NCBI GenBank assembly: GCA_015179125.1
Contig: WHVA01000071.1
Coordinates: forward strand, 242,357 to 306,356
Length of the DNA: 64,000 nt
DNA from: Gautieria morchelliformis
Lineage: Eukaryota; Basidiomycota; Agaricomycetes; Gomphales; Gomphaceae
Direction: 5' to 3'
In this document: positions 1 to 64,000 of the stretch, one piece after another
How the letters are laid out: each line of letters starts with the position of its first letter
How positions within the stretch are numbered: the first letter of the stretch is position 1
Translations under genes and position numbers: made by a program
Notes under the pieces: model-generated
The model's input: the letters and a program-made list of their open reading frames with translations, nothing else
Told to the model about the DNA's origin: nothing
Databases searched by the model: none

Positions 1-408
1 AGCGAGCCAAGCGAGAGACTACCTGTGCTATGGGGAGCGCTGCGAGCGAATAGAGTACAGGGGCGAACGGCGTGAAAGCTAAATAGGCGGGAGTGGTTCT
101 GCCACTGAGACACGCATGACTGTCCATGACGTGGACGCTGACGCGTCTAGTGGGACTCCAGCCTACGTGCGTAGTGAAGCTCCGGAACTTCAGTGTGAGT
201 GAGAAAGCATGGAAAGCTTACTGTTGAGATAGAAATACAAGGTGAGAGAGGTGGAGAAGAGTGAGAGTTAGAAGCTCAGCATGGCGCTGCAGGCGAGTCA
301 CAGGCGGGCGCAGAATTCGCCACATGTAAGCACACTTCGCTACTTAAACTCCGAATAAGGGTATAGTTTTGGTCCCACCATGCCCATAGGTTATCACTAG
401 TACTACTG
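1..408. other. Left-edge stretch with no recognised gene
   Basis: I see no convincing coding frame or structural element here. The first 300 bases are purine-rich and moderately GC-rich; from about 340 the sequence becomes mixed and AT-richer. It may be the tail of a repeat that starts outside the window, but nothing within it shows that. Confidence 0.4.
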
Positions 409-453
409 TACTAAGATAGCGGCAGTATAGACCGTGCACCCTCTAAGCACCCA
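409..453 (+). repeat. Short dispersed repeat, inverted match to 21037-21082
   Basis: About 45 bases (ctaagatagcggcagtatag and what follows) match the reverse complement of 21037-21082 at roughly 41 of 45 positions. The two copies lie just outside the large inverted arms, but at unequal distances (about 715 and 85 bases), so they are not a simple extension of those arms. Confidence 0.6.
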
Positions 454-1167
454 TCTCACGAGAACACATTCCCAATTGTAGACACTCGAAATTTCAAAAA
501 AGTAAGACCATAGGTTTGTTCATAAGACACTATTCAACAACTCTATGGTGCTATTTTATTGAAATCAAGCTTATAAAAATTTCTATTACGTGTTTTTATT
601 TATTTATTTCATAATTCAAAAAATGAGATTGCCTGTCCAGGGAACACAAGTTTGATTTTCTGTCCCAGCAATTGTTGCTGCATTACATAAGCAAATGGTG
701 GAGTTTGAATACTTTTTTGTGGGAGATGGTTCCCGAACAAGCAGATTGGTAATCCACAAAAGAATCCGGAGGCAATACCATGCTTGCGTGGAGACAGGTA
801 TGTTCCCTTCTTTGACCCTGATTGAATGCATACATTGTGTGTCTGCTAGTAGATTCTTCAAACTGCACAAAAATTAGTAGAAATAGAAGGGTGCACTTAT
901 AGATTATTATATAAAATTTTGGGAGCATCCTAAATAGACAGATATGATTGATTTGCATTGAGCTCTCTTGGGTTTTAGTGGTTTATTATTCCTGTCCATG
1001 TTTATGTTCGTTGGTTCAACTGTGCACTTTTCAATTTTTTGTCCCAGATCACATTGAATGTGGCAACCTCATTTACTAACCAGTTGCTGAGGTGACATTT
1101 TAGTTAAGCCAATCTTACATTTAAATCATGGAGCAGCTTAGATCAGGCCCCAAAGTAATATACCATA
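454..1167. other. AT-rich spacer without a gene
   Basis: Open frames here are short and unrelated to anything I know. The stretch is AT-rich with homopolymer runs. It ends exactly where the inverted arm begins, with the triplet ATA directly before CACTGG. Confidence 0.4.
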
Positions 1168-1634
1168 CACTGGAGGCATGGCAAAATTTCTCAAGTCAGG
1201 AAACCCCTTGAAACTTCTATGGAAATTCCACGTTTCTTGAGAGTTTCCTAGGATGGGAAATTTAGAGGAAATTTAATGTTTTACAAGGGTTTCCAAAGTT
1301 CAGGAAATTGTATAAAAATTGTAAAAATATGGTCCAGGAAATCGTGAGGAAACTGAGTCCAGAAACTGACAGTTTAACCATGATTTCCTGTCTAAAGAAA
1401 TCATGAGTAAATTCTAAATTTCCTCAGAGTTTTTTGGTACAGGAAAATATTAGGAAATTCTGCAAATCTTGGCAGGAAATCTTGTGAAAATTTTATATTT
1501 CTCTATGATTTCCGGACTCTGGAAATTATAGTAAATATTCAGTTTCTAGGAGGAGGAAATTCACAATATCTCAAAGATTTCCTGAGGATTTCCTGGGTTG
1601 GGGAATTGTCTAGAAATTGGAATAGTGTGTTGAC

Positions 1635-2505
1635 CATGCGCTGGATGGTGCGCTGGTACCCGGCGCTTATGGCGGTTGGTTTGCACAAATATTATCCCGT
1701 GCCCACACCAAAGGGAAAAACTCCCGTTCGCATGGCATTGCATTTTGCGCGCACGCGCAATTCACCGCAAAGTGTTGCTGGTGCTTTCTGGCATAGTCAC
1801 GTGACCTGGCCTCGTCTTAAATGATGGTTTGCTAGCCTTTGAAGGCATGGAATTATATTTTTTTTGGCTAGTATGATGGATGGGTTCTGATCATCATTAT
1901 TTTCAACATTCGAGTCGTCGATCAGTTGTAACTGCGCAGGATGAGTCACCCTTTCCCAGGCTGAGGTGCAGTGAACTGCGGAGGTCATGTGATGCGTCTA
2001 CAACCACCCATGTTGTGTAAGTATTTCCCACGTTGAGTTTGTTCAGACATCTATTTGGCTTTCACCATAACTCAGAGTGGGAAATACTTACACAACATGG
2101 GTGGTTGTAAACGCATCACATGACCTCCGGAGTCCACTGCACCACAGCCTGGGAAAGGGTGACTCATCCTGGGCAGTTACAACCAATCGACGACTTGAAT
2201 GTTGAAAATAATGATGATCAGAATCGTATGTAGGGCGAGAAAATCTACCTAGAATCATTTATAAGGGTCCCATCCATCATACTAGCCAAAATAAAATAAA
2301 ATTCCCTGCCTTGAAAGACTAGCAAATCATGATGTAAGATGAGGGCAGGTCACGTGACTGTGCCAGAAAGCACCAGCGCGCGCGGGAACACTTTGCGGTG
2401 AATTGCATGTGCGCGCAAAATGCAATGCCGCGTGAACGGGAATTTTTCCCTTTGGCGTGGAGTCAGGATAATATTTGTGCACACCGACCACCGTAGGCGC
2501 TGTCA
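1635..2505. repeat. Internal palindrome within the left arm
   Basis: Positions 1635-2030 are the imperfect reverse complement of 2078-2505, separated by about 47 bases around 2055. Shared blocks include the stretch around caccgcaaagtg, the CACGTGAC block and gtgtaagtatttcccac. Because the arm is itself palindromic, single strands could form a stem of about 400 bp. The right-hand arm at 19615-20485 has the same structure in mirror image. Confidence 0.8.
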
Positions 2506-2985
2506 GCGCCACGTGCGCTGGTACTCGGTGCTGTCAGCGCAGGCTTGCGCTGGTACCGGCGCTGTCAGCGCACGCGTGCGCTGGTGCACGTCGCTGTCAG
2601 CGCAGGCTTGCGCTGGTGTCAGCGCTGTCAGCGCAGGCGTGTGCTGGTCCCCGGCGCTGTCAGCGCACGCTTGTGCTGGTGCACGTCGCTGTCAGCGCAG
2701 GCTTGCGCTGGTACCGGCGCTGTCAGCGCAGGCGTGCACTGGTACCCGGCGCTGTCAGCGCAGCGTGCGCTGGTGCACGTCGCTGTCAGCGCAGGCTTGC
2801 GCTGTTACCAGCGCTGTCAGCGCAGGCGTGCGCTGGTACCCGGCGCTGTCAGCGCAGCGTGCGCTGGTGCACGTCGCTGTCAGCGCAGGCTTGCGCTGGT
2901 ACCAGCGCTGTCAGCGCAGGCGTGCGCTGGTACCCGTGCTGGTGCACATCGCTGTCAGCTCAGGCTTGCGCTGGTGCACTGACAG
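2490..2985 (+). repeat. 31-32 bp GC-rich satellite array A
   Basis: About 15 units of a 31-32 base repeat built around CTGTCAGCGCAGGC and TTGCGCTGGTACC. Each unit contains AGCGCA...TGCGCT and often GGTACC, so each can fold into a small hairpin. Mixed unit lengths keep several reading frames open, giving long arginine- and cysteine-rich ORFs that are artefacts. The array ends at 2985, next to the broken 5' side of a DUF3712 gene. Confidence 0.9.
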
Positions 2986-2995
2986 CCTGAATTGA

Positions 2996-5900
2996 ACATC
3001 ACCTTTCAGCCTTGCAATTAATACAGGACGGTGCTGTTCCCGGAACACCTTTGCTCCCAAATCTCTCATTGGTCATGGGCAACAACACAATGGCAGCTAC
3101 AAGTGCCTTCCAGGTGTGCTCTGGAAACTGTTGGCTCGTGCTTTCATCAGCTGACCTGGTTGCTTCCAGCCCAACAACAGTCCGCAGGGTCTGCAGACAC
3201 TCAATGAATTTGTAGGTGGCACAGACCTATTGCTTCAGATCGTGGGATTCAACGGGAGTACGGCGGTTCCTTCCCTGCTTCAAGCCTTTGAGAGTCTCAG
3301 TATCAGCGCCATGCTCCTTGCACTGAACTCTACCCTTCTGCAAAGCGCCGCTCTCACGAGTCCATGTTCATCCTACATGCGATTCTTCCCTGACTTACCC
3401 ATGGATATCAGTTCTTAACACTACTGGGAAGCAGAACAACATGGCTCACCTAAACGTCAACCTCAAGAACCCCTTTGGCACAGGATTGACCATCACGAGC
3501 ATCAATTCAACGGTGACGTCACACGGGCTCAGCCTAGGCACCATCCAGACCTCCACGAACTTCCCTGCGAGCGGAAAATCGACATCTACGTCACCGATGC
3601 TCGACCTGAATATGAACCTTGAGCCTCCAACTATCTTTACCCTTCTCCGCTGTTTAACTGTCCAGGCAGGCCAGAGGACGGATCAAATAGATGTGATCGT
3701 TTCACTGGGAGGGATTCAGTATATTTCTAGCTCAGACGCTGATGGAACCAAGGTCTCGCAAAAGAGGCAGGGGGACAATGCCAACATATTCACGTGGGCT
3801 TCCATCAGTCCCTCATAGTTCCATACTAATGCCACGTCGTGTAGGGGATTCAATTTCCCAAGCTTTGTTGACGCAGCATTCAAATAGCTACAGTCTGACA
3901 TCGTTTTGAGTTCTGCGGTGTCTATTAGTGAGGTTAATCTTGGCCTGTGGGGCAGTCAGCATCTGATGGTTGTCAGGTGACTATCCCACAATGCTGGACT
4001 TCACTCAGCTTGCCGTCCCGGTGGCCACTGATGACAGCCTTAACTTGCTGCTGCCCATTCTGGCGCAACCTATTGTTCAAAAAATTATTACTGGCGCTGT
4101 CTTGGCGTGAGTTTCATATGACCTGCGCTCCGTTTTGGACTAAAACTGGCTCAGGCAGGATCAATACCGTCCTCATCAGCACCCCGCAGGAGACTGCTTT
4201 CGGTAAGTTTGTTTTCAAGCTCGAGACTTGCTTGTCCTGCTGGACCATGTGCGTGACAATGCTTTATACCTATTGCAGGAAACTAACAGATTTGATTAGT
4301 CGATGCCGAGATAGAATTTGGCACGGGACTCACTATCTCCTGGCAGGGACAGCCGTTGGGTAGCATTGCAATGCCGAAGGTTCAAGTTATTGGTGTGTAT
4401 ATTCAATACAGGTATATAACTAAATCATGTTCTGAACATCTCCAAGGTGACATTGGTGCCCAGCTCAATCTTTCTGCGTCATTCCATGTCGCAGATGTTG
4501 GCTGGCTCACGTCTTTCACCCAGGTATAATGGCTATTCATTTCAGGAAATGCACTAGTACTCCTCAACTCACAGGCCCTCTTGACACAAGAAGACTTTGT
4601 GTGGGACATCACAGGAGAGAATTTGTCCGTTTCAGCCCTTGGTGAGTTCGCTTCCCATCTTACCACATCCCACTAATCTCTACTAGGCATCACCGTACTG
4701 GGAATTACCTTACCCTCCAGACTACGGTTACCAATGTAAGTAGTAGCACACTCGATCTGAGAGAGTGCATTGATGTCCCTGTGTTCCTAGCCGTCTCAAG
4801 TGGGCGTGCAGCTGAGCTCTATCGGCTTCAACAACTTCATGGGAGAAACGCTGTTAGGGCCTGCAGCATCTAGCAGTGGTTTTACCCTCGCCCCCCAATG
4901 TCTGTGTATACCGTTGCCCGGAGATCGTCGTGTGCTAATATACATTCATAGTCATAGCTACTTTCAACCTACCTTTAGTGGGCCATTTAATCCACCAGGA
5001 TTCAGCTTCTGGATTGGCCACAGGTGTGTGATGCATGTCATTGTACAACAATATCTTTGAACCAAAGGCACATTATTTAGTCTCACAGGTGTTCACCGGC
5101 TTCATCCATGGCAAATCAACTGTTGTCACCGTCGTGGGGAATTCCACTGGTCCAAGCGATGTACGTGCTTCGCCGTTGTTTTATTCCCAATGCTTATGTC
5201 GATTTGTGATTTGCGACTTACAGGTATCTTGGCTGAACAGTGCAATCAAGAGCTTACAAGTGTCCACAGTGTTGCCTTCTCAAGGACCCCTGCAGGCCAT
5301 CAAGTCAATTACCCTTGAACAACTCGAGCTAGACTTCACACCTGGCACTGCATTCAGCCCTTAAATGAGCTCCAACGCAGCAACCGCCGCCTTCCAGATT
5401 CCGTTTGCATTCCCTATCGATATTGTTGCACTTGAGCAGAACATTATGGCGACCTCGCAAGGTCAATCATTTGCTGAGCTTGTTATTCCCAAGGGTCCCA
5501 GCCAGACAGACGTGAACACACGTGTTATCCACCTGACATTCAGTGATGTTCCTTTTGCAGTCTTCAGTGATAAATTTGCAGTCTTCGAGCAATTTTTGAC
5601 GCAAACCACCATATCTTCTTCGGAAACATTCGAATTATCGGGGGCGGCTAATACTGACGCAAGTACAGCCATTGGTACTCTATCGGTATGTCACCCCTTC
5701 ATTATTCAGCCACACTATTTGATGCTGATCTTGCTTAGCTCACCGGCATCAATTTCAATGTCTCCACCACAATCGCTGGTCTACAAGGGCTGAACACTAA
5801 ACCAGCTGTAGTAACAAACCTTGATGTGAACCATGGTTTCTCCGACTTCCCTCTTATCAAGGTCACAACAACACTCACAAATCCTAGGTCAGCATGTTGA

Positions 5901-6100
5901 CATACCCCTCATTGCCTTTTGGGCTAAATAATCACCTGTTCCCTTAGCAATCTGACCATTTCCATGGGAGATGTCGCTTTCACCTTGATGTTCGAGTATG
6001 TATGACTTCCATCCTTACCATGCCATACTAGCTCAACTCCATAACAGAAAAGTCTGGTTGCTGAAGTGAATGGGCAAGTCAGCCACGTTTCCCGTTGAGA
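2996..6100 (+). pseudogene. DUF3712-family gene, 5'-truncated and decaying
   Basis: Many short exons joined by GT..AG introns encode the repeated beta-rich DUF3712/LEA-like domains of large secreted or membrane-anchored fungal proteins whose function is unknown. Recognisable blocks, in order: LVMGNNTMAATSAFQ (near 3075); NEFVGGTDLLLQIVGFNGS (near 3200); NLKNPFGTGLTITSINSTV (near 3460); LNLLLPILAQPIVQKI (near 4040); GTGLTISWQGQPLGSIAMP (near 4325); the block containing PSQVGVQLSSIGFNNF (near 4795); and MSSNAATAAFQIPFAFPID (near 5365). The upstream exons are missing because the satellite array abuts at 2985. There is an in-frame stop plus frame shift near 3880-3950, and a segment expected before PSQVGVQL is missing. 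Toward 6000-6100 the match fades and is replaced by an inverted piece of a relative. The family is clear; the non-functional state is inferred from the missing 5' end and the internal breaks. Confidence 0.75.
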
Positions 6101-7320
6101 CACCACTGTTTGTCATTGCTGTTGGGACGTTCAACTACATGAGGAGTGGTCAGCAGTAGATACAAAATTGCGGGCCGAATGCATGAGTGCAAACATACCG
6201 CTGCAGTGTCAGCTCCATTGAATTTGATGATAATATCTTTGCTCGCTTGCACTACTTGAGGAGAGAATCCAGATGGATTTTGGAAGGTTGCCAAAGTTGT
6301 TTTGGAGCTTGTCAGCGGGTTGAAGTCTTCGCTTTGTTGGGTCAAATCAAGTTCCAGGTCTTCGATTGTGATCGAGTCTATAATCTAGCGACACGTTGGC
6401 GATAAGTGGGAGTAGGTGCACGAAAATAGATCTATTTGTTGGGTGCATTTATGCTCCTGCACCAAAATCAAGCATAATATATCCAATTTGTTGTGTGGTT
6501 TCTCAATTTCTTCTCATATTGTTCTTGTATCATGCATCCATTTCTCTGGTTATTTTCGAAATTTTCCACTCACTCACTATTTCTCCATTTCATCTTGTTA
6601 TTCCTACTTTCACAAACGGCTGCACCCAGCGGAGTCTGAAACGACTTCGATGCGCGAGCTCTTGGGCGCTAAAGGGCCGGGTAGTAGTACATGCGCAGTG
6701 AAACATATTTCCCCCTCTCTCAGTGACAACTAAATTCACTGAGAGAGGCAAGTAAATTAGTCTAGTGTTCTTTTGATTTATTGACCTAGAAATCCTCTGT
6801 AGTGAATTGATTTCTAGGTAGTGTATAATATATTTACAGAGTGACAACTAAATTCACTGAGAGAGTGAATTGATTTCTAGTCTATTCTTTGGAACAACAA
6901 GTCCATACCTACTGCCTATAATTCCTGTCTACTACACTATTAGCTTACCTTGAATACTTGACCAGGTAAGGTAACATCCAAAGTCAGTGTCTTGAACGCT
7001 GTGCTCAGCCAAGACACCGTTTGACCCTGACTGCTAGGATCAACTGTATCACCCAGGACCTTGAGTGTTTGGTTCTTTCCCACTAGGAAGTTAGAGAGGA
7101 GGACACCGATGACATTGAGATCGTCGCCGCTCTTCAGAACAATGCAGTGATTAAGGTGTTCTGTAGTTGTTGCCCCAGCAGCGAGGAATAAATTGGTCCC
7201 ACTCAGAGCTAAATCAGACGAGTTAGAAAGCAGGCTCAACAAAGGTAATTTCTGTGTCCAGAGGCCCTGTGCCAGTAAGTAGACCATGAAGGGACAAATC
7301 GAAGCCTTCATCAGAAATCT
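6079..7320 (-). pseudogene. Inverted DUF3712 gene fragment split by a solo LTR
   Basis: Read on the minus strand, 7311-6940 encodes a DUF3712 segment including SNSSDLALSGTNLFLAAGAT, LKSGDDLNVIGVLLSNFLVG and WLSTAFKTLTLDVTLPGQ. It continues at 6345-6079 with NPLTSSKTTLATFQNPSGF and KDIIIKFNGADTA. In family members these blocks are adjacent; here a Copia-type solo LTR separates them. Orientation is opposite to the flanking DUF3712 pieces at 2996-6100 and 7536-7875, so a segment has been inverted or a relative inserted backwards. There is no complete gene: start and C-terminal parts are absent. Confidence 0.7.
6437..6899 (-). mobile_element. Solo LTR of the Ty1/Copia family seen at 56424-61671
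   Basis: The left end TGTTGGGTGCATTTATGCTC is the reverse complement of the end of the intact Copia LTRs, and the similarity runs through the GC-rich block with GGGCGCTAAAGGGCCGGG and the CTCTCAGTGA hairpin. No internal coding region is present, so it is a solo LTR left by recombination. The right boundary is approximate because the last 60 bases differ from the intact LTR. It is visibly older than the intact element. Confidence 0.75.
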
Positions 7321-7371
7321 TTCTATGAAGCGGGATGAATAATTGCAATCGGCATCAAATGGAAACAGTGT

Positions 7372-7535
7372 CGGTCAGCGCACCGTGCGCTGGCTGCTGG
7401 CGTTGACAGCATACGGTCAGCGCACGGTCAGTGCACAGGGCGTTGGCGGCTGGCACTATCAGTGTGCGGTCAGTGCACAGTGGACTGGCGGCTGGTGCTG
7501 ACAGCGCACGGTGCACTGACGGCTGGCGCTGTCAG
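7372..7535 (+). repeat. Degenerate GC-rich repeat related to the satellite
   Basis: An irregular run of CGGTCAGCGCAC, GTGCGCTGG and GCTGGCGCTGTCAGG-like motifs. It uses the satellite vocabulary but lacks a fixed period. It sits exactly between the inverted DUF3712 fragment and the next forward fragment, so it marks a rearrangement junction. Confidence 0.6.
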
Positions 7536-7875
7536 GAGAGATTGTCAAAGGTGCTCACATTTCAAGGCTTTCAACGGCTTGCCTGGTGTCACTATCAGCA
7601 ATTTCAAGTTGCCCAGTGATGACCCTGCTGGTGGCATCACCAACTCAACAGATAGTATGATTCCTTCGCCCGCGTAAGTGACTCGCTAAATTTTTATTCG
7701 TTCTACTTGCCGATTTATTATGCCAGGCAACTAGGTATCCAGCTCAGCACCGTCTTGTTCTATTCATTCTGCAACAATGTACTAGTGGGTCGTAGGTATG
7801 ACTTATGCCACATTTTTGCTTTCTAACTCGTCTGATTTAGCTCTGAGTGGGACCAATTTATTCCTCGCTGCTGGA
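7536..7875 (+). pseudogene. DUF3712 gene fragment ending at a satellite array
   Basis: Forward-strand exons read GFNGLPGVTISNFKLPSDDP, then (after an intron with donor near 7674) LGIQLSTVLFYS, then SSDLALSGTNLFLAAG at 7827-7875, where the satellite begins mid-exon. The last 58 bases (7817-7874) are identical in inverse orientation to 7175-7232, so the same exon occurs twice, facing opposite ways, on either side of the junction repeat. The segment resembles the block missing from the copy at 2996-6100, but both contain the following PxQxGxQL motif, so they come from different paralogues. Confidence 0.7.
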
Positions 7876-8425
7876 GTACCAGCGCAAGCGTGCGCTGACA
7901 GCGCCGGGTACCAGCGCACGCCTGGGCTGACAGCGCAGAGTACCAGCGCACGCCTGTGCTGACAGCGCCGGGTACCAGCAAATGCCTGCGCTGACAGCGC
8001 CGGGTACCAGCGCATGCCTGCGCTGACAGCACCGGGACCAGCGCAAGCCTGCGCTGACAGCGACATGCACCAGCGCATGCCTGCGCTGACAGCGCCGGGT
8101 ATCAGCGCATGCCTGCGTTGACAGCGACGTGCACCAGCGCACGCTGCACTGACAGCGGCGGTACCAGCGCAAGAGTGCGCTGACTGTGACGTGCAACAGC
8201 GCACGCTGCGCTGACAGTGGCGGTACCAGCGCACGCCTGCGCTGACAGCGCCGAGTACCAGTGCACGCCTGCGCTGACAGCGCCGGGTACCAGCACACGC
8301 CTGCAATGACAGCGCTGGTACCAGCGCAAGCCTGTGCTGGCAGCGACGTGCACCAGCGCACGCCTGCGCTGACAACGCCAGTACCAGTGCAAGCCTGTGC
8401 TGCCAGTGACGTGCATGTGGACTCC
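7876..8425 (-). repeat. 31-32 bp satellite array B
   Basis: About 17 units of the satellite, in the reverse orientation to array A. It interrupts a DUF3712 exon on its left and abuts the coding-like body of a gag-only LTR element on its right. Long open frames on both strands here (up to 276 codons) come from the repeat. Confidence 0.9.
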
Positions 8426-10213
8426 AGCTCCAGCTCAAGTTCGCCCACGCAGCCTCAAAAAGGCCACGCCATGACCTGGCCACAGACCCAGTGGCCGGGC
8501 CCTCATCATCTTGCGCAACGGCACCCTTGCCAGTGCGTGCAGCATCAGGGCTAGTGTCCCGATTATCAGCTCCCACCCCGACGACAACGACAACAGAGGG
8601 GCAGAGCGCGCCATCCAACGCAGCGTACGGCATCCCAGAAGGATGGGAGTCTGCCTCCTCCGTCTGGAAGGCATATGACCTGGACCGAGCTCAGTGTCTG
8701 GCTGAGCAGCCAAAACAGAAGCCCAAGAAATTGTGCGGCACCCCCAACACCGTCAATAGTCTGGCCATTGCGAGGGAAAGCGTGATCAGCGCATACCTGG
8801 CAGTGTCACCGTCGCACACAATCAATGACCCTCCCCTACAATGGCAGGTAGCACTGGTCTAAGCCCAGTACATCGGGCCTCACGTGGACCTGCTGCCACC
8901 GGCGGGCACAGTTCACCCTCCCTACCTGGGGAGGAAGTGATCATACCACTCGGAGACCTGCTGGCCTCCGAGACGGGCCTCCTACCCCAACCGGTAGGAA
9001 AGGCGCAACAGGGTTGTACTAAATGGTACGACGTCTGCCCGCTCAACGACCCACGCTTCCTTTAGCTCCTAGCGCATGCAAAAGACACGCCACAACTTGC
9101 GCCCATGCACGAGATGATCGGCATGTTCAAGCGCATCGAGCGCGAGCAGCGTGCTTGCAATCCCAAAAGGGATTGTCTTGTGATAGCGAACAGTACCCCG
9201 CACAACATCACCGCCATACTAAGGGGTTGGATACACAACCCCAAAGGAATCCCATCTGCCATCCATGACAACGCGGATGGAACCTTCAACCTAGACGACA
9301 TGGACGTCTGGATGTGGTTGAAGGCACTCCCACCCGAGTTAAAGGGGTCACGTCACCTCTCAAGTTGAGACTCCTCAACTTTTTCGGCTCGACCGGCCAA
9401 TGGTCAAGCCTCATCGTTGCCAGGGAATGCCTGACAATGCAGAGCACCAGCCTGCGGCTATCCATCATGGGTCCATATCCCGTGGGAGGCCAAGCTGGCC
9501 CCAACATTCTGCTCGCTGAGATCGCGCGATGGCTGGCTCACTATGCGGGTGTCACTCATGAATGAGCAGCACGCATTGAACATTACGTTCAACGCAGCCT
9601 CACCGATGTGGCATTCAGTGCCGCCACTCGGAAGGGCCAACAAAAGGTCCTTGAGACCAGCCATGTGAGGGCCACGGTGCCACCACCGCTCACCCACGCT
9701 CAGCTCGATCAAGAGCTGGCGCACTTCCGGCCTTCTCCCCAGGCTGAGGACCCAGCCGTCGAGGCCATGCTCCACAAGGACACTGCCCTCATCAACCAAG
9801 CGGAAAACCCCACCAGTGGTGAGGCAGAGCCCCCTCACCCAACCACCCCCGTGGATGTGGAGGTGCCTCTGGAGGAGTCGCATGCTCCACCAGCCCCATA
9901 CGATGACGATGTCATTGTATCGGAATCACTAGAGGACACCATCATGGATGACCTCTATGAGTCCTAGGCGGTGCCCTATAGTTGTCTATAGAGGGGGAGG
10001 GTGTAAATGACCTATGTATCTACATGTACACTAGTTATTACATAACCCCAGTGGGCCCCTTAGGGACCCACTGTATAGTTTATGCGTGGGAACTGGTCAG
10101 CGGTTCCCATTGCATCTTACCCTTATACTGTCACTATGTAGTTCAGAATACCAGTCCTTGGTCAAGTTCCGTTGTGCCCTTGTGATACAAGGCATAATAT
10201 CGACATCTTTACA
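8426..10213 (+). mobile_element. Gag-only (TR-GAG/LARD-like) LTR element relic with 3' LTR
   Basis: A GC-rich, formerly coding body (8426-9967) is followed by a purine tract (agagggggagggtg, near 9990) and an LTR-like segment at 10003-10213 that begins TGTAAATGACC and ends CTTTACA. That LTR is recognisably homologous to the minus-strand LTR at 39470-39693 (shared GACCCACTGTATAGTT, GTCACTA and CCTTGTGA blocks). The body shows no reverse transcriptase or integrase and ends in an acidic tail. It is broken in several places and the 5' end is lost at the satellite. I do not recognise the body protein family. Old to intermediate age. Confidence 0.5.
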
Positions 10214-10650
10214 ATTATAGGGTAGCGTACAGGGCAGCTCACAGGATAGCGTACCACATAGGGGGTAGTGTAAAGGGTAGTGCACAGGGTGGCACACAGG
10301 GTAGTGTATGGGGTAGTGCACATGGTAGTGTACAGGGTAGTGCATAGGGTAGCGTACAGGGTAGCATACAGAGTAGCTCACAGGGTAGCGTACCGCATTG
10401 CACACAGGGTAGTGTATGGTGTAGCAAACAAGGTAGTGTACAGGGTGTACGGTATTGTATGGGGTAGTACACAGGGTAGTGTACAGGGTAGTGTACCAGG
10501 TAGCATATGGGGTAGCCCACAGGGTACCTTACAGGGTTGCGTACAGGGTTGCTTACAGGATAGCATACAGGGTAGAGCACAGGGTAGTGGACTTCTTAAC
10601 ATACAGGGTAGCATCCATGGTATTGGACTGGGTGGTGCAAAGCACCGAGG
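10214..10650 (+). repeat. 12-bp minisatellite (gggtagtgtaca)n
   Basis: Roughly 35 units of a 12-base repeat with consensus gggtagYgYaca, degenerate toward both ends and losing strict phase after about 10440. As the period is a multiple of three it stays open in several frames and reads as a YRVA/HRVV-type tetrapeptide repeat, which is an artefact. It lies between an LTR end and the Gypsy relic. Confidence 0.9.
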
Positions 10651-10689
10651 AGGTGTGGGCACCAAATGCCACAGAGGAGTATAGACTGC

Positions 10690-12765
10690 ACAGGAGCATC
10701 GGACGTTGCGGAATGACGACAGAACATCATTCCAAGCACGTATGCTCGATCAGCTGCCCCATAGAAGAGCATCGGAAGATGGTGGGGGGTGGCATCCAAT
10801 TGCCTTCTTCTTCTCTAAAAGTCTTAGTCTGGTCAAGTGGAACTATGAGATCCATGACAAGGAAATGCTGGCAATCATCCAAGCGCTGGAGGAGTGGTGA
10901 CACTTCCTTGAGGGGCCTCTATGCCCGTTTGAGATCTGGACAGACCACAAGAACCTTGAGTACTTCTGCACGTCTAAGAAGTTGAACCGATGACAAGCAT
11001 GGTGGTCCCTACACCTGTCCCTGTTTGACTTCATGCTCCACGACCAGCCCGGCCACACCATGGGCAAGCCCGATGCCCTATCCCGCTGCGCAGATCATGG
11101 AAGCAGAAGCGGTGACAATGCTGATATGACATTACTCCGCCCAAGTCTCTTCACAATCCGCGCCATCGAAGGAGTAACTGCAGTTGGGGCGGAAGCGGAA
11201 AAGCTCCGGGACATCCAGAGGCAGTACCAGAATGGAGAGAAGGAGGAATCGGTGGTGAAGGCGGTGGAGGAACTGCGGAAAGGGCACTCACGGTCTGTAC
11301 GGGCAGCAGAGGGGTCAGAACCTGATGGGCTGCTCCACTTCAGAGGCAATGTCTATGTTCCAGGTGGCGTGGACCTCCGCCACCACAACATGTCCCAACA
11401 CCATGACACCCGGGTCCCTGGGCATGCTGGCAGGTGGAAGATGCTAGAGTTAGTGGCTCAGAACTACTGGTGGCCTCAGATGGCACACTACATTGGACAG
11501 TACGTGAAGATGTGCAACCTTTGTCTCCAGACCAAAGCACAGTGACATCCGCCTGTCGGAGAGCTCGTTCCACTCCCAATTCCAGAATCCCGCTGGGAAA
11601 CCATCAGTGTCAACTTCATCGTTGAACTCCCAGAGTCTCATGGCTACGATGCAATTATGAATGTCGTGGACTCGGTAAGCAAGGTGTCCTACTTCATTCC
11701 GACACACACGATGATCACATCCCTTGGAGCGGCCTGCCTGTTCCTTTCACATGTCTGGAAGTTGCATGGGCTCCTGAAGCAAGTCATTTCCGACTGAGGT
11801 CCACAGTTTGTCGCGGAACTGACTCGGGAGCTCTACCGCCTGCTCGGCATGATGCTGGCTGCCACCACAGCATACCATCCACAGGGTACGGACAGACGGA
11901 ACAGGTCAATCAGGAGCTGGAGCAATATCTCCGCCTCTTTGTCAATGAGAGGCAGGATGACTGGGACGAGTTACTTCCACTTGCGGAATTCTAATACAAC
12001 AACCATGTACATTCGGCCACACAACAGACTCCCTTCATGCTCGACTCTGGATGACACCCACGGATGGGCTTCGAACCACACCAGGCAGAGTCCCGACTCG
12101 AGACAGTCAATGAGTTCCAAGACCGCATGGACTGCACCCTTTCGGAAGCCAAGTCTGCCCTTGCAAAGGCCAAGAATGACATGGCAAGGTACTACAACCA
12201 ACGGCAGATTCCTGCCCCAGAGTACCAAGGTGGAGACAAGGTGTATCTAGATGCAAGTGACATCTGCACCACACGCCCTTCGCAGAAGCTTCCCAACTGC
12301 TACCTTGGGCCCTTCACAGTGATGCAGAGGGTTGGATGGAATGCGTACCGCCTCCGACTTCCAAACTCCATGTCCCGCCTACAACCCGTCTTCAACGTAG
12401 TGAAGTTGCTCCCTGCACTTGAGGACCCAATTCCAGGGTGGAAGGCTCGTCCACCACCTCCACCAGAAATTGTAGATAGGGAAGAGCACTATGTGGTGGA
12501 ACGGATCCTGGACAGCCGGTTTGTGCGAGGACAACTCCAATTCCTCGTGAAATGGGAAGGGTGTGGGTATGAGGAGGATTTGTGGGTCCCGGAGCAAGAT
12601 GTGTCCGCTCTGGACAAACTCCACGAGTTCTATAGGACACACCCTGGTGCCCCTCGCTGAATCCGCTTGCTGGCCTTTCAATCCCTCATGTCCCATGCTT
12701 CGAGGACGCAGCATGTTAGAGGGGGGGTGATGTCAGGGGACACCCTGTTTTCAATTTCCAGTTAG
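10690..12765 (+). mobile_element. Ty3/Gypsy chromovirus relic (RNase H, integrase, chromodomain, start of 3' LTR)
   Basis: Parts in order: RNase H-like region ([16 protein letters not shown], near 10850); integrase zinc-binding region and core (11330-11900); integrase C-terminus; and a chromodomain (YVVERILDSRFVRGQ, near 12490) ending at 12660. A purine tract then leads into TGTCAGGGGACACCCTG (12731), the same LTR start as at 61933. Everything upstream of RNase H is missing and the LTR is cut off after about 35 bases. It is broken, with many breaks, and old. Same family as the minus-strand relic at 52790-61932. Confidence 0.85.
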
Positions 12766-13510
12766 GAGGGTGTTTGGAATTACTATAATATCAGATGTTT
12801 ACTAATAAAAGTGATGTTCCCATAAAACTCCATCTTTAAATAATGATATCTTTTCTGAAACTATTCCATCATTAAAAGGCAATTCTGGGAAATAGTTCTC
12901 CATGTTACATGCTAAACAATTAAAGGTCATTTAATAGAATCCATTGTATATGATTTCCTTCTGTTTATAGATATCTGTTAATACTTTTGTTGGTACTCCA
13001 TTTTTTAAAAACTAAATTGCAGTTCTTTCCATGTAAAATATGTAAGATATTATTGGAGATTTTTCATGCTACAACCTTCCTAATTAAGCAAACCCGCCCA
13101 GGTATTCTTAGTATGTTGAATCAAATAGAAATATATTCTAGTTAACTCACCCATCCCGAGGTAACACATATGTATTTAAAGGTGTCAATGGCATACACAT
13201 GTATGAAATGTACTATCTAAGGGAGTCTACCTTTTAAAATTCTTAAAGTTCTAACTCACCACAGTGCTTCATAATCTATTCATCTCTTAAAAGATGCTTT
13301 GTTTCATGATGTACAAATAACATTTAAACCATCATCTGAATCAAGAAAGTCAGCATGAAATATCATCGTCAAGTGAGCCAGCTTACCAGATGACATGGGC
13401 CTATCCCCTAGGGAAACCCACCAGTAAAATGGGATGTTTTGTGATTTGCGCCATTGTTACATATTGAGATTTCCACTAAGTCAGAACTGGAAAGGACAGC
13501 GGCTTCAACT
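12766..13510. other. AT-rich stretch without a gene
   Basis: About 740 bases of AT-rich sequence replace the rest of the expected Gypsy LTR. I see no coding frame, terminal repeat or known motif. It may be an unrecognised insertion into that LTR. Confidence 0.4.
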
Positions 13511-14150
13511 TGTAGGTTGCACCCCCAATAAAATATCATCCTAAGTATTTCGGAAATGAGTTGGAAGTCGGAATGTACTGAACGAGAGGTTGGTCGGAAC
13601 TTGAGTCGGAACTGAGGTGGAAGGTGGAAGACGGAAGGCGGCGAGACTGAGGTCGTGCTAGACTCGCTGTGCTAAGAACAGGAGATGGAGCGAAGGAAAT
13701 CAAGCATCGAAGGTGATTATCTGATTGCAGAATAAGAGACATACATGACAGGCTTTTTATACAAAGAGCTGAGACAACAGGTAATGATATGGTACTAAGC
13801 AAATTCCGGGGGAAGCGGAAGTCGAGTAGACAATGCGTGGGAACTAACTAATTGGGAACAATGGGACTACAAGGGGGGTTCAGGGTAAGGTAGAACAATG
13901 GCACAGAACAAGGGGGTCGGGAAAACATATCTGACAACGAACTACAAGGGTGACCGGACATATGCTCTTGATGAACGATGAAGCGGGTCCGGTGGGTCCG
14001 AGTAATAGAGTCGAAAGAACAAGGGAATAGAACAATTGGCGGAATGTCGGAAATATCGGAGGGGCGGAAAGTGTAGCGGAACTGAAGGTCGGAAGTCGGA
14101 AATGAACAGTCGTAACAGCCATGCAGCAAGCATCTGAGCTTGTCGTGAAC
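13511..14150 (-). mobile_element. Possible LTR relic, minus strand
   Basis: On the minus strand this region is rich in TTCCGACTTCCG-type motifs like those in the Gypsy LTR at 61960-62150. It has a TATA-like box (tataaaa, near 13758) followed by about 240 bases of pyrimidine-rich leader. These are LTR-like features, but no paired copy lies in the window and the ends are not defined. Confidence 0.3.
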
Positions 14151-14805
14151 GCATCATAGAACTATTTTCAACTAGATGGACACTGGTGATGGCGACCCTT
14201 GAGTTAGGCCACATAGATAAGGTCTTAGTTGAGTAAAGAGGGAAAAAAAAGCGTCAATGACTGCGCCCGAGCTAGCCATTCTCCGCATCGTCCTGTCACT
14301 CACTGCTCTACATCCTCGCCTGGGAAAATGAAGATGATGGGGGGGGGGGGACTCTGAGCCTCAGCGGCCTTGCCTAGATAAGGAGATTGTTAGAACGATC
14401 CTATGCTATCTTCTCATCAAGGAACAAATGAGTCTATTATAATTATCGAGTCGCATAGTCCTCCTGTCAGTGAGTTTGACATCACTTAGTCTATCATACA
14501 TTCAGCCCTATCATCATTGAGCTAAAGATTAGCCATATAGGAGTGTACTGCATCATTATTGACATCATATTTTGACCCTAACTCCTAGTACCATCATATT
14601 CCCCTGTTATTCACTCCTATGTCCCACTGCTTAAATACTTGGACTATACACAGAAATAAAATACAATTTTACGCCCTTTTTCCTTGCCAGCTTCGAGTCA
14701 TAAGCTCTCCTGGATTATTCTCATTTCTTCATCACCTTCAGCTGTAGAACCTCGAGTTATAGGCTCAAAGTCAAATTCCATTACTTATAAAAGATACCAA
14801 CACTT
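14151..14805. other. Spacer without a recognised gene
   Basis: Mixed sequence with an 11-base G run near 14340 and no convincing coding frame. The last 160 bases contain an AATAAA-like motif (near 14656), possibly the end of an unrecognised repeat. Confidence 0.35.
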
Positions 14806-15132
14806 GACACCAGCGCACGCGTGCGCTGACTGCGACGTGCACCAGCACGCGCGTGCGCTGACTGCGATGTGCACCAGCGCGCGCATGCGCTGACAGCGCC
14901 GGTACCAGCGTAAGCCTGCGCGGACAGTGATGTGCACCAGCTCACGCTGCGCTGACAGCGCCGGGTACCAGCGCACGCCTGCGCTGACAGCGCTGGTACC
15001 AGCGCAAGCCTGCGCTGACAGCGACGTGCACCAGCGCACGCTGGGATGACAGCGCCGGGTGCCAGCGACCGCGTGTGCTGGCAGCGCCGGTACCAGCGCA
15101 CGCGTGCGCTGACAGCGCCGGGTACCAGCGCA
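14806..15132 (-). repeat. Satellite array C, first half
   Basis: About ten units of the 31-32 bp satellite in reverse orientation. The array is cut at 15132 by a hAT element and resumes at 16050, with CCAGCGCA duplicated on both sides. Confidence 0.9.
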
Positions 15133-16049
15133 TAGTGTTTTCCCGGCCCGGCTTGGGCTCAAAAGCCCCGGTCACGGCTCGGCCTGAGACGGCTCAGGCT
15201 TCACAAAACCCAGGCCAGACTTTTTTTTACGGCTCAGGCCTGGCTCCGGCTTGGCTCGGCTTTGGCCCCGGCTCGCTGGTGGCCGCAGGGTGAAAAACAC
15301 CCTTTTCGTCCAGCTTCGACTGCGCACGGCCGGGATGAGAGCTGTGAGGGTTGGGCTGAGGTGAGTTAGAACTCACCGATTGCACGGAGTAGGATCGCCG
15401 CTCGGGTGGGCGGGATCCTGCTCTGCGGCTGCTCTCATCTTGGTTTCGCGCAGGTTGCGCACTCTGATTCATTATTATCCTGGTGTTTTCTATAGTATTC
15501 ATGTCTAATTATTGGCTAATACTTTGTCCGTGTCTACTTCTCTGCTACGGGGCTGCGTGCTTCATCCCCCTTGGCACGTCCGTGATTCATCCTTGGGTTC
15601 TGATTGGTGTGGGCGGGTGGGTAAAGAAAAAACTTAAGGAGTGGTGTTCGAGTGAAAGATGGTAGGCGGGGTTTCTTGAGCGAGTGGGTGGTGCGGAGAG
15701 GAAGAAAAACGGTGGGATTAGGCGCTGGCTGCTGCGCTCAGCTGGACGCTTGGTGCCGACGTCTGCCGGCACCTCTCTCATTCCCTCCTTTGAACTTTAA
15801 GCGCCTTATCTAAGTTTCCCACGCGTGGTGCCGGCGCGCTGTGCCTGGGCCGTCGAGCCGCCTAGGGCGGCTTCACCCATACCATCTAGGTGCTCAAGAG
15901 CCGCGGCTTCACAGCTCGGCCCAGGCTTGTCAAATCCTGAGCCGGGCTTTTTGGGACGGCCTGGAGACAGCTACAGCGCGGCTCGGCTCAGCCTGTAAGG
16001 GCTCGGCTCCGGCTTTGTCGCGGCCTAAGCCAGGCCTGGGAAAACACTA
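15133..16049. mobile_element. Non-autonomous hAT element (917 bp) in the satellite
   Basis: The ends are TAGTGTTTTCCC and GGGAAAACACTA, a perfect 12-bp TIR that extends imperfectly through GGCCYGGCTTRGG. The 8-bp target duplication CCAGCGCA (15125-15132 and 16050-16057) is perfect and is part of the satellite unit. Subterminal regions are full of GGCTCGGCTC and CAGGCC-type motifs, as expected for hAT transposase binding. No transposase is encoded; the open frames are short. The 8-bp TSD and short TIR are diagnostic of the hAT superfamily. Confidence 0.9.
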
Positions 16050-16476
16050 CCAGCGCACGCGTGCGCTGACAGCGCCGGTACCAGCGCAAGCGTGCGCTGA
16101 CAGCGCCGAGTACCAGCGCACGCCTGCGCTGACAGCGCCGGTACCAGCGCAAGCCTGCACGGACAGTGACGTGCACCAGCCCATGCTGCGCTGACAGTGC
16201 CGGGTGCCAGCGACCGCGTGCGCTGACAGCGCCGGTACCAGTGCAAGCATGCACTGACAGCGCCGGGTACCAGCACACGCCTGCGCTGACAGCGCCAAGT
16301 ACCAGCGCACGCCTGCGCTGACAGCGCCGGGTACCAGCGCACGCCTGCACAGACAGCGCCGGAACCAGCGCAAGCCTGCGCTGACAGCGACGTGCACCAG
16401 CGCACGCTGCGCTGACAGCACCGGGTGCCAGCGACCGTGTGCGCTGACAGCGCCGGCACCAGCGCAAGCGTGTACC
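16050..16476 (-). repeat. Satellite array C, second half
   Basis: About 13 more units continuing the array interrupted by the hAT element. It is cut at about 16476 by a LINE and continues after the LINE poly-A at about 19281. Confidence 0.9.
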
Positions 16477-19280
16477 CAACGTCGTTCTCAAAGAGTCAGT
16501 TGAACTACTAGCTGGACACCTGCTATGGATATACAGAGCCGCCTTCACACTACAAACCTATAGCGACAGGTGGAAGTTGTGGACAATGGTGGTACTCCGG
16601 AAACTGGGGAAGGCCAGATATAACACCCCTAAGTCCCATCGCCCTATTGCACTATACAACACCATGGGTAAACTACTGACAGCAATAATAACAGAGGACA
16701 TAGTATACATGACTGAAAGGTACCACCTGCTTCCAGCCAACCACTTCGGGGGCAGGCCCGGCAGAACAACCACAGACTCACTCCACCTGGTGGTCAACAA
16801 GATCAAGGGCGCATGGAGATGCAAGAAGGTCGCTGTCATGCTATTCTTGGACATAGAAGGTGCCTTCCCTCACGCCGTCACGGATCGCCTCCTACACAAT
16901 ATGTGGAAACGACGGGTACCGGAAGAGTACGTACTTTTCACTGAAAGGATGCTAACAGACCGACGCACACGGCTGAGGTTTGACGGCTACCTATCGGACT
17001 GGGTACCCATCGACAATGGGATAGGTCAAGGAGACCCCCTCTCCATGATACTATACCTATTCTACAACGCAGACCTCGTTGACATAGCCTCAGCGAAGGG
17101 ACAGGCCGCGGTAGCTTTCTGTCATGACGCGTTTATTTCCCATACTCAGATGCTCTGTTCTCCTATTTCTCACTCCACCTTCGTGTTCGTTCCGATCGCC
17201 CTTGCCGTGTTCAGCAACCGATCCTCGCTGTTCACGCCATTTACCATGGCCAGTCATCGAAGCACAATCAACGTCCCTGAACTAACTTAACAGTCATCGC
17301 TGGGCCTATCACCTCTGCTCAACCCTCTTTCAATGGTGTTCCTATGATCGGACTGTCATGACTTGTGTATTTCCTGGACCTTGTTATCCCCATTTCCCCT
17401 TTCGCCACTCCTCCCCTTGGTCGCTTGGCTTTGCCCTCCACTTCAACCACTTCTCCCCTATGTCATTCCCGTTCGCCCTTCCTCGCATTTCTCCGAACCG
17501 CTATTCACTGCTCGCGCATTTTGCCAGCAGGCACGCCATCAAATACGATCAATACCATTTACCCGGCACAATGGTTCATCACTAACCCCATCATCTTCTT
17601 AATCCAACCCCTTTGGGTGTTCATATGGCCAAAGTGTGTTCGCAGGATGTCCCTTCCGTAGGTCATGTGGGATCAACCCAGTAGACGAAGAGTCCGTGCA
17701 GGGTAGGATGTATGCGGGTCCCAAGACATGGTTTTGTACATGGATGCCTTCGCCACCTTTACTCTCCATCGTTTCATGTTCGCACTCTTCCCTCACTCTA
17801 TTGTATGTTTATTCCATCTACTTAGTATCATCACTGCACACCCCTATCCAACCCTGACTCGCGACAGCCTCTTTCCTATTCGCTGATGCCTTACGAGCAT
17901 TCTATATAAGTAGTTTACATTTGCATGTATATTCTCCAGTTCAATTATCATATGTTGTCCATCTTGTGCAAACTTGACCTTGCTGTGATCATCATCTTAA
18001 GCCTTCTCTTGGAGATTTCTATCTTCGACCAGCAGAGGACTTAGGCATCACTGGTGAGTTCTCATACTTCATCTTTGTTACCTTAGCCTTCGAACTATTT
18101 TCTGTGCTGTTGGCGAAGGGATTGTCGCTACTTAGACAGCCCTTCCGTGACACCTTGCACGTTAGATCGTCAAGTGCCACGGGCCATTTCGCTACGACTG
18201 TAGATAGGGCGAGCGCCGTTCAGGCAACCCTCTTATCTTGTGAACATTCATTGGTTCACGAATTCGCCAAATGGCATACTTATTCGCACAAGCTATTTGG
18301 GCATTCGCTGTGTTCACTAATACACGATACTAACGCCTAAAAACCAATCTTGACACTTTCGTGGATGACACCAACCTCTACACGGAGGGCGACAGCTACA
18401 TGGAGGCATACGACAGTCTGAGCAAGATGCTACTCAAACCTGGAGGAGTGAAAGAGTGGACAGAGTACGAAAATCCCAGTCCCCGCTATGCCCAGCCTGC
18501 ATTGGGGCGGAAGAGACCATCCACCACTACCTCTTCGACTGCAGGGCACACGAACATGCGAGAGTAACGCTGAGAAGGAGACTGGGACGAAGGTCGAAAT
18601 CACTGAAGGAGCTCTTAGGATCACGCAAGGCTATGAAAGCGACACTGGCATATGTAGCAGCGACAAAGAGGCTACAAGCAACATTCGGTGACGTACAACC
18701 CTCTCAGGCTTAAAAAAGAATTCAAGAATCACTCTGTTAGACCATATGAGGCCCGTACACAAGCAAATCCGACTATGGGACCATTTCACCCATCGATATG
18801 AACACACCATGCCCACTCCACTCCCCTATGACACACAACGCTCGCGCATCGACATAGGCAAGACTCGGCTCAGCAAGGCGGGAACAGACGGCCACACCAC
18901 CAGCGGTACAAGAACAACACCGGACGACCCATCCTCTCACCTACACCTGTGACGCTCTCCTTTGTCGTCCAGCCCGCTTCGGTGGCCGAGCACTTACCAA
19001 GCCTGACCATCTCACACGACATGAACGAACCGAGGAGAGAAACTACCTGATCAGCGGCATGGGGCGACAAACACTCCCAAGGGGGTTGGGCCGGCAGGGG
19101 GAAGGACCTGTCATCGGTGCAGTCGCCAATGCAGTACACAGGAAGCCGGGAGTCCCAGGGAGAGAGGGGAAAGCCCTGCGCTTACCATAGGTAGAGACAG
19201 TACAACGACCACCATAGGCTCGACGCCTGCGGTTGAATAAAATGATGAGAAAAAAAAAAAAGAAAAAAAAAAAGAAAAAG
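16477..19280 (+). mobile_element. 5'-truncated LINE (non-LTR retrotransposon) with poly-A tail
   Basis: The coding part is a jockey/Tad-like reverse transcriptase: YNTPKSHRPIALYNTMGKLL, HFGGRPGRTTTDSL, VAVMLFLDIEGAFPHAV (catalytic Asp in LDIEGAF), then DNGIGQGDPLSMILYLFYNA and, after an insertion, FVDDTNLYTEGDSY with the FVDD catalytic box. The C-terminal part has a CPACxGAEETIHHYLFDC zinc-knuckle-like motif (near 18495), typical of LINE ORF2 ends. Endonuclease and ORF1 are missing. The 3' end has AATAAA near 19235 and an A-rich tail at 19248-19280. The copy lies inside the satellite with an approximate 8-bp duplication AAG[C/T]GTGT. It is inactive: truncated, frame-shifted after 18420 and interrupted at 17120. 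Confidence 0.85.
17120..18355 (+). mobile_element. Long solo LTR (1236 bp) nested in the LINE
   Basis: It begins TGTCATGACGCG and ends CCAATCTTGACA, giving TG..CA ends, and is flanked by a perfect 5-bp duplication CTTTC (17115-17119 and 18356-18360) that splits the LINE reverse transcriptase just before FVDD. No coding region for gag or pol is present. The right 250 bases match, in reverse, the piece starting at 22159. The sequence is pyrimidine-rich. The family cannot be assigned from the LTR alone. Confidence 0.8.
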
Positions 19281-20952
19281 TGTGTGCTGACAGTGACGTG
19301 CACCAGGGCACGCTGGGCTGACTGCGACATGCACCAGCGCATGCGTGCGCTGACAGTGCCGGGTACCAGCGCAAGCATGCGCTGACAGCGCCTGGGACCA
19401 GCGCACGCCTGCGCTGACAGCGCCGGTACCAGCGCAAGCCTGCACTGACAGTGACGTGCACCAGCGCACGCTGCGCTGACAGCGCCGGGTACCAGCACAC
19501 GCCTGCGCTGACAGCGACGTGCACCAGGGCACGTGTGCGCTGACAGCGCCGGTACCAGTGCCGGTACCAGCGCAAGCCTGTGCTGACAGTGCTGAGTACC
19601 AGTGCACGCGGCGCTGACAGCGCCTACGGTGGTCGGTGTGCACAAATATTATCCTGACTCCACGCCAAAGGGAAAAATTCCCGTTCGCACAGCATTTCAT
19701 TTTGCGTGCACGCGCAATTCACCGCAAAGTGTTCCCGTGCGCGCTGGTGCTTTCTGGCACAGTCACGTGACCTGCCCTCATCTTACATCATGATTTTCTA
19801 GTCTTTGAAGGCAGAGAATTTTATTTTATTTTGGCTAGTATGATGGATGGGACCCTTATAAATGATCCTAGGTAGATTTTCTCGCCCTACATAAGATTCT
19901 GATCATCATTATTTTCAACATTCGAGTCGTCGATTGGTTGTAACTGCCCAGGATGAGTCACCCTTTCCCAGGCTGTGGTGCAGTGGACTCCGGAGGTCAT
20001 GTGATGCGTCTACAACCACCCATGTTGTGTAAGTATTTCCCACTCTGAGTTACGGTGAAAGCCAAATAGATGTCTGAACAAACTCAACGTGGGAAATACT
20101 TACACAACATGGGTGGTTGTAGACGCATCACATGACCTCCGCAGTTCACTGCACCTCAGCCTGGGAAAGGGTGACTCATCCTGCGCAGTTACAACTGATC
20201 GACGACTCGAATGTTGAAAATAATGATGATCAGAACCCATCCATCATACTAGCCAAAAAAAATATAATTCCATGCCTTCAAAGGCTAGCAAACCATCATT
20301 TAAGACGAGGCCAGGTCACGTGACTATGCCAGAAAGCACCAGCAACACTTTGCGGTGAATTGCGCGTGCGCGCAAAATGCAATGCCATGCGAACGGGAGT
20401 TTTTCCCTTTGGTGTGGGCACGGGATAATATTTGTGCAAACCGACCGCCATAAGTGCCGGGTACCAGCGCACCATCCAGCGCATGGTCAACACACTATTC
20501 CAATTTCTAGACAATTCCCCAACCCAGGAAATCCTCAGGAAATCTTTGAGATATTGTGAATTTCCTCCTCCTAGAAACTGAATATTTACTATAATTTCCA
20601 GAGTCCGGAAATCATAGAGAAATATAAAATTTTCACAAGATTTCCTGCCAAGATTTGCAGAATTTCCTAATATTTTCCTGTACCAAAAAACTCTGAGGAA
20701 ATTTAGAATTTACTCATGATTTCTTTAGACAGGAAATCATGGTTAAACTGTCAGTTTCTGGACTCAGTTTCCTCACGATTTCCTGGACCATATTTTTACA
20801 ATTTTTATACAATTTCCTGAACTTTGGAAACCCTTGTAAAACATTAAATTTCCTCTAAATTTCCCATCCTAGGAAACTCTCAAGAAACGTGGAATTTCCA
20901 TAGAAGTTTCAAGGGGTTTCCTGACTTGAGAAATTTTGCCATGCCTCCAGTG
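19281..20952 (-). repeat. Right arm of the long inverted repeat pair, with satellite array D
   Basis: This is the mirror copy of 1168-2985. Satellite units at 19281-19635 lead into the unique palindrome (19615-20485), the degenerate AGGAAAT-type block, and the outer end CCTCCAGTG at 20952, directly followed by ATA. Array D is the continuation of array C across the LINE. One 63-codon open stretch (20132-20323) is identical to its counterpart at 1797-1988, which shows how little the arms have diverged. Confidence 0.8.
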
Positions 20953-21995
20953 ATAGCTACCAGGATGTTCTACTGAAATTTGAAACTTCCATCCTGTGTA
21001 TTTTTGCCACATAAACCCTAACCCTAAGATGACTAATGGGTGCTAAGAGGGTGTATGGTCTATACTGCCACTATCTTAGTCACAGCTGGGGTCCTTCACC
21101 AGCAAGGGATCCCATGCCAGTGTTTCCTGGCAGGCAACAGGCTCCATTGCCGCCAATGCACCCAGACCATGACTATGTGCCACTAGTCTCTCCTAGTCAA
21201 TGTTCTTAAATCTGGCTACTAGTGCCCCTCATATGCTTGCCCCTCACACCGCTGTGTGGCATTGAAGCACGGTCCCTGCTTATCTCCTGTCAGTGACAGA
21301 GTGCGTGAGTTTCAAATAGAATAAAGATGTGGCCTTTAACTCGAGGCCAAGTTCGGTGTGTGAGAGAGGAAAGTAACTCAGAGCTCAACTTAATTACTTG
21401 AAGTTGGGATAGATGTGAAAAGATTTGTTATTATATTTTACTCGTACATGGTCAGCTATTTATGTCAACTTGGATAGGGGTCTTGATACAAGGTAGTGAA
21501 CAACAGAGTGGTAGGAGTATGTATACGGTAGGTGCATGCGTACTGCCTGCACTGTATACCCACACTTCAACTTGCCTGCTTGGTTTCACCTAGACATAAG
21601 GCAGAAAGGTTTGTACTTGTTTGGTGGCTCAATGGATGAGGCGGAGAGGTAGGTTGAATTGAATAGGAATGAAAGACGCAACTCGAGTGTGATGGAGGAA
21701 AGGTGTCATGAGATAGGGTCGGCAGGATGTTATCAATGAGATTTGGATTGGTCCAGCTGTATGGCTACTCGTGTACGCGTAGATTGTGTACCTCGACTCA
21801 ACTCGTTGTATATACACTATCTCGGCTCGGCTTGATGACTTGGTATACGATCCAGCACGTGCGCTAGATGGCCTCAACTCATAACTCGTGTGTACGCATG
21901 TATGTGCGCCTCGGTGAACCCAGAGGCTTGAGTGGTCAGATTCAGATCATACAAAAATACTGTCCATAGCTGATATTGCAACAGTCAGAGCCCTC
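20953..21995. other. Stretch without a recognised gene
   Basis: No convincing coding frame. It contains the dispersed repeat at 21037-21082, preceded by aaaccctaaccctaag, which looks like two telomere units but is far too short to count. The rest (21300-21900) is mixed sequence of unknown origin. Confidence 0.4.
21037..21082 (-). repeat. Inverted partner of the 409-453 repeat
   Basis: The reverse complement reads ctaagatagtggcagtatag and continues into the same sequence as 409-453 with about four differences. Confidence 0.6.
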
Positions 21996-24905
21996 TCTCA
22001 CTCATGCCAGTCAGCTGTTCAGGATGTCATCGTGCATTCGTTCGGCAGTCAGACCTGGGCAAGCATGAGCGCAAATGTGCTGACATGCGCACTGCCTGTT
22101 ATGAAGCAGAGAAGTGACTTCGGAAGCGTCACCGCTCCCATAGATCCCGTTCTCCACATTGTTAAGATCGGTTTTTAGGCATTAATATCGTGTATTAGTG
22201 AACACAACAAATGCCCGAATAACTTGTGTGAAGAGGTATGCCGTTCGGTGAATAGAGTGAACCAATAAATGTTCAGAAGATAAGAGGGCTACCCGATAGG
22301 GGTTCACCCTATCTACAGTCATAGTGAAATAGCCCATGGCACTTGACGACGTAACGTGCAAGGTGTCACGGAAAGGTTGTTTTAAGTAGCAACAATCCTT
22401 TTGCCAGCGAAGGTGCTCCTTCGGAGCCCTTCGCCAACAGCACAGATAATAGTTCAAAGGTTAAGGTAACGAAGATGAAGTATGAAAACTCACCAGTGAT
22501 GCCCAAGCCTTCCTCTGGTCGAAGATAGAAATCTACAGGAGAGGGCTCAAGACGATAGTCACAGTGAGGTCAAGTTTTGCACAAGATGGACGTATGATAA
22601 TTGAACTGGGGAATATACATGTGAATGTAGACTAGTTATATCGAATGCTCATATGATGCTAGCGAATAGGAAAGAGGCCGTCTGGAGTTAGGGTTGGGTA
22701 GGGGTGCGCAGTCATGATACAAATAGATGAAACACAGATACAATAGAATGAAAGAGGAGTGCAAACATGAAACGACAGGGAGGAAAGGGGGTGAAGGTAC
22801 TTATGTACAAAAACACACCTTGAGACCTGCATATATGCCACCCTGCATGGACTCTTCGTCTGCTGGGTTGATCCCACATGACCTATGGGTAGAATGTCCC
22901 ATGAATACATTCCAGCCATACAAACACCTAAAGGGGTTGGATCGGGAAGATGATGGGGGCAGCCATGAACCATCATGTCGGGTAAAGGGTGTCGATCGTG
23001 TTTGATGGCGTGCCTGCTGGCGAATGATGCGAGCAGCGAATGGTCATTGGGCGAATGGGGCAAACAGCGAATGGAGTGAACATAGAGGAGGAGTGGTCGA
23101 AGGGTAGGGTGAACTCAGGCGAAGATGCAGGGGGAGCGATGAGGGGGAACATAGAGGCAGTGAGGTAAGGGACATAGACGGGTCGGCCTCACTTGGACAA
23201 GGAGCCGGAAGCTCCACGAAAGCCTGCATTGCCAGTGGAGGTAAGTGTTGTAGTTTTCCAGGGCTGTTGGAAGCCTGAATGCCCTGTCACTTAGATACCA
23301 GAATCAAGTACTATGGGCCGGCTCCGAGGGGAGCCATGGTAAGAACTGCCATATGTGGATGCAGCAGGGCATATGGACGGTTCACTTCCAGACCTTCCAC
23401 ATGACCTGCCACACATGGAAGGTCTGCAAGTGAGCACAGGCAAAGTGGGAATGGGTCGAGGCATGTGCAAGAAGAGGCCTGGCTGCGCCCAGATGTGCTG
23501 CCCAATGGACCGGCTCCTCTACCCTCTCCCATACAGCCACCCACCGAGGAGATTGATGACAGTGGCATTGCTGGTCCATGTTGGTTCCTACAGATCGGGA
23601 CAAATCTGTGCCTGGTGTTGACAGAGACAGTCCGCATGGCCATCAATGCTTTCAGCCTTTCATGGCTCTATTATGGACGATTGAGTCACATTCCAGATGA
23701 ATATGTTGCAGCCAGTGAGATGGTTGCTGCATCACCTCCTGCTTTGTGGCCCCCCTCCCTCGATGTGTCACTGTTGCCATATCCAAAAATTAGTTCCTGG
23801 CGCCTGGGAGGCTTGTTCTGGGGGACCAGTGATACTAAATCAAAAGCAGGGTTAAGGATCTCATCAACAATGTGTTACTTTCACATGATTTTAACATCAG
23901 GGACCTCGAGGGTGTGGCTTGGGATAGTATAGATGAATCGCTTGTGGGGGATGTAGGTGAGAAACCATATGGTGGAGAGGGGTGACAAGAATCCACAGTA
24001 AACATCGAGATTTCGACTGGAGTGAAAAAGAAGGCCGCTGGCAGCCATCAGTTCCAAAGCAAACAAAGTTTTGAATTCCAGGGGATGTGGCATTGTTCAC
24101 TGACAGCTCTCATTCGTTCTGGTTTTCAAGATGACCTGGCAGCACAGTACTTCCATTTTAAGCCTTTCAAGCAATTCTGGCAAGATGGGACATTGAAACT
24201 CCAGCGTGTCCAAGATGAGCTATTCAACTCAGACCCATGGCTCTGGGAACATGAGGCTATCCAGAATCTGCCTTGAAAGGTAGGAGACAACTACCCTAGG
24301 TGCCTGGCGGTGTTGATGTTTTGGTCGGATGCAACCCATCTGGCCCAGTTTGGTCAGGCCAAGATATGGCTGATCTATTTGTTCTTTGGTAACCAGTCAA
24401 AATGGTTGTGTTGTAAACCATCTGCACAGGCATGTCATCACGTCGCGTATTTGCCAGGTGTGTGTGACTTTTGTTGTTTTGTAAAATTTGCTCTAATCAA
24501 AGGTTCAGCTTCCTGCCAGCATTCAAGACTTCATTCACACCTGCACCAAAGGTCGTGCACTGGATCACTTGATCATGCATTGCCATCGCAAGGTCTACCA
24601 TGCAGCACTCAGGGTCCTGTTGGACAAGGAATTCATCGAGGCCTGGAAAAATGGTATGCTAATTCAGTGTTATGATGGTGTGGTGCATCGGATATTCCCC
24701 CAGATCTTCACACGGTCTGCGGACTACCCAGAGAAGTGAGTCCAGATCACATGCTGGCTCTCAAACTGACAGGACTCATATCAGGGTTCTACTTGCATGC
24801 ATCCAAGATTTGGGCCGCTGTCTGTGTCCACGGTGTATGGTATGCATAGAGCATATATCTAGACTTGGGACGGCTCAGGATCATCAAACTCAAGCACACC
24901 CAAGT
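21996..24905 (+). pseudogene. Plavaka-type transposase gene, broken
   Basis: This is a remnant of the large Agaricomycete transposase family called Plavaka (CACTA-related). It starts with a C2H2 zinc finger, CSGCHRAFVRQSDLGKHERK (near 22010), typical of the N-terminus. After an inserted LTR relic it resumes with an acidic, proline-rich stretch (PAPLPSPIQPPTEEIDDSGI, near 23510), SWRLGGLFWGTSDTKSKAGL (near 23800), and the conserved core FQDDLAAQYFHFKPFKQFWQ (near 24125), DATHLAQFGQAKIWLIYLFF (near 24320), KGRALDHLIMHCHRKVYHAA (near 24550), IFPQIFTRSADYPEK (near 24690) and RVLLACIQDLGRCLCPRCMV (near 24785). Introns of about 50-60 nt are visible. Stops occur near 23980, 24275 and 24738, and frames shift near 24740-24780. 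The catalytic C-terminal part is missing because a Gypsy LTR piece abuts at about 24905. The family call is firm; activity is excluded. Confidence 0.85.
22159..23150 (-). mobile_element. Relic of the long LTR, nested in the Plavaka gene
   Basis: The left end TGTTAAGATCGGTTTTTAGG is the reverse complement of the end of the 17120-18355 LTR. Similarity continues through the GTGTCACGGAAAGG and ATTCGCCAGCAGGCACGCC blocks to about 23010, then fades; the right boundary is uncertain. It separates the zinc finger from the rest of the Plavaka transposase. It is clearly more diverged than the solo LTR at 17120 and is broken. Confidence 0.65.
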
Positions 24906-25211
24906 CTGCTTCTGAGAGAAATTCCACCATTCCATTTTCTTCACCAATTCCACTCCATTCTCTCTCTCGGAACAGTGTTAGAAGTCAAGCAACTTGCGTA
25001 GTACGTGACATCAAGGGTCGGTCAAGGGTCAGGGAGGTCAGGGGGATGCAGGGTTGACTGTGAGCACCAAGTGTTGTCCCTGGCTGCTGAGTAGCATAGT
25101 ATAATATGGGCTCACTGACATTGGGGGTCCTTAGACTTTTCTCTTCAGATTTCCCCTTGTCAGTTGTGTGGTAGTGTGACCTCCACAGCCAGCTAGGGTT
25201 GCCCTTACAGT
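24906..25211 (+). mobile_element. Ty3/Gypsy LTR fragment
   Basis: It matches the 3' 60 percent of the LTR at 61933-62430: a CGGAACAGTGT block, TCAAGGGTC..AGGGGGATGCAGGG, ATTGGGGGTCCTTAGACTTT, TTTCCCCTTGTCAG and the end AGGGTTGCCCTTACAG. It lacks the LTR start and marks the truncation point of the Plavaka gene. Old, fragmentary. Confidence 0.8.
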
Positions 25212-27104
25212 TGGAACAGGAAGGGAAATAAACAGAACACACAAGACAGAAGGATGCTGAAGGCTAGGAGAGGCTCAGGGCCCCTGATCACATGTAGTGA
25301 TAAACTGCATGCCACCATAAAGTGCATACCACAATAATGCACATGGCAATGTTGTGATAAATGTCTTGTAGTTGGACCCTCTTTAAGTCCAACATCCACA
25401 CTCTTTAACAGAACATATTAAAAACATGATTATGGGATTTTGAAAGGAGTTATCTAATAGTTTAACCAGTATGCTTACTGGTTAAAGGGCTGACAAGGAT
25501 ATTGGTGATGTCATGACATCATAAACATCAGTTGGCGGCTTCCAATCAGCTGATAGACCTAACTGAGTAGAGGCACTTGTGTGTTGATCAAACGCTGGAT
25601 CAGGGGGACAGCTTGAGTGGGGGCAAAATGAGAAAATATTTTCTATAGCACCACAAGTGCTGTATGGAGGCCCTGGAACTTGCAGGATGCAAGCAGAGTA
25701 ATCCATCAAGATTGTTTGATTGTCCTTTGGAAGGGACATGGAGATCAAGTGCATATGCAGGCACATATACATTGGATCTCAAGGAGAAAGCCGATTATGC
25801 TGACTGTCTGCAGGATAAAGACAGTCAATCATGGAGCTATTACACATTGAGAGGAGCATTATGTAAGTTCCCTATAATCCCCATTGTTCAAATCCCCCTG
25901 TAGAATAATCCCCATCTTTTTCTTATGTGTCATGTCACCATAACACCTTCTACCCTGTCCAGATACACTCACGGGCTCTTTCACCCAGAACTAAAGCATG
26001 ACATCCATTTCTTTGACTGCCTATAAATACAGTAGTCGCTCTTGTATGCTACTCCAGCCAGAAATTAACTGTCCTCACTTGAACATCCGTAATTAGTGTG
26101 TTTGATCACTGTACGGTCCATTCCCCATCGATTTACTTCAAATCTTGGTTGAGGGTTTATTCTAACTGTCTACTCTCTACTACTCTAGAAGCAAGAACTT
26201 CAGAACTCTCATTCTCTTCTTTGATGACATCCTCTCATCGGTCCTTTGATTTGTCAGCAGGGAACCAGCAACCCTGCTTAGTCATTCTCTCACCGGTCCA
26301 GTCCACCAACCTGATTTGTCAGCAGGGATCCAACGACCCTGCTTAGTCAGATTGTGCACATTGGACAAGCGGTGTATATTGAAGCACACTCATTCCTGAG
26401 TGCTTTATCATCCTCCCTATCCCTTCAATCTGACATAAATCTCAAGAGGCAATAATGTGCAAGTGGCAATAATGCACACAGTGACAATGTGAAAGCAGCA
26501 ATAATGCACATGGTGATAAAGCAGTGTACAATTGGGGTCCCCTGACACTTACACAACCATGTTAACAACATCAAATGGAGATGATTGTGGTTTCACAAGC
26601 ATCAGTGAACCTTATTTTGTATATTATGCACTGACTTTTTAAAACATCACACAGGGCTTCACCACATGGGAAATGAGATCTTGTAGAAATACACTAGGTG
26701 AGAGATTGCTGGGATCTCCCAGAAACCACAGTGAAAGCGGGCAGGGTGATGTGTAGGAAAGCTCTGCTAAACAATGTTTATTCAAGGTTGGAGAAATGCA
26801 ACACAACCAATCAACCACAATGTTTCAGGGACAGTCACTAGAGGCATAGAAGAATTGTCTGGTCTGAAAAACTGTTCCAAGAACTGTGAAGATTTTCCAA
26901 AAAAATTTAGTATTTTTTATATGAAAAAACTTTCTCAATCCTGAAAAAGTATCATAAAATTGTAAAAAGAAACATGCAAAAAACAAGTTTTAAAAAAGCA
27001 CTAAATTTTGTTAAAGCTTATATATATATATAAAATTACAAAAAATCCAAAAATGTTTTTTTGAAAATCAAATTTTTGGACAGTTTTTCAGACCAGAAAA
27101 TTTT
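25212..27104. other. Gene-free stretch with a possible LTR at 25863-26435
   Basis: No gene is recognised. A segment beginning TGTAAGTTCCC (25863) and ending CAATCTGACA (26435) has a TATA-like box (ctataaata, near 26022) and so could be a solo LTR, but no target duplication is visible. A perfect hairpin (TTTAACCAGTA, near 25460) and a dinucleotide-rich, strongly AT-rich tract (26880-27110) are also present. Confidence 0.35.
26227..26348 (+). repeat. Tandem duplication of about 60 bp
   Basis: Two diverged copies share CTCTCAYCGGTCC and GATTTGTCAGCAGGGA, each ending in ACCCTGCTTAGTCA. They lie inside the possible LTR at 25863-26435. Confidence 0.7.
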
Positions 27105-27680
27105 CAAATTTTCCAGAGTTGTCTTGGCTGTTTGAGTTTGCTCGAGTGCCCGATGCCAATGCATCTGAGCGGTTAGAGTGGCTGTGCACACCTCGCCCCA
27201 AATCTGTTGTTGTCACTGAGAATGGGTACGACCCTGGAAATGCGCCTGTGGCCTCTCTTATCGATAAGACCCTCCACGCCTTCTCACATTTTACTTGCAT
27301 TGAGAATGAGGGAAAGGTGGTTCACACGCAATTTTCATGTGAGTGAAATGTTTTTACCTTGTTTTTCCATCTGATTATACCCTCACAGACATGAGTGACG
27401 ATGAGAATGGCGAGAAGGCTCATGTGGTGCCACGACCATGAGTAAGTTACTGTGACAATGCCTCCCGGCTGCCTGACGAATATTCCTGCCTAGAGATCGC
27501 AGTGACGGCCTATACCCTCAGAACCGGGGTTTTCCTCGTGACTATTGTAGGACTGGGCTTCTCCATTTTCAGATGGACCACACATGCTCCCCGGTGTGCA
27601 AAATGATGGGACTCACTAACCTTGATACCATCATATAGCTTCGTTACAACCGAAAGGTGGATCATTTCTAGCCGGGGCCA
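27105..27680 (+). pseudogene. Alpha-kinase domain fragment (probable)
   Basis: Exons on the plus strand read WLFEFARVPDANASERLEWL, then APVASLIDKTLHAFSHFT and an intron with donor near 27343. After further exon-like blocks comes HTCSPVCKMMGLTNLDTI (near 27580). The spacing and the final HxCxxxCxxxGL motif resemble the C-terminal half of Agaricomycete alpha-type protein kinases, where the His and Cys residues bind zinc. The catalytic N-terminal lobe is absent and AT-rich sequence precedes it. A stop occurs before the final zinc motif. The assignment rests on motif resemblance, so it is moderate. Confidence 0.45.
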
Positions 27681-28150
27681 GGTTAGCGGCGGTGGGAGCG
27701 GTACTAAAGTTGTGTATGTGTGATGTTTTGGAGCATTTGTTTCTTCAATTATAGGTGTTGAAGGTAGATTTGTGGGTGGTTTTACTCCTTACTTATTCCA
27801 ATTAGAAGTTTCATCGAAGCACAGGGCTCAAATGAAGAATGTTATGAATTGTACCGCATATTAATAAATACTAGTAGTGGGTATGTACTGGAGACTTTTC
27901 GGGTCATATGAGATCAACGACAATAGATCAGAGCTGTCGTGAAGGAATGACAATATATCCTCAACGTGTACCTGATGGATATGGAGTTCTGTAGCACGAC
28001 GATAATTCTATGGGCGGTCTCATGTGCCACTACGCACGATATAATAGTTAGGTAACCTTAGACAACTCGTTCCGTCTTTATGTAAAGGTTGCATACAGTA
28101 ACCGTCCTTACCAGTTACCATTGCTAAAACACTCCACGGCACTGTTTAAC
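27681..28150. other. Spacer without a recognised gene
   Basis: No coding frame, repeat or structural motif stands out in these 470 bases. Confidence 0.4.
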
Positions 28151-29125
28151 ATGTGCCTAGTCATAATTGTCCTCGTACATCCGGAGGACCTCAAGCGCTT
28201 CCTTTTCTTCCACAGTGAGATGAGCCGAAACGGATGTGGACGACAGTTACTGTAAAGCCGGTGGTATACCCAGTTTCCATCGAGGTGTCAGGCTTCAGCT
28301 CTTCTCCTGTCGACGTATCTGAGAAATGTGAAGCCCCAGAATCGATGAGCCACGCCGCGGTATAACCGTATATATAATATATAATATACAGCGCTGACTG
28401 ATGCATCAGTCACTGGGTAAATTCTGCGACGACCTCAATTAAGCTAAGCTGTACGTACAACGTTCTGCAAAGCATGCACCGGGGCAGATGCTGTCTGACA
28501 GTCGTGAGTTGACCGGTCACCGGCTGGCTAACACATGCACCGTCGACCCCATCCAAAGGAGCTAATCCACAATATATAGTATTGTAAGGCTATATGAAGA
28601 AATAGCTGCAACATACCTGTGACCTTTCCCCCCGTCCCGTGCCCGATACACTCGACCGTTCAGGAATTGTTTGGGCATAAGTATCTCATAAGTAATTATC
28701 TTTGTCTCTCCACCAGAAGGACTCACATCATAGCCATCAGGGTTTTCATATGTCCCGGGATTCATATGGATGATGTCAGTCTAAGCGATCTGGCCAATTG
28801 AAGACGGCATACAAAACGCCAACATCAACGACTCGACAAGCACACTATTATAGCGGGTTAACAGGTAGAGGCTCTTCCCGATATTCCACCGTGTTCCCAT
28901 ACAAGCTCAAGCTCCAATTTGATAGTCAGGAGGTAAGCATAAATCTGGTTCACAGTGTCTAATTTACATATGCATCTCATGCCCACCAGAATGACAATGC
29001 TGGCAACTTGAAATAAGGATTCGTTAGGGAGCTCTACAGGATTCTGGTCAGCACAGAAAGCTTCAGCACTCAGCAAATACCTACCGCAGCAATTTGATTT
29101 CCAAAAATGGCCCGACACAAGGCTC
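28151..29125 (-). pseudogene. Cytochrome P450 C-terminal fragment with damaged heme motif
   Basis: Minus-strand exons separated by short introns encode the C-terminal third of a fungal P450. They give TDIIHMNPGTYENPDGYDVS (near 28775), corresponding to the xxNPxxYxNPxxF region; then, after an intron, SFGWGRRCMC (near 28550), the FxxGxRxCxG heme loop. At the end come STGEELKPDTSMETGYTTGF (near 28290) and HPFRLISLWKKRKRLR, the usual P450 tail. One extra base in the heme loop shifts the frame and a stop follows, so the axial Cys context is lost. The upstream two thirds, including the ExxR helix, are not recognisable; 29118-28858 holds one further exon-like ORF. Closest in style to the CYP families related to O-methylsterigmatocystin oxidoreductase that are expanded in Agaricomycetes; this is inference. 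Confidence 0.6.
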
Positions 29126-29269
29126 CAACCTCTGCGAGACTCGACATCGAGGGCAATTCGAAGTATTCGGGCACTTCTTATAGCCTGTGACTGCTGATTA
29201 AAAACAGCGAGCAGTCATAAAGGCCTATTAATCCTATTTCAAAGCAGCTTCAGTACAATAGTTGACTGT

Positions 29270-29740
29270 GAACTCACAGCGAATGTCCGCAGCTTCGCTG
29301 TTCGTGTGTTTTTGTTATGGAATGCTGTCCTCATGACTCATATCGCCTCCTAATAACGCTTTACTGAGTGGATCTGTGGTATAGCTGAATTAATAAGATC
29401 GAAAGCTGGAGATATCGAGGCATCATACCTCCAGCAAAGGCACGAACCCAGAGGTCGGTCAGTTCTTCCACCTGTGCGTCTGCAAAAAACAGTGATCAAT
29501 GTTGAGCATATGCGCTTCTGACTTCTGGCATTTTGACTATGTAAGGACTATAGCGAGTAAGACAGATTATTGTGGAGAGACGCACCCAAACCTTGACTTG
29601 GCAATAAGACAACCCGGAGATGTCTGCGAGGTGCTTTTTGTCTTCGCGGCTTGGGTGGCGATTTCTTTTGAGTGCGAACTCAAGCAAAGGTACGTACTCC
29701 TGCAAGACATGTCAGCGTGAAGCGAGAAATTTTACCTAAA
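29270..29740 (-). pseudogene. Homeodomain gene fragment
   Basis: A minus-strand exon (about 29700-29590), preceded by a good 3' splice site (tgtcttgcag), encodes YVPLLEFALKRNRHPSREDK and then HLADISGLSYCQVKVW. This is helix 1 to helix 3 of a homeodomain, with QVKVW matching the recognition-helix core. An intron follows, and the next bases (TCAAAATGCCAGAAGTCAGA) approximate the expected FQNRRSR continuation with small disruptions. A further exon-like block (DAQVEELTDLWVRAFAGG, near 29450) follows. In basidiomycetes homeodomains with an intron at this place are common in HD mating-type and related regulators, but no partner gene lies next to it. It is probably broken, since no start region is found upstream. 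Confidence 0.55.
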
Positions 29741-30007
29741 ATTGGACTGGAGACTATGCACTAGTGTGTGTAGAGAAACTGAGCTAAGTACTATAGCGGA
29801 ATTTCAAAAGTTCAAAATCGCGTTTTTCAGCCTGGCGCTTACAGTGAGCATCTTGGAAACCTGTGCCAAAGAAGAACCTCAACTGGCCATGTACCACCCC
29901 TTCAGAAGCCACCAGAGTCATAGACTGGATACAACATGAATTTGGGAATAGCTGGAGACAGTATGATAAATTCCTAGAGAAGCTCTTCTGCTATGTATTG
30001 AGACCTG

Positions 30008-30232
30008 GGGATGGGGTTTGAGCCACACCAGGCGGAGTCCCGGCTGGAGATGGTCGATGAGTTCCAAGACTGCATGGACTTGACCCTCATGGAAGCCAAG
30101 CCTACTCTTGTGAAGGCCAAGGATGACATGGTGTGGGACTACAAACAATGCTGAGTTCTGGAGTACCAAGTCCATGGCAAGGTGTACTTGGACACAGTGA
30201 CATCCACACCATGAGCCCCTTGCAGAAGTAGA
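30008..30232 (+). mobile_element. Ty3/Gypsy integrase C-terminal fragment
   Basis: About 225 bases correspond to the segment at 12064-12290 of the Gypsy relic (shared block GAGTTCCAAGACYGCATGGAC). It is a small, heavily decayed piece with no LTR attached. Confidence 0.75.
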
Positions 30233-30562
30233 TATAGGCATACTATAAGGGATTTTCAGGGTCCTAGGTACTAAGGTAATCCCACCCGCTGTGGTGTGTA
30301 ATGCTTAAAGTAAGTGCTCGGTGTTGCCATAGTCTGACGGCGTAGCCAGCACGTATATTTCCAGAGTTGTCAGGCGGAATACCTTGCACAAGTAAAAGTC
30401 AATTGGCAGTTGATGGGAAGAAGGGAGACAGTACCTCAGTGAGTGACGATGAGGCCGAGTCTCAATGACCTCGTCAATAAAGTTACAAGTTATAGTCTAG
30501 TATCAGAGTTATCGTAAGTAGCTACATTTTAGATGAATAGGCATTTTTATCAAAAAGATTGG

Positions 30563-32501
30563 TCAGTCCCGGGTAACAGGCGGTATCTCCTCGAAGCGCT
30601 CCACCACCTTTGGTACAGGAATTTCTGATTCAATATCACGCCTGCCATCGTCACGCGCAACACTGTTGTCGCTCCGAAATCGAAGTTCAAGCGAATACTA
30701 ATAATAACATCGAATTGGTCAGGCCACATAACAACAGAGGAGTGGAAGCACTAACAACATTGCTGCGTTCGCCAACAGGGTGCTGTTCAGAGAAATTATG
30801 CAAAGGTACGAGAAAAAAAGCGAAAGGTACATACGTTCCCGCCAGCTGATACGAATTCAGACTCTCCGAAAAGAACATTATCGCGATACAGTTGGTCGCC
30901 GGTGACGTTGTTCCACCCAGCACGCGCGTTAAGGGTTGACAGCAACGAGTTAGTATACAACTTGGAGAGCGAAAAATCCCAGATGAAGTTTCTATGGATT
31001 TGGTTTGAGGGTTAGTATTATCCAGAATTGCTGCGTTACCCCACAAGCCTGTGCCCTGAAATACCGCGACGTCAGAGGGTACCTTGCCAAAATGGGGACA
31101 GCGCGTACTGATGCGGCTAAGAAAAACACCACATCCAATGTGGCTGAGATGGCAGTGATTGCACCAGTTTGAAGCGTTACTGAATGGATATGGATAAGGG
31201 GTGGAACTTTACCCTACAAGGAAAGACTCACGTCGAATGAGCTTATTCAGGAGATCATCTGTTGCTGAATACCCTGTTCTGCGTTTATGCTAGTTGAGGC
31301 AGTGCTTCACTAAAACAGCCAACTCTGCTAGTACCGCTGCCTTACCAAAGACCATACGAGGCAGCCCGTGATACAGATATCAGCAGTAGCTGAAGATCCC
31401 AGCCATGCAACGACCGCCGCGGCGTATTGGTGTTCTTGGGCAAACTGGTGCAAAATAGAACCTGCAACAGTAGTTGATATACCTCCAGCTAAATAAAGAG
31501 TCCAGCGAGTTCATTGATGAATTCGCTCATCTGAGCACGGATGCGTGGGCGGACATACCGAGCGAAGATAGTGCTAAGGCACAGATGATTGCAGGGAGCA
31601 GCCTTGAACCGCTCAGCGCCTTAATACGCCAACAGATGAAGAGCTGCACTGGAGTGGATATGCATACCTTAAAGAAGAAGGTTAGCAGCTAAGCCGTTTC
31701 TGATGTTCTATTTTAACCGTCATGATGGGATCTAACACAGAACACTTCTCAGACGTGTGCCCTATGGACATTTGAGGAAACGTACCAGTTACAAGCACTG
31801 AAGTGCGGCGCAAAATTGAGCTGTCTGGAACGCGAAGGAGCTCAAACCACTCACCAATGGGAAGGATGGTAGTTGTGCGAGGGGTCGCTGATAGCACGGA
31901 GAAATGGGTGAACTGGGCATTCTCACCGTGAAGTCGTTGACCTACCATATCTTAGTACAAGGGGCTCGTACATCATACCGATATCAAAGCCTGTGGCCAG
32001 AGTTTCGCAGATGACGAGATATAAAATATAGAGGGGCGTGAATAACGTCTGTGTAGACAATTGGCAGCGCTTACAAAGTATCTGATCCAGGGAGCATCTC
32101 TGGTGACAATATGACATTAGATGTGTGTCACCACGACCATCGTACAGCAGACCTCTTATACGTCTGATAGTAGATAAACGCTTGTCCAAAACCCATACTG
32201 TTTGTAACTCTCATAAAAGATTGCAAGGGAATACGGACCTGTACAACAACAACCTGTTCAAAGGGTCAGTGCTCAGAATTCAGCGTATATAAAAGCAGTT
32301 CTTACTCCATAGAGAATTGTGCTGAAGAACGTACCGATAAGCATTGGCCCAAATCTGGGCAGTCTTGTAAATAGAGTGGAGACAAATAATTTGCTTGACT
32401 TACAAGAGCTGGAAACTGTCTATGGGGACGGGAGACATGGCGAAGACTCCCAAAGGACGTGGGACGTTAGAGTTGCTATTGGTCTCGACTGATGAGAACA
32501 T
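30563..32501 (-). CDS. DUF6533/DUF6534-type seven-helix membrane protein
   Basis: About nine exons with short introns encode the full family architecture. The start is MFSSVETNSNSNVPRPLGVF at 32501; the next exon gives FGPMLIGTFFSTILYG (helix 1), then AFIYYQTYKR, RDAPWIRY, LFTPLYILYLVICETLATGF (helix 3) and MMYEPLVLRYG. Further on are VQLFICWRIKALSGS (near 31650), LLPAIICALALSSLG, AAAVVAWLGSSATADICITG and TGYSATDDLLNKLIR. The end holds LTLQTGAITAISATLDVVFF and the diagnostic DFSLSKLYTNSLLSTLNARA (near 30950), followed by a polar tail that probably stops at 30563. The order and spacing match Agaricomycete DUF6534 proteins, integral membrane proteins with no proven function. I see no clear disabling change, although the exon between 31950 and 31680 is the least certain. 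It is one of the few apparently working genes in this region. Confidence 0.75.
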
Positions 32502-32509
32502 TTGTAAGG

Positions 32510-33530
32510 TGATGGTAATTTGAAGGGGACGGGGCTATCCGAGCTTCGAAATGATGCGAGCAAGAAGATGACACGATCCAGAGTCTCTCGTGATCATCAG
32601 CATCAACATTCAAATCAAGCACGTGCCGTGGGTACTTGCCACATCCACGAGACTCTTGATTATTCTGGTCTGTATGAGCCCTAACCTCAACTTATGTGGA
32701 AAGGGTGTAAGCGTAAAGCAAAGCTTGATGGCGTGCTAAATATACAACTGACACCGTGTGAGATGATTGACTGAAAATCCAAGGCCGTGACGGAGTTGTC
32801 GCGCCCGTGGGATGATAGTCAGCCATTTCTCAAGATGAAACTTCTCAAGGGCTTCTGGGAGTTGCCGAAGAAGAGAAAAGACGTCCATAAGACAGCAACA
32901 ATGGTATAGCCGACAGATAGCATCCTTCTCCGCAATATCCCACGTCTCTATTTCTGCTAGATACTTTTCGGGACGGGTGGACAACTCGAGCTGGAATTCG
33001 AACCCGAATACCCATCTACTTGCTGCAGAAAACCGAAAAGTGAGGTGATTTCCTCCCCTATCTGTGCCGGTCTCGTGTCAACCCCATCACCTCTGTCAGA
33101 AAAAAAAGCCCGTACCTGCTGTGGAGTACAAAATATATGTGTATCATCCTGTATGTACAACAACACCTGTGCGACGGCAGTTTGTGTTAAAGGATGACAG
33201 CTGCGTTGTAACAAGTGAACTCGCATATCTCACCGTACGCTCAAGTTATCGGAGGCCCGGGTTAGTGACTGATCCATGTAGGCTACGAAGTTGCACGGCT
33301 TTAGTACGTCGGCCTATGCGGCCTACACAGGTAGCTAATTTATGCCGGCCTACGCAGACTACATAGGCAGGCCCGACCAGCAGTAGCGCCCGTCGGGGAT
33401 GTATTTTGGGCCTCGGCTACCAGGTTCTCGGCGTTTTCCACTTCTGAATTCCAGGCGCTCCTCTTGAACTGATTCTCCAGGCGCCGAATGTACTGATTTT
33501 CAGGGGGAGCAGATCCTGCAGTGCACATGG
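32510..33530. other. Stretch with unrecognised minus-strand open frames
   Basis: Two adjacent minus-strand frames, 32984-32736 ([20 protein letters not shown]...) and 33226-32957, could be exons of a small gene, but I recognise no family and no clear splice pattern. A GGCCTAYGC-type short repeat occurs at 33300-33370. Confidence 0.25.
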
Positions 33531-34125
33531 TCGACATGACAGGCTTCGATCATGCAGGTTATTTCGGCACTAGTCATTTCTAATGCACGTCCACGGCAAC
33601 TACTTCCGACACACAAACAGATGAACTGGTTGAACCTGGTTGACTTGCTGCAAGATGATTCTTACCGTGCTCATGCACGTAACACATCCACCGGCACCAC
33701 CTGCAAGCTCAACAGACGGCACAGAGGAGGATGGGGAATAGTCGGATCGCACGATTTTGATGATCACCGAGAGCGCTAGTGGATATCTAGCCGACTCGGA
33801 ACAATCGACTGATCACGGGTGTTTCCCATCCTAGCTGAATACGGCATGAATATAATGCTACCGATCTTATTCGTAAGCCGTGATCTATCTGGTCTCTCTC
33901 TGTGTAAGTAACAAAAACTCCTTGTATTTCATCATGCATTTATTTCCCCCACTGTAGTTATTTCGTCTACCCTCCTCTTCTCCCACTTGTACTCCTTGTA
34001 TTTTCCTGTCTTAATTCCATGGACAGAACAACTTTAGTCATCCCATTTTTTTAAGCTGTGACAGATTTAAAGTCGGAGAGAGTCGGGAACTAGCTGGCGG
34101 CAGCCACCGCCGCTACGATCACCTG

Positions 34126-34212
34126 TGTAAGTCGAGATCGGCTGTTTAAGTCGAGGTGTAAGTCGAGATCGGCTGTGTAAGTCGAGGTGTAAGTCGAGAT
34201 CGGTTGTGTATT
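34126..34212 (+). repeat. Local tandem repeat in the UGT-A upstream region
   Basis: Three copies of GTAAGTCGAGATCGGYTG alternate with copies of TAAGTCGAGGT. Copy 2 of the duplication (near 44425) has a single AAGTCGTGATCGGCTGTGTA instead. The expansion therefore arose after duplication, or the other copy contracted. Confidence 0.8.
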
Positions 34213-34299
34213 CGTACATGTATTCGTACAGATGCAATCCATGTTTTAAAAGGCATCCGCACACCCCAAGATCTTCACTGTGAAGTCTGACACGGTATC

Positions 34300-36451
34300 A
34301 TGGAGTCGCAAACCACCCTCTCCGGGCATTTTATTCTGCTATGCATGCCGGCATGGGGTAGGTGTCCCAACGTTCTCGAGCACAGAACTTATCGGTCTTA
34401 TTACTCTTGCTCTAGGACACCTCAGGCCACTCTGCGCACTTGCAGCCAAGCTTGTAAAAGAACGGCAGGATGTTGCCATCACTCTGTTGATAGCTGGCGA
34501 GGATTGCAATGGTCAACGAACGGAACGAGAAATAAGTAGGTTCTTCTCTGTGAGCGAGGCGGACTCCCAGGCTAAGGCAAATATAAGGTAATTTGACTAT
34601 ATTATATTAACAATATACATGACGAGTTAATTTGAACATTCGGCAGACTCGTCAATATCCATGAACAAGGACACGACCCTTTTGTATTGAAGCCTATCAT
34701 CGCCCAGAAATTTCCAGGTTATTTTGACAAACTGTTAAACTGTAAACCTGTCCAGTGTATGGAAACCAAAAGAAGGTTTGACGCAATTCGGAAACCAACT
34801 GCTGTGGTTCTCGACGTAGGTATTTCCGTACTTCTAGCCCACGCTGTTATTGCCCACTGTGAATCCGTAGTATTTCCTGCTTGCCGTTTTACAGCATATC
34901 CGTTCGGTCACCGGGAGAAACATTCCTGTATATGCTTGGGTTGCTTCCTATCCTGCACCAATGCTCCGTATATTTGGTCCCGAAGAATTGGGCGGGTTTG
35001 GGGACGTGCCAACAAAAGCCCGCACACAGGCTGAAGCGACTGGAAGACAATTAGAGGATGTCATGGGAGAGGTAGGCCGTCTTCGTGTCTGCAATGTCAA
35101 CTATTCAGCGTTGGCTCTTAGCTATATAACCCGTCAAGCGGAAGCTTGGTGAATGTGCCTGGATGGCCTCTAGTGTACGACTATGAATTTGTCTCTCAGG
35201 AGGTATGCATGTCCACAGAAGTCAACTACTGAATTCCGTACCGATGGTGCTTATTTCCGCTAGCGCACACCGGGAGTTCCTATTACTGAAACATTTCGTG
35301 CCGCGTATATGTGCGTAGAACTCTAATGTCGCGTCTTTCACATGCTTGAATTTTGCAACCTGATCATCTCCCATTTGTCAAAGATTCGCGTCTGAATGTG
35401 ACGGATTTGTCTCAATCTTCAATGCAAACTACGAATCAATAGGCCTCGATGCGACGCGCATGTGGCTTGCCAAGACAAACCGCCCGGTATATGCTGTTGG
35501 ACCGTTGATTCCTCCTGGGTTCGGAGACTTTGCACTGTCCGACGCAGCAAAGCAGCTGGACATTGCTTCTTCGACAAACGGTGGAGAATTTCAAACCTTT
35601 CTTGACGACATGCTCAAGAGACACGGAGAGCGGTCTGTTATCTACGTGAATCACACTTGAACGTGAAATGCTACGGGCTGATAACCATCCTTGGTTTTAG
35701 GTCTCCTTCGGAAGCTTTTGGTGGCCTAAAAAGAATGAGCATGTATGGGTGCTAGTAGATGCGCTTCTGGAGTTTGGCTTCCCTTTCGTAAGAACCACTA
35801 CTCTTTTACTCTTGAGACATGCGTTGACCATGATTCAGATATTGTCTCATGCTTCACCCATGGCGGAGATACCGACGGGATATGTTGAAAAGATCAAACA
35901 ATCCGGAATAGGACTTCTCTCGAAATGGTCCCGCAACAGACTGTCTTGAATCATCCCGTTAGTGCCAAGTACAATGATGGATTGACGCCTGATATTAAAT
36001 ATCTCAGGCTACTGGCTGGGTCCTAACACACTGCGGGGCGAACAGTGTGACGGAAGCGTTGGCGCAGGGAATACCAATGTACGTTCATGTCCACTGTTGT
36101 GCGTACACCATGTTTATTTGCATCACCAGGATTGCGTGGCCACTCGATGCTGAACAGCCAGCGAATGCCATACATCTCGCCCTCATTCTCGACGTTGCAT
36201 TTGAAATGCTTGAAGTTCGTACGGGACAGGGACTGAAGCCACTTTATCGTGGAGCGCACCCAACAGGCACTATCGAAGCCGTGACAGCTGAGGCACGCGA
36301 CATTCTCCAAAAGGCTCGCGGACCTGAGGGCGAGAGGAAGAGACGTAATGCAGAGTCGATTCGATACAAGTGGAAGCAAGACTGGGAGGAAGGGGGGGAT
36401 GCCCTGAACAGCCTGAGGAAACTTTTGACTGACCATTGTTCGCAAGATTGA
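34300..36451 (+). pseudogene. UDP-glycosyltransferase, copy A, frameshifted
   Basis: A GT1-family glycosyltransferase that would move a sugar from a UDP-sugar to a small lipophilic acceptor. Exon 1 (MESQTTLSGHFILLCMPAWG) ends at a donor near 34358. The N-terminal acceptor domain includes HLRPLCALAAKLVKERQDVA, PVYAWVASYPAPMLRIFGPE (near 34945) and LGGFGDVPTKARTQAEATGR. The C-terminal sugar-nucleotide domain includes RPVYAVGPLIPPGFGDFALS (near 35480), ERSVIYV, SFGSFWWPKKNEHVWVLVDA, GWVLTHCGANSVTEALAQG (PSPG box) and IAWPLDAEQPANAIHLALIL. The PSPG opening reads KWSRNRLS followed by a stop, where copy B reads KWSPQQTVLNHP. One C is missing in a C run near 35930, so copy A is frameshifted there. 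Otherwise the two copies are very close. Confidence 0.85.
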
Positions 36452-36765
36452 GGATATCCCGAACCAGTGGAGACGCAGTGCAATGAATCTGTCAAAGTCA
36501 TGATTTCAAATACTGATATCTGCATGGAATGCTCGAAAGTGTGTAGGACTCAATCGATTCTACTATCCATACTATGTTGTACTGTTTTTTCATGTTTGTT
36601 CTCGTTCGTGCTACTATTTTCAGGCAACGAGGCTGTATATAGGTTTGAACAGTTTTGCTACGAACTTATTGAAGACCATTGCGTCGACGTGGCCGAAAGA
36701 TCAAAATTGTTGTGCTAAATCGGAGGCTCTCCGGACGAGTCGAGGACTGGCGCTCGCGCTCACGA

Positions 36766-37222
36766 TAAGTAATGAGCAAATTCCGACCGGCGTCGCCCCA
36801 GTGTAAGACAGGGATGGCGAGAGTGATCCACGAAAACCGGTTACCTGGAAATAAGTGATGTAGGTCGAACTAAGATGGGTTAGGCTGCGGACAATCTAAC
36901 CAGAATTCGTCGTTGAGAGTGACCATGACTTCTGGATGAAACAGAAAGGGAGAGGAGGTCATGTGAAGAGTGTGGTGGGTGGAACACATATGAATGTGAT
37001 AAGTGAGGGTATAAAGGACATATTAAAAGGCAGAATGGCTCTCATTCCACACAACCATTTGCCATAGTTTCAAATTATTACAAGATTCCCTCTTTTTTCA
37101 CTATTTGTTGCCATAGGTTATGGTAAACAAACAGTGACTTGCACCTAGTGCACAGTCAGTGGCAGTTACCGCAAGCCGCGTGGATACAAAAGAGCTGTGG
37201 CATGTAACAAGGCCCGATACTC
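36766..37222. other. Spacer without a gene
   Basis: No coding frame is recognised. A GAGGGTATAAAGGACAT motif (near 37010) could be a relic promoter. The stretch ends with CGATACTC, the target duplication of the next transposon. Confidence 0.4.
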
Positions 37223-40038
37223 CGCCTGGGTAGCGCCCATATTGCCTCTATTTAGAAGTTTGATGGTGCCCCTTGTGTGGTTCTAGTTAGAAGGATCTAG
37301 CTATGCTATGCTGTGCCAGCAATCATACCAGTGTTCAGCTCCCTCTGAAATTTTTTTTTTTTTGAAAAACCCAATGCCCTGGCTCATTCCTGGGGCTCTG
37401 GGACACGGTCCCATGATCTACTCAAACCTACAGTGCCAAACTCACGTGACTATTGCACGTGCTCACCAACACTCACTGCCAACTAACAGTGGCAATCACA
37501 TACAACTGCTCGTATGGGCAAGCGCAAGAAAGGGGGGTGGCTCACTTCATTGCATTTTACCTACACTGTCCATCGGGGTCTCACTAGCTCTCAGACAGTT
37601 AAGGCTAATCTTGCACAAATCCATAGAGATCAACTTGCACATAAACAGGAACAAGAGGAGAGATTTAGAGGTGTGTTCATCCTAAACTACATGTCATAGA
37701 ACTATCCTGGTCTAACAGCTGCAGCCCATCAGAGGATCGCGGAAGTGCAACTTGAAGTAGGTCTTAATTGGTCAGGCTTCGATGTTAACGACAACAATGG
37801 CATCCCCACTCATGAATATGGCCATGGGAGTGATGTGTCTAGTGAGTCAAATGGAGATTATGCAGACATGGTAAGTCATCAAGGGAGTGCAGTTGACATT
37901 GCACAAGCCTTTCAAAGATCCATACACCAAACTTTACCTTCTTGTTACATGCCATCCAACAGTATAACACTGGAGGCATATAAAAATTTCGCATGGCTGC
38001 ACAGCAGCGCGTGGTGGGGCAGTTTCTAACTGTTCACTGCTTCGCAGGGATTGATGTCGGGTGTCCCCTGTCAATCCCACATTCTGGACTTGCAGTCTGC
38101 TCGAGAGAGCCGAGCGTGCCTGTCTAGCCTCCTGAACAACACGCTCCTGCTGTTCATTTGGCAGCTGGGTGGTCTGCGCTCTGGTCACTGCTCCTTTGGT
38201 GTGCTGTCTGCGCAGCTCCAGGGCACGCATATAACAACGGGCGGCTTGCGCCTCTTTCCATTGCCAGTGCTCAACTTCGAGGTCCAGGCTCCTGGCCGTG
38301 TCCTTGGAGTCGACCTCCAAGGCCACCTGTTCGCGGATCGCCTGCTGGACGGTTTTGCCATCCCTCGCTGGGGCCGTGTTGGTCCTGCGGTCCCCCAGTT
38401 CATTCCTGAACCGTACGTCCTGCACGGATGGGATGTTCAGCAGTGGCATTTGTCACCGATCATGCACTTCGCGCTGATCCTCAACAGCACTGTCGCGCCC
38501 GCTGTCTGTCACTCTATGCGATCCTCGGTGGCGGCGATGCTCGTTCTTGTCTTCAAGGGCTTGTAGCATCGCCCTTACGCCGGCAATTTCTGTATTGCTC
38601 TGGCGTATGTCCGTGTGGAACTCAGTCAGCGATGCTCACAGACCCGCGAGCGACTTTGCTAGTCCACGTGCCGTCGTGACTATGCCGGCGATCCCATCTG
38701 ACATGTTCTTCAGCTCATGGCCTATCTGCTCGATCCTCGCATCGGCATGGCCAATGCATTGGGTTGCTTTGTGTAGCTGATTGTTCAGCTGCACGGTCAC
38801 CGTTGTTTCATCAACAGTGTTTATCCTTGAGCTCTTTCAACTTGAGCTCGAGTATTCCAAGTCCTGACTGTCCTCAGGTGCTCATCGTTTTTGAAGTTGT
38901 TCCTTGGGAGGAGCAATGGTTGTCCGGCCTTTCAACCGGGGGCCTGCGTCGCGGTTCTTAACTTGTCACGACATCCAGTCTGATGCTGAGCCTTCATTAT
39001 TGCTGATGGATGATCTGGCTTGGCCCTTGCCCTTGTCGTGAGGTGGGGGCGAGCAGGATGGGGAACATGACTTGTCCCTGTCCTGTCCCTCCACTTCGTC
39101 CACACTTGGAGACACGTGGTCGATGGTGTCTGCGTCCTCTGGTGCTAGGACGGGTGCGGCGAGGTCTATGACTTCGCCATGTTCGACTTCCTTGGGCCCT
39201 GAGCCCAAGGTAGCGTCAGCCATGGTGTCGCTAGGCTGCACCAGGGTTTTGTTGCGCAAACTGCTAGATCGCATCGTTTGACTGAGCGGGTACACCGCAG
39301 GCGCACAGTTGATTGTAGTATGTTGTACTATGTTTGTTTTCTGACAATTTTTCAATCGTCAGCACAGCGATCTTGTCTAAGATGCTGCAGGAACCACTCT
39401 TCAACTGTTTGCTAGGCAAGCAGTCGTTGGAAGTTCAAAAAGGTGTAAGATGGTGGCTTATTACTTGTGTTGTCACAAGGTAGCAGAGCTCAACCAAACT
39501 GTGGTGATTCTAATATGATGTAGTGACGGTTACAGGTAAGATTAAGCTGGGGAATCCTGGAGGATTCCCATGCAAGAACTATACAGTGGGTCTGCGAGGA
39601 CCCACTGGTGCTATGTAAGCTTCCAGTCATTATGTGTTGCTGTGAGGCAACACAGGTAAATATCTATATTTACAGCAACCTTGTTACAGTAAAATTAACT
39701 GGAATCACTTGAAATATGTTTGAACTAAAGAAACCTCAAAGACTGTGAGAAGTCAACTATCAAACCAACAACGTCGTCAATGATGTTGAGAAGGTTTGAG
39801 GCTTTGAGAAGTTACGTGAGTTTGGCACTGTAGGTTTGAGGAGATGGGACCGTGTCCCGGAGCCCCAGGAACAAGCCAGGGCATTGGGTTTTTCAAAAAA
39901 AAAAAAAAATTCCGAGGGAGAGCTGAACACAGGTATGATTGCTGGTACAGCATAGCATAGCTAGATCCCTCTAACTAGAACCGCGCAAGGGGTGCCATCA
40001 AACTTCTAAATAGAGGCGATATGGGCGCTACCCAGGTG
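37223..40038 (+). mobile_element. Long-TIR DNA transposon with 8-bp TSD, KDZ/hAT-like
   Basis: The ends are CGCCTGGGTAGCGCCCATAT and, on the other strand, CACCTGGGTAGCGCCCATAT. They continue as inverted arms of about 230 bp (37223-37460 and 39810-40038) that include the A/T homopolymer and CAATGCCCTGGCT. The flanking direct repeat CGATACTC (37215-37222 and 40039-40046) is a perfect 8-bp TSD, which fits hAT and KDZ/Zisupton elements. Inside on the plus strand are MGKRKKGGWLTSLHFTYTVH (near 37515), HKQEQEERFRG and, further on, AAHQRIAEVQLEVGLNWSGF, which look like the N-terminus of a KDZ-type transposase protein as found in Agaricomycetes. The catalytic part is gone: a gag-only LTR element occupies 37975-39693. 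The superfamily choice is inference; the ends and TSD are seen directly. Confidence 0.75.
37975..39693 (-). mobile_element. Gag-only LTR element relic nested in the DNA transposon
   Basis: Minus strand. A 5' LTR-like segment lies at 39470-39693 (starts TGTAAATATAGATATTTACC; contains CAGACCCACTGTATAGTT), related to the LTR at 10003-10213. It is followed by a gag-like body with an acidic, serine-rich N-terminal part (TMADATLGSGPKEVEHGEV, near 39220), then long helical/coiled-coil segments down to about 38050. No polymerase or integrase is seen. The 3' LTR is absent. Broken, several breaks, intermediate age. Confidence 0.55.
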
Positions 40039-40235
40039 CGATACTCAGTAATAGAGTTAGATCCTGATTTGGATCCGCGACCTCAACTACTCAATATGGC
40101 TAACCCGACCCCAGAACCTGAGTCAGTGGCTCCCACGTTTCCGTTAATGTAACGGCCTGATGGATACCACAATTTGCTATCGCGATTATAGATCGATATC
40201 CTGAGATGGTGCCGCAGAATCCTCAATTCTGGATA

Positions 40236-40418
40236 CAGTAGACTCCCTCCTAACAGATACCTCAGATCACCCATGCTCCCTCATAAGCCATACATTTTTG
40301 CATCTCCCAAAGTTGGTTTTCAGGGCCAAAAACCTCTCGAATACTTTACCCCATACTCCCTTATAACGCATACTCCCAGGCCTCTCCCGAGGGGTATGCG
40401 CTAGGAGGGAGTCTACTG
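40236..40418. mobile_element. Tc1/mariner (pogo/Fot1-like) MITE, 183 bp
   Basis: The TIR CAGTAGACTCCCTCCTA is present at both ends, followed by related subterminal CATACTCCC/ATAACGCATAC motifs, and the element is flanked by the TA dinucleotide on both sides (40234-40235 and 40419-40420). It encodes nothing. CAGTAGACTCCC ends with TA duplication are characteristic of pogo-like elements in fungi. It lies just downstream of the long-TIR transposon. Confidence 0.85.
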
Positions 40419-40649
40419 TAGATCAGTACAATGGTGCCCAGATCCTCAAATCTGGACAAGCCTACAAGGATCATCCTGATGATGTACAACGGCGTCACGT
40501 GATGCAGCGCGAGCAGAGGCTCCGATTCATATATCCTGGGCGTATTTAATGACAGTCTCTCAGGTGCCATGTCACCTCTGTCCGCTTCCTGGCATACTAC
40601 TCTTCACTCTTGTTTCGAGGTTGTGTCACCGTCTACACCAACCCTTGTC

Positions 40650-41454
40650 ATGTCTACCTCGGTTCTCCTCTCACCAATCTCGACATCCAACCCGTCCACA
40701 TACTATGCCGTGGGGCTGGACATCTGGTCTAATTTTATTGGAATACTCATGTCAGGCAAAACACTCGAAATTGTGTATATAGTTCTAGGCATTCTCCAGA
40801 ACATAGCCGGAGGATGCGGATATCCTCCAATCCACTTCTTCCTGGCATCCGTAAGGACTGGACTCGACTATGTAAAGGTGGGTCAGGACTACATATTTTC
40901 TCCAGGAGCGATGTCCATCCCGCACATTCACATCACCATCCTCCCCATCCTCTGTGTAGATCAATCGGACACTGATATTATCCTCGTACAGGTTTCAAAG
41001 AATAACGTCGATGTCGCAACCAAACTTACCGAGCATCTGCGAGACATCGATGCGCTCTTAGAGACAGCTGGAGTCGAGTATTCTTCAGGTGACATGGTGG
41101 TTATCACAAACGACCTTCACTCGTACGTCTACATGCATACTTCGTGCATCTCGCTGTCATCTTGCAAACAGCACCATCAAGAATGCCCGCGAGCCCCTCA
41201 TTCTCATCAGAAAGCGCGGATTTATCAAAGCCATATTTCACTCCTTCACAGATTCCCAGACGCTAGAAGATCAAGTCAGACAGATAGATAACGCCTTGCA
41301 GAGATTTCAGGTCATTCACACCAGAGCTCCAGGTATTACGCAGCTTAGTATTTCTCTTCCTGTAGGTCTTTACCTCGGCCCTTCGTGGCAAGGAAACCGA
41401 CGCCTGTCAGACCACCCTACAAGAGATACGAAATATCCGTGCCTCTCTTCAGGT
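40650..41454 (+). CDS. Unrecognised multi-exon host gene, helical (possibly partial)
   Basis: Start MSTSVLLSPISTSNPSTYYA at 40650. Exon 1 continues through GILMSGKTLEIVYIVLGILQ to LDYVK at a donor near 40879. The following exons read VSKNNVDVATKLTEHLRDID and LLETAGVEYSSGDMVVITN (from about 40992), TIKNAREPLILIRKRGFIKA (from about 41170) with FTDSQTLEDQVRQIDNALQR, and VFTSALRGKETDACQTTLQE (from about 41368). All junctions have GT..AG sites and keep frame. The product is alpha-helical and resembles the helical N-terminal region found on Agaricomycete signalling proteins (STAND-like), but I cannot name a family. After 41454 a donor is followed by an A-run and then uncertain exons (possibly to 41748), so the 3' end is unknown and the gene may be truncated. 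Confidence 0.5.
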
Positions 41455-41759
41455 ATCGTAAAAAAAAAAAAATTCCATCCCCAGCCCATCTGATTCCTGT
41501 GTTACTAGTTGCCAGTAAATGCCTGATGTTAGCGCATACTCAGATCACGACTCTCCCGCACTCTTTAGGTATGACTTTCCTTTGCGATGGCGCAACTTGT
41601 TGGTTTCTTACTCGCTATTCGGACTGGAAAGCTTTCTTATTCGTTATCCCAGTTATCCCAGTCGAAATGCTTTCTTACGCACAATCCAAGTTTTGAAAAT
41701 GGGAATACAGATTTATGCTATGAGCCAGATGAATGAATATATGACTTAAGACACCCCAA

Positions 41760-43900
41760 TGCACAGCAGAGCCGCTCCCAACAGCCTCGAGATCTAAACG
41801 CCGGGATTCCGGTGCTCGTTCGACAAAAAGGGGAGTACATGTGGATGCGCCGAAAATAAGCACGGGCACTAGTGACTGCAGGCGGCAGTATTTCACTCTC
41901 ACACCGAGATCGCCAACCCAGAGCTAGCCTGTTACAATCAACAAACGCAAATCTTACTCTAAGTTCGACTTGTCCAAATTTAGCAGCGTGTGCGGATATC
42001 TCGTCGGTTGGATGGTTTTCATACCATGCATCCGGTGGCGTTCCAGCCCTCCAAGTTTACTGTCTGTAAGCTCGGGGATAGCTGATGGGTTCGACTTCCC
42101 TCTGGATGATTTGCCGTATGCCACGACCACGAAACCCTTGATACCAAAAACGTTTTAGAGTCGACTCTCGGGGGCTTCAAAAGCCAGTTCTGTGTGCACA
42201 CACATTCGCTGCGAAGCCTAGTTATCGCTAAAAGGCTCCCCGACTCTAAGGTCAACCATGGTTAATCCTCTCCTTGACATCTATCTTTATATAATTTTTT
42301 AAATAACACTGGGGAGAAAACTAGACCTTTATAAGTTTTTTAGAGTGATACTCGCTGCATGATCCCTTAAGACAGGCATGAGGTAACCCAGACCCTTCGA
42401 CTATCCCCAATCCCTGCCGAAAAGGTAGTTGTCGAACTTCCAGGTCACTGTGGCACACGAGTGTGTATTAGGTCCTCCGGTTGTTACGGCGTGACCGTGG
42501 CGGTCAGTGTCTGGGAGTTGATGGTGTTATCTTCACGGCACCACGTGCAACCCACAGATTAAACCTGGACCGTCCCTCAACAGGTTTGTCCATGAAACTA
42601 TCTCTGCCTCGCTAAATCACAATTCTTGCACGTTTAGCATGCAGCGTGTCATGCATCCAATCTTGACAGCACGCATTTTGCTCACTTTACGCCAGGCTAT
42701 AACCCTGGATCGCGGAACGAGGGCGGTAACAGCAGGCGCCTTGGAAGACAACGAAACAAGCTTTCATATGAGCTCGACGGCTCAATTATTTAAGTGCGTT
42801 CTCGTGAGTGATGTCTCCGAGAGTTACTGCAAACTCCCGCGAATGGCCTCGCGTAGCATCCTAATCCGAATGCTGATGGAGCTCTTCCGCGATGGGCCTG
42901 ATATGCTATAGCCATGACATTGTGAAGGCTGCGTACACCATTGTCCCCAGGAAAGCTCGTGTCTCGAAGTGACTGGAGAAGATATTCGAACGAAAATACC
43001 TGAGTAATATTGCAACGGTAAGGTCATCGTGAAGGGGTAGTTGGACTGGCGGCTGAGGGTTTGTCATTTGCCATACGCGGGAAGGGTCAGGTAAAGAATA
43101 CATCACTCAACGTTAGGTGTTTCGGTTGTCTGACATGCCAATGAGTAACTTTAAGAGAACAAATGTTTAGGCTGCCAGGGTAAAGGCAGAGGTGTCTGAT
43201 GTTTTGAATTTCTGGGCAGTGAGGGAGATGAAAAAGTGCGTGAGTAGGGCCATCCCCGAGCGTCCTTAAGTATGTATTGGGCCATCCAGAAGTGTCCATC
43301 TGTGAAATATCATAGAAGTGTGAACTCACAAACACAGTTGAATCCCCTGATCCACCATTTCGCCTGTTGTATGGTCGCCTCAATTATGCGAGATAAAATA
43401 TTTGCATACTGGTCGACCGCCTCGAGCCCTAGCTGTCTTTGATTTTAATGTAATAGCTGTCTGCCAGGATGATATCGATGGTGTTGTTAGAATACGAGAA
43501 GGGAGACGAAGGTCGGAGAGAGAGACAGAGACGGAACACGACACGCAACTCGCGAGAGACGAAACACTAGTGAGAATGCTGTTAACTTACTCAACCGGAC
43601 TCAACTATGTCAGTGAACAGGCTAAAAACCGATAGATTGATCTAGCTACTTATACAAATTATGGATATGTGAGTGCTTGGTCATGGATCACGGAGTGGGA
43701 ACTAGAATAGGAGTAGTACTGTATCCCAATGCGGATAGGCCTGGGAAAATGCCGGTTCGCAACATGCATACCGATATAGCGAGAGATAAAATGAAATTGG
43801 TTCACAACAGATGGGAATGTATAGCTATGTACTCATGTTATTATTGGTTTGTTCCTGTCCAGATCAGTTCCCTTGACTCCAGCTAGTTCCCGGCTTGAAG
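41760..43900. other. Stretch with scattered weak coding traces
   Basis: No complete gene. On the plus strand a short block after an acceptor (42638-42800) reads MHPILTARILLTLRQAIT, which resembles the C-terminal end of DUF6533-type membrane proteins. On the minus strand 43383-43087 and 43106-42906 look like exons of one unrecognised gene. The remainder (43400-43900) holds nothing I can identify. Confidence 0.3.
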
Positions 43901-44041
43901 ACGTCCGCGATCAGTAGTACTTACCGTATACAAGTACGCTCGGTACGCGTATTGTGACTCTTCACGCGTTCATGTTTGCAACTTCAACAAATGCTCCTCT
44001 TGCCTTGCATCATGTCAAGTATTTCTACGGCACGTACTGCA

Positions 44042-46965
44042 TGGTTGACATGACAGGCTTCGATCATGCAGACTATTTCCGCACCAGTCATTTCTAATGC
44101 ATGTCCATGGCAACGATTTCCAACACACAAACCGATGAACTGGTTGAACCTGGTTGACTTGCTGCATGATTCTTACCGTGCTCACGTGACACATCCAAAA
44201 CTGTGCCACGCTAAAGTGACTCCACCACCTGCAAGCTCAACAGACGGCACAGAGGATGACGTGTCCTTGGTGCTCGAAATGGTCGGATCTCGATTTTGAT
44301 TACCGAGAGCGCTAGTGGATATCTAGCCGACTCGTAACAATCAACTGATCACTGGTGTTTCCTATCCAGCTGAATACGGTATATAATGCATACACATCAC
44401 GGTTGACAAACTACCGGTCTTATTCGTAAGTCGTGATCGGCTGTGTATTCGTCCACGTATTCGTACAGATGCAATCCATGTTTTAAAAGGCATCTGCACA
44501 CCCAGGATCTGAAGTCACGGTATCATGGAGTCGCAAACCACCCTCTCCGGGCATTTTATTCTGCTATGCCTGCCGGCATGGGGTAGGTGTGCCAAGGTTC
44601 TCCAGCACAGAACTTATCGGTCTTATTACTCTTGCTCTAGGACACCTCAGACCACTCTGCGCACTTGCAGCCAAGCTTGTAAAAGAACAGCAGGATGTTG
44701 CCATCACTCTGTTGATAGCTGGCGAGGATGGTCAACGAACGGAACGAGAAATAAGTAGATTCTTCTCGGTGAGCGAGGCGGACTCCCAGGCTAAGGCAAA
44801 TATAAGGTAATTTGACTATATTATATTAACAATATACATGACGGGATAATTTGAACACCCGGCAGACTCGTCAATATCCATGAACAAGGACACGACCCTT
44901 TTGTATTGCAGCCTATCATCGCCCAGAAATTTCCAGGTTATTTTGACAAACTGGTAAACTGTAAACCTGTCCAGTGTGTGGAAACCAAAAGAAGGTTTGA
45001 CGCAATTCGGAAACCAACTGCCGTGGTTCTTGACGTAGGTACTTCCGTACTTCTAGACCGCCCTATTATTGCCCACTGTGAAGCCCTAGTTTTTCCTGCT
45101 TCCCGTTTTACAGCATATCCGTTCGGTCACAGGGAGAAACATTCCTGTATATGCTTGGGTTACTTCCTATACCGCACCAATGATCCATATATTGGGTCCC
45201 GAAGAATTGGGCGGGTTTGGGGACGTTCCAACAAAAGCCCGCGCGCAGGCTGAAGCGACTGGAAGAAAATTAGAGGATGTCATGGAAGAGGTAGGCCTTC
45301 TTCGTGTCTGTAATGTCACAACTATTCAGCGTTGGCTCTTAGCTATATAACCCGTCAAGCGGAAGCTTGGTGAATGTGCCTGGATTGCCTCCAGTGTACG
45401 ACTATGAATTTGTCTCTCAGGAGGTATGCATGTCCACAGAAGTCAACTAACCGAATTCTGTACCGATGGAGCTTATTTCCGCTAGCGCACACCGGGAGTT
45501 CCTATTACTGAAATATTTCGTTCCTCGTATATGTGCGTAGAACTCCAATGTCGCGTCTTTCACATGCTTGGATTTTGCCACCTGATCACCTCCCATTTGT
45601 CAAAGATTCGCGTCTGAATGTGACGGATTTGTCTCAATCTTCAATGCAAACTATGAATCAATAGGCCTCGATGCGACGCGCACGTGGCTTGCCCAGACAA
45701 ACCGCCCGGTATATGCTGTTGGACCGTTGATTCCTCCCGGGTTCGGAGAATTTGGACTGTCCGACGCAGCAAAGCGGCTGGACATTGCTTCGTCGACAAA
45801 CGGTGGAGAATTTCAAACCTTTCTTGACGACATGCTCAAGAGACACGGAGAGCGGTCTGTTATCTACGTGAATCACACTTGAACGTGAAATGCTACAGGC
45901 TGATAACCATCCTTGGTTTTAGGTCTCCTTCGGAAGCTTTTGGTGGCCTAAAAAGAATGAGCACGTATGGGTGCTGGTAGATGCGCTTCTGGAGCTTGGC
46001 TTCCCTTTCGTAAGGGCCGCTACTCTTTTATTCTTGAGACATGCGCTGACCATGATTCAGATATTGTCTCATGCTTCACCCCTGGCGGTCATACCGACGG
46101 GATATGTTGAAAAGATCAAACAATCGGGAATAGGACTTCTCTCGAAATGGTCCCCACAACAGACTGTCTTGAATCATCCCGTTAGTGCCAAGTACAATGA
46201 TGGATTCAAGCCTGATATTATATATCTCAGGCTACTGGGTGGGTCCTAACGCACTGCGGGACGAACAGTGTGACGGAAGCGTTGGCGCAGGGAATACCAA
46301 TGTACGTTCATGTCCACTGTTGTGCGTACACTATGTTTATTTGCACCACCAGGATTGCGTGGCCACTCAACGCTGATCAGCCACCCAATGCCATACATCT
46401 CGCCCTCAGTCTTGACGTTGCATTTGAAATGCTTGAAGTTCGTACGGGACATGGACTGAAGCCACTCTCTCGGGGAGTGCACCCAACAGGTACTATCGAA
46501 GCCGTGACAGCTGAGGCACGCGACATTCTCCAAAGGGCTCGCGGACCTGAGGGCGAGAGGAAGAGACGTAATGCAGAGTCGATTCGATACAAGTGGAAGC
46601 AAGACTGGGAGAAAGGGGGGGATGCTCTGAACAACCTGAGGAAATTTTTGACTGACCATTGTTCGCAAGATTGAGGATATCCCGAACCAGTAGAGACGCA
46701 CTGTAATGCATCTGTCAAAGTCATGATTTCAAATACTGATATCTGCATGGAATGCTCGAACGTGTGTAGGAGTTCTAGGTTTTTTCATGTTTGTTCTCGT
46801 TCGCGCTACTATTTTCCGGAAACAGGGCTGTATATAGGTTTGAACAGTTTTGCGCGAACTTACTGTTTGGAAGACCACTGCGTCGACGTGGCCGAAAGAT
46901 CAAAATTGGTTGTGCTAAATCGGAGGCTCTCCGGGCTCCGGAGTCGAGCTGATGTCGAGGACTGG
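44042..46965 (+). repeat. Segmental duplication copy 2 (carries UGT-B)
   Basis: Partner of 33535-36765. Coding exons align base for base except for scattered substitutions and a few small indels, for example six bases (TGCAAT) present near 34503 in copy 1 and absent near 44726. Confidence 0.85.
44525..46674 (+). CDS. UDP-glycosyltransferase, copy B
   Basis: Same GT1-type gene as copy A and apparently intact. Start MESQTTLSGHFILLCLPAWG at 44525; N-terminal Rossmann domain with HLRPLCALAAKLVKEQQDVA, IHEQGHDPFVLQPIIAQKFP and GPEELGGFGDVPTKARAQAE. The C-terminal domain has RPVYAVGPLIPPGFGEFGLS (near 45705), GEFQTFLDDMLKRHGERSV, SFGSFWWPKKNEHVWVLVDA, LLSKWSPQQTVLNHP, then (after an intron) ATGWVLTHCGTNSVTEA, another intron, and IAWPLNADQPPNAIHLALSL. 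Together these give the PSPG-like box W-PQ..L-H..G-HCG-NS-E-G-P-WP-Q. The end SLRKFLTD-type helix is followed by the stop at 46674. About eight introns. Expected cytosolic or membrane-associated; likely role conjugation of xenobiotics or sterol-like acceptors, which is inference from the family. Confidence 0.8.
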
Positions 46966-47681
46966 CGCGAGCGCTCGCGATATATAAGTAGAAGCATGGA
47001 TTCAAGTTTTCGAAAACCCCTTCCTATTTCAATTTCATCTGGTAACCAGCCTGAGGGTGCCCTCTTCTGTGAAACCTCAATTCCGACATTTTGGGTTATG
47101 TAAGTCAAACTGGTACGTCTTGAAACTCACGCCCCTTAACGACCAAATTATAAATGAGTCGAAGGTCCACCGCTCCATTATTGTCTGTGCAATAGGGGAG
47201 TGCAAGGCGCTTTTAAGAACAGCTATCTCCGCGTCAGCTTCTGGCCCTCGCCCCTCGCTCTGTGAGTCCAATCGCCCGAATGGAGAAGCAGTATGTCATA
47301 GTTTATGAAGAACGTTGACCGCGGCACAGACACACGAAGTCTGGGCCGCCCCTTGCTTGAAGATGACACATCAGTTACTCGATCTATCTCGAAGTTTTAT
47401 CCTCTACAGGCTAAGGCCAAGGGTTACAAATCGCCAACTGCGGTGCGTGCTCGCTTACGTACGGATGTCACCAGACGAAGTACCGCTTTAACAGTAAATA
47501 TGCCACTTATGTTTTCGAAGAGATGCGGGGGTCCAAAAATGTGTGATTCGGTCCGCAAGCAACTCAGGGGGCACCACTGGGTATAGGGGTGTTGTCCATT
47601 CCCAAGTCGAGCCACTACTTGAAGCCATGATATCCAGCCTAGCTTCGAGCTTCAGACTGCACCCTTTCCCTCTGCTCTCAA
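46966..47681. other. Intergenic stretch upstream of the MFS gene
   Basis: A 93-codon plus-strand frame (47305-47586) has no recognised relative. No TATA box or repeat stands out. The last about 100 bases before 47682 are pyrimidine-rich, typical of a basidiomycete 5' leader. Confidence 0.4.
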
Positions 47682-49812
47682 ATGTCTGAGACAACCCCCT
47701 TGCTTGTGGACTCTGCCCAGGAGCAATCACGTTCTCAGGATGTTTACGATCGGTTCACGACAACTCAGAAACGAGTTATAACGACGGTTATTTCTGTAGC
47801 TGGTATCATAGGGCGTGAGTGTTTGGGAATAATATGTATATCCGTCGAACACACTGACATGCATTGTAGCGTTTGCCTCTGGATGCTTTGTGCCATGTGT
47901 CCCCGAGATCGCCAAAGATCTGAACACAACCGGCACTATTATCAAGTGAGTACGCTTAAGCACTGCGGTCTTGATCTGATTGAACCTGACATTGAACGCT
48001 GTCTATCATCAATACCAGTTACACCGTTGGGGTTTATATTTTTACATGTGCACTAGGCAGTTTATTGTGGGCCCCTTATGCTGGATTTTGTTTGTCTAGT
48101 TTCTTGACCTGCACCCGAACATCATCTCATCCACTGCTTTCTCCCGGCGCAGATGGTCGCCAGCCTGTTTACTTGGCCTCCCTCCCGCTTGTTTGTGTTG
48201 GATCATTATGTGCGGCGGCATCAGGAAGCGTTGCACAACTCGTCATTGGCCGTATCATCCAAGGCCTTGGTGCCTCGTGGTATGTCACGAGTTCTGACAA
48301 GACCTACCATCACTAGTTCTTATTACTGGGACCCCAGTGTATTGTCTGTTGGTGCCGCAACAATCTCTGATGTTTATAGGTTGGAAGAACGCGGAACAGC
48401 TATGGGCGTGTTCTTTGGCGTAAGTAAATTTTTTCCGATGGGCATGAATAGGATTTTGAGGGCGTAATCCAGACCATTCTGTTTGGCCCAACGCTGGCAC
48501 CTTTAATGGGTGGAGTGATGGCGACCTACGCTTCGTGGCGTGCAATGCAACTATTCATATTCTCCATGGGCTTGACAGCTTTAATATCTGTCGCCGTCTT
48601 TCTCCCAGAAACGAGTCACCCAGGCACTCGAGGCATAGACAATCTTATTTTGCAAGAAAGATTCGGCCAACCTTTGAAAAGGCCCAAGTGGAGGATGGTA
48701 TGGCTGAACCCGTTCAAGCCCTTGAGAATATTGCAGGGACCTGTCATCCTCTTTGTCGTGAGTATGTATGTATTGTAGTCAGGGTGATGCTTACATTATC
48801 CGTTCATTCTAGGCACTTGCTTCAGGCTTTAGTTTGATGGCCTTTTACGGTAAATGCTCCATGACACTCCAGCTCTCCTGAACGTCTCATAGCTCATGCT
48901 TCCACTATGTAGTTCTTATGATACCTCTCTCGTATACTCTTGTGAATGTTTATTGCTTGGCATGACATGTGACCACTCACTTCGATGTAATCATGGCAGG
49001 GTCCCCGTTACGGAATTACGAACCCTGCGATCATCGGCGCTTGTTTTTTCCCCTCGGGTATCGGAAGCATGAGTGTGTTTCATCTCCTGAGTTGTTTCCT
49101 GCAAATTATTTTAACACTTTCACCAGTTGGGGCTTACACTGCGGGTCGCCTTGCTGACCGTGCCGTTATCGAAGGACGCTTACGTCGGGAGGGCAAGTGG
49201 GTCCCCGAAGACCGTCTCCGCGCAACCTTATCTGGCGCATTGATTCTTCTGCCATTGTCTGTGTTGATATTTGGGTTGACGACCCAGTTTGTCCCGGGGA
49301 AGTTTGGCCTGATGATAAATCTTGTATGTGTGTTCATAAACGGCGTTGGGGTATGTACACGCCTTCCTGAAGCCTCGTTGGCTTTTTCCCTAATTTAAGT
49401 TGACACATTGTTAGATTGACATTGTCCTCTCTCCCTCTGCGACTTATTTGGTTGACGTCCTCCGCGCGCAGAGTGCTGAGGCGATGGGAGTTTACAGGTA
49501 AGCGATGCCAGCGGCCGTGCTCCTGACAATTCACCTTCCCCATGTTCCAGTGCATTTAGAAATGTTTTCAGCGCAATTGCTTGCGCAGGTGTGTTACCTA
49601 TGATCAACGGGGTTGGTCTTGTGCCTACCAACGCACTCACCGCGTTACTAGCGTGGTTTGCGTTTGGGTACGTGGCATAATGCGGAGAAGAGAGCTTGCG
49701 GAGCTGATTGTTTTTCACCCACCTTATCAGCCTGCTATGGATAACAATCAGGTATGGCGAAGAGTTGCGAGCATGGTTGGACGTCGGCTACACAAGCCCC
49801 CGATGTGTGTGA
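47682..49812 (+). CDS. MFS transporter (DHA1-type drug:H+ antiporter)
   Basis: About a dozen exons encode a twelve-helix major facilitator. Start MSETTPLLVDSAQEQSRSQD at 47682 with a soluble N-terminus, then KRVITTVISVAGIIG (TM1), FASGCFVPCVPEIAKDLNTT, YTVGVYIFTCALGSLLWAPY (TM2) and GRQPVYLASLPLVCVGSLCA, carrying the GRxxxY loop-2/3 motif A. Next comes SVAQLVIGRIIQGLGAS, then SVGAATISDVYRLEERGTAM (motif in TM5 region), LFGPTLAPLMGG and AVFLPETSHPGTRG, the usual LPET motif before the central loop. The second half has GPRYGITNPAIIGACFFPSG, GAYTAGRLADRAVIEGRLRR, ALILLPLSVLIFGLTTQFVP, SPSATYLVDVLRAQSAEAMG and GVLPMINGVGLVPTNALTAL. The last exon gives LLWITIRYGEELRAWL and stops at 49812. All junctions seen are GT..AG and in frame. 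Likely plasma-membrane efflux of small molecules; substrate unknown. Confidence 0.8.
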
Positions 49813-50640
49813 TTTTTCTACCGACCACAACAATGCAATCGGACGGAATATGAGGAAATAGTGGTAGACAAGGGGAAAATGGGTGACATAAATGACGGAA
49901 TGATACCGAGCTACTGTACGTTGAATCTTGATATAGAAAGCAAGGGAGACCCCTAGATGATCTTTGACTCGGTTCGATATACTGACCGAAAGAAAAAGCG
50001 CGTCGAAGCTGGTTGATTGAATCGCATGACTCCACCAATTTGTCACCGAAGCAGCTGAAACTCTAGCGATTAGCGTGCGTGCAGTGGCACGCCGGCGGAG
50101 TTCCGATGTCACCTCTATCTTCCATCCACTCACCACACCCGTTGATCTCACGGACAGAAGCAATAGCCCCTCGTTCTTTCATAGCACAATCTTTACATAA
50201 TTCACCCTCCCACCCAATACAAACACGCCGCCCCCCATAACAACCCCTATCACATTGTAACATAACATGTAATACCACCTAGAATAATCGAGCCAACAGC
50301 ACCGATGCTGATAGAGAGCCGCACCAGATCAGCTCATGATTCATCCAAAGCCCACTCCAACCAAGTGTGGCGGCAACAAATGCTCAAAATGGACCTTGGT
50401 GAAGCAAAACCACACAGAGAGTGTTATTAATCACAGAAGGACATTTCTCAGTCAGGACATTTATTATTTCATTTTCTCTTTATCATGGACCATCTTTCAC
50501 TTATCTCATCTCCCCCAACAGAAGTTGAGTCAAGCCGAGGCACATATATGCATACCACCAAGCAGGGAATATCATCACTGGGTTAATGAGTCGCATCAAC
50601 ACCACCTAACAAGTCAAGTCATCAATCTATGAAAATTCCT
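49813..50640. other. Spacer without a recognised gene
   Basis: Includes the probable 3' end of the MFS transcript. No coding frame with recognisable content and no repeat ends were found. Confidence 0.4.
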
Positions 50641-52730
50641 CATCATACCACTCATGCTCTATGCACTCTCGTACAGTGAAATTGAGAAAGCAAACATGGA
50701 TTGCAATGCCAGCATTCTTAGTGCGACCAAGAACTGGGCTGTGCTCAAGGTGGCGCAAGCATCAAGTATGATAAAGGAAGTGGGAAGCAACAGGGTGTGT
50801 GCAAAAATCGAGAGCTCGAAGCCTTAATGGCTATTGAGCGCAAGATGAGTGAGAAGGATGCGAATACAGAAGGTAGGAAGAGCTACCTATCCAGCATGAG
50901 ATGAGTTAGAAGGATGCAAAGAAAAGGGAGCATAAGAAGGGATGTATATATACTGTCAGAGACAATAGAACACTTGCACAGTGGACAATGTGAGCTAGGA
51001 CCCATGCGACTCGTTGTCATAGACCCTGAACAAGGTGTCCCTTGTTGATTACATCTATGCACTCTCATACAGTGAACTTGGGCAAGCAAACATGGATTGC
51101 GATGCCAGCACTTAGCGTGACCGAAAACTGGGCCATGCTCAAGCCAACTGAGGAGCAAAGTGAAGAGCCAGAGATTCAGGAGACTGAGCATTGGGAATGG
51201 CCCAATGGAGGTGCACTGAGAGGGACAGGAGGTCAGTGCTGGGCATTTTAGAGAAGTTGATGTTTTGTTCCATATTGGTTAAGGAAAAAATGTGCAAAGA
51301 GTGTGACGATTGCCCATCTGAAGGCTGCCACCAATGCAAACTGAGTAGCGTTGGTGGAGAAAGACATCGGCAATGCCATAATCAAGGCATGGCCATTGTG
51401 GGTCGAAAGAGTCAAATGCCACGCAATGAGAGACACTTGTGCTGACAGCCACGAAATGAAGCATGAAATAGCGGCCTTGAGGGAAGACATCAGGGCCCTC
51501 AATAGTGTGCTTGACGCCGAGCGCACCAAAATGCGGGACCTGGGAAGACAACTCCAGGCCCTGCAATGCAAAATCACAACGACAAAGTGAGCGCAAACAG
51601 AGTCGGCCCCGCAGCCCATAGTGGGGTCATTGGCCCACACGATGGCCCCCTTGCCATGCCCTTGCCATTGCCTGCAGCACCAGGGCTGGTGACCTGGATC
51701 GCTGCCCCAGACACCACCACCTCCCAGCCAGTGCCAGGCCTCATAGCCCTGATGGCCAGCCTGTCCAGCCCATCATTCATGGGCCCAAGCGAGCCACTGG
51801 CATTGGTTGATGATGTGCCAGACAGCTTTTATTCAGATGACTGGGATCTAAAAAACTACAATCCGGGTCATGCCCGCCATGTCTCCAAGCAGAGGTGTGC
51901 CCGAGGTCACGATATACTTGTGACCTATGATACCATCGGTTACGTATGCGTATGCAAATGCAAATGAAAAAAAAAAAAAAAAAAAACACTTCACGGATGT
52001 TCTTGCAAAAAAAAGAATTGGCTGAGAAGCATGAGGCCGAAGAGCGTGAATGTGAATGCCAGGAGAAGGAACAACAGGAAAAAGAGTGCAAGGAGAAAGG
52101 GTGCAGGGACGAGGAATGCAGAGAGAAGGAGGAGTGGGATGGCGATATGGAGTGGAAATGCAAAGCAGTGGAAAAGAGGGCTGCTGATGAAAAGGCGGTT
52201 GCAGAGACGGCAGGGGAACAACAGGTGAGTCAGAAGTGTTCTAGGTCCTTCAGGATTCTGAAAATGGTTTTTAGAAAAACATGGAATATGAATCTGAGAC
52301 AGGGTCAGAATATTCCCCAGAGACCATGCGTATTCCCAAGGGCAAGGGGAAAAAGAAAGCCATGGTCTCCATGCAGAACCTCATGGAGGAACAGAAACAT
52401 TGGGCGGATGAGTTCCAACAGGTGTGGGTGAACAAGGCTTGCCACATGTTGGAAATGTGGGAGTTAGGGCCGGTGAATCCCATGACTGGAAAGTGGAAGA
52501 CGTGGGAGGGCAATGAGGACGATGACCCAGCCCCATGTGACCCGTGTGAGGCTAGAGGCCTTACATGTGTCTGGTCTGGAAATCTGCGAGAGATGTCCTG
52601 TGAATGATGCTAGGACAAGAGGAAATGATGCAAGGTGGTTGCCGGCCAGCATGGCGATAGCCTGTGCTATGTCTGGGGCTTGGGTGGGCAGAACTGGGTT
52701 GGTGGGATTTGGAGGTGGAGGATGTCATGA
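50641..52730 (+). mobile_element. Decayed coiled-coil/cysteine-cluster element (probable gag-like relic)
   Basis: The region reads as a highly charged former protein: a helical stretch (HEMKHEIAALREDIRALNSV, near 51460), a Glu/Lys-rich coiled coil (near 52030-52200) and a Cys cluster (PCDPCEARGLTCVWSGNL, near 52540) followed by further Cys. This combination is common in gag-like repeat proteins of Agaricomycetes. A run of A residues (51967-51986) and an internal direct repeat (50655-50760 and 51052-51130) are present. No LTR or polymerase is recognised. Broken in several places. Confidence 0.4.
50655..50760 (+). repeat. Direct repeat copy 1 (partner 51052-51130)
   Basis: Shares CTATGCACTCTCRTACAGTG, GCAAACATGGATTGC and ATGCCAGCA with 51052-51130, about 400 bases downstream. 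The intervening part also contains shorter duplicated motifs, so this end of the element grew by internal duplication. Confidence 0.75.
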
Positions 52731-54503
52731 TTTGTTTATTCTATGAACCAGCCATCGACATCCAGCAAATGAACATCCCTGCTGTCAGACCTTCAAACTC
52801 CGTTCCGTCACCCTGCGGATGGTATGCTGTGGTGGTAGCCAGCTTTATTCAGAGCAGGCTGTAGAGCCCTCGTGTCAGTTCCGCAATGAACTGTGGACCT
52901 CGGTCAGAAACAACTTGCGTCAGGAGCCCATGCAACTTCCAGACATGCACAAGGAACAGGCAGGCCACTCCGAGGGCTGTGATTGTCGTGTGCGTCGGAA
53001 TGAAGTGGGACATCTTGCTTACTGAGTCCACGATGTTCGTGATTGCGTCGTAGCCATGAGACTCTGGGAGTTCAACAATTAAGTCGACACTGATGGTGTC
53101 CCAGGGGGATTCTGGAATTGGGAGTGGAACAAGCTCTCCGATGGGCGGATGCTGCTGTGCTTTGGTCCAGAGACAAAGGCCGCACGTCTTCACGTACTGT
53201 CCAATGTAGCAGGACATCTGAGGCCACCAGTAGTTCTGAGCCACTAACTCCAGTGTCTTCCATCTGCCAGCATGCCCTGCGACCCGGGTGTCATGGTGTT
53301 GGGACATGATGCAGCGGCGGAGGTCCGCCCCATCCGGAACATAGACCTTGCCCTGAAGTGGAGCAACCCATCATGTTCTGACCACTCCGCTGCCCGTACC
53401 AACTGTAAATGCCCCTTCCGCAGCTCCTCCACTGCCTTCACCACCGATTCCTCCTTCTCTCCATTCCGGTACTGCCTCCGGATGTCCCGGAGCATTTCCG
53501 CTTCTGCCCCAACTGCGGTCATTCCTTCAAAGGCACAGATTTCAAAGAGGCTTGGGAGGAGCAATGTCATGTCAGCATTGTCTCCGCTTCCACTTCCATG
53601 ATCTGCATGGTTGGATAGGGCATCGGGCTTGCCCATGGTGCGGCTGGGGTGGTGATGGAGCATGAAAGTGAACCAAGACAGGTATAGGGACCACCGTGCT
53701 TGTTGTTGGTTTAATTTCTTGGACGTGCGAAAGTACTCTAGGTTCTTGTGGTCCGTCCAGATCTCAAATGGACACAGAGCACCTTCAAGGAAGTGTCGCC
53801 ACTCCTCCAGCACTCTGATGATTGCCAGCATTTCCTTGTCATGGATCTCATAATTCTGCTCCACCGGACTAAGGCTCTTGGAGAAGAAGGCAATCAGATG
53901 CCAACTGCCCCCATCGTCCAATGACTGCTGTGACAAGACCGCTCCAGTGGCTGCATCGCAAGAATCTGCCTCGACTCGATAAGGGCAAGAGTCATCCCGA
54001 AAGATCAGGACCAGGGCAGAAGATCAGCTCCTTGAGTTTTCCAAAGGAGGCCTTCTACAGCTCCCCCCACTGCCATCCAACATCCTTCTTGGTGATGTTG
54101 AAGAGGGCATGGGCATGGCAGGAGAAGTCCTTGATGAACCGCCGGTAGAAATTGACAAACCCAATGAAGGACTGGACTTCCTTCTTGTTCCGTGGCGCAG
54201 GCCATTCCGACACACGGGAAACTTTGACTGGGTCCATTTCCACCGTTCCTTCCGACATGATCACCCCAAGACACTCTATCTGTGCCCGCTTGAAGTCGCA
54301 CTTCTCTGGCTTGAGACACAGGTTGCACTCCTGGAGCCGTTCCAGCACTCTCCGCATGACCTCCCAATGTTCCGGCATTGTTTTCGTGAAGATGAGGATG
54401 TCATCAAGGTAGACGCAGACAACCCCTTTCGCTATCATGTCATGGAAGATGTCAGTCATCATCGTCTGGAATGTGGCAGGACTGTTGGTGAGGCCAAAGA
54501 ACA

Positions 54504-55929
54504 CAGGGCTGTCCGCAAGTCAACCTGCAGGTTACCTGGACTTGGACTCGCAGGTTTGCCAGCTTCCAGAAGCGGAACCTGGACTTGACCTGAGTTTTCC
54601 TGCAGGTTGACTTGGACCTGCAGGTTAAACCTGCGGGTGACTCGAGGTGACTTGCCAGATTATCCTGAGCTGACTCACCTCAGTCCTCTCACGGCCCTGT
54701 GTGAGCGCATGACATTGGCCATGCATGTGTCTCCTCCCACAGAGACACCCTCCTCCCACGGAGATGCCCCTCCTCCCGCGGAGACGCCCCTCCTCCCATG
54801 GAGATGCCCCTCCTCCTGTGGAGATGCCCCTACTCCCATGGAGATGCCCCTCCTCCCTCGGAGACACCCCTCCTCCATGGAAAGACACAGGCGACATTTT
54901 TTTATTTTAAAAAATCGACCCAAAGAATGCAGTTTATGGCAGGCATGTTGCAGACATCACATCAACAATATTGATTACAGAAAGATACATGCAAGACCAA
55001 TACAAAGAAAAGAGAATTACGCTTGAACAAAATTTAAGAGCAATGGATAGTCTTGTTTACAAGGAGATGGGCCGATGTTGATCTACATTAATATTGAGAA
55101 AGGGTACAGTCAGATCAGGGCAAATAGGGACTCACGAGGCCGTTGAAGTTGTTGTCAGTGCAACACACCGGCTTCTGGGCACAGCTACTGCCTCTGCACA
55201 TAGAATGGGTGGTTAGCAATTGATACAAAATCAGATCAAAGCAAGACAAGACCTCGCCACACACCCTTCTGTCCCCATCCCTATCCCCATTCTCATCCCC
55301 TGCCCACGTGCACCCTTGTGCGGTGGTGGCTGCCGTACCTGCGCACGCTGCACCCATGCACATCTCCATGCTCCCTTCAGTTCCCATCCCTGTCCCCCTT
55401 CTCATCCCCTGCCCACGCACGCCCTCGTGGGCAGGCGAGTGCGGTGGTGGCTGCCATGCCTGCGCACAAGGGCGTACACGCACCCTGCCCCACTCGCCAC
55501 CACCGCAGCATGCGCCTCCTCGCGCACACACATGCTATACGATGCAGACACGTGCACTGCCCCAGTGTGAGAGTGGAGCGGGGCGTGTGTCTGCTTGGGT
55601 GCGTGCGGTGGCTGCTGCTGCACGTGTGAGCGTGCATTGGTGGTGGAGGTGGTGGTGGTGGTGGTGGTGTGTGGGTGGGCAGTGGTGTCACGTGCCGTGG
55701 TGGTAGCTGGCACGTGGGGGTGGTGGCGGCGTTCAGAGTGGTCACGTGATGGTCCCCGGAATACTCCAGCAGGTTTGCGAGCCACCTGCGGCATTCCAAA
55801 AGCCAAACCTGGACTTGCCAGATTTTTAAGTGCTGGGTCACCTGGACTTGTGGGAGTTGGATCCACAGGTTAAAATCACAGGTTGAACTGCGAGTCACCT
55901 GTAGGAAGATGGACTCGTGGACAGCCCTG
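54504..55929. mobile_element. Non-autonomous hAT element (1426 bp) in Gypsy reverse transcriptase
   Basis: The ends are CAGGGCTGTCCGCAAGTC and, on the other strand, CAGGGCTGTCCACGAGTC, flanked by the perfect 8-bp duplication AAAGAACA (54496-54503 and 55930-55937). Subterminal zones carry many copies of ACCTGCAGGTT, CACCTGGACTTG and GACTCGCAGGT-like motifs, as expected for hAT. No transposase is encoded. The interior contains a tandem repeat (54735-54890), AT-rich sequence (54900-55100) and a GC-rich, GGT-rich stretch (55600-55720). The CAGGG start and the TSD are diagnostic of hAT. Confidence 0.92.
54735..54890 (+). repeat. Tandem repeat inside the hAT element
   Basis: About seven units of roughly 21 bases, CCTCCTCCCAYGGAGATGCC, with small length changes. 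On the minus strand they read as a GISxGGGASPxEEGHL-type repeat with no coding meaning. Confidence 0.85.
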
Positions 55930-56423
55930 AAAGAACATGACCTGTGGCTCAAAGAGTTGGTGTGGAATGCGGCCTTCCACTTGTCTCCCTCACGGATCCG
56001 AACATTGTTGAAACCCCAGCGGATATCCAGCTTAGTGAAGTACCTTGCCCCACGGAGTTGTGTGATCAGTTCGGAAATGAGTGGAATGGGGTACCGGTTG
56101 TTGATCGTGATCACATTCAAGGCCCGGTAATCCTGCACAAGTCTGAGCGAGCCATCCTTCTTCTTGATGAAGAACACCGGAGATGCCATGGGTGACTTGG
56201 AGGGGCAGATCCTCCCTTTATGGAGGTTCTCTGCAAGGAATTCATTGAGCTCTACCTGCTCCCTGGGTAACAGCGGGTAGACCTTGCAGTTGGTGGGCTT
56301 TGACCCAGGCTCCAACACGATGGCATGGTCCCACAGCTTCCGTGGAGGCAGGGCATCAAACGACTCCTTGGCAAAGATGTCCTTGAACTCCCGCAGGTAC
56401 TCCGGAATCTCCACCTCCACTGT

Positions 56424-56912
56424 TGTTAGCAACTAGGGGGCTATGGCAGGGAAGGTTCGGTAGAGTTCTTAGAAAGCTAGAATCAAATATACTCTCTCAG
56501 TGAATTTATTGTCACTGATGTATTAATACAATACCTAGAATCAAATATACTACATGATTTTCAGTCAACATGCTATGTAAATATGAAGAATACTACTCGC
56601 CTCTCTCAGTGAATTTATTGTCACTGAGAGAGGAGTGTAATCCTGTCTCAGAAGGCATATACTTGCACCCGGCCCTTTAGCGCCCAAGGGCTCGCGCGTC
56701 GAAGTCATTTCAAACTCCGCTGGGTGCAGCCGCCTGTGAAAGTAGAAATAACAGAATGAAATGGAGAGATAGAGAGTGACTGGAAAATTTCGAAAATAAG
56801 CAGAGAAATGGATGCATGGTACAAGAACAATATGAGAAAATATTGAAACACCACACAATAAATTGAATATATTATGCTTGATTTTGGTGCAGGAGCATAA
56901 ATGCACCCAACA
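56424..56912 (-). repeat. Copia LTR (3' with respect to the element)
   Basis: 489 bp, TG..CA ends, same sequence as 61183-61671. The solo LTR at 6437-6899 is a diverged relative. Confidence 0.95.
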
Positions 56913-56925
56913 CGCCCCCTCAAGC

Positions 56926-59900
56926 TTAATATATTCCGATTTTCTCGTTGAGGATTCTCACTCTAGGACTAGGAAGTCCTTTAGTGAGAAGATCGGCTAG
57001 CATGTGTTCCGTTGGCAGGTACACAAGCTTAATTTCTTCATCTTCGACTATATCTCGGATGAAATATAATCTAATGTCGAAATGCTTGGTCCTCGTGTGT
57101 TGTTGAGTGCCATAGACGATGGCAATGGCTGATTTATTGTCTGAATAAAGTTTGATGGGACAATTCAGCGGTTGGAACACTTCAGAAATAAAGTGGCGCA
57201 TCCATAAGGCTTCTTTGCTCGCATGAGTCAGAGCAACGAATTCGGCTTCAGTTGATGATAGGGCTACTATGGATTGTTTTTGACAACTCCATGATACTGT
57301 CCCTCCATCAATCTGAAAAATATAAGCCGAGTATGAGTGCCTGTGCTCTTGAGAAGCCCAATCCGCATCTGAATACCCAATGAGGCCGTCTCGATTTTTC
57401 CCAAGTGTCAATTTGTAGTCCATCGTGCCTTTTAGATATTTAAAGACACGTTTGACTGCATGCCAATGTGTTGGACCTGGGTTTTCGAGGAATTGAGAAA
57501 GTAATGACACTGCGAATGCAATGTCTGGTCGAGTGGCTACTGCTGCCCACATCAATGAGCCTATCGCTTGTCTGTATGGAATTCTTGACATCTTCTGTTT
57601 GTCTTCATCTGTAGAAGGGCATTGGTCTCTGGATAATTTAACGGCTGGGTCGAGAGGCGTTGAAAATGTTTTAGCATCATCCAGATTGAATTTTTTGATG
57701 ATTTTTTGGATGTATGCAACTTGTGATATTGCAATCGATTTGTTATTCCAATCTCGTTCGATTTTGAGGTTCAAAAGCCAATGAATCTCGCCTAGATCTT
57801 TCATACTGAAGATCTGGGCAAGATCATGCTTTACCCCATCGAGGATTGGTTGACTCTCAGCTGTGATAGTGAGGTCGTCTACCGCCGTTGCAATAATCGC
57901 ATGCCCTCTCGGTCCACGTCTGCAAAATACAGCTCCATCCGAAGCTGATTTAGTGAATCCTAACTTGAGAAATTCACCACTCAGACGTTTGTACCATTCC
58001 CTTCCAGACTGTTTGAGGCTGTAAAGTGCTTTCTTCAGCAGGAGGACATCATCTTTGTCTCCGGTCTCATATCCATACGGCTGTCTCATGTAAATAGGTT
58101 CTGGCAGTGTAGCATTCAAATACGCACTGTCCACATCCATTTGGTGAATAGGCCAGTTGTTCCTGGCAGCAATGGCACATATAATCCGTAAGGAAGTCAT
58201 CCGAGCAACAGGTGCATAGGTTTCATTGTAGTCGACTCCAAAACTTTGTGTAAAGCCTTGGGCGACCATCCTCGATCTAGGTGTGATGGGTTCACCTTCT
58301 GGATTACGTTTCCAGAGGAATACCCATCTATTTCCGACAATATTTGCCCCAGGAGGTGGTTTAACCACTTCCCATACACCTTTGTCGAGTAGCACCTTGT
58401 ACTCTTTATCCATCGATGCTTTCCATATAGGATCATTTAAAGCTTCATCTGCATTGCTAGGCTCAGTCTGATTCAAATCCGGCAGCACCTTATTTTTGTT
58501 TTGATCGGAGGTCGAAAGTGTACTGATGGCAAGGTTATAATCACTGATGCCGTCAGTGACAGAGGATAAATCTTGTTCGAATAATTTGTCTTGATGGTCC
58601 TCAATGTCCTCGTAAGCTAGTGTAGTAATATCTGCACCAGCATGTCTCTTAGTTTGAGATCTTGTTACGGGACCACTTGGGGCCGGCTGCACCTGCTGCT
58701 GACAGATTCTCTCGCTTCTCCTTGTTGGAGCAGCTTCTTTAGGTCTGACATCAACAGTCTGACTGGGTTGCAGCTCTTTCAGACGTTCCTCTGGTTCATC
58801 ATCATCAATTTCCTCGATCTTTGCCTCTTTGCTGACTAAGCGGCTAGGCATAGGTGCTGGCGCCGAGATGGCCTGTACCATTTTTCTGGACGTAGGTAGC
58901 TGTGACTCTTCAATAGAAATGATTGGAGCTTTGCCCCCCTTCATCTCTGAGTCAAATATAACATTCCGCTCGACAGAAACCTTCTGAGAGTCAGGCCAGT
59001 AGATGCAGTGACCATGGCTCTGTCCAGAGATTCCTATCCACCGAGCTCTTTTAGCACGGGCTGCTAGTTTATTTCCCTCTTTGACTTTAACGTAGACTTC
59101 AATTCCCCACACGTGTATGTCTTTCAGGTTCGGTTTCTCGTGATGGATCATTTCAAAAGGGGTTTTGTCTGGCAAAGCTCTTGTGTGTGTCCGATTCCTA
59201 AGATAGTTGGCATGCAAAATTGCATGCCCCCATAGAGTCTTAGGAAGACTTGATTCCAATAGCATGGCACGAGCTCTTTCAACTAGAGTTCGGTTTAAAC
59301 GTTCAGCAACACCATTTGATTCTGGGGTGTCGTGCACGGTTAACCGATGCTTCGTGCCTTGCTTGGCCAAATGCTGTTTGAATTCTGAGCTTGTGTATTC
59401 GCCCCCTCTGTCGGAAACAAGTGCTTTGATGTGCACATTCCTCTGTCGAAGCATCAAAGCCTCGTAGAGTTTGTATTTTGAAAACGCTTCCGATTTGTTT
59501 GCCATCAAATAGATAACCGATTCCCTTGAATAGTCGTCGATGAAAGACACATAATAGGATTTCTTGTCAATTGTGGAGTGTCTCGCTGGTCCCCAGACAT
59601 CAGAATAAATTCTGTCACCGAATTTTGATGATCGGCTTCTGGGTTCCTGAGGAAGTGATTTACGTGCAATCTTCGCCTGAATGCACGCATCGCAAACAAC
59701 CTTGTCACCTTTTGAGCTCAATTCAATGCCTAATATCATGCCACGGTTGAGCAAATGCTGTAGGGACTTTTGTGAAATGTGCCCCATTTTCTGATGTATC
59801 TCCATGGCTGATGCGCATACATGCGCTTCGGCACTTGTGTGTTGTAAATCAAATCGATATAAGCCATTCAGCTTCGGTGCTTGCATCAATATCCTGCCTT

Positions 59901-61176
59901 TACGATTGGATATTGTGCATTTCTGATCAGCTATTTGTGTGTTATAGCCTGCATCATCGCACCGGCCGATCGAGATCAGGGTAACAGCCATTTTGGGCGC
60001 ATAGAACGTATCCTTCAATGTAATGTTCACAGTCTTATCTCCAACCTTATTAGATAGCACGAGTGAGCCTGAACCGAAGGCATCAAAAGTGCCTTTGTTG
60101 GCTGCACGAATTGTGCGCGGCTGTGAGAATGGACTGTAATCCCTCAATAAATTCTTGTGAGGGGTCATATGTGCGGTCGTTCCAGTGTCGAGGATAACAA
60201 CAGTGTCCAGAGATAAACTACTCAAATTAGAGCAGTCAAAGTTGGCGAAAGCGGCTGGACTGCCACTCTCATCCTCCTCAGAGGACACTTCTTCGGCAAC
60301 ATTCGCCTTGGCTTTGCCCTTCTTCTTTTTGGCTTTCACTTTCTTCTTCTGACGTGGCCCCTGGCCTTCTTTACCACCTCCTTTAGCCCAGCAACTTTCT
60401 ATAGCATGTCCAGGCTTGTGGCAATTAGTGCATGCAAGCACCTTCGGGTCTTTCCGGCCCTTCTGCCCTTTCGTAGATGAACCAATAAATGCCTGCTCTT
60501 CTTGTGAAATATTGAGAGTCTTTCTCCTGTCGTATTGAGCCTTTAGTACTCTGATAATATCATCAGGCACTAAGGGCATTCCGCATTCTTCGAGCGACGT
60601 GGTAAGGGCATTCATAACTGCCTCATAGGAGGGTGGAAGTGATGCAAGGATGATGTCGGTGAACTCTCCTTCAGAAATTCTGGCTCCCATCTCATTGAGA
60701 CGAGCATAGAGGTCTTGGGCCTTGTCCAAGTGATCTCTCAAGTCTCCATCCTCAGGACACCTCATACTGCGAAGCTGTCTCTGTAGGTTGGTGAGGACCA
60801 TCTTGGGCTTTTTGGTCATCTCATTGACCAATGCATCCCAGACTTCTTTTGCTGTATGTCTCTTCTGTAGCATCAGAGCTAGTGACTCTGACACTGAGAC
60901 GATTATTTGGGTTTTTGCCTGTCCTTCTCTGGCAAGATACTTCTCCAGCTTCTCCTCAGCCTTCTCAATCTGAGTTTCCTCAGCTTCTGTAAGAATATGG
61001 CCTGGGGGCATGACTGGAGGATCAGGAGGTCGAATGGCTCTCCCTTCTATATGCCTGAGTAGATTTTTGGACTCAAAATAACTTGTGAGAGTAGCTCGCC
61101 ACAGAGGCCAATTACTTCCATCTGTTGCAAGCTTCTCCACACCCAAAAGCTTCTGCGAAATGTCTGCGGGGCCCAT
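56926..61176 (-). CDS. Copia Gag-Pol polyprotein
   Basis: A single frame of about 1416 codons. I take the first ATG after the LTR (MGPADISQKLLGVEKLATDG), since the longer frame begins with TTG inside the LTR edge. Approximate domains: gag (UBN2-like) residues 20-240; CCHC knuckle CTNCHKPGHAIESC near 255; aspartic protease VILDTGTTAHMT near 330; pre-integrase HQKMGHISQKSLQHL near 460; integrase core near 500-680 (YVSFIDDYSRESVIYLMANK, WGHAILHANYLRNRTHTRAL); reverse transcriptase near 930-1170 (NRWVFLWKRNPEGEP, QMDVDSAYLNATLPE, TAVDDLTI); RNase H near 1270-1410 (GYSDADWASQEHRHSYSAYI, LSSTEAEFVALTHASKEALW). Stop lies directly next to the 3' LTR. It belongs to the mobile element, not the host. 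Confidence 0.93.
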   Translation of the reverse strand: MGPADISQKLLGVEKLATDGSNWPLWRATLTSYFESKNLLRHIEGRAIRPPDPPVMPPGHILTEAEETQIEKAEEKLEKYLAREGQAKTQIIVSVSESLALMLQKRHTAKEVWDALVNEMTKKPKMVLTNLQRQLRSMRCPEDGDLRDHLDKAQDLYARLNEMGARISEGEFTDIILASLPPSYEAVMNALTTSLEECGMPLVPDDIIRVLKAQYDRRKTLNISQEEQAFIGSSTKGQKGRKDPKVLACTNCHKPGHAIESCWAKGGGKEGQGPRQKKKVKAKKKKGKAKANVAEEVSSEEDESGSPAAFANFDCSNLSSLSLDTVVILDTGTTAHMTPHKNLLRDYSPFSQPRTIRAANKGTFDAFGSGSLVLSNKVGDKTVNITLKDTFYAPKMAVTLISIGRCDDAGYNTQIADQKCTISNRKGRILMQAPKLNGLYRFDLQHTSAEAHVCASAMEIHQKMGHISQKSLQHLLNRGMILGIELSSKGDKVVCDACIQAKIARKSLPQEPRSRSSKFGDRIYSDVWGPARHSTIDKKSYYVSFIDDYSRESVIYLMANKSEAFSKYKLYEALMLRQRNVHIKALVSDRGGEYTSSEFKQHLAKQGTKHRLTVHDTPESNGVAERLNRTLVERARAMLLESSLPKTLWGHAILHANYLRNRTHTRALPDKTPFEMIHHEKPNLKDIHVWGIEVYVKVKEGNKLAARAKRARWIGISGQSHGHCIYWPDSQKVSVERNVIFDSEMKGGKAPIISIEESQLPTSRKMVQAISAPAPMPSRLVSKEAKIEEIDDDEPEERLKELQPSQTVDVRPKEAAPTRRSERICQQQVQPAPSGPVTRSQTKRHAGADITTLAYEDIEDHQDKLFEQDLSSVTDGISDYNLAISTLSTSDQNKNKVLPDLNQTEPSNADEALNDPIWKASMDKEYKVLLDKGVWEVVKPPPGANIVGNRWVFLWKRNPEGEPITPRSRMVAQGFTQSFGVDYNETYAPVARMTSLRIICAIAARNNWPIHQMDVDSAYLNATLPEPIYMRQPYGYETGDKDDVLLLKKALYSLKQSGREWYKRLSGEFLKLGFTKSASDGAVFCRRGPRGHAIIATAVDDLTITAESQPILDGVKHDLAQIFSMKDLGEIHWLLNLKIERDWNNKSIAISQVAYIQKIIKKFNLDDAKTFSTPLDPAVKLSRDQCPSTDEDKQKMSRIPYRQAIGSLMWAAVATRPDIAFAVSLLSQFLENPGPTHWHAVKRVFKYLKGTMDYKLTLGKNRDGLIGYSDADWASQEHRHSYSAYIFQIDGGTVSWSCQKQSIVALSSTEAEFVALTHASKEALWMRHFISEVFQPLNCPIKLYSDNKSAIAIVYGTQQHTRTKHFDIRLYFIRDIVEDEEIKLVYLPTEHMLADLLTKGLPSPRVRILNEKIGIY

Positions 61177-61182
61177 AACCCT

Positions 61183-61671
61183 TGTTAGCAACTAGGGGGC
61201 TATGGCAGGGAAGGTTCGGTAGAGTTCTTAGAAAGCTAGAATCAAATATACTCTCTCAGTGAATTTATTGTCACTGATGTATTAATACAATACCTAGAAT
61301 CAAATATACTACATGATTTTCAGTCAACATGCTATGTAAATATGAAGAATACTACTCGCCTCTCTCAGTGAATTTATTGTCACTGAGAGAGGAGTGTAAT
61401 CCTGTCTCAGAAGGCATATACTTGCACCCGGCCCTTTAGCGCCCAAGGGCTCGCGCGTCGAAGTCATTTCAAACTCCGCTGGGTGCAGCCGCCTGTGAAA
61501 GTAGAAATAACAGAATGAAATGGAGAGATAGAGAGTGACTGGAAAATTTCGAAAATAAGCAGAGAAATGGATGCATGGTACAAGAACAATATGAGAAAAT
61601 ATTGAAACACCACACAATAAATTGAATATATTATGCTTGATTTTGGTGCAGGAGCATAAATGCACCCAACA
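61183..61671 (-). repeat. Copia LTR (5' with respect to the element)
   Basis: 489 bp, same as 56424-56912. It is followed by ACTGT and then by the continuation of the minus-strand Gypsy relic. Confidence 0.95.
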
Positions 61672-61932
61672 ACTGTATCATGCTTCCTCGAGGCTTCTGC
61701 GAGGCGTTACGAAATATTTCTGGTGGCACGGATGTGTTCTGCTTCCGGCGGAAGGTTTATATACAGCAAGTGCTCCCCCTCTGCCAGAGTGTCTTCCGGG
61801 CTGAGTCAGATGATGTCGGAGTCGGAATCATAATCGGAATCGGAATCAGAAGTGGGAGCTGGTTTGAATTCTGCTTCCAAATCCTCTTCCACAAGCAGTG
61901 GATGGGTGTCATGACCTGTCTATTTCTCTTAC

Positions 61933-64000
61933 CTGTCAGGGGACACCCTGTTTTCCATTTCCAGTTCCGACACCACATCCAGTTCCGACACCACACCCAG
62001 TTCCGACTCCATTTCCGACTCCGCTTCCGGTTCCGATTCCATCTCCGCATCCGCTTTCGGGAACAATTCCGCTTCTGGGAGAACTTCCACCAGTTCCGTT
62101 CGCCTTGCCAGTTCCACTCCAATTTCCGACTTCCGCCCCGGAACAGTGTCGGAAATCAAGCGACTCGCATAATAGGTGGCATCAAGGGTAGATCAAGGGT
62201 CAGGGGGATGCAGGGTTGATGGCGGGTGCCAAGCGTTGTCCCTGGCTGCGCAGCGTAGTATAATACGGGCTCGCTGACATTGGGGGTCCTTAGACTTTTC
62301 TCTTTGGATTTCCCCTTGTCAGGTGAGAACCCCCTCTCTTGTATGCTCTGTTCATTTATACATACTTTGGATTTCCCCTTGTCAGTTGTGTGGTAGTGTG
62401 ATCTCCACGACTAGCCAGGGTTGCCCTTACAGCAGAAAAGTCTCTCCCCTAGAGGACCGGCGGTCGTACTGCGCGTTGCATTCGCCATAGGTGCGTTCGG
62501 AATCGGAGACAGCGACTCGGAGATCGCAACCTCTTCCGCACATACAGCGTACGACAGCCCCTCTTCTTACGTCGAGCTCCCAACCCCGGAAATCCCGTCC
62601 CATATTTCTCCTTCCAACATGGATCCGGACGATCGTCTTCGGAATATGGAGGAGGAATTGACGCGGAACCGGATGAAGACCGACGCGATTGAAACAGCCT
62701 TACAAGCGATTTTGGCTAAGTTAGATATTCCACAAGGTGGTGGAAATGAAATGCTGGATGATCCGGATTTCGGAAAAGCGGAACTAGCGGAAAAGAGGAT
62801 GTCCGCGAAGTTAGCAAAGGTCAAACCCGCAACTCCGGCGGACTTTGACGGAGATCGGGAGAAGGGACGCGCATTCTTCAACACATGCAGCATCTACTTC
62901 GCAATTGTCGGAGACCTCTTTCCGAACGACCAGGCTCGGATTCACTGGACGTTGTCCTTTTTCAAATCGGACCGTGCAGCCCGTTTTGCAAACAAGGTGA
63001 TCCGACATGAAGCAAAGGGCAAGGGGAACTACTTCCGGGACTGGGACGCGTTCGAGAAAACATTTTCCGACCAGTTCTGCCCGAAAAACGAGCAGCTCAC
63101 AGCCCTTACAAAGCTCGAGGGGACGAGCTGGTACCAGGCCAAAGATCCGGTCGATGACTACATCGATCGCTTCCAGGAGCTCATCGACCTTGCGGAATAT
63201 GACGACGACAAGACGATCGTCATCAAATTCCGACGAGGACTTGATCCGACGCTCCAGAACCAAGTTGCGCTGCTTGGGGATGGAGCTCCGGATTTTGATG
63301 ACCCGGAAGGGTGGTACCAAGCTGCGCAGAAGGTTTCTCGGAACAGGGAGGCAAATGAGGCCTTCGTGGAGACGAGTCGGAACACGACACGCAGTTCCGC
63401 TCGTCCTACTCAACCTGTGCCAAAACCCGGAAGCGCATTCATTCCCACACGGAAATTATTTCCGATGCTCGCTCCGCCTGCTCCTATTAGGAACCGTAGC
63501 CCTCCTCCCTCGAAGAGTGGCCCTGCCCCGATGGATGTTGACCGCATGCGCGGAAAAGGCACGGAACTATCACCTGCTTCCGCTGCCGACAACCAGGCCA
63601 CTACGCTCGCGAGTGCCCCAAGCCTTTGATATCCGGCTTATGACCACAGAGGAGAAACTCGAGATCCTTCCAGAGTTCCTCGCGCTTGCAGACATAAACG
63701 GAGTGCCCACTGCGGAAGAGCTTTCCGAAAATGCGGAACATGGTCTACCGGAAGCGGAAGATGCGTCGGATTTTGTGAACGCAGCGGGTGAGATGTGTAC
63801 CCCTGCTGCTGTACATAACCGGTTTGCCTGTCTTGAAGTAGAGAATGAAAGCCCCACTCCCCTCACTTCGTACAGACCCACCGGATAAAGTCACACAAAA
63901 ACCACATCTGACACCCCATCCATCCCGCATCCGCCCTTGGGAGAGACGCCTTCCGAAGCGCTATGTTGTTGCTGCCACCCTCCGGCCCCAAGTCACTAGT
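61933..64000 (+). mobile_element. Ty3/Gypsy element, 5' LTR and gag, running off the window
   Basis: A 5' LTR at 61933-62430 starts TGTCAGGGGACACC and ends GCCCTTACA. The gag frame follows on the plus strand. The first part of the LTR is rich in TTCCGAC-type motifs; fragments of the same LTR occur at 12731 and 24906. Only the left part of the element is in the window, so wholeness cannot be judged. It lies head to head with the minus-strand relic of the same family. Confidence 0.85.
62619..63629 (+). CDS. Gypsy Gag protein
   Basis: An open frame from MDPDDRLRNMEEELTRNRMK. A coiled N-terminal part is followed by the retrotransposon-gag domain: FDGDREKGRAFFNTCSIYFA, RIHWTLSFFKSDRAARFANK, FEKTFSDQFCPKNEQLTALT and DDYIDRFQELIDLAEYDDDK, then a proline-rich tail. 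The frame extends further upstream without an ATG. The next frame, overlapping or following to about 63888, contains LEILPEFLALADINGVPTAE and belongs to the same element. Mobile-element gene. Confidence 0.85.
   Translation: MDPDDRLRNMEEELTRNRMKTDAIETALQAILAKLDIPQGGGNEMLDDPDFGKAELAEKRMSAKLAKVKPATPADFDGDREKGRAFFNTCSIYFAIVGDLFPNDQARIHWTLSFFKSDRAARFANKVIRHEAKGKGNYFRDWDAFEKTFSDQFCPKNEQLTALTKLEGTSWYQAKDPVDDYIDRFQELIDLAEYDDDKTIVIKFRRGLDPTLQNQVALLGDGAPDFDDPEGWYQAAQKVSRNREANEAFVETSRNTTRSSARPTQPVPKPGSAFIPTRKLFPMLAPPAPIRNRSPPPSKSGPAPMDVDRMRGKGTELSPASAADNQATTLASAPSL

Follow-up and report, generated by a model that had tools for sequence, protein, structure and literature searches.

Positions 1168-20952 of the window, the 64,000-nucleotide stretch of DNA that we analysed (C793:242357-306356), are very probably a giant, apparently non-autonomous transposon of the CACTA/EnSpm type, in which blocks of cargo are separated by satellite arrays. 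This 19.8-kb element inserted as a single unit. It is best read as a combination of CACTA-type ends, Foldback-like arms and satellite-bounded cargo in one element. As this element suggests, nearly 20 kb of cargo, made up of retroelement and gene-like pieces, can be carried between two CACTA-type ends that enclose no recognisable transposase. Searches covered the 122-Mb assembly (1113 contigs), and copies are named here by their contig labels (C239a, C415, etc.), with C793 for the window copy. Among the titles and abstract openings listed, with most subscription papers outside the coverage, no such family was described.

The initial annotation had described 1168-2985 and 19281-20952 as inverted copies of each other, with CACT-type ends directly flanked by ATA. 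Our alignments agree on both points. The segments 1168-2564 and 19556-20952 align as inverted copies over 1397 nt at 98% with no gap. Further inward, up to 2985 on the left and from 19281 on the right, the arms consist of satellite arrays with opposing polarity, and the pairing here is in shorter pieces. The outer 475 bp are identical in the left and right arms. The termini read CACTGGAGG and CCTCCAGTG, with CACTG and not CACTA at the very end, and ATA abuts both of them. The parts of the element are listed in Table 1.

Table 1. Parts of the element in the window copy, with their occurrence in other copies.
Feature	Position	Strand	Remarks
ATA flank, left	1165-1167		single ATA in 6/6 aligned empty sites
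T, outer end: CACTGGAGG terminus and subterminal region with 14 AGGAAA/TTTCCT (9 and 5)	1168-1640	+	
P, near-palindromic arm segment	1641-2495	+	inner palindrome 1885-2039 / 2069-2223
S1, 31-32-bp satellite array	2496-2941	+	+ polarity
Block A, gene-like cargo	2979-7875	+	all or part in C415, C264, C1010, C1026
TG...CA insert, 500 bp	6437-6936	+	5-bp duplication CTATT (by eye); absent from C415, C1026
S2, satellite array	7876-8406	-	- polarity
Block B, chromodomain Gypsy fragment	8407-14807	+	minisatellite 10263-10589; also in C239a, C604
Portion of block B	8600-10200		present in C224
TG...CA insert, 663 bp	13455-14117	+	5-bp duplication GCCAT (duplication and exact 3' base judged by eye); absent from C239a, C604
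S3, satellite array	14809-15132	-	- polarity
Block C, S3-S4 interval	15133-16047	+	unseen in the other 15 elements compared (C1026 sequence partial)
S4, satellite array	16048-16466	-	- polarity
Block D, LINE reverse-transcriptase piece and ~990-bp dispersed repeat (17120-18110)	16473-19250	+	parts in C415, C239a
S5, satellite array	19286-19558	-	- polarity
P, copy in right arm	19625-20479	-	
T, outer end on right	20480-20952	-	
Target-site duplication ATA, right copy	20953-20955		

The ends of the element recur across the genome. The 28-base end with at most three mismatches (hereafter the strict end) occurs 94 times on 69 contigs (46 forward, 48 reverse), and the reversed control gave 0; a relaxed pattern, listed in part, occurs 223 times, again with 0 in the control. 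Convergent strict ends within 26 kb of each other form 17 pairs, with lengths of 0.7-25.6 kb. Paired copies reading CACTGG..CCAGTG with 3-bp duplications had been named beforehand as supporting evidence, and such copies were found: the 3-bp flanks match in 9 of the 17 pairs (C1 AAC, C143 TCA, C239a TCT, C239b AAG, C311 CTA, C382 TTA, C415 ATG, C793 ATA, C1026 TCT), four of which are giants of 16.9-20.6 kb. The flanks do not match in the remaining eight pairs (C36, C226, C289, C510, C604, C264, C1010, C1102). If the pairs were independent, nine matches would have a binomial P of 1.2e-12 (chance 1/64) or 2.4e-9 (chance 1/27). Not every one of the 17 pairs is independent, since the flanks of C264 and of C1102 are inverted copies, C1102 has a flank in common with C311, and C1010 combines flanks from C264 and C415. 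These three copies may be rearranged, either by true inverted duplication or by misassembly.

Some members of the family are small. C143 (L041) has only short ends in common with the window element; it is a small CACT-ended element, apparently with a nested hAT-like element that has CAGTG ends (by eye). The target site of C382 (L045) is a near-palindrome centred on TTA.

Insertion of the window element as one unit is seen at its empty sites. A query of 168 bases from the left flank, one ATA and 124 bases from the right flank was searched against the same genome. With 40 of 66 candidates scored, 41 matches were listed. Of these, 38 cross the junction, in part with a gap of a few bases; the other three are the two halves of the window itself and a short match to one side. 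Six of the 38 sites were fetched, and all six read ...CCATAGCTACC... with one ATA. The initial annotation had proposed one composite giant element, to be checked by an empty site with one ATA in another strain. The empty sites support the composite element: they join base 1167 to base 20956, and they come from paralogous copies of a repeat within this genome instead of from another strain. The junction is intact in these repeat copies, with a single ATA, so the element went into a dispersed repeat that was already there.

The test was repeated on the giants C239a (16.9 kb), C415 (18.7 kb) and C1026 (40 of 1037 candidates scored). For C239a, 38 of the 40 listed matches cross the junction. Many of these are three bases longer than the query, and two such sites, when aligned, are free of gaps in 81 junction bases; the three sites aligned out of the 38 have one TCT each. 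For C415, two of the 40 listed matches cross the junction, and both aligned sites have one ATG and show a one-G difference from the element within a G run. The triplet is single in all 11 aligned empty sites of the three giants (window, C239a, C415). No empty site of C1026 was found among its 40 scored matches. The 4.9-kb C239b has a related empty site within the window, at ~9275-9412, with one gap and many mismatches.

These empty sites bear on two other explanations of the arms. The arms could have inserted separately, in opposite orientations, on either side of ordinary DNA, as might be suggested by the 60 of the 94 strict ends that lack a strict partner at up to 26 kb; single arms are possible elsewhere in the genome. 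For the window copy, this is ruled out by empty sites in which the outer flanks meet at a single ATA, and it is also contradicted by the identical outer parts of the two arms and by interior blocks common to other copies, leaving it a negligible probability. Alternatively, the structure could be an inverted segmental duplication, or an assembly artefact caused by foldback sequences. The inverted-copy flanks at C264 and C1102 and the composite flanks of C1010 are in line with such an origin. In contrast, the flanks of the window copy do not match each other and together rebuild an intact repeat, as do those of C239a and C415, and we consider a duplication or artefact highly unlikely here.

Interior blocks of the element recur in other copies. 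At ~93-96%, C415 has A and D, C239a has B and D, C604 has B, and parts of A are present in C264, C1010 and C1026. C415 and C239a keep their blocks in the order and relative orientation seen in the window, and satellite lies at the seams. Exceptions are C604, where a D-like piece (85-88%, mostly dispersed repeat) is reversed inside B, and C1026, where parts of block A are present twice. Since A (gene-like), B (Gypsy) and D (LINE) are common to other copies, they are most simply seen as inherited cargo, and these shared blocks would have moved together with the ends. The window copy also contains two LTR-like inserts with 5-bp duplications, each missing from two other copies compared. The earlier view of the interior as cargo plus later insertions therefore needs to be divided: A, B and D belong to the inherited cargo, and 6437-6936 and 13455-14117 are the parts absent from the compared copies.

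A different history is that a small arm-only element similar to C382 (1.8 kb) entered ATA first, and that the cargo was nested in place in an element that never moved as a whole. Arm-only copies do exist (C382, C510), the window copy contains two LTR-like inserts that each have a duplication of their own, and the empty sites are compatible with this history too. However, independent nesting would not yield blocks A, B and D at ~93-96% elsewhere, with satellite borders and polarity unchanged. Conversion between copies could do so, and part of the block sharing could indeed stem from gene conversion. On balance, we regard nesting in place as improbable and favour a giant transposon that carries its cargo between its ends.

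The origin of the cargo differs among blocks. Block A matches 16 contigs. On 11 of these it lies inward of a strict end, at up to 13 kb from it (by eye), on C547 and C570 it lies within 30 kb of a strict end, and C388, C275 and C646 are without one. A Pack-CACTA element would contain a captured host gene fragment with a donor in the host. The open reading frame of block A has 15 matches, all at ≥89%, and none is a diverged donor. Four block A frames gave 0 Pfam families at E up to 1; block A may resemble fungal DUF3712. Variable sites are spread evenly over the three codon positions in three block A frames (7/8/9, 8/5/7 and 5/9/8). Given frames with no codon-position bias and no diverged donor, the cargo gene looks passive, and a functional cargo gene is unsupported. 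A block B probe found four close copies (93-100%, window included) and 36 copies at 80-89% (40 of 2055 candidates scored); these many distant copies indicate that block B derives from a dispersed Gypsy family. The repeat at 17120-18110 in block D has at least ~40 copies at 85-96% (40 of 4133 candidates scored).

Other copies contain open frames of their own. In C415, the element contains a Gypsy-type frame (L055:3769-6834, minus strand) that is 1022 codons long and includes reverse transcriptase, RNase H and integrase zinc domains. In C1026, Pfam identified a PIF1-like helicase frame inside the element (L057:6368-7939, minus strand), which we take to be of Helitron origin. C1102, an element with irregular flanks, has a FAD_binding_8 frame (L048:3207-3740, minus strand; E 1.4e-9) that is perhaps a captured piece of a host gene.

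One satellite of 31-32 bp separates all blocks of the window element, in + polarity in S1 and in - polarity in S2 to S5. In the other copies read, the blocks retain the polarity of their adjoining arrays, where polarity was scored by majority in the mixed arrays of C264, C1010 and C1026. The satellite has 222 matches. Those listed fall on 26 contigs, of which 23 contain a strict end, compared to 69 of the 1113 contigs overall; the contigs with no strict end among the matches listed are C646, C803 and C1052. In C382 and several other copies, the junction between T and P contains short satellite-like pieces, which may be the seed of the satellite.

We infer that satellite-mediated loss of blocks is a route by which the element is edited. 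Arrays of the same polarity would recombine, so that blocks are lost or joined, resulting in A plus D, B plus D, A alone or B alone. For instance, recombination between S2 and S4 would remove B and C and give the order A-S-D of C415, while recombination between S3 and S4 would give the order B-S-D of C239a. More tentatively, and with less than even confidence, we suggest that the element may act as a modular cargo vehicle, in which a junction-seeded satellite provides a recombination seam of fixed polarity and cassettes are lost, joined or exchanged while the CACTA-type ends remain unharmed. The related copies within one genome offer a direct test set for satellite-bounded block exchange.

Our searches for a transposase covered the Transposase_21 and Plavaka profiles. 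Transposase_21 had 79 matches genome-wide, none of them inside the 17 pairs (83/83 candidates scored). The Plavaka profile had 135 matches in the genome (123 of 277 candidates scored), none of them inside the 17 pairs. It matched in 0 of 14 control genomes, and its matches here point to a fungus, probably a basidiomycete, as the source of the DNA. With no match to either profile inside the pairs, the element looks non-autonomous. Looking inward over ~20 kb, a Transposase_21 match was noted by eye for three strict ends (C186, C224, C152), which is not significantly more than the ~1.2 expected (P 0.12), and the stretch in C186 is interrupted by stops in all three frames shown. Presumably a helper acts in trans. 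The CACTG termini, together with the AGGAAA-rich subterminal region, would be the recognition sites of its transposase, which would mobilise everything between two convergent ends and leave a 3-bp duplication upon insertion. The cargo would then be a chain of blocks, consisting of a gene-like piece, a Gypsy fragment, block C and a LINE piece, with arrays of one satellite between them.

It is the ends alone that place the element in the CACTA type. All 17 convergent pairs read CACTG..CAGTG, in agreement with CAC..GTG, although the pairs were picked by this end pattern. Features of CACTA/EnSpm elements found here are inverted termini, a 3-bp duplication (9/17 pairs) and subterminal repeats in both orientations (a motif chosen post hoc); a CMC-type transposase of its own was not detected inside the 17 pairs with the Transposase_21 and Plavaka profiles. 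We assume that a Starship, with its tyrosine recombinase captain, is unlikely, as the element has inverted ends and a target duplication. In the part of the source available, fungal EnSpm families are described with CAC..GTG ends and 3-bp duplications, and Plavaka families with other ends (PMC12730594). Plavaka membership was rejected, as the ends CACTG..CAGTG differ from the TGT..ACA or CATCA..TGATG given there.

The initial annotation had also pointed to Foldback-like elements, and a Foldback/Mutator-type or P-type (Galileo-like) element would indeed have long arms that consist of a unique part and tandem repeats. The likeness in arms stands, as does the variable structure that the window element has in common with Tetris and Galileo, Drosophila Foldback elements with long inverted arms and internal tandem repeats; for Galileo, the accessible text reports tandem repeats in one copy, in D. 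willistoni (PMC4079207, PMC4168063). Membership does not stand. Tetris and Galileo are assigned to other superfamilies, and the 3-bp duplication of the window element contrasts with the 8-10 bp of Tetris and the 7-8 bp of Galileo in these excerpted sources (PMC4079207, PMC4168063). A Foldback, Tetris-like assignment was rejected on the duplication length, and a Galileo-like origin has very little probability. The resemblance is purely structural, and the CACTA/EnSpm type remains our preferred assignment.

Subterminal repeats in both orientations are stated to be a feature of CACTA elements in the available part of PMC8978399. The outer 473 bp of the window element contain AGGAAA/TTTCCT 14 times (9 on one strand, 5 on the other), whereas 1000 dinucleotide shuffles average 1.2 and never exceed 5, a comparison in which the motif was chosen after inspection. 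The adjoining P segment contains 0. When the best of any k-mer was used as control, the observed counts for k=7 (10) and k=8 (6) were within the range of the shuffles (up to 11 and up to 8, respectively), and k=9 was the only length at which the observed count was higher than in any of the 300 shuffles (5 versus 4).

Similarity between arms gave a mixed signal. The P segments of an element's own two arms are 97.9% similar in the window and 99.5% in C415, against at most 95.3% for arms at other loci, when C1010_R is left out (it equals C415_R, with a flank in common). For T, own partners are strictly closest in only two of the 13 pairs (window and C239b), four pairs are ties, and a closer arm lies elsewhere in seven (C226, C382, C510, C1010, C239a, C604, C415); the arms of C1010 are near-duplicates of those of C264 and C415. 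Between the window and five other copies, T is 97.2-99.5% similar, which is above the similarity of the interior. Since P favours homogenisation of the arms (window, C415) and T is mostly against it, arm homogenisation is not established, and we do not claim it.

Several known elements resemble the window element in part. CNIRT6, a CACTA element of the basidiomycete Cryptococcus neoformans, likewise ends in CACTG and has 3-bp duplications that vary in sequence; it differs in being described as encoding its own transposase, and satellite arms and cargo blocks are unseen in the portion of that report available (PMC12810828). The 20.5-kb soybean CACTA element Tgmt* is similar in size, has the same 3-bp duplication ATA and has subterminal repeats in two orientations. 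However, as far as the source extends, the inverted repeats of Tgmt* are 13 bp long and it contains a transposase gene, whereas the window element has arms of ~1.4-1.8 kb and neither transposase profile inside (PMC2613891). Jozin, a Chenopodium CACTA element with captured satellite DNA, also combines gene fragments with a satellite array; in the available text, its array is near the 3' end, whereas the window satellite is found in both arms and between cargo blocks (PMC8978399). Giant size is shared with the enlarged EnSpm families (16-20 kb) of the red alga Chondrus crispus, for which 4-5 ORFs are described and satellite-bounded cargo is unmentioned in the citing passage (cited in PMC6431247). 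The window element joins three topics that are usually separate: giant transposons, Foldback-like arms and the birth of satellites.

Elsewhere in the window, the minus strand at 56926-61191 contains an open frame of 1421 codons, free of stops, that is Copia gag-pol-like as judged by eye.
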